64,000 nt of DNA from Syncephalis fuscata. Its lineage: Eukaryota > Zoopagomycota > Zoopagomycetes > Zoopagales > Piptocephalidaceae. Position numbers and translations under genes: made by a program. Below, in pieces: positions 1-64,000 of this stretch. Numbering within the stretch: the stretch's first letter is position 1; every line of letters starts with the position of its first letter. The stretch is taken from positions 496,001 through 560,000 of the forward strand of contig JAHLTZ010000010.1 of NCBI GenBank assembly GCA_025786725.1. Direction: 5' to 3'. The notes under the pieces are model-generated. The model had not been told where the DNA came from, did no database searches, and saw only the letters and a list, made by a program, of their open reading frames with translations.

Positions 1-116
1 TGCCTATAAACTAACGTTTCTAATGAAGCTCCTTCAGAAAGTGGATATCCTTTACATTCCAAGTCGTACGCTTGAGCAACATCCGTTACCAGTCCAAATT
101 CCAAGTTTTTTTCCAT
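1..116 (-). CDS. 5' part of an unidentified gene, cut by window edge
   Basis: Reading the minus strand from an ATG at 114-116 gives an open frame of 38 codons running off the window: it begins MEKNLEFGLVTDVAQAYDLE and continues with a Cys/Gly/Pro-containing stretch and no stop. Composition is protein-like and unlike the AT-rich flank. No signal peptide is visible and I do not recognise the family. It would be transcribed divergently from the protease gene at 733. Confidence 0.45.
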   Translation of the reverse strand, partial: MEKNLEFGLVTDVAQAYDLECKGYPLSEGASLETLVYR

Positions 117-434
117 ATTAATCACTCAAGGTGTATTAGATATACAATTTTGGCAATTTGATAAAACATTAAATAGAAGTGTTGAGATTCCGTTTAGAAT
201 TTACACGTTGAAGTAAGAAGAAAAGCTAGGTTGCCAGACAAAAGGATTGAACATTAGAAACGTGGTGTGAGATTGGGTAAAACAAAAATTTCTCCCAAAA
301 CCTGGCTGTACTAAACAGTACCTTACCCATTGTGTGCCAGGAGACGGATGCACGTATTGCGCCACTCAAATACAGCATCCCATTAATGTTACAAACAGCG
401 GAGTTGCTTGATACTGTATTCGGTATACATCTAC

Positions 435-444
435 TATATAAATA
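435..444 (+). promoter_or_regulatory. TATA-like element upstream of the subtilase
   Basis: TATATAAATA lies about 290 bp before the chosen protease ATG at 733, in an AT-rich stretch without another gene. The role is inferred from the match to the TATA consensus only. Confidence 0.3.
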
Positions 445-732
445 CACATGGCTATGTTTGTAACTTTGCATCCGTGGATTTGTATCAGAATCGCGTTGTT
501 CTTAATATAGATTCAATGGAAATAGAAATAAATTATCAGCCATGTTTTTGTAACTTAAATAGCCATGGTGTACTTGGTTGTTTTGTGCTCAATCATTTTG
601 TCTTCAATCCACTGGATCTGTAAGCGCCGCTGCTTATTCCTTTTTTTCAAATTAGAAGCAATAGTAACAATAGTTACTTTGCAGATTTTAGACCCACTAT
701 TTACTAGTGGAATTATTGCTATCGTCTTTAGC

Positions 733-2985
733 ATGAAATTTTTACTTCATCAAACAGTATTTCTTGTTTTAGCCTTTCACGCTGGCGTGAATTGTGCACA
801 AAATTCAATTAAAGCAGCACCGAAATCAACTACATCCACTGATCCAAGTGTAATACCCAATTCATACATATTTGAATTGGACAGCAAGACAACACCTGAA
901 GCTATTAGAGCCGGTCAAGAAGCCTTTTTGAATTTACTTAAGCGAAAGAACATTGACTATAGTGTTACAGGACGACGAAAGATATTTCAAAATTTTATTG
1001 GACTTGATGTGGATGAGGAGTCGTTGAAAATTATTCGCAGTATGAACGTCGTAAAAAACGTTACGCCAGTCTATAAGATCGAGTCAGCCATTAATCTTCC
1101 CTTTATGAAAAAACAAGAACCTCTTTCCAATCCATATCTGGCTACCGATGCCCATAAGTTACATGAAAAAGGACTTAATGGTGCAGGAATTCGCGTGGCT
1201 GTTATCGATAGTGGTATTGATTTTACACATCCGAGTTTAGGCGGAGGTTTTGGACCAGGATACAAAGTCAGTTATGGACGTGATTATATAAAAGACAACT
1301 ATTCTGCGAAAACGGCAGCAAAGCTACCCAATTTACCCATGGATTGCACTAGCCACGGAACTCATGTGGCCGGAATTATCGCAGCAAAAGGCAAAGAGTT
1401 TACTGGCATTGCACCTAATGCAGAATTAGGTGCCTATCGCGTTTTTAATTGCAAAAACGAAGGAAATACGGTTTATACTATGGAAGCAATGGAAGACGCG
1501 TTCTCAGATGGATCAGATATTATTAGTCTTTCACTTTCTTTAAGTAGTATGAAATACGATGCATTGGCCACTACTGCTGTTAGCTTAATAGCTCATGGAG
1601 CAATTATTGTGGCGGCGGCAGGAAACTATGCTGCCCAGGGAATGTGGCATGTTGTTTCGCCTAGCATAGCACCAAATGTTATAGCGGTCGGCGCCGCGTA
1701 CACACCTGCCGATGAATCTAATTGGTTTACTCTTACTAAGTTGCCCGATTTCCGTATTACCTATAAGACAGCGTGCAACATCTTACCAAGAGAGCTTGGA
1801 TTTACAGAAATCGTGGCTACTGATCCTCAAACGCCATGTACACTGCCCGAAGCAGCCAAGCTTCGAAACAAGATTTTATTTTTTGATAACCATAATTGCG
1901 ATTTGCCGCAAATGGCCAGCAATGCTCGTATGGCTGGAGTAGCAGCTATTATGGTGCTTAAAACTCCATCTACACCTTCTGTATCCCAGCGCATTATTAA
2001 GTGTCTTTCTTCTATGACTGGCTGCTGTCCTCAAGAGCCTGCATCGCCTAGAAATCAGGCAGCATTACCAATAATTGTTCTTTCTGAAGAATATGAACCG
2101 TTTATGACAAAGACAATGCATACATATAAAACAGTCACCATAGGATTTAGCCCAGTTAAAAGAACGTTTATTCACCGAAAAGACATGAAAATATCCAGTT
2201 TCAGTTCATGGGGGCCTGGCCCATTTCTTGAATTAAAGCCGGATATTGTAGCTCCAGGACAAGCAATATTTTCTACCATGCCGACGGACAAAAACAGTTT
2301 TGGTATTAAAAGAGGCACTTCTATGGCAACACCTTATGTTACTGGAGCAATAGCCCTTTACATGCAGGCCAAAAAAACTAAAAAGATTTCCGTCGATGAA
2401 CTAAACACAGCTTTGCAAAACTCTGCCTATCCTGTTTACAATATCGACAAGCCTGGCTTTGCTCCGGTGGCCAAGCAAGGCGCCGGTCTTATCAACGTGG
2501 AAAGATTTGTTTATGGAGAAACACGCGTTTTTCCTTCTTCGCTTCCGCTTGAAGATAACTTGATGGCTGTTGATCGCGTCAATGGAGTTCAAACTAAAGT
2601 ATTGAAAATCACAAATCAAGACAATAAGCCTCAGGACTATGTCATATCTCATGAATCGTTACCGTCAGTTCGTGGAATTGTAAATCGATTCTTGGGTCGT
2701 AAAGTACTGCGTGAACCCTTGGAGCAAAATGTATATGCAAGCGTATTATTCGATTCTAATCGTTTTCGACTTGAGCCTGGCAAATCAAAATTAATTAAAG
2801 TTAGTATTGGGGAGCCAGGTGATGAGTTACCAGAAAAAGAGGACTGGGTATATTCGGGCTATATTATTATTGACCCTGTGTTAAAATCCAACCATATACC
2901 GCGCAGTAAAGCAGTGTTTGTGCCTTATCTTGGTCTCAAGGGAAGTATAATGAGAATTGACGCAGTGATACAAGGTGTGCGATAG
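733..2985 (+). CDS. Secreted subtilisin-like serine protease (S8, PA-domain type)
   Basis: Intronless, 750 aa from the ATG at 733; the same frame extends upstream to 565, but 733 starts a clear signal peptide (MKFLLHQTVFLVLAFHAGVN). An I9-type propeptide follows at ~aa 45-110. The S8 catalytic triad is visible: Asp in VAVIDSG (~D159), His in SHGTHVAGI (~H208), Ser in GTSMATPYVTG (~S530), with the oxyanion Asn in AAAGNYAAQG. The long insert between the oxyanion region and the Ser block (~aa 320-480) is typical of a protease-associated (PA) domain, and ~200 C-terminal residues resemble the Fn3-like domain of large fungal subtilases. Predicted to be an extracellular endoprotease for nutrition or host/prey degradation. 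An AATAAA lies at 3004-3009. No defects seen. Confidence 0.93.
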   Translation: MKFLLHQTVFLVLAFHAGVNCAQNSIKAAPKSTTSTDPSVIPNSYIFELDSKTTPEAIRAGQEAFLNLLKRKNIDYSVTGRRKIFQNFIGLDVDEESLKIIRSMNVVKNVTPVYKIESAINLPFMKKQEPLSNPYLATDAHKLHEKGLNGAGIRVAVIDSGIDFTHPSLGGGFGPGYKVSYGRDYIKDNYSAKTAAKLPNLPMDCTSHGTHVAGIIAAKGKEFTGIAPNAELGAYRVFNCKNEGNTVYTMEAMEDAFSDGSDIISLSLSLSSMKYDALATTAVSLIAHGAIIVAAAGNYAAQGMWHVVSPSIAPNVIAVGAAYTPADESNWFTLTKLPDFRITYKTACNILPRELGFTEIVATDPQTPCTLPEAAKLRNKILFFDNHNCDLPQMASNARMAGVAAIMVLKTPSTPSVSQRIIKCLSSMTGCCPQEPASPRNQAALPIIVLSEEYEPFMTKTMHTYKTVTIGFSPVKRTFIHRKDMKISSFSSWGPGPFLELKPDIVAPGQAIFSTMPTDKNSFGIKRGTSMATPYVTGAIALYMQAKKTKKISVDELNTALQNSAYPVYNIDKPGFAPVAKQGAGLINVERFVYGETRVFPSSLPLEDNLMAVDRVNGVQTKVLKITNQDNKPQDYVISHESLPSVRGIVNRFLGRKVLREPLEQNVYASVLFDSNRFRLEPGKSKLIKVSIGEPGDELPEKEDWVYSGYIIIDPVLKSNHIPRSKAVFVPYLGLKGSIMRIDAVIQGVR

Positions 2986-3409
2986 AATTAGATGGTCCTT
3001 ATTAATAAAGCGTAATTAATAAACATAGCATAGTATATGATGAATGAATAGATAAAAAACAATGTATGAACAATGGTGAAACTATCGAATATGTAATTGA
3101 TTACATAGAGTGAGTTGAAATAAATTTATATCTATACTAAATAAAGATATTAATGAAAATAGCTCTCATTAATATTATGGCCGCCCTAAGATATAATGAT
3201 ATATAGTATAATAAGTATAAAGTGGGGATAACATAGATGGAGAAGAATATATGTTTATAGATAATAATAAATGTACGATAATGAATATTTTGATAACTGA
3301 TGCCACTTATATTTATTTTAATAAACAAATGTTTAGATTAATTGCGTAAAAATTATCAAATGCAATCATTTAACCATTTAAATCGCGCTAGATTATTAAT
3401 AATTTGTTT
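2986..3409. other. Intergenic AT-rich DNA left of IR1
   Basis: This stretch holds the protease 3' flank with an AATAAA signal at 3004-3009, then AT-rich sequence with no supportable ORF or RNA gene, up to the outer edge of the first inverted repeat at 3410. Confidence 0.6.
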
Positions 3410-6400
3410 AATATTGTTTTGACAATGGTGTCAGCTGTTTATTTAGCTATTTATTTATTCTATTATTTTATTGCACTAATATCTAACTTGCTTTATTTCA
3501 CATTAATAATAATAGGGTAATATCAGTATAATCTGTGCTTGAGCATCTAGGCTAAAGCCTTTAAAATCAGAGGTGTAACGCTAATTATTTGTATTACTAT
3601 TTACAACATAGTTGCATATATTTTAATAAATTCTATTTTGCGGCATTATTAGTATCTACATTAAATGGCCAAGTCTATATATATATATATATATATCGCT
3701 ACTATTATTAATTACTTGCGATACCTATTTATAAATGATAACCAATTGCTATTCTAAATTGATTTTAATTACTAAAAGGTAATGAGTCGAATACAGAGTT
3801 ATTAAATTTATGATGGTTTTAAATACTTGTCTAAACCAAATGCTTACAGCATGTCAGATTCATTAGACAAGCAAATAATTGATTTTACGCTAATACTGAT
3901 AACTAATCTTAACAATAAATTTTCTAAAAACGTACTAGGCCATTTGATTGTATCAACACTAACAATGACTGTATTTTAAAACATAATCGCCTAACCTGCC
4001 ATGATACTACAAAACAAATCAGTAAACTAAAAACTTTGGACTGTAATTAAACGAGTTTTATTATTGTTTAGCACTTTTAATGCTAATTTAATTCTGGTGC
4101 TGTTCACTATTTTATTTAGTTGTAAGTCGTTGCTTGTTTAGCACTTTGGAAAGCTTTTTGGTAATTTATCGTTACGGCCAAAGTCTTGTGTCCAGTAGGT
4201 TTGACCGCCATTGCCTAAAGCCATACCGCTGCCGAAATGCGTGGCATCGCTTACTAGATTCTTGAGATGAAGAGGCGAGGCAATCCAGCTGTTCATGACT
4301 TGCTCTATAGATGTCTGTCCGCTTGCGACGTTCTCGCTTACACTGTTCCATCCGCCACCACTGGCAGAGCAGCGCTGCATTAAACCAGGCTCACCAGCAA
4401 ACGAATGGCTCATCTGATTATTACGGGCCTGAAGTACACTATGGTCCTGTGCAGCTTTGTTCAGGCCGGTATCAATTGCAAGTGGTGGAAGCTTTTTTTC
4501 AGCGCGGAATTTGTTGACCAGGCAAATCATTTTTGTTGGATCGAAGCTAACTGGGCCAGCGCTTACTTCAATCGCGCTGGCGGCGAATGCGGTAATCATA
4601 ATAAGAGTAGTGAGGAATTGCATGATGATAATGTTCGTAAGCTTAAAAGTCGTGCGTAACAGCTAGTGCGTTTAGTCAATTTAGCAGCCTAGTTGTAATC
4701 AATGGCGTAAAGGTGCTGGCGTAAAGTCGTTGCAGAAGCTGTTGCTTTGTTGAGATGCTGAACCAACTATTAACCAAATAAATCGCCATGTATTTATATC
4801 CAATTTTGTAGTAACAGCTACTATGTGTTCCATGATTGTAACCATGATCAAGAGTGTTTTCACTGTTTAGGTCCCGGGTGGCGTAATAAACAACATCTCC
4901 AAGCACCCGTGCTAAAACATGGCTGCCCTTAATGGTTCTGACATCAACGTTTCAAGCAACCAGCCAGTCATCCCATTTTTACCAAATCGTACTTTTTGCA
5001 CATTGTATTGTCACAATGTGCTAATCATGTTTGTAGCCTATTTTATGTTTATTCTTGCAACTAGTGATTTTTTGTCAAAAAATATGATAGCACGCCATTT
5101 AATGTGCTATATTACAAAGTCAACTTTACTAATTATAACACACTGCATGTTTTATATTATTACACAATACAAGTTTGCATCTTTTTTATTGCATCAAAGT
5201 TGTGACCCAACCTCCGCAGTACTGGTTTGAAGCATCATGTCTTGTCATATTTACTAACTATAATATATTGGTTTCATTAAACTAGTGCTAAGGCCACGAC
5301 CCGTGAAAGATTCCGGTTATACCAACACAGTATTGTCATAGCTAGATGCTATGGATTTAAATACGGCTATCTTTATCATGTATATATTGGTTCAAGGCGT
5401 TGTAGTGGCCAATAAACCAATAATTATATTAATAAACTGGTATTGTTATAAATACCGGGCTTCACGTGCAATGTAAACACGATACAACTACTGATTGCAA
5501 TAGATTCATTCGTTGCATTATGACAATTCTATATGTTGCATTAGAAAAGCGTGTTAATGTTTTGGCTTTCGTTTGCAATTCGTCTGCTGATAAAACCATA
5601 TTGTATAATTTATCATATTGTAGACATAAACAATATCTAAACACAAGTAGTAAAAATAAATGGTGTTTATTAATACTTGCGCTAGATAATTAACAAAAAG
5701 AGTTTGCTTGTTGTTACCGACAGTAATGCAGAAAAGGTGGCCTTGAATCTATCACCGATGGTGCCGCCATGGAATTCGACTAGTGTGCACTTGTCACAGA
5801 AGTATCTATACTTAATATTGCACTGCCAATGTTCTAATCACACCTTGTGCTCATTACTGATATCAAACAGCTCTTGGCGGTCGGTGGCCAGATTGGTGTT
5901 ATTCGACTATAAACAAACATATTAGTAGCGCATTCAGCTGTAGATTCCCAGTCCCAAACAATAGTCATAAATATTGTACAACAGCATTATTCGTTATTGC
6001 CATTGCATATGATCATTATAAAAATGTAATATTTGCTATTTCTAGTAGCTGTGCTCGTCATAAAATTTTAATATTTCTATTTCCATTACCATGGCCAGCT
6101 TAAAATAGCAATTCTAGTGCAATTAGGCGGTAGAATCCAATGGAGTGTGAATTAAAAAGCAATAGTAAATTTGACTAATAAAGCGCTGATAATACTATGT
6201 ATAAAGTATGTAAAATGAAGCAAAATGCATGATATTTTGCACAAATATGTGCATAATATTCACACGCCTATTGTCAAATTATATCATAATTGTATTGCGT
6301 ATCAATGCAATTATTGTGCTAATACACTAATAGATGTGTAAAAATAGCAGTTTTTTGCCAATTATGGCTCGTATAAACAAAGTACAGCAAAATGATTGCC

Positions 6401-6525
6401 GGATTCGAGTTCACCGTGCTTAGTTATACAGATTGGTATGATTTATAGAACAATGATTTTTGCATAAACTGTTAGTCAAAAATGCAATTTAGGTATAATT
6501 AGTTAACAAATATTTAACTTATATG
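3410..6525. repeat. IR1 left arm (~3.1 kb inverted repeat)
   Basis: Read as reverse complement this arm matches 6662-9784 almost base for base, with scattered single-base differences and a few 1-3 base indels. The outer edge is sharp: the match begins at 3410 (pairs with 9784) and fails at 3409. The inner edge is 6525 (pairs with 6662). It contains one complete CAP gene plus ~1.9 kb of non-coding DNA and the (TA)n tract near 3676-3697. Confidence 0.95.
4138..4623 (-). CDS. Secreted CAP/SCP (PR-1-like) protein, IR1 left copy
   Basis: Intronless, 161 aa, identical in protein sequence to the copy at 8567-9052. A signal peptide (MQFLTTLIMITAFAASAIEV) precedes a compact CAP domain. Landmarks in order: the N-terminal helix with CLVNKFRAEKKLPPL, the His of MSHSFAGEPG, the Glu-Asn of VSENVASG, W-x-x-SPLH with the second conserved His, and a C-terminal YWTQDFG. 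The usual CAP cavity His/Glu residues are therefore kept. Family members are secreted and bind sterols or lipids, often at host or prey interfaces; the ligand here is unknown. A TATAAATA (minus strand) at 4791-4798 lies ~170 bp upstream. Confidence 0.92.
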   Translation of the reverse strand: MQFLTTLIMITAFAASAIEVSAGPVSFDPTKMICLVNKFRAEKKLPPLAIDTGLNKAAQDHSVLQARNNQMSHSFAGEPGLMQRCSASGGGWNSVSENVASGQTSIEQVMNSWIASPLHLKNLVSDATHFGSGMALGNGGQTYWTQDFGRNDKLPKSFPKC

Positions 6526-6661
6526 TATATATATGGCATAAATATTTACATTATATTGGTATTTCTTCATACTAAATTGCTATCATGTTTGTTTTAGCGC
6601 TGCAAAATGCTTTGGCTTTATTATAAACTAAACTAATTATCAATATTACAATTTCTAAAAT
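4624..6661. other. Non-coding inner part of IR1 left arm and the 136-bp spacer
   Basis: Apart from the CAP promoter region, no supportable gene was found here. The ORFs present are short and are mirrored in the other arm simply because the DNA is duplicated. The unique spacer between the arms is 6526-6661 and is AT-rich. Confidence 0.6.
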
Positions 6662-9600
6662 CATATAAGTTAAATATTTGTTAACTAATTATACCTAAAT
6701 TGCATTTTTGACTAACAGTTTATGCAAAAATCATTGTTCTATAAATCATACCAATCTGTATAACTAAGCACGGTGAACTCGAATCCGGCAATCATTTTGC
6801 TGTACTTTGTTTATACGAGCCATAATTGGCAAAAAACTGCTATTTTTACACATCTATTAGTGTATTAGCACAATAATTGCATTGATACGCAATACAATTA
6901 TGATATAATTTGACAATAGGCGTGTGAATATTATGCACATATTTGTGCAAAATATCATGCATTTTGCTTCATTTTACATACTTTATACATAGTATTATCA
7001 GCGCTTTATTAGTCAAATTTACTATTGCTTTTTAATTCACACTCCATTGGATTCTACCGCCTAATTGCACTAGAATTGCTATTTTAAGCTGGCCATGGTA
7101 ATGGAAATAGAAATATTAAAATTTTATGACGAGCACAGCTACTAGAAATAGCAAATATTACATTTTTATAATGATCATATGCAATGGCAATAACGAATAA
7201 TGCTGTTGTACAATATTTATGACTATTGTTTGGGACTGGGAATCTACAGCTGAATGCGCTACTAATATGTTTGTTTATAGTCGAATAACACCAATCTGGC
7301 CACCGACCGCCAAGAGCTGTTTGATATCAGTAATGAGCACAAGGTGTGATTAGAACATTGGCAGTGCAATATTAAGTATAGATACTTCTGTGACAAGTGC
7401 ACACTAGTCGAATTCCATGGCGGCACCATCGGTGATAGATTCAAGGCCACCTTTTCTGCATTACTGTCGGTAACAACAAGCAAACTCTTTTTGTTAATTC
7501 TCTAGCGCAAGTATTAATAAACACCATTTATTTTTACTACTTGTGTTTAGATATTGTTTATGTCTACAATATGATAAATTATACAATATGGTTTTATCAG
7601 CAGACGAATTGCAAACGAAAGCCAAAACATTAACACGCTTTTCTAATGCAACATATAGAATTGTCATAATGCAACGAATGAATCTATTGCAATCAGTAGT
7701 TGTATCGTGTTTACATTGCACGTGAAACCCGGTATTTATAACAATACCAGTTTATTAATATAATTGTTGGTTTATTGGCCACTACAACGCCTTGAACCAA
7801 TATATACATGATAAAGATAGCCGTATTTAAATCCATAGCATCTAGCTATGACAATACTGTGTTGGGTATAACCGGAATACTTTCACGGGTCTTGGCCTTA
7901 GCACTAGTTTAATGAAACCAATATATTATAGTTAGTAAATATGACAAGACATGATGCTTCAAACCAGTACTGCGGAGGTTGGGTCACAACTTTGATGCAA
8001 TAAAAAAGATGCAAACTTGTATTGTGTAATAATATAAAACATGCAGTGTGTTATAATTAGTAAAGTTGACTTTGTAATATAGCACATTAAATGGCGTGCT
8101 ATCATATTTTTTGACAAAAAATCACTAGTTGCAAGAATAAACATTAAAATAGGCTACAAACATGATTAGCACATTGTGCCAATACAATGTGCAAAAAGTA
8201 CGATTTGGTAAAAATGGGATGACTGGCTGGTTGCTTGAAACGTTGATGTCAGAACCATTAAGGGCAGCCATGTTTTAGCACGGGTGCTTGGAGATGTTGT
8301 TTATTACGCCACCCGGGACCTAAACAGTGAAAACACTCTTGATCATGGTTACAATCATGGAACACATAGTAGCTGTTACTACAAAATTGGATATAAATAC
8401 ATGGCGATTTATTTGGTTAATAGTTGGTTCAGCATCTCAACAAAGCAACAGCTTCTGCAACGACTTTACGCCAGCACCTTTACGCCATTGATTACAACTA
8501 GGCTGCTAAATTGACTAAACGCACTAGCTGTTACGCACGACTTTTAAGCTTACGAACATTATCATCATGCAATTCCTCACTACTCTTATTATGATTACCG
8601 CATTCGCCGCCAGCGCGATTGAAGTAAGCGCTGGCCCAGTTAGCTTCGATCCAACAAAAATGATTTGCCTGGTCAACAAATTCCGCGCTGAAAAAAAGCT
8701 TCCACCACTTGCAATTGATACCGGCCTGAACAAAGCTGCACAGGACCATAGTGTACTTCAGGCCCGTAATAATCAGATGAGCCATTCGTTTGCTGGTGAG
8801 CCTGGTTTAATGCAGCGCTGCTCTGCCAGTGGCGGCGGATGGAACAGTGTAAGCGAGAACGTCGCAAGCGGACAGACATCTATAGAGCAAGTCATGAACA
8901 GCTGGATTGCCTCGCCTCTTCATCTCAAGAATCTAGTAAGCGATGCCACGCATTTCGGCAGCGGTATGGCTTTAGGCAATGGCGGTCAAACCTACTGGAC
9001 ACAAGACTTTGGCCGTAACGATAAATTACCAAAAAGCTTTCCAAAGTGCTAAACAAGCAACGACTTACAACTAAATAAAATAGTGAACAGCACCAGAATT
9101 AAATTAGCATTAAAAGTGCTAAACAATAATAAAACTCGTTTAATTACAGTCCAAAGTTTTTAGTTTACTGATTTGTTTTGTAGTATCATGGCAGGTTAGG
9201 CGATTATGTTTTAAAATACAGTCATTGTTAGTGTTGATACAATCAAATGGCCTAGTACGTTTTTAGAAAATTTATTGTTAAGATTAGTTATCAGTATTAG
9301 CGTAAAATCAATTATTTGCTTGTCTAATGAATCTGACATGCTGTAAGCATTTGGTTTAGACAAGTATTTAAAACCATCATAAATTTAATAACTCTGTATT
9401 CGACTCATTACCTTTTAGTAATTAAAATCAATTTAGAATAGCAATTGGTTATCATTTATAAATAGGTATCGCAAGTAATTAATAATAGTAGCGATATATA
9501 TATATATATATATATAGACTTGGCCATTTAATGTAGATACTAATAATGCCGCAAAATAGAATTTATTAAAATATATGCAACTATGTTGTAAATAGTAATA

Positions 9601-9784
9601 CAAATAGATTAGCGTTACACCTCTGATTTTAAAGGCTTTAGCCTAGATGTTCAAGCACAAATTATACTGATATTATCCTATTATTATTAATGTGAAATAA
9701 AGCAAGTTAGATATTAGTGCGATAACAATAATAGAATAAATAAATAGCTAAATAAACAGCTGACACCATTGTCAAAACAATATT
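6662..9784. repeat. IR1 right arm (~3.1 kb inverted repeat)
   Basis: This is the reverse complement of 3410-6525 with few differences, for example near 7765 and at the pair 5320/7875. The arms are separated by only 136 bp, so IR1 is a quasi-palindrome of about 6.4 kb. It carries the second CAP gene. Confidence 0.95.
8567..9052 (+). CDS. Secreted CAP/SCP (PR-1-like) protein, IR1 right copy
   Basis: 161 aa, same protein as the gene at 4138-4623 (signal peptide, His of MSHSF, Glu of SEN, SPLH, YWTQDFG). Because the two copies sit head to head in the IR arms, each has the same upstream ~1.9 kb, including a TATAAATA at 8392-8399. Both copies look intact, so gene dosage is doubled. The identity of the two reading frames implies very recent duplication, or gene conversion between arms. 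Confidence 0.92.
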   Translation: MQFLTTLIMITAFAASAIEVSAGPVSFDPTKMICLVNKFRAEKKLPPLAIDTGLNKAAQDHSVLQARNNQMSHSFAGEPGLMQRCSASGGGWNSVSENVASGQTSIEQVMNSWIASPLHLKNLVSDATHFGSGMALGNGGQTYWTQDFGRNDKLPKSFPKC

Positions 9785-11487
9785 GTAAGTTTTGGTTGTA
9801 TGATATTGTTATTATTAGATTACTTGTATGTATTTGTGTATTTCAATATATTCTGATTTCATCATTGTCTGTTAGCTTATATGTAATCACAATACTGACT
9901 CACTATTAATATTTAATGCAAAAAGTGAAATCTGAACTATAAAGCCTTAATAATCAATATAAGAATCATGTTTATTGAATAACAAATAGTAATAATAGTA
10001 TTTTATTTTAACAAATCGTGTTTTATCAATTTATTTTCAATTGCATATTGTCTTTAAATTGAGTAATATATATCATTATGATTGTGGTTTATTAGCATCA
10101 GCTTTAATAATTCGAAGCAATATTTGCCACTAAATGTTACAGAATTATTATTATATTAAGCGGAAATTGGTTGGCATTTTTAAAATGTAATAAATATATT
10201 AATGAATTTTAGTATGCAATACTTTTTTATTACATTTAATACTCAGAATACTGTGTTGCATGTTTTGTAATTAATGAAATAATTATTAATGGATATATCG
10301 ATACTACTATATTTGGTTGTTTCACTGGTCTGTGTTCATGCGACAATAATAATGGACAAGAAAATAAACTCATAAATACAGTGATAATAATGTATTTGTA
10401 TTTTGTTGCAATGTCATTGTCATATTCCAATAGTGTCCAATATCGTTTATTTAATAAATATGCAGATCTCTGGCTGCACTGAATGGACTCATTTAGTTTG
10501 TACAATCTCTAAGGAAAATGGCAAAGTTTTGTATTACTTGGTTCGTATATATTCATTCAGTCCAAAGTCGGTGTAACCAACAAATACGTAATGGCATGCG
10601 TTTGACGACGCGTACATTCCTAGTATATACAATACTATTGTTACAGCGGCAGAATATAATATTGTAACGTTGACCAAACAACCAAAAAAAGAGAGGAAAT
10701 ATAGGAGGTAATTTAATCAGACAATTAATACAAATTAATACAGATTATGTAACTAGTATTTAACAATTGTAATAACCAACAATAGCTTGAATTAGCAGAA
10801 TTATAGCATAAATTGCAACTGTATAAATTCCGATAACAAGTTAAAATGAATTGGATTATAAGTCATATTTATTATTATTTGAGCAATAGTACTATGTATT
10901 TATAATATTGTTGAATAATAAGAGTTACAAAGCTAAAAACTCCTGATGGGAGAGAATGTTAATCACAGCAAATGTAACAATTTTAATTTAAAACTTTGCT
11001 TATTTACGTAGTTTAGTTAATTGTAGCAAAATTAACAGTAATCTTAATTCCATTTCATTTATTAAAAAACTTCCAAACATACACATGTGCCAAATGTAGC
11101 TTAAAAGAACAGAACACAAGAACATGCTCTGTAAAAATTGGTTTTAATGCTGAAACAAGCGCTTTATTGAATAACGGGTACAAACTACCAATGGAACGGC
11201 TATCACAAAAAAAGATGCGTTATTACAAGTATTCAGTCTGCCATGGACGTTATTACAAGAAAACAAGGTGCGATACGAGCAAAACATAATTTAATTAATA
11301 GAATTCTAAAATCTTAAAACAAGGCATTTTTCAAAACTTACAAATTATTAATTAGTACTAAGTAAATTGCATATTTAAATTATTGGAACAAATTACAACT
11401 TTGATAAATATATTTATTCTTTTTCTAATCACCAGTCTTTATTGAAAAAACATACATTTTATTCGACAACTATTTGTATTGATCCCT
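9785..11487. other. AT-rich intergenic DNA
   Basis: About 1.7 kb between IR1 and the methyltransferase gene. Open frames here (for example 10236-10505 -) have low-complexity AT-driven composition and no domain-like features. I see no tRNA-like cloverleaf or transposon ends. Confidence 0.55.
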
Positions 11488-12809
11488 ATGAAACACTCTT
11501 TAAGATCAGAGACGGACGAATCCTCTAGTGCTAGCTCTTGTTCTAATATTTATTTATCGCACTGGAATGAGCCGACCACTTCATTCAGCACTAATTCTGC
11601 TAACTCGCGTCAACAAAGACGACGACCACAGCTAGACCTTGCAGGTAGATCACAAAAGCAAGTGCTGGGCTCAACAGTACCATGTGTAGAAGCGCTCCCG
11701 CTACCAGTGGCTACTACATACCTTGTTGCAACTCATGACGAAGAAGACGCTGATAATACACACTCACTCTATAAAAAACGGCATAAATCTCATGCCAATG
11801 ATAACGACAATATATTAACTGTGGATAAATTTATTTTTGGTAATTATCGTCATTATTATGGCTATCGCCATCAGTCTGGACAAGAGGGCAGCGATCCACG
11901 CGTAAGTGTCATGGATCCAGCTTGGTTTAAAGGACGACAAGTATTGGATATTGGTTGTAATGCTGGCTACGTCACCACGGAAATTGCATCTCGATATCAG
12001 CCAGCGCGAATTCTCGGTGTTGACATTGACGAGGCACTTATTGATCAAGCATGGCGACATCTACGCTATCGGTGGTCGCTTCAAAGACCTTATTTATCTT
12101 TTAATGAACAGCAACAGCATCAACAGCACTTTGAATGTACAAAGACAAATTATCAGCTATTTCCACTATCCATGCCAGTAATGTTCGGCCATTTACCTTG
12201 GCCAATGGAGTCGTCTTTTGCCGTAAAAGAAAATCCATTTCCGCTAAATATTAATTTTCATCCAGGGGATTGGCTACGCATGCCACCTGAGCCAAATACT
12301 TATAATGTTATTATGGCGTAAGTAGTTTATTTAACAAAATGATTTTTAATTTAACAAAATTTATAGCTTAAGCATTACAAAATGGATTCATTTACACAAG
12401 GGCGATGATGGCATGCGTAGTTTTTTCTACCGTATTTACGCCAGTCTTTGTAAAGGTGGCCAGTTTATTCTAGAGCCACAGCCATGGCGCTCCTACACTC
12501 GCAAAAGCAAGCTGACTCCGGTAATTAGTTTAATTGATAGCAATGATGTTAGTTATCTAAATAGTTTATATATTATTTAGGTCATGCGACAAACATTCCA
12601 ATCCATTTCATTTCGTCCGGATCAATTTGAGACATTTTTAATAGAAAAAGTTGGTTTTACACGGGTTGAAGAAAAAACAGTGCCTTATTCGCCTGGCACT
12701 GGTAAAGGTAATTGACTATCAATTTTAGTTCTAATTAATTAGTTAACTAACTAATCACTTATTGTAATTAGGATTCAAACGACCTCTTCAAGTGTATTAT
12801 AAAGAGTAA
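11488..12809 (+). CDS. Bin3/MEPCE-type RNA 5'-gamma-phosphate methyltransferase
   Basis: Four exons: 11488-12317, 12367-12520, 12581-12707, 12772-12809. The protein has a Ser-rich N-terminal tail, then FGNYRHYYGYR, the SAM-binding motif I VLDIGCNAGYVT, ILGVDIDEALI with acidic post-I residues, a long insert, NVIMALSITKWIHLHKGDDG, and the Bin3-specific C-terminus (FILEPQPWRSY, then KGFKRPLQVYYKE). These match the Bin3 domain of human MEPCE/BCDIN3, which methylates the gamma-phosphate of 7SK or U6 snRNA 5' ends. In fungi the relevant substrate is probably U6 snRNA (inference). The start is the ATG at 11488; the frame opens slightly earlier with no ATG. Introns are 49-64 nt, GTAAGT or GTAATT to TAG. 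Confidence 0.9.
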
Positions 12810-12900
12810 TAGCAATAAATATTCATACAGCAATTCCTACATAGTTTATGACTTTTATTTGGCGTCTTTATAAATCAATAGTATACAAACAATAAAATAA

Positions 12901-15900
12901 TCAAGTATTGCGCAATAATCCTTGTTTAGTAGCATCATCCACTAATCTTTGCGCCTCTTGTAATCGTCCTACTGCTTTTAATGCCTGAATAGCCATGCTA
13001 TACGCAATAGTATCTGGGCAGATTTTTACGTTCGTTGTATCATATAACGAGTTTTGCTTCAAATACTGCTGCCAACGACGCCACCATCGAATAACGGCCC
13101 ACCATCGCTTGTAACGAGCATGTGCACCCATGACAATCTTGAATGTTCTTAAAGAGGGTGTGGGCATTTTGTGCATTGGTATAGCTGTCGTTGCAGTTGA
13201 AACACTTGTATGAGTGTCGACTAAAAAGTGGCGATTAGCTTCTTTTGGTTTAGTGGATGACTTGATCATGCTATCAAGTACACGATCTGCCATTGATAGT
13301 GTAGGATCATGCCGTCCAATAACGCCCGATAATACGGCATTCCAATGAACGGTATTTAGTGACAGCTCTGTCTCTCGAGCTTTTATCGTCGATGATTCTC
13401 GTTGTAGTCGATGCAAAATCTGAAAAGCCGTTTCTACACCTTGCTCGCCCTGTAATCTACTGTAGCCGGCCAGCAATGAAGCATAAAACGTGCATCTGGT
13501 TCATTTTTTGCTGTTTCATAATGTTCAATAAATAGCCAACAGCTGATAAATCGGCATGGCGTAAACTACTACGTAGCAATACAGTAATCAATGGTAAATC
13601 CGCTTGTAGTTGCTGGGTCTTTAGCTGTCTAAGCACTTGTCTAACTGAAATGGGTCGTCCGAATCTAGCTCGTGTATCGGTCAGAATGGTCATACCGATT
13701 AGATTGGGCCAATAACCGTCCACTAACAATAAACGGTGCATTCGTCGTACATTTAATATACTGCCCGACTGACGATAGGCCTGCATTAGTTGAAGATAAA
13801 GCTGTATGGGCAAATGATTTTTAGAGTTGGCGCGTAATTGTCCAAATAGCTGACGAGCTATATCAACCTGTCCAAGTCGAGCAAACGAACTGATAAATGC
13901 TGGCATAGACGATACATTTGTTGATTTGAAAGCCAAGTGCCACAACTCATTTAGCATCTGTATATCTGTTGATTCTGTTGCAAGAAGTGATAGCGTTTTA
14001 GGAGTAATTGCATGGCCATCCTGCTTCATAGCTGCTAATAATGAATATCCAGCTGAATATCGATCATCTTTTGCTAAAAGGCGTGAATCGACTAATACCG
14101 AGGACAAAAGTCGGTTATAACCTGTTGTATCGCGTCTTAATGCATACTGATCCCATGCAAATGAGCGTAAATAAGCTGATAAGTGGTTTCTAGTTGATGT
14201 TTGTTTATCATCTGGTTGATTACGTCGATTTGCATAGGCCAATAACCATAGCCACTGTGATGCATTCATTTCAACGTGATTCATATCCATCCATTGTATT
14301 AGCTGGCCCATTTCCTTAGGAGAGGCATGGTATCGTAGTAGTCCACGCATAGCTATATTAGTTGTATCATAGCTGGCTTTATCGTGCATTTCAGTCGTCG
14401 ATTCGTTATAAAGACGCAAAAAATCGGCTCGTTTTTGATCATAAGCACTTGTTGATGCGCGTTCTCGAACTAGTGCACGCATCATCATACGTCGGGCTAA
14501 TGCTTGTCCATCTGAAGAATCGACGTCATGTCTATTGATACTAGGTAATTGTTGAAAAAGTGCATTTACTGCTTCAACTGGCGACATTCGATGTTCGAGT
14601 AATCGTAAAGCAAGTTTACATACAGATTCATCAATGCCGTCGTCCAGCTGCGTTAATCGATGCCATATTCGCATAAATCCGTGTTGATCATTACGTTGTG
14701 CGTAACATTTTAGTAATAAATAAAAAGTACGTTTATCTGGTGATGGCGAACCAAATTGCTCCATTTGTTCTAATCGTTCAACAGCTTTTGACCAATGGCC
14801 TGCCGCTATATCTGCCGCTATCCATATATTATAGGTAACAATATCAGCCTGGTAATTGAGCGAATTTAACGCTATTGAAGACGTTGGAGTAAGGATAGAG
14901 GTACCGTTAATATCTATACTATTTGGTATAGATGATGCTGGTTCACTAGATAATAGAGTATTGGGTAGTGTGCCATGTTGCATTGCTTTGAATAATTGTT
15001 GAGCATTCAGATAGTCGTCCTGTTCTATATAAGCGCGTAATGTCATATTACATTGAGCGTTGGTTGGAGTCCAATTGACGTGAATAAGCTGTTTGAACAA
15101 ATCCACTACTCGATCCCAGCGTTGCAAGCGTAAGCAGGTACTCATCATTGCCGTATAGACGCCAGGTGGTGGCGGGGCCGGTGCCAGATCTTCTTGGCAT
15201 TGTTTAAAGAGCTTTTCTGCTGCAGCGGGTACTTGATAATAGGCACATACCGTAAGTAACGATGCATATTCATGCGCAGGTAGTCTCTTTTTTGTTAAAC
15301 GCATATCGCGAATTACTTTCATAATGCGCTTTACAATGACTTGTCCCTGACGATGCTGATGCTGAGAATGCATCAAGTTGGCCGACTGATAATTATCTGA
15401 TATGTCTTGCTCGTGATGATCTAGCTTTGCCGTATGTTTATCACTACCTCGAAGTAAGCCAAGAATAGCTTTAAAATCCGCCTTTTTCAATAAAGCAAGT
15501 GAACCTCGCCATCGAGCTACATTGGTATAGGCATGCCACATGGTATTTACCGTTGCTGATGGACATGTTAATATATCACGTAGTTCATCCACAAGCTGTT
15601 GTTTAGTACGGGAAGAAGGGTGGGCTGGCTGTTGAATAAAAGACGTATTTGGCCTTAACTTATTGTCTATTGGTATCCTTTTAAATGATGGAATAGTATT
15701 AGGTGTAGTTGGCAATTTTAGCTGAGTCGAAGAAGCACGAATACGCGAAGAAAGCGGTACTAATCGATCGGATGATATAGGTGATTTGGTATGCTGTTCA
15801 GATTTAGCATTTGTTTCCATATCTGTTTCTTCTGAAAAAGCAGTTGTATTAGTAGCTAATACGCTATTAAAACGTCGTTGAACATTAGCATTAGTTGTTG

Positions 15901-16030
15901 TATTAACAAAATGTGAAAATGTGTGTAAATAACACCAATCTTGAATAATAGAAGTAGCTTTAAAACAAGTAGCTGGCCTTAACATTATTTGCTTGGACTG
16001 GTTATGTTGTATTAATTTTACTGCTTTCAC
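12901..16030 (-). CDS. Pentatricopeptide repeat (PPR) protein, probably mitochondrial, with a frame break
   Basis: An 857-codon frame (16030 down to ~13500) is followed in another frame by 190 more codons ending at 12901. The protein begins with an Arg/Lys/Ser-rich, mitochondrial-targeting-like segment, then many degenerate ~35-residue helical repeats (PGVYTAMMSTCLRLQRWDRV, ADIVTYNIWIAADIAAGHWS) typical of fungal PPR proteins in mitochondrial RNA processing or translation. Near 13480-13506 the frame changes: an A6 run and a GATGCACG stretch carry residues Asn-Glu-Pro-Asp-Ala in one frame and Thr-Phe-Tyr-Ala-Ser-Leu-Leu in the next, as if two single bases were missing. There is no room for an intron. 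Either a consensus error or a real truncation; the intact downstream repeats favour error. Confidence 0.78.
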
Positions 16031-16045
16031 ATCTAGTGTATTTTC

Positions 16046-16071
16046 TATTATTATTATTATTATTATTATTA
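16046..16071. repeat. (ATT)n microsatellite
   Basis: About nine perfect ATT/TTA trinucleotides lie just upstream of the PPR start codon, between it and the next minus-strand ORF. Confidence 0.9.
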
Positions 16072-16085
16072 CATAATATATTATT

Positions 16086-16754
16086 TCACATCGACTTACG
16101 ATTAAATATTAGATCTGACAACAAATCATGTGATGCCAAATTAAAAGTATGTGTTGTCTTTAAACGCTGGATTGAGCTATAAAGTAAGGCTAGTTTATAA
16201 GATTGTTGTTCTATGCTATAATTATAGTTATAGTTGTTGTTTTTACTGCGAATGCTATTCCACCGTCGATGTCGTCGACGATGCTGCCAGCTACCGATGG
16301 TACATACTTGCGATTGAAGCAATTGACGTCGCTTATCATTAGTAGACGCTGGCTTTAGCCATTTATTGCGAGCCATTTGATTGTACACTTGCTCTATCGC
16401 TATGGGTTGCTGACATCGGCTATAGACACTATTGATTCTATTCCTCATTTGAGGAATAAATGCTGACGACGTATCTTTTTGAGTGCAATTGCTTACATGC
16501 AATGAGAATAGCTGTGATGGCAAAAGAAACGACGGTGGGTGCTGTACTATTGATAAATCTGGACGTAACTGCAATTGCAGCTGTTTCGCTTGCAATTGCT
16601 CTCGTCTTTGTTCTTGCAATTGCTGTAGTCGTGGTCGTTGTCTTCGTCCTGTATCACGACTCGCTTGGTAAACATTGGCGCTTCGAGCGCATACACATCC
16701 ACGCATACAAGCGTGTATGCGCGCCCGCTTACACGATGGGACACGTCTGTACAC
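16086..16754 (-). CDS. Uncertain basic, Gln/Arg-rich hypothetical protein
   Basis: 222-codon frame with Arg/Gln-rich N-terminal half and an Asn-Tyr run (KNNNYNYNYS). A 147-codon hydrophobic frame overlaps on the opposite strand (16460-16903); both partly reflect the CAA/GTT-type repeat composition. The minus frame is longer, codirectional with the PPR gene and ends 56 bp from it, but no family was recognised and the start is arbitrary. It could equally be a fragment of a multi-exon gene. Confidence 0.3.
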   Translation of the reverse strand: MYRRVPSCKRARIHACMRGCVCARSANVYQASRDTGRRQRPRLQQLQEQRREQLQAKQLQLQLRPDLSIVQHPPSFLLPSQLFSLHVSNCTQKDTSSAFIPQMRNRINSVYSRCQQPIAIEQVYNQMARNKWLKPASTNDKRRQLLQSQVCTIGSWQHRRRHRRWNSIRSKNNNYNYNYSIEQQSYKLALLYSSIQRLKTTHTFNLASHDLLSDLIFNRKSM

Positions 16755-18519
16755 TTAATCTTGGACGCAATAGTGGCGGTAATATACCTATAATCGCGCC
16801 AGTACCTCGCTTGTATACTGCTGTACAAGAATCGCCAGCCTTGTTGAATCCAAAAAGTAATGGTTTGCGTAAAACACGATCGCTACAAGATCGTACAATT
16901 TAACGCAAGTACAAGGCTGCCAGCAGTTACAAGAAGCAATACTGGGTCAAGGAATAAAATTGATCCAGAGTCAAGAAAAGAATTAAGGAAAAAAGGGAAA
17001 GACGCGTGTATGCGATAAAGAAAGATCGTATATTAACGGAACTGAATCGTCGTCATCAATAATAACCGAATAATTGGTGGCATTAATAAACGGAGCTACT
17101 TCCCTTTGTGCCCCTAGCTTCAAATTAGACAAAAAAATCCGTAACTCGAATAGTAAACCGTCGATCAGTTTTTACTACTAAGAATTGTTACTTGTTGTAG
17201 TGCCACATCTCCAATTGAGTTAATCAAAATCTTAATTAATCTGCACTATTTCAACATTCGGTATTAGTGTTAATAAATGTTGTAGTATTCCATGTTACTT
17301 AAAATAAAATATAATCAATAGATAAATGTTGATCCATATTGTTGTTGCTGTAAAGTATTCAAAGCATTATAATTTGATATTTAATATAACTCACCATCCA
17401 GTTCCATGTTTAGTAGAACAACAAATATGTAGTTTAATCAAGCAAAAGATGTTAGCTTTGATATTTTAACACTAAATCATATAAGTCTACTAATAAATTA
17501 ATTAATATTAGTAAAATATTTTACTTTAACTCTCTCATTTTTATTTACTCATTTCATCCCTCAACACTTTTAAATACAATTAAACATTTACTCATCACTA
17601 TAACATGTATAATATTACATCCAATATTAACTAATTCATGTGTAATTATCAGTACAATAATCTAATTAATTAGTTATTTTTATTATTGCTTTAATATATA
17701 TATTGTCACTTATGATATTGATTGTTCAAATGCCATTTATTTAGTTAGATTGGCTATAGGGAAAGCGGTTGTTTAATAAACGACATTTATAATAGTTATA
17801 TTAATTTTGTTCTTACATCACAAATATGCCCAAAATACAATAGTAGAATATTAGAAAATAGAATAAACAATTCAGATGCAATACTACATGCTATACGTAG
17901 ATGCAGCAAAAATCAATGTAGAATGACATGAAATCGTAACCATATGGCTTCTATTAATATTCAAGCAATCTTTCTACACATGACCAACAACAATAATGAT
18001 CGGCCTCGTGAATTTCAAAGTAGTCAAATGAAAAAATATAACTATGTAGTGTATAATAACAATATGACTTCAATTGGAACGAATTTTGCTTCAAGGACCC
18101 CAAATGTAGAAGTCAAAGTAAAGTTTAGCCAATTATAATTACGCCAGCCTACAGTACTTGAATCGTCTGCTGCTTGATATTGGATTATTCAAATAAAGCT
18201 GGCATAACATTGCATCGACAAATCACATTTCTCAGTAGTAAAAGCTGGTCGACGGCTTTTTGTTCAAGCTATTGATCTTTTTGTCCCAGTTTAAGGATAA
18301 AAACTTAAAGTGAAATAGCTAAATAACATATCAACTCTATTATTTGGTTAGAATTTATTTACATAGCAATATAGTCAATCATATGTATTGTTAAAAGATT
18401 AATTTATTGTTCAGTTATTTTGTTATAGCCATATCAAAAAATACGTAAAAGCACAAAAATAAAACATTATTTTAACATAATTATTTATTGTTTTAATTGC
18501 TAAGGTATAGATACAATGA
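16755..18519. other. AT-rich intergenic DNA
   Basis: About 1.7 kb between the uncertain ORF and the SPT3 3' end. Only short, unsupported frames (for example 17944-18138 +) are present, and no RNA gene or mobile element was recognised. Confidence 0.5.
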
Positions 18520-19788
18520 TTAAATTAAAGAGACACGCGTTCGAGCTAATCCTCCACGAAATAGCCAGCCAGGTCGAGCAGTATTTTGCAATCGTCGATA
18601 GCCTTCAATGACATGTTCTGGCTGAATAGGTGTCCGTCTTGTATCTGGTGGAGCAAATAAGCCGCCGCTTCCACTAGCTGAATTACTGCCATCGACCTCT
18701 TGATTCGTGTCACCATTGGTTGCTGCATCGCCACCGTCGCCATCATTGGCTATTTTGTGCAAAGGGTCGACATTACCTAGATTTGATGCCGCTGCCGCAG
18801 CTGTCTCGGCTCGCTTCACTGCCAAAGCGGCCTCCGTAATGGTACGAACCATTTCAAAGCTAAGAAAGCCAAGAATATCAATCAGATCGTCATTGGGCTT
18901 CGAATCAACATAGGCCGACATATTGGCCCAGTCACGAAATCGTTTGCCTTTACGATACGTAAATGATGCTTGTCGACATTCGCTATAGTGTACATATTCG
19001 TCGCGTGTCATACGACGTGTAACTTCGTCGGCATCCTTTATACAGTATTAATACCGTAATGAGTACAGTATAAAGGTTAATTCATACCTTTAATCGCTGC
19101 ATTGAATCCCTATACATTTCAATTTCTTCTTCATCGTCGTCTTCATCCTCGTCCTCGTTTAAAACATCTGTATATGTATTAATAAGTTCCCAAGGCAGTT
19201 TAATGCGTTTTCTTCCTTTAGCTGGTCGATCAGTCGCTAAATGAATAAATACAAATTGAATTGTATTAGATGATGGCATTGACAGTGTCATAAATTGCCT
19301 ACCTGCTTCCGCTTCCTCAACCAATTCCTCTGCCGGCTCTCCAGCACCAGGGCCTGCAGGACCACCCTGCGAATCTTTTGCATTACGTCGTACATCTTTC
19401 CAACTTAAAAATGTGCGTAATCGATTAATTTTAGATCTAAAATCATCCATTAATATTATTATACGCAATTACACAGCTCTAGTCTAACCTATCATGTCGA
19501 ATAGTAAACATTAGATCTTCTTGTGTAAAACCACGGCCTCCACGCTTTTGTGACTGAGAAGCCGCTTGTATAGTCTGTTATTACATGGTCATATATATAC
19601 AATTAGAATGTGTGTGTTATTTAATCAACAACACTTACAAGTTCAATAACCTGTGCTCGTACAATATCTTCAACTAGTGCTGTTGTCTCAGGTAATGCGT
19701 CTGCTACCTCGCCGAAAACAAACATCATTTGTTGAATCTCGGTAGTGTACCGATAGCGACGCGTCGAAGCTGGTGTAATAGTTGACAT
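18520..19788 (-). CDS. SPT3: SPT3, histone-fold subunit of the SAGA coactivator
   Basis: Five exons on the minus strand: 19639-19788, 19489-19574, 19303-19436, 19088-19236, 18520-19035. The N-terminal histone fold reads YRYTTEIQQMMFVFGEV, then ETTALVEDIVRAQVIEL, FTQEDLMFTIRHDRSKINRL and RTFLSWKDVRRNAKD. An acidic linker (DEDEDDDEEE) leads to the second, Spt3-specific histone fold (EEYVHYSECRQASF-type block, GKRFRDWANMS, DDLIDILGFLSFEMV). These blocks follow yeast Spt3 closely. Spt3 works with Spt8 in SAGA to deliver TBP to promoters. The C-terminus has an Ala/Gly/Asn-rich insert before the last helix (IQPEHVIEGYRRLQ). It is divergent from the PhyH gene, with only 68 bp between start codons. 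Confidence 0.95.
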
Positions 19789-19856
19789 TGTTGAATGAGC
19801 AACAAGTGAAAAAGAATCTAAAGAGACAAGGTTGACAATTTACATCTTTTCATACA
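19789..19856. promoter_or_regulatory. 68-bp bidirectional promoter between SPT3 and the PhyH gene
   Basis: The SPT3 start codon (19788, minus) and the oxygenase start codon (19857, plus) are separated by only 68 bp, so both genes must share or overlap their core promoters and 5' UTRs. No TATA box is seen, but an AAGAATCTAAAG-type A/T-rich tract is present. Confidence 0.6.
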
Positions 19857-21030
19857 ATGTTAACCAATCAACAAAAGATTGCCTTTCATCGCGAAGGCTA
19901 TCTTACACTGAACTCAGGTAGATATCCTGTCTTGCTTAAGTGTTGGAGAGTAACGTTAGTTTTTCAGTTTTAGAAGATAAACAGCTGCGAGTATTTAGGT
20001 GCGACTGCGAAGAATGGCTAGAACGGCTTGAAAGTTTAGATATTCTAGCCAATACAGGCTGCGTTATTGGTAAGTAGCACTGCAATATATATATATATAT
20101 ATATATATGAATTGAGTTATGGAACTAACACTTAATAGAACCGATGTTGAATAGTCAAATAGAATTGACTATGCCTTCTTGTCGATGGAATACTAGTGAC
20201 TACCAATGTGCTCGTTGGAACACACGACCAATTGCTGGCCAGGTGCTACTTAATCTACTACCAAATATCGTAGCCGATTTGTTGCCATCGCCGGAAACAT
20301 TATGTTTGGTAGGTAACCAATAGAGTGTTATTGTGTATTTGTTTTAATCGTTTATATGTGTGCAGTACAATGAACAATATATTGTTAAACCACCCTGTAC
20401 TTCTTATGGTTCTACATTTGTATGGCATCAGGTAAATAAGTGGTTTAAATTGATAAAATAATTAAATGGTAGTGTTAGGATAGTGAATATTTACACGATA
20501 CAGCCCGCCGTATTCCAACTATTGCATGTTGGATTCCGTTGGACGATGTAGATCAAGTAAGTGTTTATTGAATAAATAATAGTAGACTTATACTATTTAT
20601 AAAGACCAATGGAACGGTACAAATAGAACCGTATCCTAAAATGTCGGATGAGCATAGCAGCGATTTGCAGCTATCCAATTTGCGAAATATACAGCATTAT
20701 ATTACATGGCATAATAGACAGTCTAGTATGTATGCCACATGTAACGTATATCCTACTCCTGGCATGACCAACAATTCAACAATCACCGTGTCGTTACCAG
20801 CTGGTTCCATTCTCCTAATGTCAGATCGAGTGCGTCACTGTAGCCAAGGAAATGCCAGCCAACGGACACGTCGCGTATTTATGGCACAATATTCATCTGG
20901 TATTGTGCCAGCTGAACATACAAATAATAACAATAATAGTAATAATACTGGTATTGATAATAGCATCAATACTGAACCAATTGCACTTGCCGTTCCAGTC
21001 GAGTTGAGTCAAAGTGAGCAATTTTGTTAA
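19857..21030 (+). CDS. PhyH-family Fe(II)/2-oxoglutarate dioxygenase
   Basis: Six exons: 19857-19917, 19968-20069, 20139-20308, 20366-20431, 20479-20556, 20605-21030. The protein opens FHREGYLTLNSVLEDKQLRV, the typical PhyH N-terminus. The metal-binding HxD is WHQDSEY (split by an intron), followed by IACWIPLDDVDQTNGTVQIE and the distal motif VRHCSQGNASQRTRRVFMAQ, which provides the second His and the 2-oxoglutarate-binding Arg. Family members hydroxylate lipids or small metabolites; the substrate is unknown. The C-terminal tail is Asn-rich. IR2 begins inside its last exon (20731), so the last ~300 bp also exist as a truncated inverted copy at 46833-47132. Confidence 0.88.
20084..20108. repeat. 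(TA)n microsatellite in a PhyH intron
   Basis: A pure TA dinucleotide run inside the second intron of the oxygenase gene, between the GTAAGT donor at 20070 and the TAG at 20136-20138. Confidence 0.85.
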
Positions 21031-21212
21031 AATACGAATAAATTGTGCTCGTTGAGCGTTTTTTGTTTTGTTTGTGACATTTTCGCGTTTTATTGTTTGC
21101 TTTATCTTTACATTACAACACCGCGTCTACCACGACAGTTACTGCCAATAGTATTCACCATGTCGGCCCAACTCGAACAACAACAACAACACCAGCAAGA
21201 TGCCGATTTGGT

Positions 21213-22585
<1,373 letters not shown>

Positions 22586-23368
22586 GATTTACATTTATAC
22601 TTGAGAATAAATTGTAGATTTATATAAACTGTTAAAAATAATGTAGATTCAAATGACTAGCCAAAAGTGCATGGACATTGATAGACAAGGTATGGTTAAT
22701 AGAGTGTAGAATAATATAAAAATGAGTAAAAGAGAATGTATGAACAATACCGGTGAAGATATAGTGTGTATGGCTGAGTGAGTATAATGGGCTAAAAGCA
22801 TAAAAATACAATTGGCAATAAACAAACAATCTTTATTAATAGCATGTATTTAGTAAACTATAGAACTATATACATTGTAATGGATATGAATGGAAATGAT
22901 ATGGATAGATAGAGTATCTATATAAACAGGATATGTGTGTACAATAAATCTATTATAATAAAAATCTACAATATTTTGTAAGCATGTTGACTTATTTAGT
23001 ATCAATAGAGCATATTGTACAGGCCTGCTGTTAATACATTTGCCTGATTAATGTTTACTAGTCATTGGATATCAATCAAGTATGGCCATATACATAAGCT
23101 CAATTATATAATTAAAACAAAGTAACGTGTTTACTACTACAAGTTGTATGATTGAATATGCACAGCCAAATGCAGACTTGTTGGTAACATAGTAACGCCA
23201 TTGGTTAAAATCTGAATAATTCGGAGTATTGGCTAGAGGCTGGCATGTACATGGCCCGGACGGCTGCTGCCAAATAATCTTAATTTCTGTTGAATATATA
23301 CCTAGAATATATGGGACTAGCAGTCCAGCTATACAACCGGTACCAATGTCTTGAAGACGCCGGTTAAC
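22586..23368. other. Convergent 3' flanks of RAD51 and the microexon gene
   Basis: About 780 bp of non-coding DNA between two genes ending towards each other. It holds an AATAAA-type signal near 22610 and no supportable ORF. The same sequence occurs inverted at 44496-45276. Confidence 0.55.
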
Positions 23369-26300
23369 TTATGCTTGTAAATATATACAACACATGTCTT
23401 ATGATTAACTTATAGAGCAATAGTATACAATGTAACTTACGGACTATTGATACAGATTATAAGCACACATAACACGTAGTGTGTTTTAATACACAGCCAA
23501 TTAATATACAATGTCACTTGCTTGCTATTGACAGTTATTACGCACACATGACATGGTATATGATTAGTGTATAATTAATTGCTATACATTGCACTTACAA
23601 ACTGTTAACAAATGTTATTAAACGTGTAATGTATGGCATATTTTAGTACATAGACAGTCGATATACAATGTCACTTACGATCTATTATTACAAGTTGTTA
23701 AATACATAGTGCATAACTGATTGGTATAAAATGCCACTTACAGCCTATTAACAAAAATTGTAAAACATACAACATATGTCATATGTTTATTATAGCTTAT
23801 TGATGTATCGTGTCACTTACGATCTATTAGCACAAATTATTTAACAAACGGCGTACAACATATATTTAGTAAATGGGTTTTTAATAGATGGTGTCACTTA
23901 TTCCTAATAATACAAATTATTAAACAAACATTATATGGCATATGTCTAGCATATGGTTGTTTAATACATAATGCTACTTACCCCCTATTAACATAAATGA
24001 TAAACACGCAGTACATGGCACGTGTTTAATGCATGGCTGCTTGATATGCAATGCTACTTACGCTCTATTGATGCATATAATTAGACATATAATGCATAAA
24101 ATATGTTTAAAGCACATTCAATACTATACAATGTCACTTACTTTCTATTAAAACAAGTTATTAAACGCACAAAATATGACATATATTTAGTGCATGGCTG
24201 ACAATGTACAATTCCATTTACCATCTATTAGAAATGCCATTGAATGCATAGTTTAGAGTTTGTCTAATACGTAGCTGGAAATATGCGGTGTAACTTACTA
24301 ACTATTAATACAAGTTATTGGATACATAGTTATGGCATATGTTTAACGTATAGCTGATCAAAGTGTAATGCTACTTACCAAATATCATGATACCTTATTA
24401 AGCGCAAAGTGCACAATATATTTTAGTACATAGTTAGTTGATAGGCACTATTGCTTACCAACTATTAGCACAGTTCGTTAAACATGCAGTACAAGTTAAG
24501 TATTTAGCGTATAGATGATTAATGCACAATGCCACTTACAACCTATTAATACAAGTTATTGAACAAATCGTGCACAGTATATGTTTAGTGCATAACTAGT
24601 TGATGCGCAATGCTACTTACTCAACATTGAGAAAGCTTATTAAGCGCAAAGTAGCAGTACTTTTTAGTACATAGTTGGCTGATAGGCAATATTACTTACA
24701 AACTATCAACACAATTCGTTAAACAGGCAGTATGAGTTAAATGGTTAGTATATAGCCTATTGTTATACAATGCCACTTACTAACTATTAATATGGTTTGT
24801 TGAAAACAAAATACATGGCATGTATTTAGTGCTTAGCTGATTGGCATCCAATGGCACTTACGTACTATTGGTGCAGGCTATTAAACATACAATGAATAGT
24901 ATATACTTAGTGTATAGCCTATTGGTATACAGTGCCACTTACTACCTATTAACACAAGTTATTGGACAAGCGGTATATAGCATATGTTTAGTAAATGGTT
25001 TTTAATTGGCAATGTCACTTACTTCCTAATAATACGAATTATTAAACAAACGATATATGACATATGTTTACTGCCTAGATAATTACTATACTATACCACC
25101 TACCACCTAATAACAATTCACCAGATACCCAGAACACAGCATATGTTTAACACATAGCTGATTGTTATGCAATGGCACTTACAGCTATTAACAATTATAA
25201 AATACACGATATGTTTACGCATAGCTGTTCTATGGATATCACTTACTAACTATTATTACAAGTGATTAAACGCACAATGCATGGCATATGTTTAGTGCAT
25301 AGCTGACTGATATGCAATGTCACTTACGAACTATTAATATAGATTATTAAGCGTAAAGTATATATATCGTGTGTTTAATACATAACTGAGTAATATATAA
25401 TTTTACTTACCAGCTATTAGCACAAGTTATTAAACAGACAGTATACGATCTATGTTTAGTGCACAGCTGATTGGTATGCATTGCCACTTACTAACTATTA
25501 ACAAATGCCATTAAACATGCAATGTATGGCACATGCTTAATGTATAGCTAATCAATTCACAATGTCACTTACGATCTATTAGTACAAGTTGTTAAGCGCA
25601 TAGTGCACCGTATATGTTTAATGTATATCTGACTGTTATAAAATGCCACTTACGACCTATTAACAAAAGTTGTTAAGCATACAGCGCATGGCATGTATTT
25701 ATTATATATATTATTAATGTATCATGCCACTTACTATCTATTAGCACAAATTAGTAGACAAGCGGTGTATAATGTATGTTTAGCAAATGGGGTTTTAATA
25801 TACAATGCTACTTACTAACTATTAACACATGCCATCAGACAAACGGTATATGGCATATATTTAGTGCATAGACGAATGATACGCAACACTACTTACTTTC
25901 TATTGGAACAAGTTAAGTACAAAGTTCATGAGAATATTTAGTGCACAATCAATCGGTAGACAATCCAACCTACCTTCTATTAGCAGCCATTTAGTGTGCA
26001 ATACACAGTATCTATTAGTGCATAGCCGATTGATATACAGTTTCACTTGCCAACTATCAACATAAGTTGTTAAACACAAAGTGTATGGTATATGTTTAGC
26101 ACATAGCCAATTGACATGCAATGGCACTTACCTTCTGTTAACGCAAATAATTTAACACGCAGTGCATAGCATATGTTAATGCATACCCAACTACTATACA
26201 ATGCCACCTACGCTCTATTATAAAACGTTGTTAAGCATACAGCGCATGATAATATTTAGTGCATATCTAATCGATTTACAATGCCGCTTACTTTCTATTA

Positions 26301-27104
26301 GCAAGTTTATTAGGCACACGGTACATAGTTTATGTTTAGTACATAGTTGCTTAATAAGTAATGCCACTTACCAACTATTAACATAAAATGTTAAAAATGC
26401 AATGCATGGTACATGTTTAGTGCATAGCTGGTTGCTATACAATGCTACTTACGGTCTATTAATACAAGTTAATAAAAAGACAGTGCATAGTTTATTGCGA
26501 TCAATACCACTTACTTTCTATTAACAAAGATTTATTAAGCACACGGTACACGGGCTATATTTAGTGCATAGTTGATTGATATGTAACGTCACTTACTAAC
26601 TATCAACATAAGTTGTTAAAATATAGCACATAACATATGTTTAGGGCATAGATAATTGGTATACAGTGTCACTTACGACCTGTCAATATCAGTTAAACAT
26701 GCAGTGCATAAATATGCTTAATACATAGTTAATTAATGAACAATGTTACTTACGCTCTATTAATGTGAATCCAACATGTTAGCATTATCAATGTGGTATT
26801 TGATTTAGTATTTTATGTTAGACTTACCTTGCATTAATAACTCTAATTCGATTTAATTAGCAAATGATTTTATTGTGTTTAACGCACATGATAAAGTATG
26901 TTAAGTGCTGTGGCAGTGGCCCTTAAGCACAACTTACCGACTACTGTTACCATGGTCGGTTATATGTTAATAAAGTATTAATTTGTCTATTTATTGTAAT
27001 CACAACATACCAACATGAGCTGCGGCTGGCATAGCGTCCACCATGACTGTACTGGCTACAAAAGCCACAAGAAGGGTGCAGACAGTGGCAATAGAAAGCT
27101 TCAT
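23369..27104 (-). CDS. Microexon-array secreted/membrane protein, IR2 left copy
   Basis: Minus-strand copy of the gene at 40752-44495. Exon 1 (27104 down to ~27011) encodes the same signal peptide. On the plus strand each unit shows ACTTAC-NNN-CTATTA, the reverse complement of TAATAG-NNN-GTAAGT. I read all 45 microexons in this arm and they match the right arm, including the three 15-nt ones, with two exceptions. Microexon 23 (near 25192) has two bases instead of three, amid several one-base deletions clustered at ~25190-25250. Microexon 44 (near 23530) has a GCAAGT donor where the right copy has GTAAGT. The cluster looks like local consensus error; if real, this copy is frameshifted before its transmembrane segment. 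The stop codon is at 23369-23371. It converges on RAD51. Confidence 0.72.
23440..26935 (-). repeat. Tandem array of ~45 homologous introns, left copy
   Basis: About 43 diverged units of ~81 bp, each an intron plus a 3-nt exon, read on the minus strand. The conserved landmarks per unit on the plus strand are a 3' ACTTAC donor complement, a central GGCATATGTTTAGTGCATAG-type stretch, and CTATTA at the acceptor. The sequence between landmarks is clearly homologous between units but variable; the triplet itself is not conserved. Confidence 0.9.
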
Positions 27105-28320
27105 GTTGATGTTGATTTGCTAAAACAGACAAACAAAATGAGCAATATAGTGTGGCTGATATAGAGTGAATGGCAGCGAATACTTGGCAGAAAGTAGATT
27201 GTAATGATGATACTATTAATTAGCCCTATGTATTTTGTAATCTATTTAAACACTTGGCTAGTCTGAGATACTAGTATTCTATGCTTATGGACTATCCTAT
27301 TGGGGTGCAATGTAACTAATAAAACATCCCACATGTGACTTAACGCACGCTTATACCAATACGTAGATGGTATGACAATGTACAGCCAGGCCTTACCGCA
27401 ACCCGTTTGGAATTTATGCAAATGATGTAGTGATGTCAATGGTCCAGTGCACATGCAGTTAAAATTTATATGCCTGTCTGTATTGCATTTCTGTACAATT
27501 CACCTATACAACGTAAACTAGTTTATTGATTTTACCGAAGCAACGATAATGCATTTCTGTGTCTTTGCTATTGCTTTCGCCAATAACTTCAACGCTCAAA
27601 TTCAGCATGCATTTCAAACAGCGCTTAGACACAGATGCAACAGCAGCATTAGCACACTGAATTTGTATTCCTTTAAAGACATAGACTATCGTGCATAAGC
27701 TGACTAGAATTTCTTAAATTATTAAAATACACTGATTGGTTCACACGCCCATTTAATTTGACACTGCGACTTGACTGCGGAAATGAACAGCTCATTTTAG
27801 CAATGTACTACCAACTGTTGATACTGGCTTGACCGTTAACAATTGCTTACCGACCTTTTGCACAGTAGTATTTTTGATAATAAATATTGAGTCCGAATAT
27901 CAATAGTGTCGATTATTTAAGCATAAAGCAATCTAAAGCCATTATGATGTACTTATTAGATCGTTTAGCCATGTGTGGACGATCTTGAGCTTACAGTAGC
28001 AATGCATGGCATATCAGTTGGTAGCAATTCTGGTTTACAAATGACTCATTCGGCAGTAACAAAAATGGCTTATCACAGATGCACAAATCAAACTGCATTG
28101 GAAAAAGGCCAGAGTCGGGATTTGGCAGTGGTGAATTCCATACAACTCCTCACCAGTCTAAATCAATGGCCACATGTCGTAGCAGCTTCAAGAGTTATAA
28201 TTTTTCATCAAAGCTATCCCTTTTAGCATTCAATATTGCTTTAGCTGTGGACAAGTTATTGCACAATAGAATGTTTTTAATATAAATATACACCTAATTA
28301 CTTTTTGCTTAATAAAACAT
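27105..28320. other. Upstream DNA of the left microexon gene inside IR2
   Basis: About 1.2 kb shared with 39538-40751. Short frames (27242-27454 -, 27549-27698 +, 27975-28226 +) are duplicated only because the arm is duplicated, and none resembles a known protein. It should contain the promoter of the microexon gene; a pyrimidine-TTTTAG-like element just before the ATG could be the acceptor of a 5' UTR intron. Confidence 0.5.
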
Positions 28321-29000
28321 TAATCTTTCCCGTTAATAGTATTCATTAGGTCAGATACCGTACCGATATTGTTAAAGTATTTTAGTTCATATTAGCAGAT
28401 ATAGCTTAAAATAAAAATTTTGTTTCATAGTTTACAGCTACATTTTCAAAACAATGCAAAAATGTTGCTTTTATTATTAAAAAATCAATGACGCATTCAA
28501 AGCACGAATGCTACATCTTCAGTATAAATTGAAACTAGAACTAAAAATAAAACACAGAAACACGCTATTTTATTAAGAAAACCGATACTAAAAAGTAGAG
28601 GCAGAAAGATATAGTAAAAGATAGACAAAAGTTTTATTGATGATAAAAATGCTATATTGCACTAACCATTAATTAATTACTAGCAATTTAATGTGATGCT
28701 ACACGACTATTGCCTTATATGGCACGACAACGTAATCATGCAAATGATTGGCTGTAAAATCCCATAGATGACGCACGCACAGCGTTATTTTTTTACTTTG
28801 ATGCATGTTTTCCATTCTCGCTGTATTTTAGTCTTAAGACTGTCTGAGCACCTGCGTAAATAGTTTATGTTTGTGCATATATGTGCCAAATTGAGGTAAA
28901 CCATTTAAAAAGCAATATTTATCCATAGCTAATGAAGTGTATTAGAATCTTTTATAACATAATTATCATGTAAGTTGCTTATAGAAATTTAGTAATATTT

Positions 29001-32000
29001 GTTAATCAAACTGATGCTAGGCTTATTATTGTCGCTTTTCCACTAGCCTCTGTGCTTCTTTCAATAATACTATTGAGCCTTGCCTGGTTAAGTGGTTTAA
29101 CTCGTCGTAGCACGCCCTGGTTATTTTTATCGCATGACGCGTCTTACACTGATAGCTGTTCCAGCAGCACTAATGGTTCAGATGTCGGAGAAGTGAAATT
29201 TTTTGAAGAGAAATCTGTTGCAACAAAGCATGATCATTTAGCCAAAGTGTTTACTGCAGTTCGTAAGCGTAATATTCTGGCCGACGCGTTTATGTTGATG
29301 GGTGGTTCCGTTTCCTTTTTTGCATCTGTTTGGGAATGTTATAAATTGATTAATGCTACAGAAATTTCACAAGCATACTGGAAGCAAATTATTGCTGGCA
29401 ACATTATTTGTTGGGTAAGTGTTTGAATTTAATGATAGTATTAATTAATTTGTATTTTAATTTTATATGATTTCTATAGCTGTACATTACAGCAATATCA
29501 ATTGTACGACTACGTCACAAGATAACCAAGTTGTTACTAAGTCTTAGATTTCACCAACTATTTTTGATCGTTGTTGCATATGCATCCTTATTTTTGGGCC
29601 ATGTTTGGCACCAGCGCCAGCTGATAATAACTGGACAACTGGAATGGTCGTCCAGTGCCGCTTTGTTAATGGTGGGAATGCAATTTGCTTTGCTTGGTGC
29701 TTTTCTATCTCAAGGTGTAGCGAAAGAAGCTTCTTCAGGTCGTATCGTGACCTTAGAGAATATTGCATCAATACTGGATTGCATCCTATTTACTTGGATT
29801 GGACCACTACTTTCAATAGGTGCTAAAAGACGTTTGGAAGATTGTGACATGTGGGATTTACCCAAACGAGAGCAAGCAAATATTATTTCACATATATATA
29901 GGAGAATATCGTAAGCAGCTATAAAACAGTCATTTAATAATGCAAATAACTTATATTTTCAAAATAAGATGCCACTCAATTTTGCGAGGCATTATATTAG
30001 TAAGCCGGTTTGATATTGCTTGCCAAGTGGCATTTGCTGTTCTATGGAGCGGTTCGCTATACGCAATACCATACTTCATGTACTGCTTATTATCCAATAT
30101 TGCCAATCCCGATGAAATATCCACTGTATTGCCATGGGTGTATATGATCGGCATGCTATTGGCAATGATTAGTTCGGGGATTTTCTACCAACAGGCTCAT
30201 TTTATTGGTCAACGTCTTCGTGTGCGAAGCAGAACACTTATCATGGATCAGCTTTTTCAGAAATGTTTAAATAAGCCGCCGTGCAATCCACAAAGCTCTA
30301 TACCAATTCACGATAAATCTACCGAAGCATCTACCGTTGATCCAAGCTATAATTCACAGCTTTTATCCTGGGATGCTGACATCATCACCTGTATGATAAA
30401 AACTGAAACGGAAGATATTTCTGAGGCGCTAGGCAACATCCATACTGGAGTTGGCGGTGTCATTCAGATTATACTAGCTGCTATTTTTCTATGGAATCTT
30501 ATAGGCACTTCAATGCTATTCGGTCTGGCAGGGATTTGTGTGATTACTGCATTCATTGGTATTTTAAGTATTGTTATGACAAGAATATACAGTAATTTAT
30601 TAACAGCAACAAATAATCGCAAGATTTGCGTTCAAGAGGTATTTAGCTATTGATTCGTATAATTTCTTATGTCTAATGCAATAACAGGCGCTTCGCAATA
30701 TATATAATATAAGATTATTGGCATGGGAGAAACTTATTCTACGTAAAATAAACCAAGCACGTAATGAAGAACTGGATGCCTTGTGGCATCGTCAACTGAC
30801 CTATGCCGGATTCATTATGGCAACTAGAGGTGGCCCAGCAATAATTGGTAGCTGTGCTCTAGGCGGATATACTTTATTTTTGCAACAAAAACTTGATGCA
30901 TCGACTGCTTTCACGTGCTTAATTTTGTTTGAATTGCTAGCATCGGCCATCATTCAGCTACCTGATATTATCTATTGGTGCTCTCAGTGCGGTGCAAGTA
31001 ACAAGAAAATTACTGCATTTTTATCTCAACAGGAAACAATGGATGTTGCAATGAGCGACTATATGGATATTAGAGAAAGAAACGATCGAGTTGCCATCTC
31101 TGACGGAGAGTTTAGTTGGTATCAACAAGAAGAAATTGAATGGAACATAGAAAGTGGTGTGGTAATCACACGAACTAACTTTAGTTTGACCAGTATTCAT
31201 ATTGAATTTAAATTAAATAAACTTAATATTATTACTGGTGGGCCAAGCAGCGGCAAAACCTCACTACTAATGGCTCTGCTTGATGGTAAGTACATTTAGC
31301 AATAATAAAAGGCAAAGGCTCATGTAACTTTGCGCACATAGAAATGCCACGCAATTCAGGAACTGTCTTTCTTCCAAAGAACAGACGTGTTTATGAAAAC
31401 TATGGAACACCCAATAGCAGCATAGCATTCGTTGCTCAAAAGCCATGGATACGCAATGCATCTATTCGAGACAACATTTTATTTGGTAGACTATATGATG
31501 AAATCAGATATACTCAGGTTCTACAAGCATGCGCACTTGAATTCGATATCGATAATTTATACGCAGGAGATGAGACAATTTTGGGCGATAATGGTATCAA
31601 ATTGCTACTATCCCAAGAACAACGTATATCCTTGGCTCGTGCTGTATACAGCCAGGCTAAACATTTAATTATCGACGACTGTTTTACAGCATTGGAACCA
31701 GCACTATTTGAGCATATTGCAAATAACTGCTTGCTTGGCCCTTTAATGTGTGATCGTACATGTATTCTAGTAACAAATCAACTAGAACTTTTTGAACAAA
31801 CTGCTGTGTTTGCAGTATTATTAAAAAGTGGACATGTTGCTGCCAAAGGACCGCCAATGATGGTGCTGGAACACATGAAAAACATGAAGACTACACCCTT
31901 TGATATAGTGGATGGGTTAAGTTTGCGATCAGCCGATAGCGTTGTGGTAGTCGACTATCCTATCTATAGTGTTGCTCGAAAGGCCGATAATATACCGAAA

Positions 32001-34198
32001 GAAAAAGCCGTTCAGCCTGAAGAGGTGCCGACTCCTAATACGGCACTCGATAAGAAATGTATTACTAGCTACAAGATGTATTTAAGCGCTGCTGGCTCTA
32101 TAAATTCTTGGATATTTGCACTCATACTAGTATTAATATGTCAAGCAGCCATTATTTATCAACTATACTGGCTACGTATATGGGTCACCGATGTAGACAA
32201 TAATCAGCATTCTAAGTTTTATTTTGGTATTTATGCTTTACTTACAGCAACCTCGGTGATGGCAATTGGTATACCAGCAGCTTATTTATATGCAATGGGA
32301 ATCAAGACAGGCGAAACGATGCATAATAGACTAATTAGCAGTATTATGCATGCCAATATGAAGCTATTTGATACAACGCCAGTTGATGTATTGTTGCGTC
32401 GTTTATTTCAACAATCAATTGTTGTTGATCAAGAGTTGCCTATTAATATTACATCTCTTGTTGGCAGTGTTGTAACATTTCTTGGTTATTTAGTTGTGGC
32501 CATCATAGCTGTTCCAGTATTTACGCCTGTTGCGCTGCTTTTAGGTAAGTTAATAGCTGTTTCTTTATCGGCCAACAACATTGACTATTTTCAAATAGTT
32601 GTATGGCATTACTATGCTGCTAGATATTATTTAAGAACATCATATTATTTAAAGAAATTAACAGTTAATTTTAAAAGCGATTTTTTATTGCTATTAAATG
32701 AAGTACTAAGGTATTCAAGATAGCAGTAATATATTTATTGTATTAATCTAAAGCTTAATAGAGATCCTGTGACTATTCGAGTATCGGGAATACAGGAACG
32801 GCTTACAGCAGAGGGAGAAAGATTAATTGATGCCATGAGTCGGCCAGCCTATTTACAAGCTGCAGCCAGTCAGTGGATGTTGAATCAGGCTCGTATGGCT
32901 TCCGTATTTGCTGTATGGTCAACTATATCGCTGATGTTGTTATCATTGGACACAATTGATGCAAGTCTTTTTGGATTTGTTGTTGTATGCATGCTAATAC
33001 CCAGCCTCTCTATTAATGTAAGTAATAGTTGCTATGGAAAATCTGCCATTTACACAATCACTACAGGGCATGATTGAACATATGACCAAGGTCGGGGAAG
33101 ATACAAGAGCGATAAAGTTTATTGCAAAGTATTTGCAGATTACCCAAGAATCAGCAAAAAATACAGGTGCTATTAGCCTTTCAGTACATGTAGGTATTTT
33201 AGAATAAGTAGACAGTTATAATTTACACAGTTATTAGTGGCCAAATCAAGGAGCTATTGAGATTCAAACGCTTTCATCAATGAAAACCGGCAATTCTTAT
33301 CTGCCAGTCCATTCTTTATCTATATCAATTGGTTCAGGTGAACGAGTTGGTATTTATGGACGAACCAGTAAGTTATTGCTATTTATTATTACCATCGTCA
33401 TTGCCATTATTAACATATAGTTAGGCACTGAACGATTTAGCCTTCCTGCTGCCCTACTTAGGCTGATTGAGAGCAGTGACGGACATTTATTTATTGATGG
33501 TGTTGACATTAGTAAAGTTTCACTTTATGATCTGCGATCACGAGTAACGTTTATTTCAAACAAACCGATCCTACTTAGTGGCACACTTCGCAGTAATCTT
33601 GATCCATTTGGTAGACACGAAGATACCACCATATGCGATGTGCTTTACCGCTGCCATTTGATCAACGATGATGAAAGCGCTGTGTTATCACGGGACTTGA
33701 GAAATCTGGATTTGGAAGTGGAGGAAAACGATCCTAAATTTAGTATGTCCGAACGAAGACTACTTGCAGTGGCCCAAGCTATTTTACGCAATAATAAAGT
33801 AAGCGGAATTCAACTATTGCATACCGGCCTATGCTAATGATTACTACAGGTGGTTATTGTTGATGAATCAATGACTGATGACCCAGATACGGATGCACAA
33901 TTACAACAAATTGTTCATAGCGAATTTAAAAATGCTACTATGCTGTTGATTTCACCTCAGCCGCATCTGGCAGTTGATTATGACCATATCCTTGTATTTG
34001 GTAAGTTTAATTGCTGTTTATATTTGCATTATACAATTACTAATAAACAATTCAGATGAAGATCGTCCAGCAGAGTGGGATACACCGGCCAATCTTATCT
34101 ATAGACAAAATAGTAATTTCCATGCTATTTGTCAGCGATTTGGTGACATTGAACTACTTAAAGCGATGGCTTTAAACAAGCCTAAACCAATGAAATAG
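29001..34198 (+). CDS. ABCC (MRP)-type transporter with degenerate ATP sites
   Basis: Start unresolved (first frame near 29001, no clean ATG). Exons from there: to 29414, 29480-29910, 29969-30638, 30688-31285, 31342-32544, 32608-32711, 32763-33017, 33067-33189, 33238-33367, 33425-33798, 33850-34000, 34056-34198. Layout TMD0/L0-TMD1-NBD1-TMD2-NBD2 as in full ABCC proteins (FTWIGPLLSIGAKRRLEDCD is the classical L0/TMD1 entry). NBD1 keeps Walker A (GGPSSGKTS), but its signature is LLSQEQ, Walker B is HLIIDDCF and the H-loop His is Asn (LVTNQLE). NBD2 Walker A reads GRTSTERFS with no Lys, the signature is FSMSERR, and the H-loop is LISPQP. The fold is intact over ~1500 residues, so it may be a non-hydrolysing relative. 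It converges on the DJ-1 gene (50 bp). Confidence 0.85.
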
Positions 34199-34248
34199 CA
34201 GTTATTACAATAAACTATTGTCAAATTGGTAATGAAAGCGTGTTTTAT

Positions 34249-35106
34249 TTATTTTGAGTTCAATGAATCAAGCATTGCTTTGGCCACTCCAGAAGAGCTA
34301 TTGGGGTTCTGACCCGTAACTAAACGGGTGTTTTGACCAACTACATGTTCTCCCCAAGGCTCGGATGCCTTGGAGTAAGAGGCGCCATGATCGCGTAACA
34401 GATCCTCTAGCATGAATGGCATAACAGAGCTTAAACCTATCATCATTATTGATTAACATAAGTTTAATTGTAATTAATCGATTACTTACCAACAGCGTCT
34501 TCTTCAGCATTGCTGAAGCCTGTGACGTTGTGTTCAGCTACCAAGTAGTTGCCATTCGACAGTTTAACATTTACGATACCGGCCGGACCATGGCAAACAG
34601 CGCCGATCACACCACCTTGTTCGTATACCTTGCGTACAATGTTGGCAGATAGTTCGTTTTCAGCAAGGTCAAACATGGGTCCTATTTACAATAATGGTAG
34701 TCAATGGGTACACAACAGATTTAGATAAGTATGGCGATAGAACAATGTCATCTAGCTTACCGTGACCACCAGGGAAGAAAACACCACTTAAATTACTAAT
34801 ATCCTCATCAGTGATACTTGATAGGTATTCGGTATTTTCGATGGATGCTACAACCGAAGCATTTTCCAAAAACTTGGCGCAAATAGGATCATCGCGGAAA
34901 GCCTCCACAGAGCTTGGATCCACTGGTGATTTACCGCCCTTGGGCGTTACAAAGCGAATACGATACTCTTTAGACAGTACTTCGTAAGGATGGGCCAATT
35001 CAGGTAAATAGAAGCCAGTTGGTTTGCCAGTATTTCCCAATTGACTGTGCGAGGTGAGGACAAATAGAACAGTGCCTTTGGGGGCGGTACCTGTGCTGGA
35101 CGACAT
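34249..35106 (-). CDS. DJ-1/PfpI family protein, Hsp31-like (glyoxalase III type)
   Basis: Three exons: 34761-35106, 34490-34681, 34249-34436. Key motifs: GFYLPELAHPYEVL with the conserved Glu, VTPKGGKSPVDP, GVFFPGGHGPMFDLAEN, and the nucleophile elbow GAVCHGPAGIVNVKL with Cys-His of the Hsp31 class; VTGFSNAEED and VTGQNPNSSSGVAKAML complete the domain. Fungal Hsp31/Hsp3101-type enzymes convert methylglyoxal to D-lactate without glutathione and act as stress chaperones. Length (~241 aa) fits the class. No targeting signal is seen, so it is probably cytosolic. It is tail-to-tail with the ABC transporter. Confidence 0.92.
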
Positions 35107-35878
35107 ATTGTTTAATTGGTGGTTGTGCAATAGTAGCAATAGCTATCAGCAAAAATAAGCAAAGAAGAATAAACGACAGAATTGATGGTTCAGATCAAAA
35201 GAGAGAAGCTATGTAGGATAAATAATGGGCGTTAACACTGTGCGGTTTTAAAGAAAACTGAACCATTGATGACGTGTCTATAAGGCGGCGTTTCAAGTGA
35301 ATCGTATCACCTTCAAATCAATGCTGACAAATGGATGAAGTTTGGGCAAATAGTTCTTTTTTTTAATGTCAAAATACCGAAATCATATTGCGTAGTGCTA
35401 TGCCACCAGTGTCATTTAAAAGATATTAGTAATTATAGATGACAAATATGAGTAGAACTGTCAGCTTTATTGTAGTGTCTAATCTATCGATACAATTGGA
35501 GTTAAATAAATAATTTGATTTCTAACTACATTGTTTTAAATTTACACCTATTGTTAGTATAATATTATCAATTTATTATTAGATTGATTTAATTTACTCG
35601 ATAAAATTATCGTTTGCCGTTGATACAGTTTTAAAAAATTGAATAACAGCATACGAATGACTGGTAACACCGTAACAGGCAAGTCCTACAGCGTTCCAAA
35701 AGATAAGTGTTTTACTATACCTAATAAACCAAATCCAATTCAGTTAGTAATGAGGCCTTTGCCATCATTATTGCAACTGAGTGAGAATACAGTTTCCATT
35801 TGCTTTGGTTGGCATTCTTTTCGTTTATCTTAGCTGGCTCGTTGGTTATTTATCCTGTTCAGTAATCTCAACTGTAAT
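35107..35878. other. Divergent promoter region, DJ-1 and MBOAT
   Basis: About 770 bp between the two start codons. It is AT-rich with a few short frames (35639-35833, 35781-36095) that overlap the MBOAT start in other frames and show no domain. It presumably holds both promoters. Confidence 0.5.
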
Positions 35879-37712
35879 ATGTTGCCTAAAATACCTATTC
35901 AACCGCTGCCACAGCTGTTGGGTATACCAGAAAGTACATTACGATTACTTATCGTATTATTATCGGCGTATCCTGCCGCTTATCTGTATCGCGTATGGGC
36001 ACTGCCTCGATGGTCAAACCAGCCTAACGCGCTTAATGCTTATCACGCTTTTGTTGGCCTTTTATTCTCCTACTTCTTCTGCGATACTGATATAGTCCAT
36101 TCGCTGGCCACAGTGTTTGCCACGTATTTTATTAGCGTAGCTCTAGCTCCGCGTAGCCCGAACCTAGCCAATGGTTTAATATTTACCGTTAATATGGGCT
36201 ATCTTCTTTGGGGCTACTATTACAAGCAGACTATAGACTACGACCTCGGATGGACCTGTCCACAGTGTGTCCTCTGTCTAAAACTGATCGGCTATGGTGC
36301 TGATGTTTGCGATGGCCAAGCGGCTCGTTTACGCGCCAAAAAAGCCGCCAATGAGAAGGTAATTGATAAGAAGCAACAAGAAGATAGCAATGCTGCTATT
36401 ACTGCCGATGTTACACTGCCGTTAAAAATATTTGACGATGCTACAAGCGTAGTAACAGAAGTGCCGTCATTTTTACGTCTACTCGGTTTTTCCTATCATC
36501 CAACCACCTTCCTAGTAGGACCACAACTTACTTTTGCATATTATGACGGTGCTCTTAAGCGAGGTGTTCGAGGTGCACAAGATCCAGTTGAAGAGGCAGC
36601 CATTCGTAGCGCGAAGAATGGTGCTAAGCGTCCTTTCTTAAATGGACGTGACTTACGTGCATTACGTTGTTTTTCTCTATCTCTCTTGTATATGATCGGT
36701 ACACAGCTTGCCGGTGCACTCTTACCGATCAAGGTTATGATAACACCAGAAGCTGAGAATTGGAGTATGCTTTATCGCATTACTTACATGGCCATTTCTC
36801 TTAAAGGCGTTCTAATGCGGGTCGGTAGTGATAAAAAGCAGCTATTCTATTTATTGAACTTTATTTTACAATTTTCGCTCTAGTATCTAGGCGTGTGGCT
36901 TATGAGTGAAGGCGCGTGCGTGCTAAGTGGTCTCGGCTACAATGGCATTAGTGCTACGGGTGCTTCGCTATGGGATGGGCTAGCCAATGTCTATCCGGTA
37001 AGTTTTTACTTGCTTTAGTCTGCACTTTTTAAATTATGTTGGATAGGGTCACTTTGAACTTGCCACGCAGTTGACCACTATTGTTGTATCATTCAACGTT
37101 AATACGAATCGTTGGGTAAAGCGTTATATTTTTAAACGATTACGATTTTTGGGCAATAAGCATATATCGTCATTTGCTGCACTATTCTTCCTAGCTATTT
37201 GGCATGGACTTCACCCCGGCTATTTTTTAACATTCGGCATGGAATTTTTGGACATGGAAGCAGAACGACGTGTTGCCATACTATGGCGACGTGCTACTGG
37301 CGGCAAGCCACTAAATTCTGGTCTATTTTCCATATTCTTGTCGATTATCGGCTGGCTCTGGGTCTGTCTTCAGTTGACCTATGGGCTGGTAACGATGGAG
37401 CTGCTTATCCTGGAACGCGGCATGCTATTATGGAGCCGTGTTGGCTTCTTTGGCTTTTGGCTTTCTATGGGCATGATTATATTTACTATTGTCATCAATA
37501 TAGCCTTCCGTCCTAGCCGACGACCAGCCACCATTACTACGGTTGTATCAGAGAAAGCACCCGCTACACAGCAGCTAGCAACGGATACTAATGTCAAAGA
37601 GCGACGTGCATCAGTTCTTGAGGAAATTGACGAATTGACAACGACTGCCGATAAAGTAGCCGCTAAATTTAATGAAATTTTAAAGGAAGAACCATCAATG
37701 CCCATTGAATAA
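35879..37712 (+). CDS. MBOAT lysophospholipid acyltransferase (Ale1/LPCAT type)
   Basis: Three exons: 35879 to ~36823, ~36884-36997, 37047-37712. The multi-pass membrane protein shows MBOAT landmarks in order: WTCPQCVLCLKLIGYGADVCDG, GFSYHPTTFLVGPQLTFAYY, EGACVLSGLGYNG, then the LPLAT motif SFNVNTNRWVKRYIFKRLRF and the catalytic His in FFLAIWHGLHPGYF. It should acylate lysophospholipids (PC/PE/PS) in the ER within the Lands cycle. The first intron is uncertain: joining at CGG|GTCGGT gives MRYLGVWLMSEG, which fits the family best, but the donor is weak; GTC-G|GTAGTG with a later acceptor is an alternative. The tail is Lys/Glu-rich and cytosolic-like. It ends 55 bp from the PER1 stop. Confidence 0.9.
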
Positions 37713-37767
37713 CGACTAGCCATTTCCTTTAAAGCTTTCATTTTAATAAACCATTTATTATAATAAA

Positions 37768-38934
37768 TCAATCCTTAAGTTTACGTGATCGATGGATCAA
37801 TGGCTGGATTTGAATTTCATTACTAGCTGCTGTAAAGGGCAGTAATACTTTGCCGCCCATCTCTTGTACCTCCCAGTCATGATCTAGTAGTAGAAATTGA
37901 TACCACCAAATAACAAGGGGCACAGTGGCGGCATGCCATAGCGAATGAGCATCAATGGCCCAAAGAATGGGTGGAAAATCAAATAATTCAAGACACATGG
38001 CCAGTGTTATGTAAATACAAAGTGCCGTGGCTCTCCAAGCATATGGGCGTGATTTCCAGTGACGAATCGACCATCCAAACCAAAGAATATTATGCATTAG
38101 ACCGACTAGGGCACAAGCAGTCATATTATATGAATAGTTGAATCGAGGTCGTAAACTAAGATAAGTGACATGAGCAAAATAGCAGCTAACGCAAATCATC
38201 ATAATGATAAGATGTATAAGCGGCGATCGAATACGCCAAACACGTCTTACGACCAAGTAAAGACTGTAAAGAATGCCGAGAGCCGCCGAGAAATAGTCAA
38301 GCTTTTCAGTAAATGGATTATCTCGTGTATGGAATACAGCTGACCATAACCAAATATTAATGCCAACAATCGAATAGATAATAAGATCTTTACGCATGTA
38401 ATACTGTGTTGATATTCGTTCAACGAGACGTGGTAAATACCTCCAGTGACCATAGCCGTTCAGTATACTGAATATAACCGACGCCGGCTCCTGCATTCCT
38501 AGAATACGTGTAAATGGCCACTTTCCATAATACTGTAATACTGGCTCTCCCCGTTCTACTCGTGCAGCGGTAATTGTGTGCTGACACTGATAGCGACAGT
38601 CATCCGGACAGGTCCAACGTAAGGCGCGTAAATACCACGGAAGTGGATTGATCTCAATAACTGTATCGGCTACTTTACGCTCGCATTCCTTTCGTTTGCA
38701 CAGTTCGACGCAAGCTTGATACTCTGGGGCAATGTCACCAAGAGAAGCCTCGACCAGTAGTGACGGCGGTGCCACTAACGAGACTATTACCAGTGTTGCA
38801 ATGAAACCAAATAGTATATTTTTAATAAAGGATCGATTTGACGATCGATAAACACGAGTATTTAAAACGATTATATTCATTGTACTACAACTTGTATAGA
38901 GAATAAAAGGTAAAGGAGGTTGGTAATTGAACAA
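37768..38934 (-). CDS. PER1: PER1/PGAP3, GPI-anchor lipid-remodelling phospholipase
   Basis: Intronless, 388 aa from 38934; a second Met at 38880 starts the signal/anchor segment more tightly. The luminal Cys-rich N-terminus (YQACVELCKRKECER, WTCPDDCRYQCQH) is characteristic of Per1. Seven membrane segments follow, with the CREST-family Ser/His/Asp residues in AVFHTRDNPFTEKLDYFSA and AIDAHSLWHAATVPLV. Per1 removes the unsaturated sn-2 acyl chain of GPI anchors in the ER. All expected elements are present, with a short charged cytosolic C-terminus. It is convergent with the MBOAT gene, another ER lipid enzyme. Confidence 0.93.
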   Translation of the reverse strand: MFNYQPPLPFILYTSCSTMNIIVLNTRVYRSSNRSFIKNILFGFIATLVIVSLVAPPSLLVEASLGDIAPEYQACVELCKRKECERKVADTVIEINPLPWYLRALRWTCPDDCRYQCQHTITAARVERGEPVLQYYGKWPFTRILGMQEPASVIFSILNGYGHWRYLPRLVERISTQYYMRKDLIIYSIVGINIWLWSAVFHTRDNPFTEKLDYFSAALGILYSLYLVVRRVWRIRSPLIHLIIMMICVSCYFAHVTYLSLRPRFNYSYNMTACALVGLMHNILWFGWSIRHWKSRPYAWRATALCIYITLAMCLELFDFPPILWAIDAHSLWHAATVPLVIWWYQFLLLDHDWEVQEMGGKVLLPFTAASNEIQIQPLIHRSRKLKD

Positions 38935-39537
38935 GAATCATTAACAGTACTAATAAAGGAGAATATGCCTTAATATCGGCAAGTGATTAACCGTTAACGT
39001 GTGTCATAGCAATTAGCATTTAAATGCTACTGAATAATTTTTACTGTAAAATCATTGTAATTAACCAATAGTACCTACTGTAAAAATATCAATGCCATAT
39101 AACAACTTGATGGTCTTTATTTGACAATAATTAGTCTATTCACATATTTTTATGTGCACTTTCATTTAGTCATTTAATCTAAATTTTGCTATTATTATAT
39201 GTGCTGTATCATTTATTAGTAAAAAAGCATATTTATTTCTACGAGTATTAGACAATCTATTAACAAGCTAATATGATTTGGAAATAAAATGGCTAAATTT
39301 AATAACATTCGCGCAATTAAACTAGACATGCGTTCTATTGAAGATAAAACTGAGCGGAGAGAAACATTAATCATCAAAATACTCGTTATTATATACCGAT
39401 TATCATATTATTGTTATGTGTGCACATATTCTCTACACATTCACTTTATTGCTCATTGCATATTCATGATAACACATATATTACATTATAATTAAATTTG
39501 ACTAGCTAATAATAAAATAATACTGGTACAATAATCA
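38935..39537. other. Intergenic DNA between PER1 and IR2 right arm
   Basis: AT-rich, about 600 bp, with only a short unsupported frame (39289-39495 +). It includes the PER1 promoter and ends at the inner edge of the IR2 right arm. Confidence 0.5.
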
Positions 39538-39541
39538 ATGT

Positions 39542-40751
39542 TTATTAAGCAAAAAGTAATTAGGTGTATATTTATATTAAAAACATTCTATTGTGCAATA
39601 ACTTGTCCACAGCTAAAGCAATATTGAATGCTAAAAGGGATAGCTTTGATGAAAAATTATAACTCTTGAAGCTGCTACGACATGTGGCCATTGATTTAGA
39701 CTGGTGAGGAGTTGTATGGAATTCACCACTGCCAAATCCCGACTCTGGCCTTTTTCCAATGCAGTTTGATTTGTGCATCTGTGATAAGCCATTTTTGTTA
39801 CTGCCGAATGAGTCATTTGTAAACCAGAATTGCTACCAACTGATATGCCATGCATTGCTACTGTAAGCTCAAGATCGTCCACACATGGCTAAACGATCTA
39901 ATAAGTACATCATAATGGCTTTAGATTGCTTTATGCTTAAATAATCGACACTATTGATATTCGGACTCAATATTTATTATCAAAAATACTACTGTGCAAA
40001 AGGTCGGTAAGCAATTGTTAACGGTCAAGCCAGTATCAACAGTTGGTAGTACATTGCTAAATGAGCTGTTCATTTCCGCAGTCAAGTCGCAGTGTCAAAT
40101 TAAATGGGCGTGTGAACCAATCAGTGTATTTTAATAATTTAAGAAATTCTAGTCAGCTTATGCACGATAGTCTATGTCTTTAAAGGAATACAAATTCAGT
40201 GTGCTAATGCTGCTGTTGCATCTGTGTCTAAGCGCTGTTTGAAATGCATGCTGAATTTGAGCGTTGAAGTTATTGGCGAAAGCAATAGCAAAGACACAGA
40301 AATGCATTATCGTTGCTTCGGTAAAATCAATAAACTAGTTTACGTTGTATAGGTGAATTGTACAGAAATGCAATACAGACAGGCATATAAATTTTAACTG
40401 CATGTGCACTGGACCATTGACACCACTACATCATTTGCATAAATTCCAAACGGGTTGCGGTAAGGCCTGGCTGTACATTGTCATACCATCTACGTATTGG
40501 TATAAGCGTGCGTTAAGTCACATGTGGGATGTTTTATTAGTTACATTGCACCCCAATAGGATAGTCCATAAGCACAGAATACTAGTATCTCAGACTAGCC
40601 AAGTGTTTAAATAGATTACAAAATACATAGGGCTAATTAATAGTATCATCATTACAATCTACTTTCTGCCAAGTATTCGCTGCCATTCACTCTATATCAG
40701 CCACACTATATTGCTCATTTTGTTTGTCTGTTTTAGCAAATCAACATCAAC
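39542..40751. other. Upstream DNA of the right microexon gene inside IR2
   Basis: About 1.2 kb that mirrors 27105-28320. Open frames here (39631-39882 -, 40402-40614 +) have no recognisable domains. ATCAACATCAACATG immediately precedes the start codon, and a TTTGTCTGTTTTAG just before could be a 5' UTR intron acceptor. Confidence 0.45.
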
Positions 40752-43700
40752 ATGAAGCTTTCTATTGCCACTGTCTGCACCCTTCTTGTGGCTTTTGTAG
40801 CCAGTACAGTCATGGTGGACGCTATGCCAGCCGCAGCTCATGTTGGTATGTTGTGATTACAATAAATAGACAAATTAATACTTTATTAACATATAACCGA
40901 CCATGGTAACAGTAGTCGGTAAGTTGTGCTTAAGGGCCACTGCCACAGCACTTAACATACTTTATCATGTGCGTTAAACACAATAAAATCATTTGCTAAT
41001 TAAATCGAATTAGAGTTATTAATGCAAGGTAAGTCTAACATAAAATACTAAATCAAATACCACATTGATAATGCTAACATGTTGGATTCACATTAATAGA
41101 GCGTAAGTAACATTGTTCATTAATTAACTATGTATTAAGCATATTTATGCACTGCATGTTTAACTGATATTGACAGGTCGTAAGTGACACTGTATACCAA
41201 TTATCTATGCCCTAAACATATGTTATGTGCTATATTTTAACAACTTATGTTGATAGTTAGTAAGTGACGTTACATATCAATCAACTATGCACTAAATATA
41301 GCCCGTGTACCGTGTGCTTAATAAATCTTTGTTAATAGAAAGTAAGTGGTATTGATCGCAATAAACTATGCACTGTCTTTTTATTAACTTGTATTAATAG
41401 ACCGTAAGTAGCATTGTATAGCAACCAGCTATGCACTAAACATGTACCATGCATTGCATTTTTAACATTTTATGTTAATAGTTGGTAAGTGGCATTACTT
41501 ATTAAGCAACTATGTACTAAACATAAACTATGTACCGTGTGCCTAATAAACTTGCTAATAGAAAGTAAGCGGCATTGTAAATCGATTAGATATGCACTAA
41601 ATATTATCATGCGCTGTATGCTTAACAACGTTTTATAATAGAGCGTAGGTGGCATTGTATAGTAGTTGGGTATGCATTAACATATGCTATGCACTGCGTG
41701 TTAAATTATTTGCGTTAACAGAAGGTAAGTGCCATTGCATGTCAATTGGCTATGTGCTAAACATATACCATACACTTTGTGTTTAACAACTTATGTTGAT
41801 AGTTGGCAAGTGAAACTGTATATCAATCGGCTATGCACTAATAGATACTGTGTATTGCACACTAAATGGCTGCTAATAGAAGGTAGGTTGGATTGTCTAC
41901 CGATTGATTGTGCACTAAATATTCTCATAACTTTGTACTTAACTTGTTCCAATAGAAAGTAAGTAGTGTTGCGTATCATTCGTCTATGCACTAAATATAT
42001 GCCATATACCGTTTGTCTGATGGCATGTGTTAATAGTTAGTAAGTAGCATTGTATATTAAAACCCCATTTGCTAAACATACATTATACACCGCTTGTCTA
42101 CTAATTTGTGCTAATAGATAGTAAGTGGCATGATACATTAATAATATATATAATAAATACATGCCATGCGCTGTATGCTTAACAACTTTTGTTAATAGGT
42201 CGTAAGTGGCATTTTATAACAGTCAGATATACATTAAACATATACGGTGCACTATGCGCTTAACAACTTGTACTAATAGATCGTAAGTGACATTGTGAAT
42301 TGATTAGCTATACATTAAGCATGTGCCATACATTGCATGTTTAATGGCATTTGTTAATAGTTAGTAAGTGGCAATGCATACCAATCAGCTGTGCACTAAA
42401 CATAGATCGTATACTGTCTGTTTAATAACTTGTGCTAATAGCTGGTAAGTAAAATTTATATTACTCAGTTATGTATTAAACACACGATATATATACTTTA
42501 CGCTTAATAATCTATATTAATAGTTCGTAAGTGACATTGCATATCAGTCAGCTATGCACTAAACATATGCCATGCATTGTGCGTTTAATCACTTGTAATA
42601 ATAGTTAGTAAGTGATATCTCATAGCAACCAGCTATGCGCTAAACATATGCCGTGTATTTTATAACTTGTGTTAATAGCCTGTAAGTGCCATTGCATAAC
42701 AATCAGCTATGTGTTAAACATATGCTGTGTTCTGGGTATCTGGTGAATTGTTATTAGGTGGTAGGTGGTATAGTATAGTAATTATCTAGGCAGTAAACAT
42801 ATGTCATATATCGTTTGTTTAATAATTCGTATTATTAGGAAGTAAGTGACATTGCCAATTAAAAACCATTTACTAAACATATGCTATATACCGCTTGTCC
42901 AATAACTTGTGTTAATAGGTAGTAAGTGGCACTGTATACCAATAGGCTATACACTAAGTATATACTATTCATTGTATGTTTAATAGCCTGCACCAATAGT
43001 ACGTAAGTGCCATTGGATGCCAATCAGCTAAGCACTAAATACATGCCATGTATTTTGTTTTCAACAAACCATATTAATAGTTAGTAAGTGGCATTGTATA
43101 ACAATAGGCTATATACTAACCATTTAACTCATACTGCCTGTTTAACGAATTGTGTTGATAGTTTGTAAGTAATATTGCCTATCAGCCAACTATGTACTAA
43201 AAAGTACTGCTACTTTGCGCTTAATAAGCTTTCTCAATGTTGAGTAAGTAGCATTGCGCATCAACTAGTTATGCACTAAACATATACTGTGCACGATTTG
43301 TTCAATAACTTGTATTAATAGGTTGTAAGTGGCATTGTGCATTAATCATCTATACGCTAAATACTTAACTTGTACTGCATGTTTAACGAACTGTGCTAAT
43401 AGTTGGTAAGCAATAGTGCCTATCAACTAACTATGTACTAAAATATATTGTGCACTTTGCGCTTAATAAGGTATCATGATATTTGGTAAGTAGCATTACA
43501 CTTTGATCAGCTATACGTTAAACATATGCCATAACTATGTATCCAATAACTTGTATTAATAGTTAGTAAGTTACACCGCATATTTCCAGCTACGTATTAG
43601 ACAAACTCTAAACTATGCATTCAATGGCATTTCTAATAGATGGTAAATGGAATTGTACATTGTCAGCCATGCACTAAATATATGTCATATTTTGTGCGTT

Positions 43701-44495
43701 TAATAACTTGTTTTAATAGAAAGTAAGTGACATTGTATAGTATTGAATGTGCTTTAAACATATTTTATGCATTATATGTCTAATTATATGCATCAATAGA
43801 GCGTAAGTAGCATTGCATATCAAGCAGCCATGCATTAAACACGTGCCATGTACTGCGTGTTTATCATTTATGTTAATAGGGGGTAAGTAGCATTATGTAT
43901 TAAACAACCATATGCTAGACATATGCCATATAATGTTTGTTTAATAATTTGTATTATTAGGAATAAGTGACACCATCTATTAAAAACCCATTTACTAAAT
44001 ATATGTTGTACGCCGTTTGTTAAATAATTTGTGCTAATAGATCGTAAGTGACACGATACATCAATAAGCTATAATAAACATATGACATTGTTGTATGTTT
44101 TACAATTTTTGTTAATAGGCTGTAAGTGGCATTTTATACCAATCAGTTATGCACTATGTATTTAACAACTTGTAATAATAGATCGTAAGTGACATTGTAT
44201 ATCGACTGTCTATGTACTAAAATATGCCATACATTACACGTTTAATAACATTTGTTAACAGTTTGTAAGTGACAATGTATAGCAATTAATTATACACTAA
44301 TCATATACCATGTCATGTGTGCGTAATAACTGTCAATAGCAAGTAAGTGACATTGTATATTAATTGGCTGTGTATTAAAACACACTACGTGTTATGTGTG
44401 CTTATAATCTGTATCAATAGTCCGTAAGTTACATTGTATACTATTGCTCTATAAGTTAATCATAAGACATGTGTTGTATATATTTACAAGCATAA
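40752..44495 (+). CDS. Microexon-array secreted/membrane protein (42 single-codon exons), right copy
   Basis: Exon 1 (40752-40845) encodes a signal peptide, MKLSIATVCTLLVAFVAST, and ends in phase 1 at a GTATGT donor. Then come 45 microexons. Starts: 40916, 41014 (15 nt), 41100, 41177, 41257, 41339, 41401, 41482, 41562, 41642, 41722, 41803, 41880, 41956, 42037, 42118, 42199, 42280, 42361, 42442, 42524, 42605, 42679, 42758, 42839, 42919, 43000, 43081, 43162, 43229 (15 nt), 43322, 43403, 43471 (15 nt), 43563, 43640, 43720, 43800, 43880, 43961, 44041, 44119, 44182, 44262, 44340, 44421; all others are 3 nt. The last exon (44491-44495) gives Pro-stop. The joined frame is open: 89 aa with coiled coil (LKNLEKQVEEINSHL), TM segment (ILISFSMLSFGIMIFV) and basic tail NEKRGNRY. 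Microexon 39 lacks a normal donor and may be skipped. I do not recognise the family. Confidence 0.85.
41103..44490 (+). repeat. Tandem array of homologous ~78-nt introns, right copy
   Basis: Introns are mutually alignable. The 5' part is close to GTAAGTGGCATTGTATA, the middle to CTATGCACTAAACATATGCC, the 3' part to TTTAATAACTTG and then TTAATAG. Most are 77-78 nt (for example 42121-42198, 42202-42279, 42283-42360, 43003-43080); shorter ones are 59-67 nt. Donor variants are GTAGGT (after the exons at 41642, 41880, 42758), GTAAGC (after 41562, 43403), GTAAAT (after 43640) and GCAAGT (after 41803). The triplets between introns are far more variable than their flanks. Confidence 0.93.
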
Positions 44496-45276
44496 GTTAA
44501 CCGGCGTCTTCAAGACATTGGTACCGGTTGTATAGCTGGACTGCTAGTCCCATATATTCTAGGTATATATTCAACAGAAATTAAGATTATTTGGCAGCAG
44601 CCGTCCGGGCCATGTACATGCCAGCCTCTAGCCAATACTCCGAATTATTCAGATTTTAACCAATGGCGTTACTATGTTACCAACAAGTCTGCATTTGGCT
44701 GTGCATATTCAATCATACAACTTGTAGTAGTAAACACGTTACTTTGTTTTAATTATATAATTGAGCTTATGTATATGGCCATACTTGATTGAATCCAATG
44801 ACTAGTAAACATTAATCAGGCAAATGTATTAACAGCAGGCCTGTACAATATGCTCTATTGATACTAAATAAGTCAACATGCTTACAAAATATTGTAGATT
44901 TTTATTATAATAGATTTATTGTACACACATATCCTGTTTATATAGATACTCTATCTATCCATATCATTTCCATTCATATCCATTACAATGTATATAGTTC
45001 TATAGTTTACTAAATACATGCTATTAATAAAGATTGTTTGTTTATTGCCAATTGTATTTTTATGCTTTTAGCCCATTATACTCACTCAGCCATACACACT
45101 ATATCTTCACCGGTATTGTTCATACATTCTCTTTTACTCATTTTTATATTATTCTACACTCTATTAACCATACCTTGTCTATCAATTCCATGCACTTTTG
45201 GCTAGTCATTTGAATCTACATTATTTTTAACAGTTTATATAAATCTACAATTTATTCTCAAGTATAAATGTAAATC
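44496..45276. other. Convergent 3' flanks of microexon gene and RAD51, right arm
   Basis: The same DNA as 22586-23368, inverted. Non-coding; it includes a GC-richer conserved patch right after the stop codon (44500-44640), which is probably 3' UTR. Confidence 0.5.
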
Positions 45277-46650
<1,374 letters not shown>

Positions 46651-46832
46651 ACCAAATCGGCATCTTGCTGGTGTTGTTGTTGTTGTTCGAGTTGGGCCGA
46701 CATGGTGAATACTATTGGCAGTAACTGTCGTGGTAGACGCGGTGTTGTAATGTAAAGATAAAGCAAACAATAAAACGCGAAAATGTCACAAACAAAACAA
46801 AAAACGCTCAACGAGCACAATTTATTCGTATT

Positions 46833-47132
46833 TTAACAAAATTGCTCACTTTGACTCAACTTGACTGGAACGGCAAGTGCAATTGGTTCAGTATTGATGC
46901 TATTATCAATACCAGTATTATTACTATTATTGTTATTATTTGTATGTTCAGCTGGCACAATACCAGATGAATATTGTGCCATAAATACGCGACGTGTCCG
47001 TTGGCTGGCATTTCCTTGGCTACAGTGACGCACTCGATCTGACATTAGGAGAATGGAACCAGCTGGTAACGACACGGTGATTGTTGAATTGTTGGTCATG
47101 CCAGGAGTAGGATATACGTTACATGTGGCATA
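46833..47132 (-). pseudogene. Truncated 3' fragment of the PhyH-type oxygenase
   Basis: The fragment corresponds to the last ~100 codons of the gene at 19857-21030, from YATCNVYPTPGMTNNS to the stop, with one visible substitution near the end (VPVKLSQ instead of VPVELSQ). It is cut exactly at the IR2 outer boundary. Upstream exons, including the HxD metal-binding motif, are absent, so it cannot encode an active enzyme. It marks the breakpoint of the inverted duplication. Confidence 0.9.
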
Positions 47133-48068
47133 TTTTTTTAACAACTTAAATCTATGTTTTCATTTATTTGCTAAATAATATTGTTGATTATCATATACAC
47201 GTGTTACTCTCAAACCAATACTCTATACTGCCAATAGCTTGTCATCATTTGATACAATATTAATGTAGGTTCCAAATAAATGATAATGTCTTATGACGGG
47301 TGCAACAACCATGCTAAATTCATACATACCCTTTTAGGAAACCGTTGAGGATACAAATGAGGGTCAAAAAGGGCAATAGCGGTTAGAAATAAACACTTTA
47401 TATTTGGTTCATTGAATATGTTAATAGCGTTTTAATAAAACTATTTATTTATTTACACAGAATGTTTAATTAATGATGCATAATAATATTTAATGATCAA
47501 AACATAATCACTCATAATAAATAGTCCAAAGACAATTCCAACTTTGACCCTGAAACAAAATAACTTTCAAGGCTGCTGTCGTAGCAATTCTCGACTATTT
47601 GCCCCGTAGACTTGCTACTGCCCGAGTGATTTAAAACCCGGAGTCAATGTTAGAAATATTTCTGCACTGAAAAGGCGAAATAGTTCATGGATCACTACGT
47701 GAAATTTCAAATTTCCCTTTAAGGCTAAGCATTTTAAAACGTTGATGTAACGAAGTACTAACCAATGTTGTTTACTACTCCTAAACCGCAGTAGTATTAA
47801 TTGATAATGCATTCTGCTCTGCCTTCCATACTTCATCGTCTTACCTACTTCTCATTGCTCGTTCACTGCCACTTCCTAGCCATCCTCCTAGCTACACCTA
47901 CTGCTGCTGGATAAAGCTTTTATTCAGCCTTTCGTCGCGGTCCTGTCCCTCTATTGACATCACTATATACATACACCTACACACAGTATTGTGACGCTGG
48001 TCGTTACAATTATTTCAAACCTTTATCACCGCCAATCATTCGATTGAACAAATATTTTAGCAAACAAA
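47133..48068. other. Intergenic DNA right of IR2
   Basis: About 930 bp with no supportable gene. The last 200 bp are more C/T-rich and lie just upstream of the secreted protein gene, so they probably hold its promoter. Confidence 0.5.
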
Positions 48069-49595
48069 ATGAAACACAATTCACTGTTTTTACTCTTGCT
48101 AGCCAGTTCGCTATTGCTGATGCCCTTAAGTGCTGATGCATTCAATCGGCAACGCTTACTTTGCCTAGTAAATAGTCATCGTGAAAAAGCCAAACTGAAA
48201 CCTCTATTGGAAGATAGCGTATTGAATGTTACCGCTGACAAGATATGTGCCACTCGTGCTAAAACTCAATATCAAGACTCGGCAACACCCGATGCATCGC
48301 TGCTAAAGGAGATCAACACGAATGGCTATCGTAAATGGGTTACCGTTGGACAGGCCGTCGTACGGGGTGCAAAAGACGAGGCTGACTGTGTCCAGCAATG
48401 GATGGCCAACGAGACGGACCGTGCCCGTTTCCTTAATCCAAGCTTTACACGATGGGGCGGCAGTGTAGTCTATAACCAAGGTGTCGGCTATTGGACTGCC
48501 ATGCTAGGTGATGATGGGCTGCCTATGCCTACGGATATACAATCCTGTCCAGTAGGTGAAAATGTACCGGTTGAAGGAGAGCCAGGTACTGGTAAAACAA
48601 CAACAGCGCCAGCATCTACCAATTACTCAACGCCCATCTCATTTGAAGTGCCACTAACCAATCAAATGCCTAACGATAAAACGACACCCCTGCCAACATC
48701 AGACGAATATTCAGGATCCAGCCCATCAGGGCAGACAGCCAAGTCACCAGCAAAGCCTGTAGATAACACTTTAACATATACACCTACGCCAGATGTACAG
48801 AAGCCATCTACTACAAAAACGCCACCACAGCCTAATGAGCCAATGATGTCAATATTGCCTATCATGCCTGTAGAGGCACCAACCAACATGCCTTCTGATT
48901 CTTTGGAGAGCGATATTAAAATTACAGTGTCTACCAAAACGTCATCTGGTTATGGTACGGCCGAATCTTCTAATGCACCAGCATCGTCTAATAGCAATTC
49001 GGTCGCATCAGCTAATGGAGAAGTGAATACACCTGCTGATTCTACTTCATACAATGCTGAAACTGTATCAACTGAATCCGCTTATGGATTCCCTTCGTCA
49101 ACTGATGTTGAAACAGATGATGACTCAAATGATGAAAATACTTTTAGCGTTGATACACCTCCATCTAGCTATCCATCGTCATCGGTTAGCGTCAATGGCA
49201 CAAACAGTACACCTAATGGTGGCACAACAAGTGTTGATACGCCAACAGATAGTATTACTACATATGGCTCTACCAAGTCAACAGATAGTCAAGTATCTAC
49301 TACTGAAAATAACGCGACCATACCTGATAAAACGATGGACAAATCACCGTCATCCGGATCTGCTTATGGCAGTAGTAGTGGCAGTGGCTCTTATAAAAAC
49401 ACCAAATCATCAAAAGATAAAAATTCTAAACAAGCGAAGAAACCCAAGGGAAATAAAGGACGCAAGGGACGCAAGAGCCGTAATCGCCATCATAAAGGTT
49501 CAGAAGGCAATCCATCCTCAGGCAACAAGAATAAGAATAAGGACAAAGGTGCTTACAAGGATACATATAGTACAGGCATGGAGCGCGCCTATTGA
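48069..49595 (+). CDS. Secreted CAP-related protein with mucin-like Ser/Thr tail
   Basis: Intronless, 508 aa. A signal peptide (MKHNSLFLLLLASSLLLMPL) precedes a CAP-like domain (RLLCLVNSHREKAKLKPLL, QQWMANETDRARFLNPSF, GGSVVYNQGVGYWTAMLGDD), clearly related in spacing to the IR1 CAP protein. The His of MSHSF, the Glu of SEN and the SPLH His have no counterparts, so the usual CAP cavity residues are lost. Residues ~180-430 are Ser/Thr/Pro-rich and low complexity, likely heavily O-glycosylated. The C-terminus is Lys/Arg/Asn/Ser-rich (KKPKGNKGRKGRKSRNRHHK), which suggests binding to acidic polymers or the cell wall. A possible surface or adhesive role is inference. Confidence 0.85.
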   Translation: MKHNSLFLLLLASSLLLMPLSADAFNRQRLLCLVNSHREKAKLKPLLEDSVLNVTADKICATRAKTQYQDSATPDASLLKEINTNGYRKWVTVGQAVVRGAKDEADCVQQWMANETDRARFLNPSFTRWGGSVVYNQGVGYWTAMLGDDGLPMPTDIQSCPVGENVPVEGEPGTGKTTTAPASTNYSTPISFEVPLTNQMPNDKTTPLPTSDEYSGSSPSGQTAKSPAKPVDNTLTYTPTPDVQKPSTTKTPPQPNEPMMSILPIMPVEAPTNMPSDSLESDIKITVSTKTSSGYGTAESSNAPASSNSNSVASANGEVNTPADSTSYNAETVSTESAYGFPSSTDVETDDDSNDENTFSVDTPPSSYPSSSVSVNGTNSTPNGGTTSVDTPTDSITTYGSTKSTDSQVSTTENNATIPDKTMDKSPSSGSAYGSSSGSGSYKNTKSSKDKNSKQAKKPKGNKGRKGRKSRNRHHKGSEGNPSSGNKNKNKDKGAYKDTYSTGMERAY

Positions 49596-50287
49596 TTAAC
49601 GTGTTTTATTTTAGCTAATAAATATTAATACCGGTTATTTAAACTGTTCTATCTAACAACATTTGTATCATTGTGCTGAATTGCTGTAATTAATCTATAT
49701 GTATTTACAAAGTGTTATCGGAATGTAATTTACCGATGAGACGGCAATTGTGCCACTTTTCTCTTTGTGACTACATAATCGACTCAATAACCAATGGGGC
49801 TGTATTCATATCACCAATTGATTTCGGTGAAAAATTAATCCTTTGATGGATCTTTACTCCCACGCTTATAGACTATTAGGTCGCCTATAATCTATATTAT
49901 TTATAGGCCACTCGCCTCATACAGTCATATAACATGTGCGTGTTTGTGTGTTTGTGTGTAGGCATCGAGAATATATGCCTATTTTCCTATTTACCTTGCT
50001 TTTCTCCTTACTTCTTTCCTCTCACCTACTCACTCGCCCTCTCTATCTTCACTCTTTCTCTTTGTTAACACCACATTATTCCTCACATTTACTGCACCTT
50101 TACTTGTTAACTAACTAACTAACTAAACTCAATAACAATCCATCAAATAACAATCTACCTACCGACCATTGCACTTTTTGTTATACGCTTATTACTACGT
50201 GATAGTTGTTTGTTAACAACGGCAACAACGGCAACAACAACAACATAGTAACATTCTAGAACCTCTCTATTTTCTACGCATTGCATC
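49596..50287. other. Intergenic DNA with pyrimidine-rich promoter tract
   Basis: The downstream half (about 49978-50075) is a long C/T-rich tract on the plus strand, followed by CAA/CAACGG repeats just before the E2 start codon. This looks like a fungal pyrimidine-rich core promoter. No ORF was accepted. Confidence 0.5.
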
Positions 50288-51475
50288 ATGGCGACAGTTG
50301 CTGCTACACGTCGTTTGACCAAAGAGTATAAGTTGATTCGAACATCACCGCCCGACTACCTTATTGCAAAACCGCTTGAGCATGATATTCTTGAATGGTA
50401 TATATTAGAACGGCGATCTAGGAATAAAGCTTACCTATTGACCTTTGTATTTAGGCATTATGTTCTAACCGGTCCTCCAGATACGCCTTATCTTGGAGGT
50501 GAATATCATGGTATGTAACACTGATACATGCACGTGTATCAAGGTGTCGACGATACGACAAGCATTACTTACTGTATGCTGCATTTGATCGATCACCACT
50601 ACAGCTACAATATGACTATACAAATTGACAATCTAACAATTACTATGTATTTATTTTGTTTTATAGGTAAATTGGTTTTCCCTCCAGAATATCCGTATCG
50701 TCCTCCTTCAATCTATATGATTACGCCAAATGGTAAGTAGCTATTATTGAAGTAGTAATTGCTATTGACATGATGGTTATATAATAATCATTAATTGCTA
50801 ACAAATGAATACTCAGGACGCTTTCAAACAAATGTTCGCCTTTGTCTTTCTATGAGTGATTTCCATCGTAAGTGGCATTATGTTAAACGATAAGCGTTCA
50901 ACGTAAATTGTACTGATTAATTACTAATTACTATGTATTGGCGGTAATTAGCTGGTCATTGGAATCCATCCTGGTCTGTAGCCACTATTTTAAATGGTCT
51001 CTTGTCGTTTATGGTGGGCGATGAAAGCACTACAGGTAGTGTGCATACCTCAGAGGCGGATAAGCGCTGGCTATCAACGCGATCACATGCATATAATCGG
51101 TCAAATAGCGAATTTAATGAAGTATTTCCCGAATTGTGCTTACCGGAAACCACACCAGTTGATGTGACACGACATACAACAGAAAGTAGACCAGTCGAGG
51201 ATGATACAACGCTAACTGCTGCTAGCACACCCGGATCTGCAGCGGTTACCAATAATAATTATACAAATACTAATGGTGCGGTGCGTGTACGCACTCGACA
51301 AATTGCTACTATGAATGCAGCCAATAGTACAGTCACTAATCGACATCAAGGTCAGCCAGTAGCAGCAGGCGGCACATTTTTACCCAGTGGTGTTGAATCA
51401 TGGGGAAAATTTATATTACTATTTGTTGTCATTGTTTATCTGATAGCTGTTAAATTGGCAGCACGGGCCACGTAA
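50288..51475 (+). CDS. UBC6: UBC6/UBE2J-type tail-anchored ubiquitin-conjugating enzyme
   Basis: Five exons: 50288-50397, 50455-50510, 50667-50732, 50817-50867, 50952-51475. The UBC fold reads TRRLTKEYKLIRTSPPDYL, HYVLTGPPDTPYLGGEYHGK, LVFPPEYPYRPPSIYMITPNGR, and the active-site Cys in QTNVRLCLSMSDFHPGHWNPSW. It lacks a canonical HPN ahead of the Cys and has TPNG, as in the UBE2J/Ubc6 class. A Ser/Thr-rich linker leads to a C-terminal transmembrane anchor (FILLFVVIVYLIAVKLAA) with only ~3 residues after it. Ubc6 works in ER-associated degradation with Doa10-type ligases on the cytosolic ER face. Confidence 0.95.
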
Positions 51476-52012
51476 TTATAATAGCGATAATGATGATCAT
51501 ATTAATAGAATGAATAGTGTTGAAATTAAGTTGTAAGCTTTAACACACCATTTCCATTAATATTTATTATCTTATCTTATTTCTACGTCGATACATACAT
51601 CATATTTATTGTTTCTTTTATATATATGATTGTATGTTGTGTATGTCTCTATGTGCATATGGGTCTCTGTGCCATCCATCTCACTTTTGTGCTAGGCTTT
51701 TCTATTCTATAACTTTTTGACCTTATTCTATGGTGATTTTGGCTGTATTCACCATGGTAACCATCACTAACCACCACCATAACAGCAGCAATCATTACAA
51801 AGGCTTCTAATTTCCTTATACTTTTCATCGCTTATCATTGGTATCTAAACTAGGTACACTTTTATTTACCATAATTATTATTGACATCAAATAAACGAGT
51901 TTATTTGAATTAATGCATATTGTAATCATTATATATCATGTTTGAATAAATGAATGGTATTTTATTAGTTATACACAATATCTATCTATATATATATATA
52001 TATATTACATTG
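51476..52012. other. Convergent 3' flanks of UBC6 and the F-box gene
   Basis: About 540 bp, non-coding, with AATAAA-like elements at both sides and a (TA)n tract near 51985-52005. Nothing else was recognised. Confidence 0.5.
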
Positions 52013-54125
52013 CTAATCAGAAAATCCGTATAAAACAATGCCGGGTGCTTTTAAAACACTTTGTAATCGATCACAACTTGGACGGCTTACATTTTGACAA
52101 TTATATAATGAAATCCATTGCAAACTATAATCATTATTGCTATCACCATCGTAGCCATTGTCATGGCCATCATCATACTCACTACGTGATGGCACTTCTT
52201 GAAGCGTAGTTACAAGCTGACTAATTCCGTAGCTTGTAATACGTGGACACGCGGAAATATTGAGATGGGTCAGTCTACTACGAGATACGGCTGTATGATT
52301 GAATAGCTGATTTAAACCTTGATAGGTAATATTTGGATTAGAGTGAAGTGATAGATCCAATAAATGTCGGCCATACATAGCAATAGCATTTAGTAGTGTA
52401 TCTGTTAAGCGTGGACATCTATTAAGATGCAGCTGTTTAAGTAAAAGACAGGATGAAACAATAGTAATTGCCACTGTATCTGATAGTTCAGGCAAACTAT
52501 TAAGTGTAACAGATTGAAGTGTATGTTGCCATGTTGTAGTCATATTAAGTAATTTATCATTAGTCAAAGCAGTACTAGATGAGAAATCTATGGTATGCAG
52601 TGCCAAATAGGTGGGTATATTCAGGGTTGACACTTCAGCTAATGGTGCGGCATTGATAGCTGATAGGGGACGTCGTCCATGAATACCTGGCAGTACCAAT
52701 ACTTCTAAATGTGTTAAACCACGTAAACTTTCAAGTGAAGTAAGGGTTAATAATGCCGTTGAGGTTGATGAAACAACACGAGCCACAGCAGGTGATAGCA
52801 GTGGTATTTCAAGAATACGTAAATTCGGTAATCCTCTCGCAATAGAGACAATACTTTCATCAAGTAGAAATACGCAATCCACCAATCTTAATATATGCAA
52901 TGATTGACTTGAACAGCCCTCCAATAGCATAGGTGCACGGGCATTAGTAACCTCCAGTCGACGTAAACGTGGACATCTAGACCATACATGACGGGCCCAA
53001 TTACCATGAGCATGTAGAATAAGTTCTTCCAATGGTTTGCCAATACGCTTTAATGCTGCTACAAAGCTCTCCTCGGATATTTTCGATGAAGGGGTCAATT
53101 CAAGATAGCGTAACTGACGACAAGTACTTGTAGCCAGTGTACGCAACACCGTGCTTGATAATTGACCCGATTTAGGCAGACATAGTCGAGTTAATCGATG
53201 GCCACACTGAACAATAGCTTGTTGCACCAATTCATTACGTAGTGGACGTGTTGTTACCGATGAAGATCGTCGAGTGGCCGTTAAATCAATCGTTGTCCAG
53301 AATTCATGTGTTGATTTTACAAGTGTTCTCCATAAAGAACATACTCGCATACAACAAATACGCTTATTAACCGGCAAGTACTGAAGAATAAGCAATTGTA
53401 ATTCAATCGGCAGTATTGGGTTAAATCAACACGTATTAATGACTAGTAGAGTAGTTAATTAATGGTATAATCATAAATCTATTTAAATTACCTGAGCCTT
53501 AGATTCTATTGATAATAAACGATTTACTTCAGTAGCTACACTAATAAGTTTCTAGTAATAAACATAATGATTAAATGATTAATATTTACCATCATACTAC
53601 TTACAAATCGCCATGGATCATCAACTGCCACTGCGTTTAATCCAGCCTGATAAACATGCTGGGCCATAGAAAGTCGACTAGAGAGTTGAAAACATTTACC
53701 AACCCGTAGATATCCCTATAGAATACATCATATTAATTAACTATACATATAAGTATATAATTAATATTATTTTAACTTACTATTGCACAACTAGGTGCTA
53801 GTGACATCATGGTTTGTCCCTCTCGCGATGCTTCTTTTAAATTACCGAGTTGTTCAAGTGTAGCTGCTCGTTGATCGCGTAATGTTAATAAATGTGGTGC
53901 AATTTGAATACACTATATAAATACAAGTATATATATATAAGTTACATCTCACTCATTGTTATATATACTGTCTTCATTTACCTTATCAAAGTACTTCAAT
54001 GCAGCAGTATACTTTCTCTGTTTAAATAAACTTATCGCTTCTTCACGATATCGTTGAATCGAATCAGCTAATGCATAGTCAGATTTGACTCGTTTATGTG
54101 GTCGTTGTGAATCATGCATATTCAT
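52013..54125 (-). CDS. DIA2: DIA2/POF3-type TPR, F-box, LRR protein of an SCF ligase
   Basis: Exons: 53982-54125, 53781-53912, 53605-53715, 53492-53551, then a long exon from ~53400 to 52013. The N-terminus has TPR units (REEAISLFKQRKYTAALKYF, PHLLTLRDQRAATLEQLGNL, GYLRVGKCFQLSSRLSMAQH), then the F-box (LPIELQLLILQYLPVNKRIC with RVCSLWRTLV), then ~12 leucine-rich repeats. This domain order is that of yeast Dia2 and fission yeast Pof3, which act in an SCF complex at replication forks to extract the CMG helicase. The first F-box residues (near 53395) are one base out of frame with the preceding exon and the nearest TAG acceptor; a consensus indel or unusual splicing could explain it. It is head to head with DNA2. 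Confidence 0.85.
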
Positions 54126-54378
54126 ATGAAACAAGTACAATAGCACTTAAGTGAAAAGAAGAAAGCTACAGAAAAGTACAGACGCGACTTGGACGCGTAG
54201 TTTATTAAAGTGTTATTTAATATTTATTAAACGTGCCCTTTTCTCTTTTACTTTTCTTTACTCGTTATTTTTTGTTATTAAATACTACTTATTAAACTAT
54301 AAGTCTAGTTAGTTATAGTAGTTATTTATTAGTATTTATAGTAGTTATATGGTAACAGAATTCTGTTAAATATCATTA
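54126..54378. promoter_or_regulatory. 253-bp shared promoter of DIA2 and DNA2
   Basis: The start codons of the F-box gene (minus) and DNA2 (plus) are 253 bp apart with nothing between them. A GACGCG-containing core (AGACGCGACTTGGACGCGTA) at 54180-54199 includes ACGCGT, the MluI cell-cycle box bound by MBF for G1/S genes in fungi. Its use here is inferred from the match and from the two replication genes. Confidence 0.65.
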
Positions 54379-57300
54379 ATGGATACAAAACAACCAACTA
54401 CAGAATGGCCAACCTCTGTAAACAAAGATATTACCAGTAAGTAGTCTATTAAGTATATAGACGTATTAACCATTTATCCATATCAATAGATACTTTAGAA
54501 GATGAACCTTTTAACGAAGAAAGTGAAGATACATTATTATACAAGAACGTATCAGTTACACCAAGAAAGACTAAAAAGAATAACAAAGTGTATTGGATCA
54601 CATCACCGCCATCAGTAGCATTAAAACGTGTAGTAAATGAAAGTATTGGTAAGTTATTAGTAAACTATTAATAAATATTAATAAATATTAATAAATAAAT
54701 ATAGGTAAAGAGACATCAGATATTAATGTTGCTCAAGTGGTTGATTGGATTCATAATAAACATGTAAGAGTAAATAAATACATAACACTATCTATTGTTG
54801 ATATATATATATATATATATATATAATAGACATCTTCATATGATTCACAAGTGGTAGCTACATCAACTACATCAACTACATCAACTGCAACTACATCAAC
54901 TACATCAATGACAACAACAACAGATGCAACAAGACATTCAAGTTGGGAACGCTTATCATTAAGCTCACCTACTTCTTCATCTCCTAATCGACTATATTCT
55001 CATTCTAGTTCAAAGAAATTCAGATATCATTCACCAGAAAGTGTTCAAAAAATGTTTAATCTTATTGATCAAATGGAAGAAAGTAAATCATCTACGGTAA
55101 CAACAACAATAACAACAACAACACCAACAAAGTCATCAACAACAACCACATTAACAGTATCTACAGCATCTACACCAAAGCATCAACATTTAATAGTAAT
55201 AATGATATAGATAACTGTTCTACACCAACTATATCTAGGATAAAGAAAGAAAACGCCATTAACGAGTTATTAGATGGAGATTTACTATTCTTAAATGATG
55301 ACTTGCTATTAAGTGAAGATGATCATGATACGTCAATATTACAAGAGAATGAAGATAAATCACCTTTTAAAGAGTCTGAAATAGTAACCACAACTACAAC
55401 CATACCATTGATGACACCATCTATACTATCATCCAATAATACACTTACTACATCAATTAATCATCATTCATTAAGACCATCATTAATAGATTCAGATCTA
55501 CATGAAATTGAAGATATTATGACAGCTGTTAATGATGATGTATTTAATGATAATGATTTACTGGTGTCTGAGGATATTCCATTAGAAGATAATTTAAAGA
55601 ATGAAGATCAGTTACTGAATGATATTGATTTCTCACAATGGTCCGATGAAGAGAATGACGAAGCTAAAGTGGATAGTGGCAATACTGGTATACCTGTAGA
55701 AATACCTACTGGATATAAAGTAAGTAATTTTATTTAATAGATATAATAATATTTATATACTATAATTAGTTTCTACGTGGTATGATTGAAGAGTGTAATG
55801 AACAGATGTATTATGATCATCATGGTCGATTGGGTCGAGAGAAGGTAATAGTATGATGACTATCAACGGTGTATTAATAAACTATTCATTTATTAGATCT
55901 TAAAAGTTAAATTCACCCAATTATCAACTACAGTAACTATTACTGGACATGTTCATTTAAGAGATGATTGGTTCAGTACACCTATTAGACTAGGTACCTA
56001 TATTCATTTAAATGGTCCATTAGATGAACGTGGTAGTTGTATGGTTGATAATCAACACTCAAATATTGTTATTATTCATCCAGATCTACTTATATCAAAT
56101 ACACAGCTATCAGATAGCTTTATATGTCAAAGAAGATCAACATTACAGGGAAGAATACGCGTAAGCGGTCAATCCAATACGGCGATGACTTATGGATTAA
56201 TGTTACACGAACTGTTACAACGTACATTACAAAGTAGCAATTTCTCAGATGACAGTCTAAATATGTGTATTAATGAATTGATTCAAAATAATCTTGAATC
56301 ATTATATTATGTTGAAGAAGATGAGACGATGGCTGAGAAGCATTTAAAGGAAATGTTACCTAATCTCAAATTTTGGATGAGTTCATTTCTTGGTGGAGAG
56401 GTAGGTTAAGTGTGTATTAATAGGATGGGTATACTAATATTTATATATTTATATTTATATATTTATATATATATATATAGCCACGTGAATATGTAGAGTC
56501 GATGACTTCGAGTGGATCTGTTAGAATGGCTATACGTAAAGTATTGGATATTGAAGAGGGCATCTGGTCGCCTAGTTATGGTATTAAAGGGGTCATTGAT
56601 GCTTCATTAGAGATTGTACATACGACACCGTCTGGTTATGGATATAACCGTAGTAATGGTAATGAGGAGACTGTATCTATTGTGCCATTGGAAGTAAAGA
56701 CAGGTCGGGCCAGTAATTATTTGGCACATCAAGCACAGACACTTTTATATACGCTATTAATGAGTGATCGTTATGGTAAATACTATTATAATTATGTATG
56801 ACTATTATTAATAATATGTATACGTATATGTATATGTGCGTTTGGGTATGTAATTAGATCAATCGATTGATCTTGGTTTATTGTATTATTTAAAGAGTGG
56901 TACTACCAAGTTAATGTCGGCTAGAGATAATGAAATACGTGGTCTGCTAATTACTCGTAATGAATTGGCTGATTATTTGGCAAATACATCTCGATTACCG
57001 CCATTACAGAAGAATGCTTACAAGTGTCAGCGTTGTTTTGCCGTTGATGCTTGCGCCATTTATCATAAGGTAGGTAGTATTAGTGGTGAGCTATTTAAAT
57101 CTTATATTTTATAGGCTCTAGAGAAGGGTACACAGGAGAGTTTCGGGGTTGAAGAGTTGTTTGATGAACGTACACGTCATTTAACCGAGGAACAAACTGA
57201 ATTTCTACGTCATTGGGATCGACTAGTTACGATGGAGGAACAAGAGATGAATAAATTTAAAGGCGAGATATGGTCAATGTCTAGTCGGGAAAGAGAATCG

Positions 57301-59904
57301 GTTGGACGGTAAATCAAATAGTTGAATTGTAGTATTAATACTAACAATATAGTTTATATATATATAATGTACTGTAGTTGTATTGGAGGACTGATTATAG
57401 ATACAGATTTTGATAAAGATACTAAAGATTATCAACGACAAATGGTTAGCCGGTATAGATATCGATTTATACGATCTACTGTGGATGAACATCGACAGAC
57501 CACTAATTACCATAATACTAATGTAAAAGTGGTTTCGAAATCATTTCTTAACTCTCATATTACGATTGGTGATCCAGTCGTGATATCTACTGAGCATGGT
57601 CAGATTGCTATGGCTATTGGATTTGTACTTGATATGAATGAAGAACAGATTGTAGTCGGTATTGATCGATCATTAAATAATCGAGGCTCACTTTTAGTTG
57701 GTAATTCTTCTTCTTCTTCAGTACAAGTACCTACGCTATTTAGACTTGATAAAGATGAATTATCAAGTGGTATGGCAACCCTTCGATATAATCTGGTTCG
57801 ACTATTTACTATTGGTGGCTGTGATCAACGACGACGAGCTTTAATTGTTGATCTAGCGCCACCAAGTTTCAAGTCAACAGTGGATGACACGGTGATATCA
57901 TCAATCGATCGATTAAATAGTGATCAACAAGCAGCGATTAACAAGGTACTAACTGGTAGGTGGAGAGGATATAGTGATATAGAGATATAGTAATTACAAT
58001 GCTTATTCGATATAGCTAAGGATTATGCGCTATTACTTGGTATGCCGGATCGGGCAAGACGACTACTATTGCCCAACTTATCCGTGTTCTAGTCGAACAG
58101 GACAAACGAGTACTTGTAACTTCATATACACATTCGGCAGTGGATACAATTTTGATGAAGTTGAAAGAAACACACGCCTCGACTATTGTAAGACTGGGTA
58201 ATCTTGATAAGGTGATTAGCTATATGGAAATGGACTAATTATGTATTAATAATTGACAATAGATTCATCAAGATATACGACCATTAACACCAAATTACGA
58301 TAAGTCATTAACTACTGTTCGTGCTTATGAGCATTATTATGCGAGTAAACAAATATTTGCAGCTACTTGTCTTGGTATTCATCAGTAAGTATATCATTTA
58401 TTTATTTATTATTATTATTATTATAACAATAATTACTACTATTAAATAGTCCGGCACTGACTCGACATCAATTTGACTATTGTATTGTCGATGAAGCATC
58501 ACAACTTACTCTGCCAGCAACACTTGGACCTATTCAACTAGCACGGGTATTTGTACTTATTGGCGATCATTATCAATTACCACCTACTGTAAGTTGGCAA
58601 TACTTGCTAGTAAAGGGTTGTTTAATTGACTCTAATGGTTATTTAGGTGATACATGCTGATGCTGCTAAACAAGGACTGTCAATTAGTTTATTTCAACGG
58701 TTGTCGGAAGCACATCCGGCAGCACAAGTAATTCTACGTCATCAGTATCGTATGAATCGAGATATTATGAAGGTATCAAACCACTTAATCTATAATAACC
58801 AAATGATTTGTGGATCAGAACAAGTGGCGGAACAGCGTTTAGATCTACCAAATCCTCAAGGATTAGCACTATTTCATAGTGACAAGTATAATAATGATAG
58901 TAATGAAGAGGAAAATATTATTACAACTGTAAAAGGCGATCTTTTAGAGCTATTACCATGTGAATCGCCATGTTGGTTAGAACATTTACTAGATCCAGTG
59001 TAAGGATGGATACAGTGTATTTATTAACAACTATTTAACCTATAAATGAATAATAATAGGCATAATGTAATACTGGCCAATACGGATACAATCTACCCAG
59101 ATCAAACATTAAGCGAGAACATACTACAAAACTATACTGAAGCTCATTTAGTTCATCAAGTAAGTAATAGCCATTATTATTATTATTTATTTATTTATTT
59201 ATTTAATTTAGACAGTTGAAGCATTAATACAATGTGGTATTATTGATTCAGAGATTGGTATTATTACACCGTATCGCTCACAAGTACGAACTATTTCACT
59301 TATGTTAAAGGATCGACCATCCATTGAAGTTTATACAGTCGATCGGTATCAAGGCCGAGATAAAGACTGTATACTATTATCGTTGGTGCGCACTAATACC
59401 GAACAGAATGTAAGTAGTATGAAAGTAGTTATAGTATAGTGTTTAACACTGTACATCAATTTATGCTAATAGGTGGGCCATTTATTACGTGATTGGCGTC
59501 GTATGAATGTAGCATTTACACGAGCTCGTAAGAAACTGATTATATTTGGATCAGTGTCAACACTTGAAGGTTCACCGGTATTTGCGGAGTTTGTAAAACT
59601 AGTACAAATGCAACAATGGGTAATTATTAAAATGAATGATGACTGAGTGTCAAGAATAGGATGATTAATTATATGGCGTTAGATTTATCCATTGCCGACA
59701 CTTGCTCATCGGCGACATGATCTATTTCTAAATCCGCTCTCTAATACACAGCCTGAAGTGACCGGTATTGGTATTGGCACTGAGCGTCGTCGAAGACCAA
59801 AAACTTCACCTGTCAAACGAAGTGTAACACTAGGTGATGATGTCCTGCTACGTCGATATCCATTATTACGAGATATAGTTTATGATAAACATGGATTGCC
59901 ATAG
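54379..59904 (+). CDS. DNA2: DNA2 nuclease-helicase
   Basis: About 15-18 small-intron exons. The N-terminal third is low complexity (Thr/Ser-rich, then acidic). The nuclease domain follows: YGLMLHELLQ, GIKGVIDASLEI and PLEVKTGRASNYLAHQAQTL, with metal-binding Asp and Glu-x-Lys, flanked by Fe-S cysteines (FICQRR and YKCQRCFAVDAC). The helicase has KDYALLLGMP, GSGKTTTIAQLI, DYCIVDEASQLTLPATL, GDHYQLPPT, LRHQYRMNRDIM, TVDRYQGRDKDCILLS and RMNVAFTRARKKLIIFGS, the SF1B motifs of Dna2. Dna2 trims Okazaki flaps and resects double-strand breaks. At 58041-58050 one base appears missing inside Walker A, putting GMP and GSGKT in different frames; a similar shift near 55080-55180 may be an intron or an indel. 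Confidence 0.9.
54801..54826. repeat. (TA)n microsatellite in a DNA2 intron
   Basis: A pure AT dinucleotide run within the third intron, ending at the TAATAG acceptor at 54829. Confidence 0.85.
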
Positions 59905-59914
59905 TCTTGTTAAC

Positions 59915-59940
59915 ACAGATGTGTGTGTGTGTGTGTGTAC
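59915..59940. repeat. (GT)n microsatellite between DNA2 and NAE1
   Basis: About eleven GT units directly after the DNA2 stop, before the convergent NAE1 3' end. Confidence 0.8.
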
Positions 59941-59961
59941 TATTTATTAATAATAAAACGA

Positions 59962-62243
59962 TTACAATTCAAAAGATTGTATTGAGCCACGAACACCATT
60001 GTAAATGCATGTGTTATTCAATGGAATATATTGATGTGTAATCAGCTTAATTATTTCTTGAGCCGTAATACCACCCATGAGTGCGGCAATATTGTGCAAT
60101 TCAGCATGTCCATAACGGCACCTTTAATAATAACCACACTGTTAGTGTTAGTATAACTATACTAGTAGTATAACATACCATTCATGTATGTTATCTGTTA
60201 ATAAATCAGGTGATATGTTAGTGATATGCCATAGAGCAAGTAGTTCATTTGTGATCTGTGTTAATAAAAAAACATCCTCCTCTACAGCTCGTTTATCTTC
60301 ATTTGAATTCTCATTATTTATCAATTGACCTATATTAAGTATTGTTGTTTTATTATTATGGTAACATTAATTTAAATGATCATTACCAGGATAGCGTTGG
60401 TAGCGTTGATAGAATTGTTCCGAGGCTCTAAACATGATATAACGAATGGCTTCACTAAAGTTGTCCAATAGTTCACTATCTATCATTACAATGGTTACAC
60501 TTTGTATAATGGTTATTATGATTCTAGCTACTAACTTAATAGCTGAACCGGTGGATTAATGATATATTCATCGGATAGTGATCGGTATCGAATGACTTGA
60601 AGGAAGGCTGAATGCTTACAAAAGGTTAGAATCTCTTCATTATCAATTTGTTCTATTGGTAGATTCAATTGGGTCAAGTAATGGCGAGCATATCGCTGTA
60701 CTGCCTGATAGTCTGATTGGGCTTTTTGACGATAGCTATAATAGCAGTGGATAGTATAGTTGTTAATTAGCAATGTATACCTATATACCTATATATATAA
60801 TTACATTTGTTGAAGGGCCACATAACGTTCCGTATCAGCCTTCATATCTGGCAAGACACCTGATAATGGTAAAAGACCAGCACCCTCAGTTGATTCGGTA
60901 AAATCACGTACGGCACGTAATAGAATCCAAAAATTCGATGACTATTTATTAATATTATATTAATATAATATTAATAATTACTATTCAATAATGTAATTAC
61001 CTGTGGTGATAACTGTTCACATGCTGAATCTTTAAACAGTTTTTGAATCTCTGATGGAATCTATATTAATTTAGATAAGTTTAATTGTTATAATATATTG
61101 GGTTAATTAATTTAATCTGGTTACTTGCCTTTGGTTCGGCACAGCTGCGAAGTACAGCGGCAATAGCCTCTTCAAAGTTCTCATCGTTGGATGAACGCAT
61201 TCCCTCACGTATCATTGCCTTTAATTGATTCTTCTCCTGGTAATTGGATGGCAGACTACCAAACTATACAGTAATTCATTAACAGTATTTTCTTATGTAA
61301 TAATTAAGCCTACTTTAGCTCGGAATTTCTCAAGATATTTAAGTAGAATAACCACATAAGGTACATGACCATAATCTTTGTTATTCATTGTTTCCATGTT
61401 ATGAAATCCATTTGCATACTCCATTAGAGCAGGGAATGGCGCATACAAACGTAGATCAGTTAGATTCTCTGGATGTGTATCAGCAACTATACAATGACGT
61501 TAGTTATAATGAATGAATCAATGAATTATAACTTACTCGTGTGTTCTGGCACGGCTACACGTAAATAGCCAAAGAAGCCACAAACACGTACAACAACTAA
61601 AGGAACCTTGGCTTGCCAGCAACAAGCAGCCAATTCAATTAGAGCTGGTTCGGCGACATCGACAGCAACAACAAGACTAAATGCGTCAAAATGAGATGTA
61701 GCATTTGGTGCTAGCAGTTCTTCAACGGTTAATGTATCGTAGTGACCGCGTACATCGGTATTCAGTTCGGCCAACAGTGTACATGTTCGCTCAGCGCGTG
61801 GCCGGCCAATATCCTCAGGTGTGAGGAAAAAGTTATTGCCAATGTCAGCACCACTTGTTAATGTCGAGTCGATAATAGTATAAGCGCCAATACCTAATAA
61901 ATATAAAAAGGTATACATATATATATATATATATTTATGTATGTATGTATGTATGTATGTATGTATGTATGTATGTATGTATTGATACGTGGTCAATTGA
62001 CTGGTCTCTTTTATACAAAGAAAAGTAATGGCGATCATTGTAGTTACTTGCCTGGCAATACAAGATTTTTAAGTATTTCTGTACCGGTACCACTACTGCC
62101 AATGAGACAAATATGCGCTGTCTCCAGTGCTAATTGGCCATTGGCTTGCCATAATCTAAATTACGGTTAGATAACAACTGGTGTATACTGTATCTAAACA
62201 CTTGCCGAAGTTGTCGATCATAGCGCTGAGTTTTAGCGTCCAT
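59962..62243 (-). CDS. NAE1: NAE1/ULA1 (APP-BP1), regulatory subunit of the NEDD8 E1 enzyme
   Basis: Multi-exon on the minus strand from ATG 62243: [33 protein letters not shown] with [17 protein letters not shown], then [52 protein letters not shown] and [17 protein letters not shown]. The central helical domain includes [16 protein letters not shown] and [16 protein letters not shown]. The C-terminus is [20 protein letters not shown] and [20 protein letters not shown]. This is the family pattern of the pseudo-E1 partner that pairs with UBA3 to activate NEDD8/Rub1; the catalytic Cys resides in UBA3. The first two introns use GCAAGT donors (after CG of Arg13 and after LVLPG). Neddylated cullins run SCF ligases such as the nearby Dia2-type one. 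Confidence 0.92.
61937..61981. repeat. (TATG)n microsatellite in a NAE1 intron
   Basis: About eleven perfect TATG/GTAT tetranucleotides next to a (TA)n run (61918-61934), inside the second intron of NAE1. Confidence 0.9.
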
Positions 62244-62818
62244 TATAACGGATGATCACTTGTTGACTGCAACAATTACTACGACAACAACGGCGTCGAT
62301 GACTTGTACAATAAGAGACAAAAGTAGTACTAGAAAACAAATAAACAATGAATAACCACCTATAGCAAAAGTAAACCTTTACTATATTGGTACAATAATA
62401 GACGATATATGCATACATACACACGCCTTTGATGACGTGCACCCATAAGTGTAATAGATCTACTTTAACTATGGAATATATTTAAATGCAAATAAACGCT
62501 TGTTCTAAATATGGATATAACATGTGATAACATAGCGCCAAAAGAATTATTGGCTAATTGGACACACAAAAGTAAACCAATGAAAAAAGAACATTTTCAA
62601 TCATCATAACTGTTCAAAAGTGAAAAATATAACGCAGCAAGCAAATAAAAGAAGCATGTAACAAATACGAGAATGAATAATATGACACAGGTGCGATAAT
62701 GAAAGAAGATAAAAAGGAAAAATAACAAGGTAATATGTGGTTGGTTATGATGATAATAGAATGGTAATGATAATCATGGGGTGCTAATAATGCTGCTCTT
62801 CCTATGCTCATGTTGTTG
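62244..62818. other. Intergenic DNA, NAE1 promoter and Sds3-like gene 3' flank
   Basis: About 575 bp, AT-rich, with no accepted gene; minus-strand frames here (62233-62442, 62614-62925) lack domain features. Confidence 0.5.
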
Positions 62819-64000
62819 TTATGCCGAACCAACATCAGCAATACGACTTCGTGTGCTATAATGATGAAGAGGCGGTGGTTGTGGCGAGTGAACGACCGGA
62901 TCGACCATAATGGCTGAACTAGCATCGCGACTACGTTTGCTTGGCGTGGTTGGCATAGAACGTGTCGCTGCGGTCATCGGGTGATCCTCATAGTGACGTT
63001 TCTGTGGTGTAGATTTTCTATAAGATCGAGAGACTGCTGTGGCTAGCAGTACCGCGTAAGTCGCTTGCTATAAAGATATACCAATAGATCGATAGTATTA
63101 AAACTTACCCTCTTCGATCATTTGATGATCCATTGCCAACTGTTGTAATCGGCATTCAATGGCCGTCATCATTGTTAATCTTAATTGAGCAGCGGCATAC
63201 TAATATTAATAATCGATAATTAAATAATTAATAAATTAAAAGTAATTATAAATGATATTTGTTAATATTAACTTACTGAAAATTGTTGTCGAGCCATTTC
63301 ACGTGTTGCGTCATATTCAGCCATTAAGGATTGCGCTGTAAAGTCGTGGCGACGACGTGCCATGGCCATACGTTCTTTGCACAGTTCTTGTGCCTCTTCA
63401 ACTCGATCGCGGATTGCCGAGTGTTTGCCCAAGTGTACCTGGCGTACTTCTTCCTCCAAGTCATCAAGTCGCGCTTCATAAATGCTATAAAACAAGTTTT
63501 ACTTAGTTTTACCAGCATTTACTTTTAATGCTCAGTAACTCACCGATCCTTCAAATCGGCAAATGCTGTTTGTATTTCATTCATGCGTTCGGTATTTTTC
63601 CGATGATCTGTTTTAAGTGCTCGTACATCTTCTTCCGATTCACTGGCCTCATCTTGTGTGCCTTTAAATAATAACGCTATGAATTAAAACATTAAATAAC
63701 ATTTTACTATTTATACCTTGGTGTGTGTGATTATCATCGTCGTCATCTCCGTCATTGTCATTGTTATTATTGTCGTCGTGGCCATCGTCATTATTACCAC
63801 GGTCCTGGTCAAGATTAGCAGTGGCCACTGTCTGTTCTAATCGACGACGTTTTGGTTGGCGACCACGTCCACGTGTTGATGGCGAGGACCGTGCACCGTT
63901 TTGGCGAGGTCGGCCTCGGCCTCGGCCACGCCCACGCCCATTTGGTGTGCGAGAGCCAGGTGTAGCTGCAGCAATCTCTACAGCTGCTCTATGTTCATCA
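62819..64000 (-). CDS. Sds3/Dep1-like Sin3 histone deacetylase complex subunit (5' end outside window)
   Basis: Partial, minus strand, several exons, stop at 62819-62821. From the window edge: an Arg/Gly/Pro-rich AT-hook-like region (NGRGRGRGRGRPRQNG), an Asp/Asn-rich acidic stretch, then the Sds3 core coiled coil: NEIQTAFADLKDRIYEARLD, LEEEVRQVHLGKHSAIRDRV, EEAQELCKERMAMARRRHDF, MAEYDATREMARQQFS, then AAAQLRLTMMTAIECRLQQL. The C-terminal tail is Ser/Pro-rich with KRSRD and ends RSRIADVGSA. The core follows Sds3/BRMS1 proteins, which hold the Sin3-Rpd3L complex together and are needed for deacetylase activity. Confidence 0.8.

What the first reader, a model, noticed from the sequence alone, without database searches (positions are those of the whole stretch)
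40752..44495. A gene cut into 42 exons of exactly three nucleotides
Seen directly: 42 units of the form TAATAG-NNN-GTAAGT at ~81-bp spacing (plus three 15-nt exons) follow a signal-peptide exon. Exon 1 ends in phase 1. Keeping that phase, the joined triplets give 58 codons with no stop, a stop two bases into the final exon, and a structured protein. Residues at heptad a/d spacing (Leu, Leu, Val, Ile, Leu, Leu at positions 40, 43, 47, 50, 54, 57) are followed by a ~20-residue hydrophobic segment and a basic tail. That order could not come from random triplets. Known parallels are schistosome micro-exon genes and aphid bicycle genes, with longer exons; I know of no array of single-codon exons on this scale.
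Basis: partly seen in the sequence, partly recalled or inferred. Interest (0 to 1): 0.98.

Follow-up and report, generated by a model that had tools for sequence, protein, structure and literature searches.

The report
Fungal genes built from one-codon exons
A fungus from a genus that parasitises other fungi carries a large family of genes for what look like small secreted peptides, in which nearly every amino acid after the signal peptide sits in its own three-letter exon, dozens per gene; if RNA confirms it, this is an extreme of gene splitting that tests how small an exon can be.

Summary
The gene at 40752-44495 has exon 1, 41 clean 3-nt exons, three 15-nt exons and a last exon CA|TAA. An inverted 99.5% copy lies at 20731-28349. 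TAATAG-NNN-GTAAGT occurs 2,716 times in the genome, reversed control 5; the first-intron start occurs 110 times, control 1.

In 36 arrays, 840 of 862 modelled internal exons are exactly 3 nt. Adjacent exons form a phase-1 stop in 2 of 796 junctions, against 52 of 749 if one exon is skipped; both sit at double-length introns. Uninterrupted paralogs share signal peptide and flanks and, in two cases, the mature peptide spelled by one-codon exons. Triplets diverge 3.6 times more than introns and flanks.

Best reading: constitutively spliced single-codon-exon genes for secreted, fast-evolving, mostly Cys-rich peptides. Splicing is inferred; no RNA was available. The window gene is an atypical, Cys-poor member.

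The parts
40752..40845 (+). Exon 1 (94 nt, ends in phase 1): MKLSIATVCTLLVAFVASTVMVDAMPAAAHV + G; signal-peptide-like N-terminus, donor GTATGTTG
   Evidence: donor in phase 1 in 31 of 31 models (window copies included); 150 scored matches to this exon family in the genome
40916..40918 (+). First 3-nt exon (TCG)
41014..41028 (+). 15-nt exon AGTTATTAATGCAAG
   Evidence: keeps frame
41100..43164 (+). Array of 27 exons of 3 nt, starts at 41100,41177,41257,41339,41401,41482,41562,41642,41722,41803,41880,41956,42037,42118,42199,42280,42361,42442,42524,42605,42679,42758,42839,42919,43000,43081,43162
   Evidence: each flanked by AG and GT (GC at 41803)
43229..43243 (+). 15-nt exon CTTTCTCAATGTTGA (acceptor TTAATAAG, upstream of the usual place)
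   Evidence: lies in a 241-bp tandem duplication
43322..43405 (+). Two 3-nt exons, 43322 GTT and 43403 TTG
43471..43485 (+). 15-nt exon GTATCATGATATTTG
   Evidence: sister of the 43229 exon in the 241-bp duplication
43563..43882 (+). Five 3-nt exons, starts 43563,43640,43720,43800,43880
43961..43963 (+). Degenerate 3-nt unit GAA: acceptor TTATTAG intact, donor reads TAAGT (first G missing); probably skipped
44041..44423 (+). Six 3-nt exons, starts 44041,44119,44182,44262,44340,44421
44491..44495 (+). Coding start of the last exon, CA|TAA, followed by the 3' region (CTTCAAGACATTGG...)
   Evidence: placed by hand; similar layout in paralogs; 3' region shared by split and intronless paralogs
39506..47132 (+). 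Whole duplicated segment, copy A, which holds the gene
   Evidence: 99.5% over 7,635 aligned positions to 20731-28349, inverted
20731..28349 (-). Whole duplicated segment, copy B (inverted)
27011..27104 (-). Exon 1 of copy B
23369..26955 (-). Microexon array of copy B up to its last exon (23369-23373); its counterpart of exon 42679 is 2 nt (CT), so copy B is out of frame there; 26 differing alignment columns from copy A in 40700-44600, 21 of them clustered at 42620-42679, one (44344) turning a GT donor into GC
   Evidence: the 26955 end is approximate

Best explanation
This is one member of a family of probably more than 100 genes in Syncephalis fuscata that encode small secreted peptides. Exon 1 encodes a signal peptide and, in most members, ends in a dibasic Arg-Arg. 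The mature peptide is then spelled by a run of exons of exactly three nucleotides (7 to 56 in the models, the lowest ones cut short by an insertion), each cut in phase 1 and separated by about 78-nt introns that are related to each other; a last exon supplies the final bases, a stop and the 3' UTR. The major spliceosome joins the units in order and normally includes every one. Near-fixed intronic signals (TAATAG and GTAAGT) stand in for the missing exon sequence. Because the repeating unit is one codon plus one intron, tandem duplication, loss or exchange of units changes the peptide a whole codon at a time without a frameshift. Diversifying selection has made the mature part evolve far faster than introns or signal peptide, as expected of effectors aimed at a host fungus. 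Intronless paralogs in the same flanks most simply arose when spliced mRNA, copied to cDNA, replaced the array. SHOWN by sequence: exon lengths, phase, stop avoidance at adjacent junctions, Cys enrichment, paralogy to uninterrupted genes, fast divergence. INFERRED: actual splicing, secretion and Arg-Arg cleavage, effector role, cDNA route of intron loss.
For: (1) A splice-site search that allowed exons of 1-66 nt gave 840 of 862 internal exons of exactly 3 nt in 36 arrays (535 of 547 in the first 22). (2) Stops at adjacent junctions in phase 1: 2 of 796; if one, two, three or four exons are skipped: 52/749, 39/704, 31/660, 35/616 (Fisher 1.4e-14 for 2/796 v 52/749). Both remaining stops sit at 157-159-nt 'introns', double length, where a unit was probably missed; in the window the missed unit is GTG at 42758, and including it keeps the frame open. 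Phase 2 shows no depletion (60 v 56.7 shuffled). (3) Cys codons in phase 1: 108 v 62.0 +- 5.6 in 1,000 order shuffles (max 81); CX3C spacing 14 v 4.8 +- 2.1 (max 13 of 2,000) in 16 mature peptides. (4) 31 of 31 exon-1 donors found are in phase 1. (5) Eight of 14 extra exon-1 loci fetched have an uninterrupted ORF after the same exon 1 (two of the eight have the same mature peptide); intronless L050 and split L026 share 95% over 203 bp upstream and 94% over 809 bp downstream. (6) Fourteen consecutive 3-nt exons of L009 spell CKCQDEDGNCTSC where intronless L038/L040 read CKCRDDDGYCTSC (10 of 13; z 7.7-7.9); the modelled product of L035 matches 28 residues at 68% in a stop-free frame at C79:328087, 123 bp (in frame) after the start of an exon-1 copy at C79:327964. 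(7) Divergence in 16 paralog pairs: triplets 227/646 (35%), intron/flank 2,263/23,046 (9.8%), splice-site hexamers 1.2-2.4%, exon 1 by codon position 6.5/2.8/11.5%. (8) First-intron start found 110 times with up to 3 mismatches, 1 in control; one U1 gene over cut-off.
Against: No RNA or peptide evidence. Phase 0 also has few stops (9 of 873), so stop avoidance alone does not separate phase 1 from phase 0; exon-1 phase, last exon and paralogs do. The window gene itself is atypical: no Arg-Arg, one Cys in the array-coded part, no homolog of its spliced product in the protein database and no uninterrupted copy found in the genome. A third product (L004) had no uninterrupted match either. The L035 product used came from a model in which two 10-nt and one 56-nt exons were left out and three introns are double length. 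Codon preference does not settle the phase: phase 1 is 1.9 and phase 2 is 2.7 standard deviations above shuffles. Copy B has a one-base deletion in one exon. The splice model was trained on 3-nt exons; 22 of 862 model exons are other lengths, 5 of them multiples of three. Paralog pairs are not independent. The AlphaFold model of the intronless relatives is poor (pLDDT 66).
Confidence: 0.88

Rival explanations
1. The arrays are spliced, but mainly to make many products by skipping exons (all are symmetric, phase 1-1), as proposed for schistosome micro-exon genes.
For: Every 3-nt exon can be left out without frameshift; schistosome MEG variety comes mainly from splicing of central exons (PMC10526429, passages read).
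Against: Skipped junctions are not protected: 52/749, 39/704, 31/660 and 35/616 stops for one to four skipped exons, against 2/796 for adjacent ones. Selection is on full, ordered inclusion.
Confidence: 0.1
2. The array is a non-coding minisatellite inside one large intron; exon 1 is spliced straight to the last exon (the phases also match) and the TAATAG/GTAAGT pairs are decoys or recursive splice sites.
For: Units are tandem and related (core intron identity 0.71 within, 0.68 between arrays, 0.58 shuffled); exon 1 ends and the last exon usually begins in phase 1.
Against: Neutral triplets would not avoid phase-1 stops only between neighbours, nor be Cys-rich with CX3C spacing, nor spell the peptides of uninterrupted paralogs.
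Confidence: 0.03
3. Introns were gained: an intron family invaded an originally intronless gene family codon by codon, and the intronless paralogs are the ancestral state (same gene products, opposite history).
For: Introns are homologous between arrays; intronless and split forms share flanks.
Against: I noticed no partly split gene with a few introns in a long ORF among the loci read, but did not search for one systematically; all-or-none states fit removal via cDNA better. The sample is small and chosen for arrays.
Confidence: 0.3
4. Many arrays, including the window pair, are decaying pseudogenes whose coding signal is a relic.
For: Unit 43961 has lost its donor; copy B has a 2-nt exon; some arrays carry a repetitive insertion.
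Against: Near-absence of phase-1 stops across 36 arrays and fast triplet divergence beside splice sites 98-99% conserved mean most arrays are, or were until lately, under selection.
Confidence: 0.12

Closest known systems
Schistosome micro-exon genes (MEGs)
   Same: Secreted proteins with an N-terminal signal peptide, runs of tiny exons mostly divisible by three, fast evolution, parasite-host interface (PMC10526429, passages read; PMC4350168, abstract start in listing only).
   Different: MEGs have 10-20 exons, mostly 15 bp (text 6-81 bp; abstract 3-81), introns of 0.1-5 kb, and use alternative splicing. Here nearly all internal exons are 3 nt, up to 56 per model, introns about 78 nt and related to each other, skipping not protected; different kingdom; database relatives of exon 1 only in S. 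fuscata.
Aphid bicycle genes (and megacycle)
   Same: Many microexons nearly all of one phase, putative effectors, large fast-evolving family (PMC9168663, passages read); megacycle has more than 100 microexons.
   Different: Bicycle exons are phase 2, about 17 per gene, and longer than 3 nt (length recalled, not in the passages read); animal; no sequence link seen.
Single ultra-short exons: 1-nt exon of Arabidopsis APC11 (PMC4674806, abstract start in listing), 1-nt exon of Fusarium CYP621A (PMC12940212, passages read), 3-bp exon of Drosophila homothorax (PMC7392893, abstract start in listing), Trichoderma Xlr2 microexon (PMC11121469, abstract start in listing)
   Same: Show that very short exons, down to 1-3 nt, can be spliced, a 1-nt case in a fungus included.
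   Different: One such exon per gene, not arrays of dozens.
Introners / tandem intron duplications (recalled, no call)
   Same: Many related introns created by copying.
   Different: Here the copies are stacked one codon apart inside one gene family; outside the arrays the window has no match to the intron profile below E 0.5.

Membership tests
Micro-exon gene architecture (MEG/bicycle type) | Run of many very short internal exons | tested here: met
   840 of 862 modelled internal exons are 3 nt in 36 arrays
Micro-exon gene architecture (MEG/bicycle type) | Exons symmetric, all the same phase | tested here: met
   Exon-1 donors 31 of 31 phase 1; adjacent-junction stops 2/796 in phase 1
Micro-exon gene architecture (MEG/bicycle type) | Signal peptide, secreted | tested here: inconclusive
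   Hydrophobic N-terminus MKLSIAVVCTIVVALVASTAMVDA by eye and hydropathy; no signal-peptide predictor or secretome data
Micro-exon gene architecture (MEG/bicycle type) | Transcript shows the microexons spliced in | not testable with these tools
   No RNA data; indirect support from intronless paralogs
Schistosome MEG family proper | Sequence homology; mostly 15-bp exons; alternative splicing | tested here: not met
   Database relatives of the exon-1 family: 15 of 15 are S. fuscata; exons 3 nt and skipping unprotected
Aphid bicycle family proper | Phase-2 exons and bicycle protein sequence | tested here: not met
   Phase 1 here; database relatives only S. fuscata
Fungal small secreted Cys-rich effectors | Small, Cys-rich, lineage-specific, diversifying | tested here: met
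   44-75 aa in the 16 genes with a settled last exon; Cys 108 v 62; 15 of 15 database relatives in one species; triplets 35% v introns/flanks 9.8% divergence. Met for the family; the window gene itself is Cys-poor and some members (L003, L018, L029) have no Cys.
Fungal small secreted Cys-rich effectors | Secreted, expressed during infection, acts on host | not testable with these tools
   No expression, secretome or functional data

The most novel reading that the evidence does not exclude
The codon-plus-intron array is a peptide-evolution device: a tandem repeat whose monomer is one amino acid, so that unequal exchange between arrays inserts, deletes and shuffles residues of a secreted effector one codon at a time with no frameshift, while splicing of dozens of consecutive 3-nt exons is constitutive. 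Spliced mRNAs are now and then written back as cDNA and fixed as intronless effectors, making the array a nursery and the intronless paralogs its frozen products.
Probability: 0.4. Interest if true: 0.98.

Novelty: new variant of a known kind. Interest (0 to 1): 0.94.

Why it matters
Exons of 1-3 nt are reported as rarities; here one genome seems to splice a thousand or more of them in unbroken runs, leaving no room for exon definition or exonic enhancers. That makes the question of how little exon a spliceosome needs directly testable in one organism. It is also a further case, after schistosomes and aphids, in which a parasite lineage breaks fast-evolving secreted proteins into micro-exons, so a general reason can be sought. 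Practically, such genes defeat standard annotation: for what is presumably the L009 gene, the deposited model (P0127, marked partial, same exon 1, contig of the same length) departs from the array a few residues after exon 1 (v).

Tried and rejected
Alternative skipping as main function: rejected by skip-junction stops. Intron RNA structure: 80 introns, mean z 0.19, no consensus fold. Unusual spliceosome: one U1 gene over cut-off (41 of 287 candidates scored); other snRNAs not searched. Rfam and tRNA in the window: nothing. Codon preference as phase test: phase 1 and phase 2 both lie above shuffles, not used. Uninterrupted copy of the window's own product: none found in the genome or protein database (one candidate, none scored). 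Same for the L004 product in the genome. Motif pair in viral contigs: 0. My first guess that the last acceptor is CATTGGTAG|TGCAATC was dropped, because that stretch is 3' UTR in the intronless paralogs. The DP models of the two window copies are faulty (missed units, early stop in WIN_A) and were replaced by the hand model. First splice chains with hard thresholds gave false 80-nt exons and were replaced. AlphaFold of intronless relatives: pLDDT 66, helical but not relied on. Papers: the listings (open-licence PMC library only; empty; the others capped lists, most papers not opened) showed no report of such arrays.
Full report
WHAT IS THERE. The window's + strand at 40752-44495 holds exon 1 (94 nt), 41 clean 3-nt exons, one damaged 3-nt unit, three 15-nt exons and a last exon that begins CA|TAA. 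Joined in phase 1 they give an open 88-residue product (89 with the damaged unit): MKLSIATVCTLLVAFVASTVMVDAMPAAAHV-VELLMQERLKNLEKQVEEINSHLTVLTCGSILISFSMLSFGIMIFVNEKRDRYLSIP; the joined middle exons have 3 stops in phase 0 and 7 in phase 2. The same 7.6-kb segment recurs inverted at 20731-28349 with 99.5% identity. Copy B differs by 26 alignment columns in the gene region, 21 of them in a patch at 42620-42679 that includes one base missing from a 3-nt exon.

WHERE IT COMES FROM. The assembly has 28.95 Mb in 299 contigs. A neighbouring Per1 gene is 77% identical to Syncephalis plumigaleata and S. pseudoplumigaleata. Database relatives of the exon-1 family are all Syncephalis fuscata (15 of 15 at E up to 0.001), and eight of their contig lengths (819655, 1005272, 748692, 571950, 443508, 345596, 541153, 782257) equal contigs of this assembly. 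S. fuscata is a zoopagomycete; a review calls Syncephalis mycoparasitic (PMC10386755, passages read).

A GENOME-WIDE FAMILY. TAATAG-N3-GTAAGT occurs 2,716 times (1,235 + 1,481), reversed control 5. An exon-1 peptide has 150 matches, all 150 that were scored of 341 candidates, the weakest at E 7.5e-8. The first-intron start has 110 matches with up to 3 mismatches, control 1; I did not check each for an exon 1 beside it. I placed arrays with five triplet-specific patterns, which listed roughly 100 clusters by my hand count, and read 36 loci around them; one locus (L019) gave no array. Exon 1 was recognised 33 times in these loci and the two window copies; 28 of the 33 carry Arg-Arg. In 31 a GTATGTT-type donor follows, and all 31 are phase 1 (94, 97 or 115 nt); in two (L006, L012) my script found no donor. 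In loci L025 (cut off), L032, L033 and L034 it found no exon 1. The common form is MKLSIAVVCTIVVALVASTAMVDAKPALVRR, so in most members the array starts right after Arg-Arg, which would be a Kex2-type site (recalled knowledge, untested).

EXON LENGTHS. A dynamic-programming chain over donor and acceptor scores, free to choose exons of 1-66 nt, returned 535 of 547 and, on the larger set, 840 of 862 internal exons of exactly 3 nt. Of 703 introns sampled at 66-84 nt, 619 are 76-80 nt. Splice signals are nearly fixed: GTAAGT at +1 to +6 and TAATAG before the exon. The scores were trained on 3-nt units, so other exon types may be under-found: the window's 15-nt exons were missed by the chain and found by hand, and double-length introns in several models mark units that the chain missed or that are broken.

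PHASE 1 IS CODING. Across 36 arrays, phase-1 codons contain 3 stops of 826, against 42.7 +- 5.0 when exon order is shuffled within arrays (minimum 28 of 1,000); phase 2 has 60 v 56.7 +- 4.5. By junction, 2 of 796 adjacent pairs make a stop, against 52/749, 39/704, 31/660 and 35/616 for pairs with one to four exons between them. Both adjacent stops fall at 157-159-nt 'introns'; the third stop of the 826 must then lie inside a longer model exon. Phase 0 cannot be tested by shuffling and also has few stops (9 of 873). Cysteine codons are in excess in phase 1 (108 v 62.0 +- 5.6) and not in phase 2 (21 v 23.4). The junction result says more than coding: evolution protects the product in which every exon is included in order, not products with skips.

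LAST EXON. For 20 of 29 modelled genes the script picked a last acceptor near the conserved 3' motif. In 16 of them phase 1 reaches a stop within 0-7 codons (0 in ten), often ACAG|NNTAA; among these 16, phase 2 does so in three and phase 0 in one. In four the pick was wrong or unclear (L014, L035, WIN_A, WIN_B; WIN_A was settled by hand). For nine no motif or acceptor was found.

UNINTERRUPTED PARALOGS. Of 14 more exon-1 loci, eight have no intron: exon 1 runs on into an ORF of 33-56 further residues with Cys (one, L042, 80 residues without), then stop and the related 3' region; four have the intron donor; in two my motif found no exon 1. Two of the eight (L038, L040) have the same mature peptide, and two of the four (L045, L047) repeat loci already read. 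L050 (intronless) and L026 (split) share 95% of 203 bp upstream and 94% of 809 bp downstream. Most telling, 14 consecutive 3-nt exons of L009 spell CKCQDEDGNCTSC, and intronless L038/L040 read CKCRDDDGYCTSC (z 7.7-7.9 against residue shuffles); L009 is also L038's best upstream match among the modelled arrays. Independently, the modelled L035 product matched 28 residues at 68% (E 0.01) in a stop-free frame at C79:328087, which lies 123 bp, in frame, after the start of an exon-1 copy at C79:327964; I could not fetch that stretch, and the L035 model left out three non-triplet exons. L004 and the window product gave no such match. The other cross-comparisons listed were at z 3.2 or less.

FAST, CODON-WISE EVOLUTION. 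In 16 paralog pairs, triplets differ at 227/646 positions (35%), introns and flanks at 2,263/23,046 (9.8%), acceptor and donor hexamers at 2.4% and 1.2%. Exon 1 shows the normal pattern (codon positions 1/2/3: 6.5/2.8/11.5%), the triplets do not (40.8/32.7/32.1%). L021/L022 have identical exon 1, 7% intron/flank divergence and 47% triplet divergence; but L001/L002 and L014/L017 show little triplet change (2 of 54 and 5 of 101). In nine pairs, 44/38/35/26 triplets have 0/1/2/3 differences, expected 26/60/46/12 under independence; this fits exchange of whole units, but pooling pairs of unequal divergence would widen the spread too, so it is only suggestive. Pairs share members and are not independent. 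Array growth by multi-unit duplication is visible: about 313-bp blocks in L014/L017 give WTLWKLW-type repeats, and a 241-bp block repeats in the window.

HOW IT PROBABLY WORKS. A 3-nt exon cannot hold exonic signals, and U1 and U2 complexes could hardly sit on both sides at once (general knowledge). The introns are short, uniform and carry near-consensus ends, so intron definition with one-by-one removal is the simplest mechanism; the genome has a U1 gene, and the introns have no conserved fold. Secretion, Arg-Arg cleavage and action on a host fungus are inferred from the signal-peptide-like exon, Cys content and diversifying pattern. Replacement of arrays by intronless forms in unchanged flanks is best explained by recombination with cDNA; intron gain is not excluded.

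NOVELTY. Known relatives in design are schistosome MEGs and aphid bicycle genes. Single very short exons are published, a 1-nt exon in Fusarium among them. The listings of searches showed no report of arrays of single-codon exons or of this family; the library lacks most subscription papers and I opened four papers only.

LIMITS. No RNA, no protein, one species. Loci were sampled from pattern hits, so arrays are enriched among them. Interest is high because the architecture is near the physical limit and the prediction is simple to test.

Noticed in passing
20731-28349 and 39506-47132: 7.6-kb inverted duplication at 99.5% identity around an 11-kb core (ABC transporter, MBOAT and Per1 genes). 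Other array hits also come in nearby opposite-strand clusters (C1 475/531 kb and 575/610 kb; C13 609/613 kb; C135 267/298 kb), so arrays may mark or cause inverted duplications.
   Followed up: partly
3410-9784: A near-perfect palindrome (98.5% self-inverse) holding two identical CAP/PR-1-type protein genes (4138-4662 -, 8528-9052 +); a third CAP protein lies at 48048-49595.
   Followed up: no
L001:5502-5926: About 420-bp insertion in an array intron, bounded by a repeated TAATATTGTATATTA; the similar array L002 has no such insertion. Its end looks tRNA-like (SINE-like) by eye, though ARAGORN found no tRNA. The same sequence starts in the arrays of L005, L008, L020, L023 and L036.
   Followed up: partly
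L014, L017: Arrays with about 313-bp higher-order repeats whose one-codon exons spell WTLWKLW-type and, in L014, PAPAPA repeats: protein repeats made by whole-unit duplication.
   Followed up: partly
L018: Array with many GCN and other GC-rich triplets; its phase-1 product is rich in Arg, Gly, Asn and Ala and has no Cys, so not all family members are Cys-rich.
   Followed up: no
44548-44790: Downstream of the predicted stop, a phase-1 frame stays open for 81 codons if an alternative last acceptor GGACTGCTAG|TCCC is used; the intronless paralogs suggest this stretch is 3' UTR, but a longer C-terminus is not excluded.
   Followed up: partly
L050, L026: An intronless and a split paralog share 95% of 203 bp upstream and 94% of 809 bp downstream, as if only the coding middle had been replaced.
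   Followed up: yes
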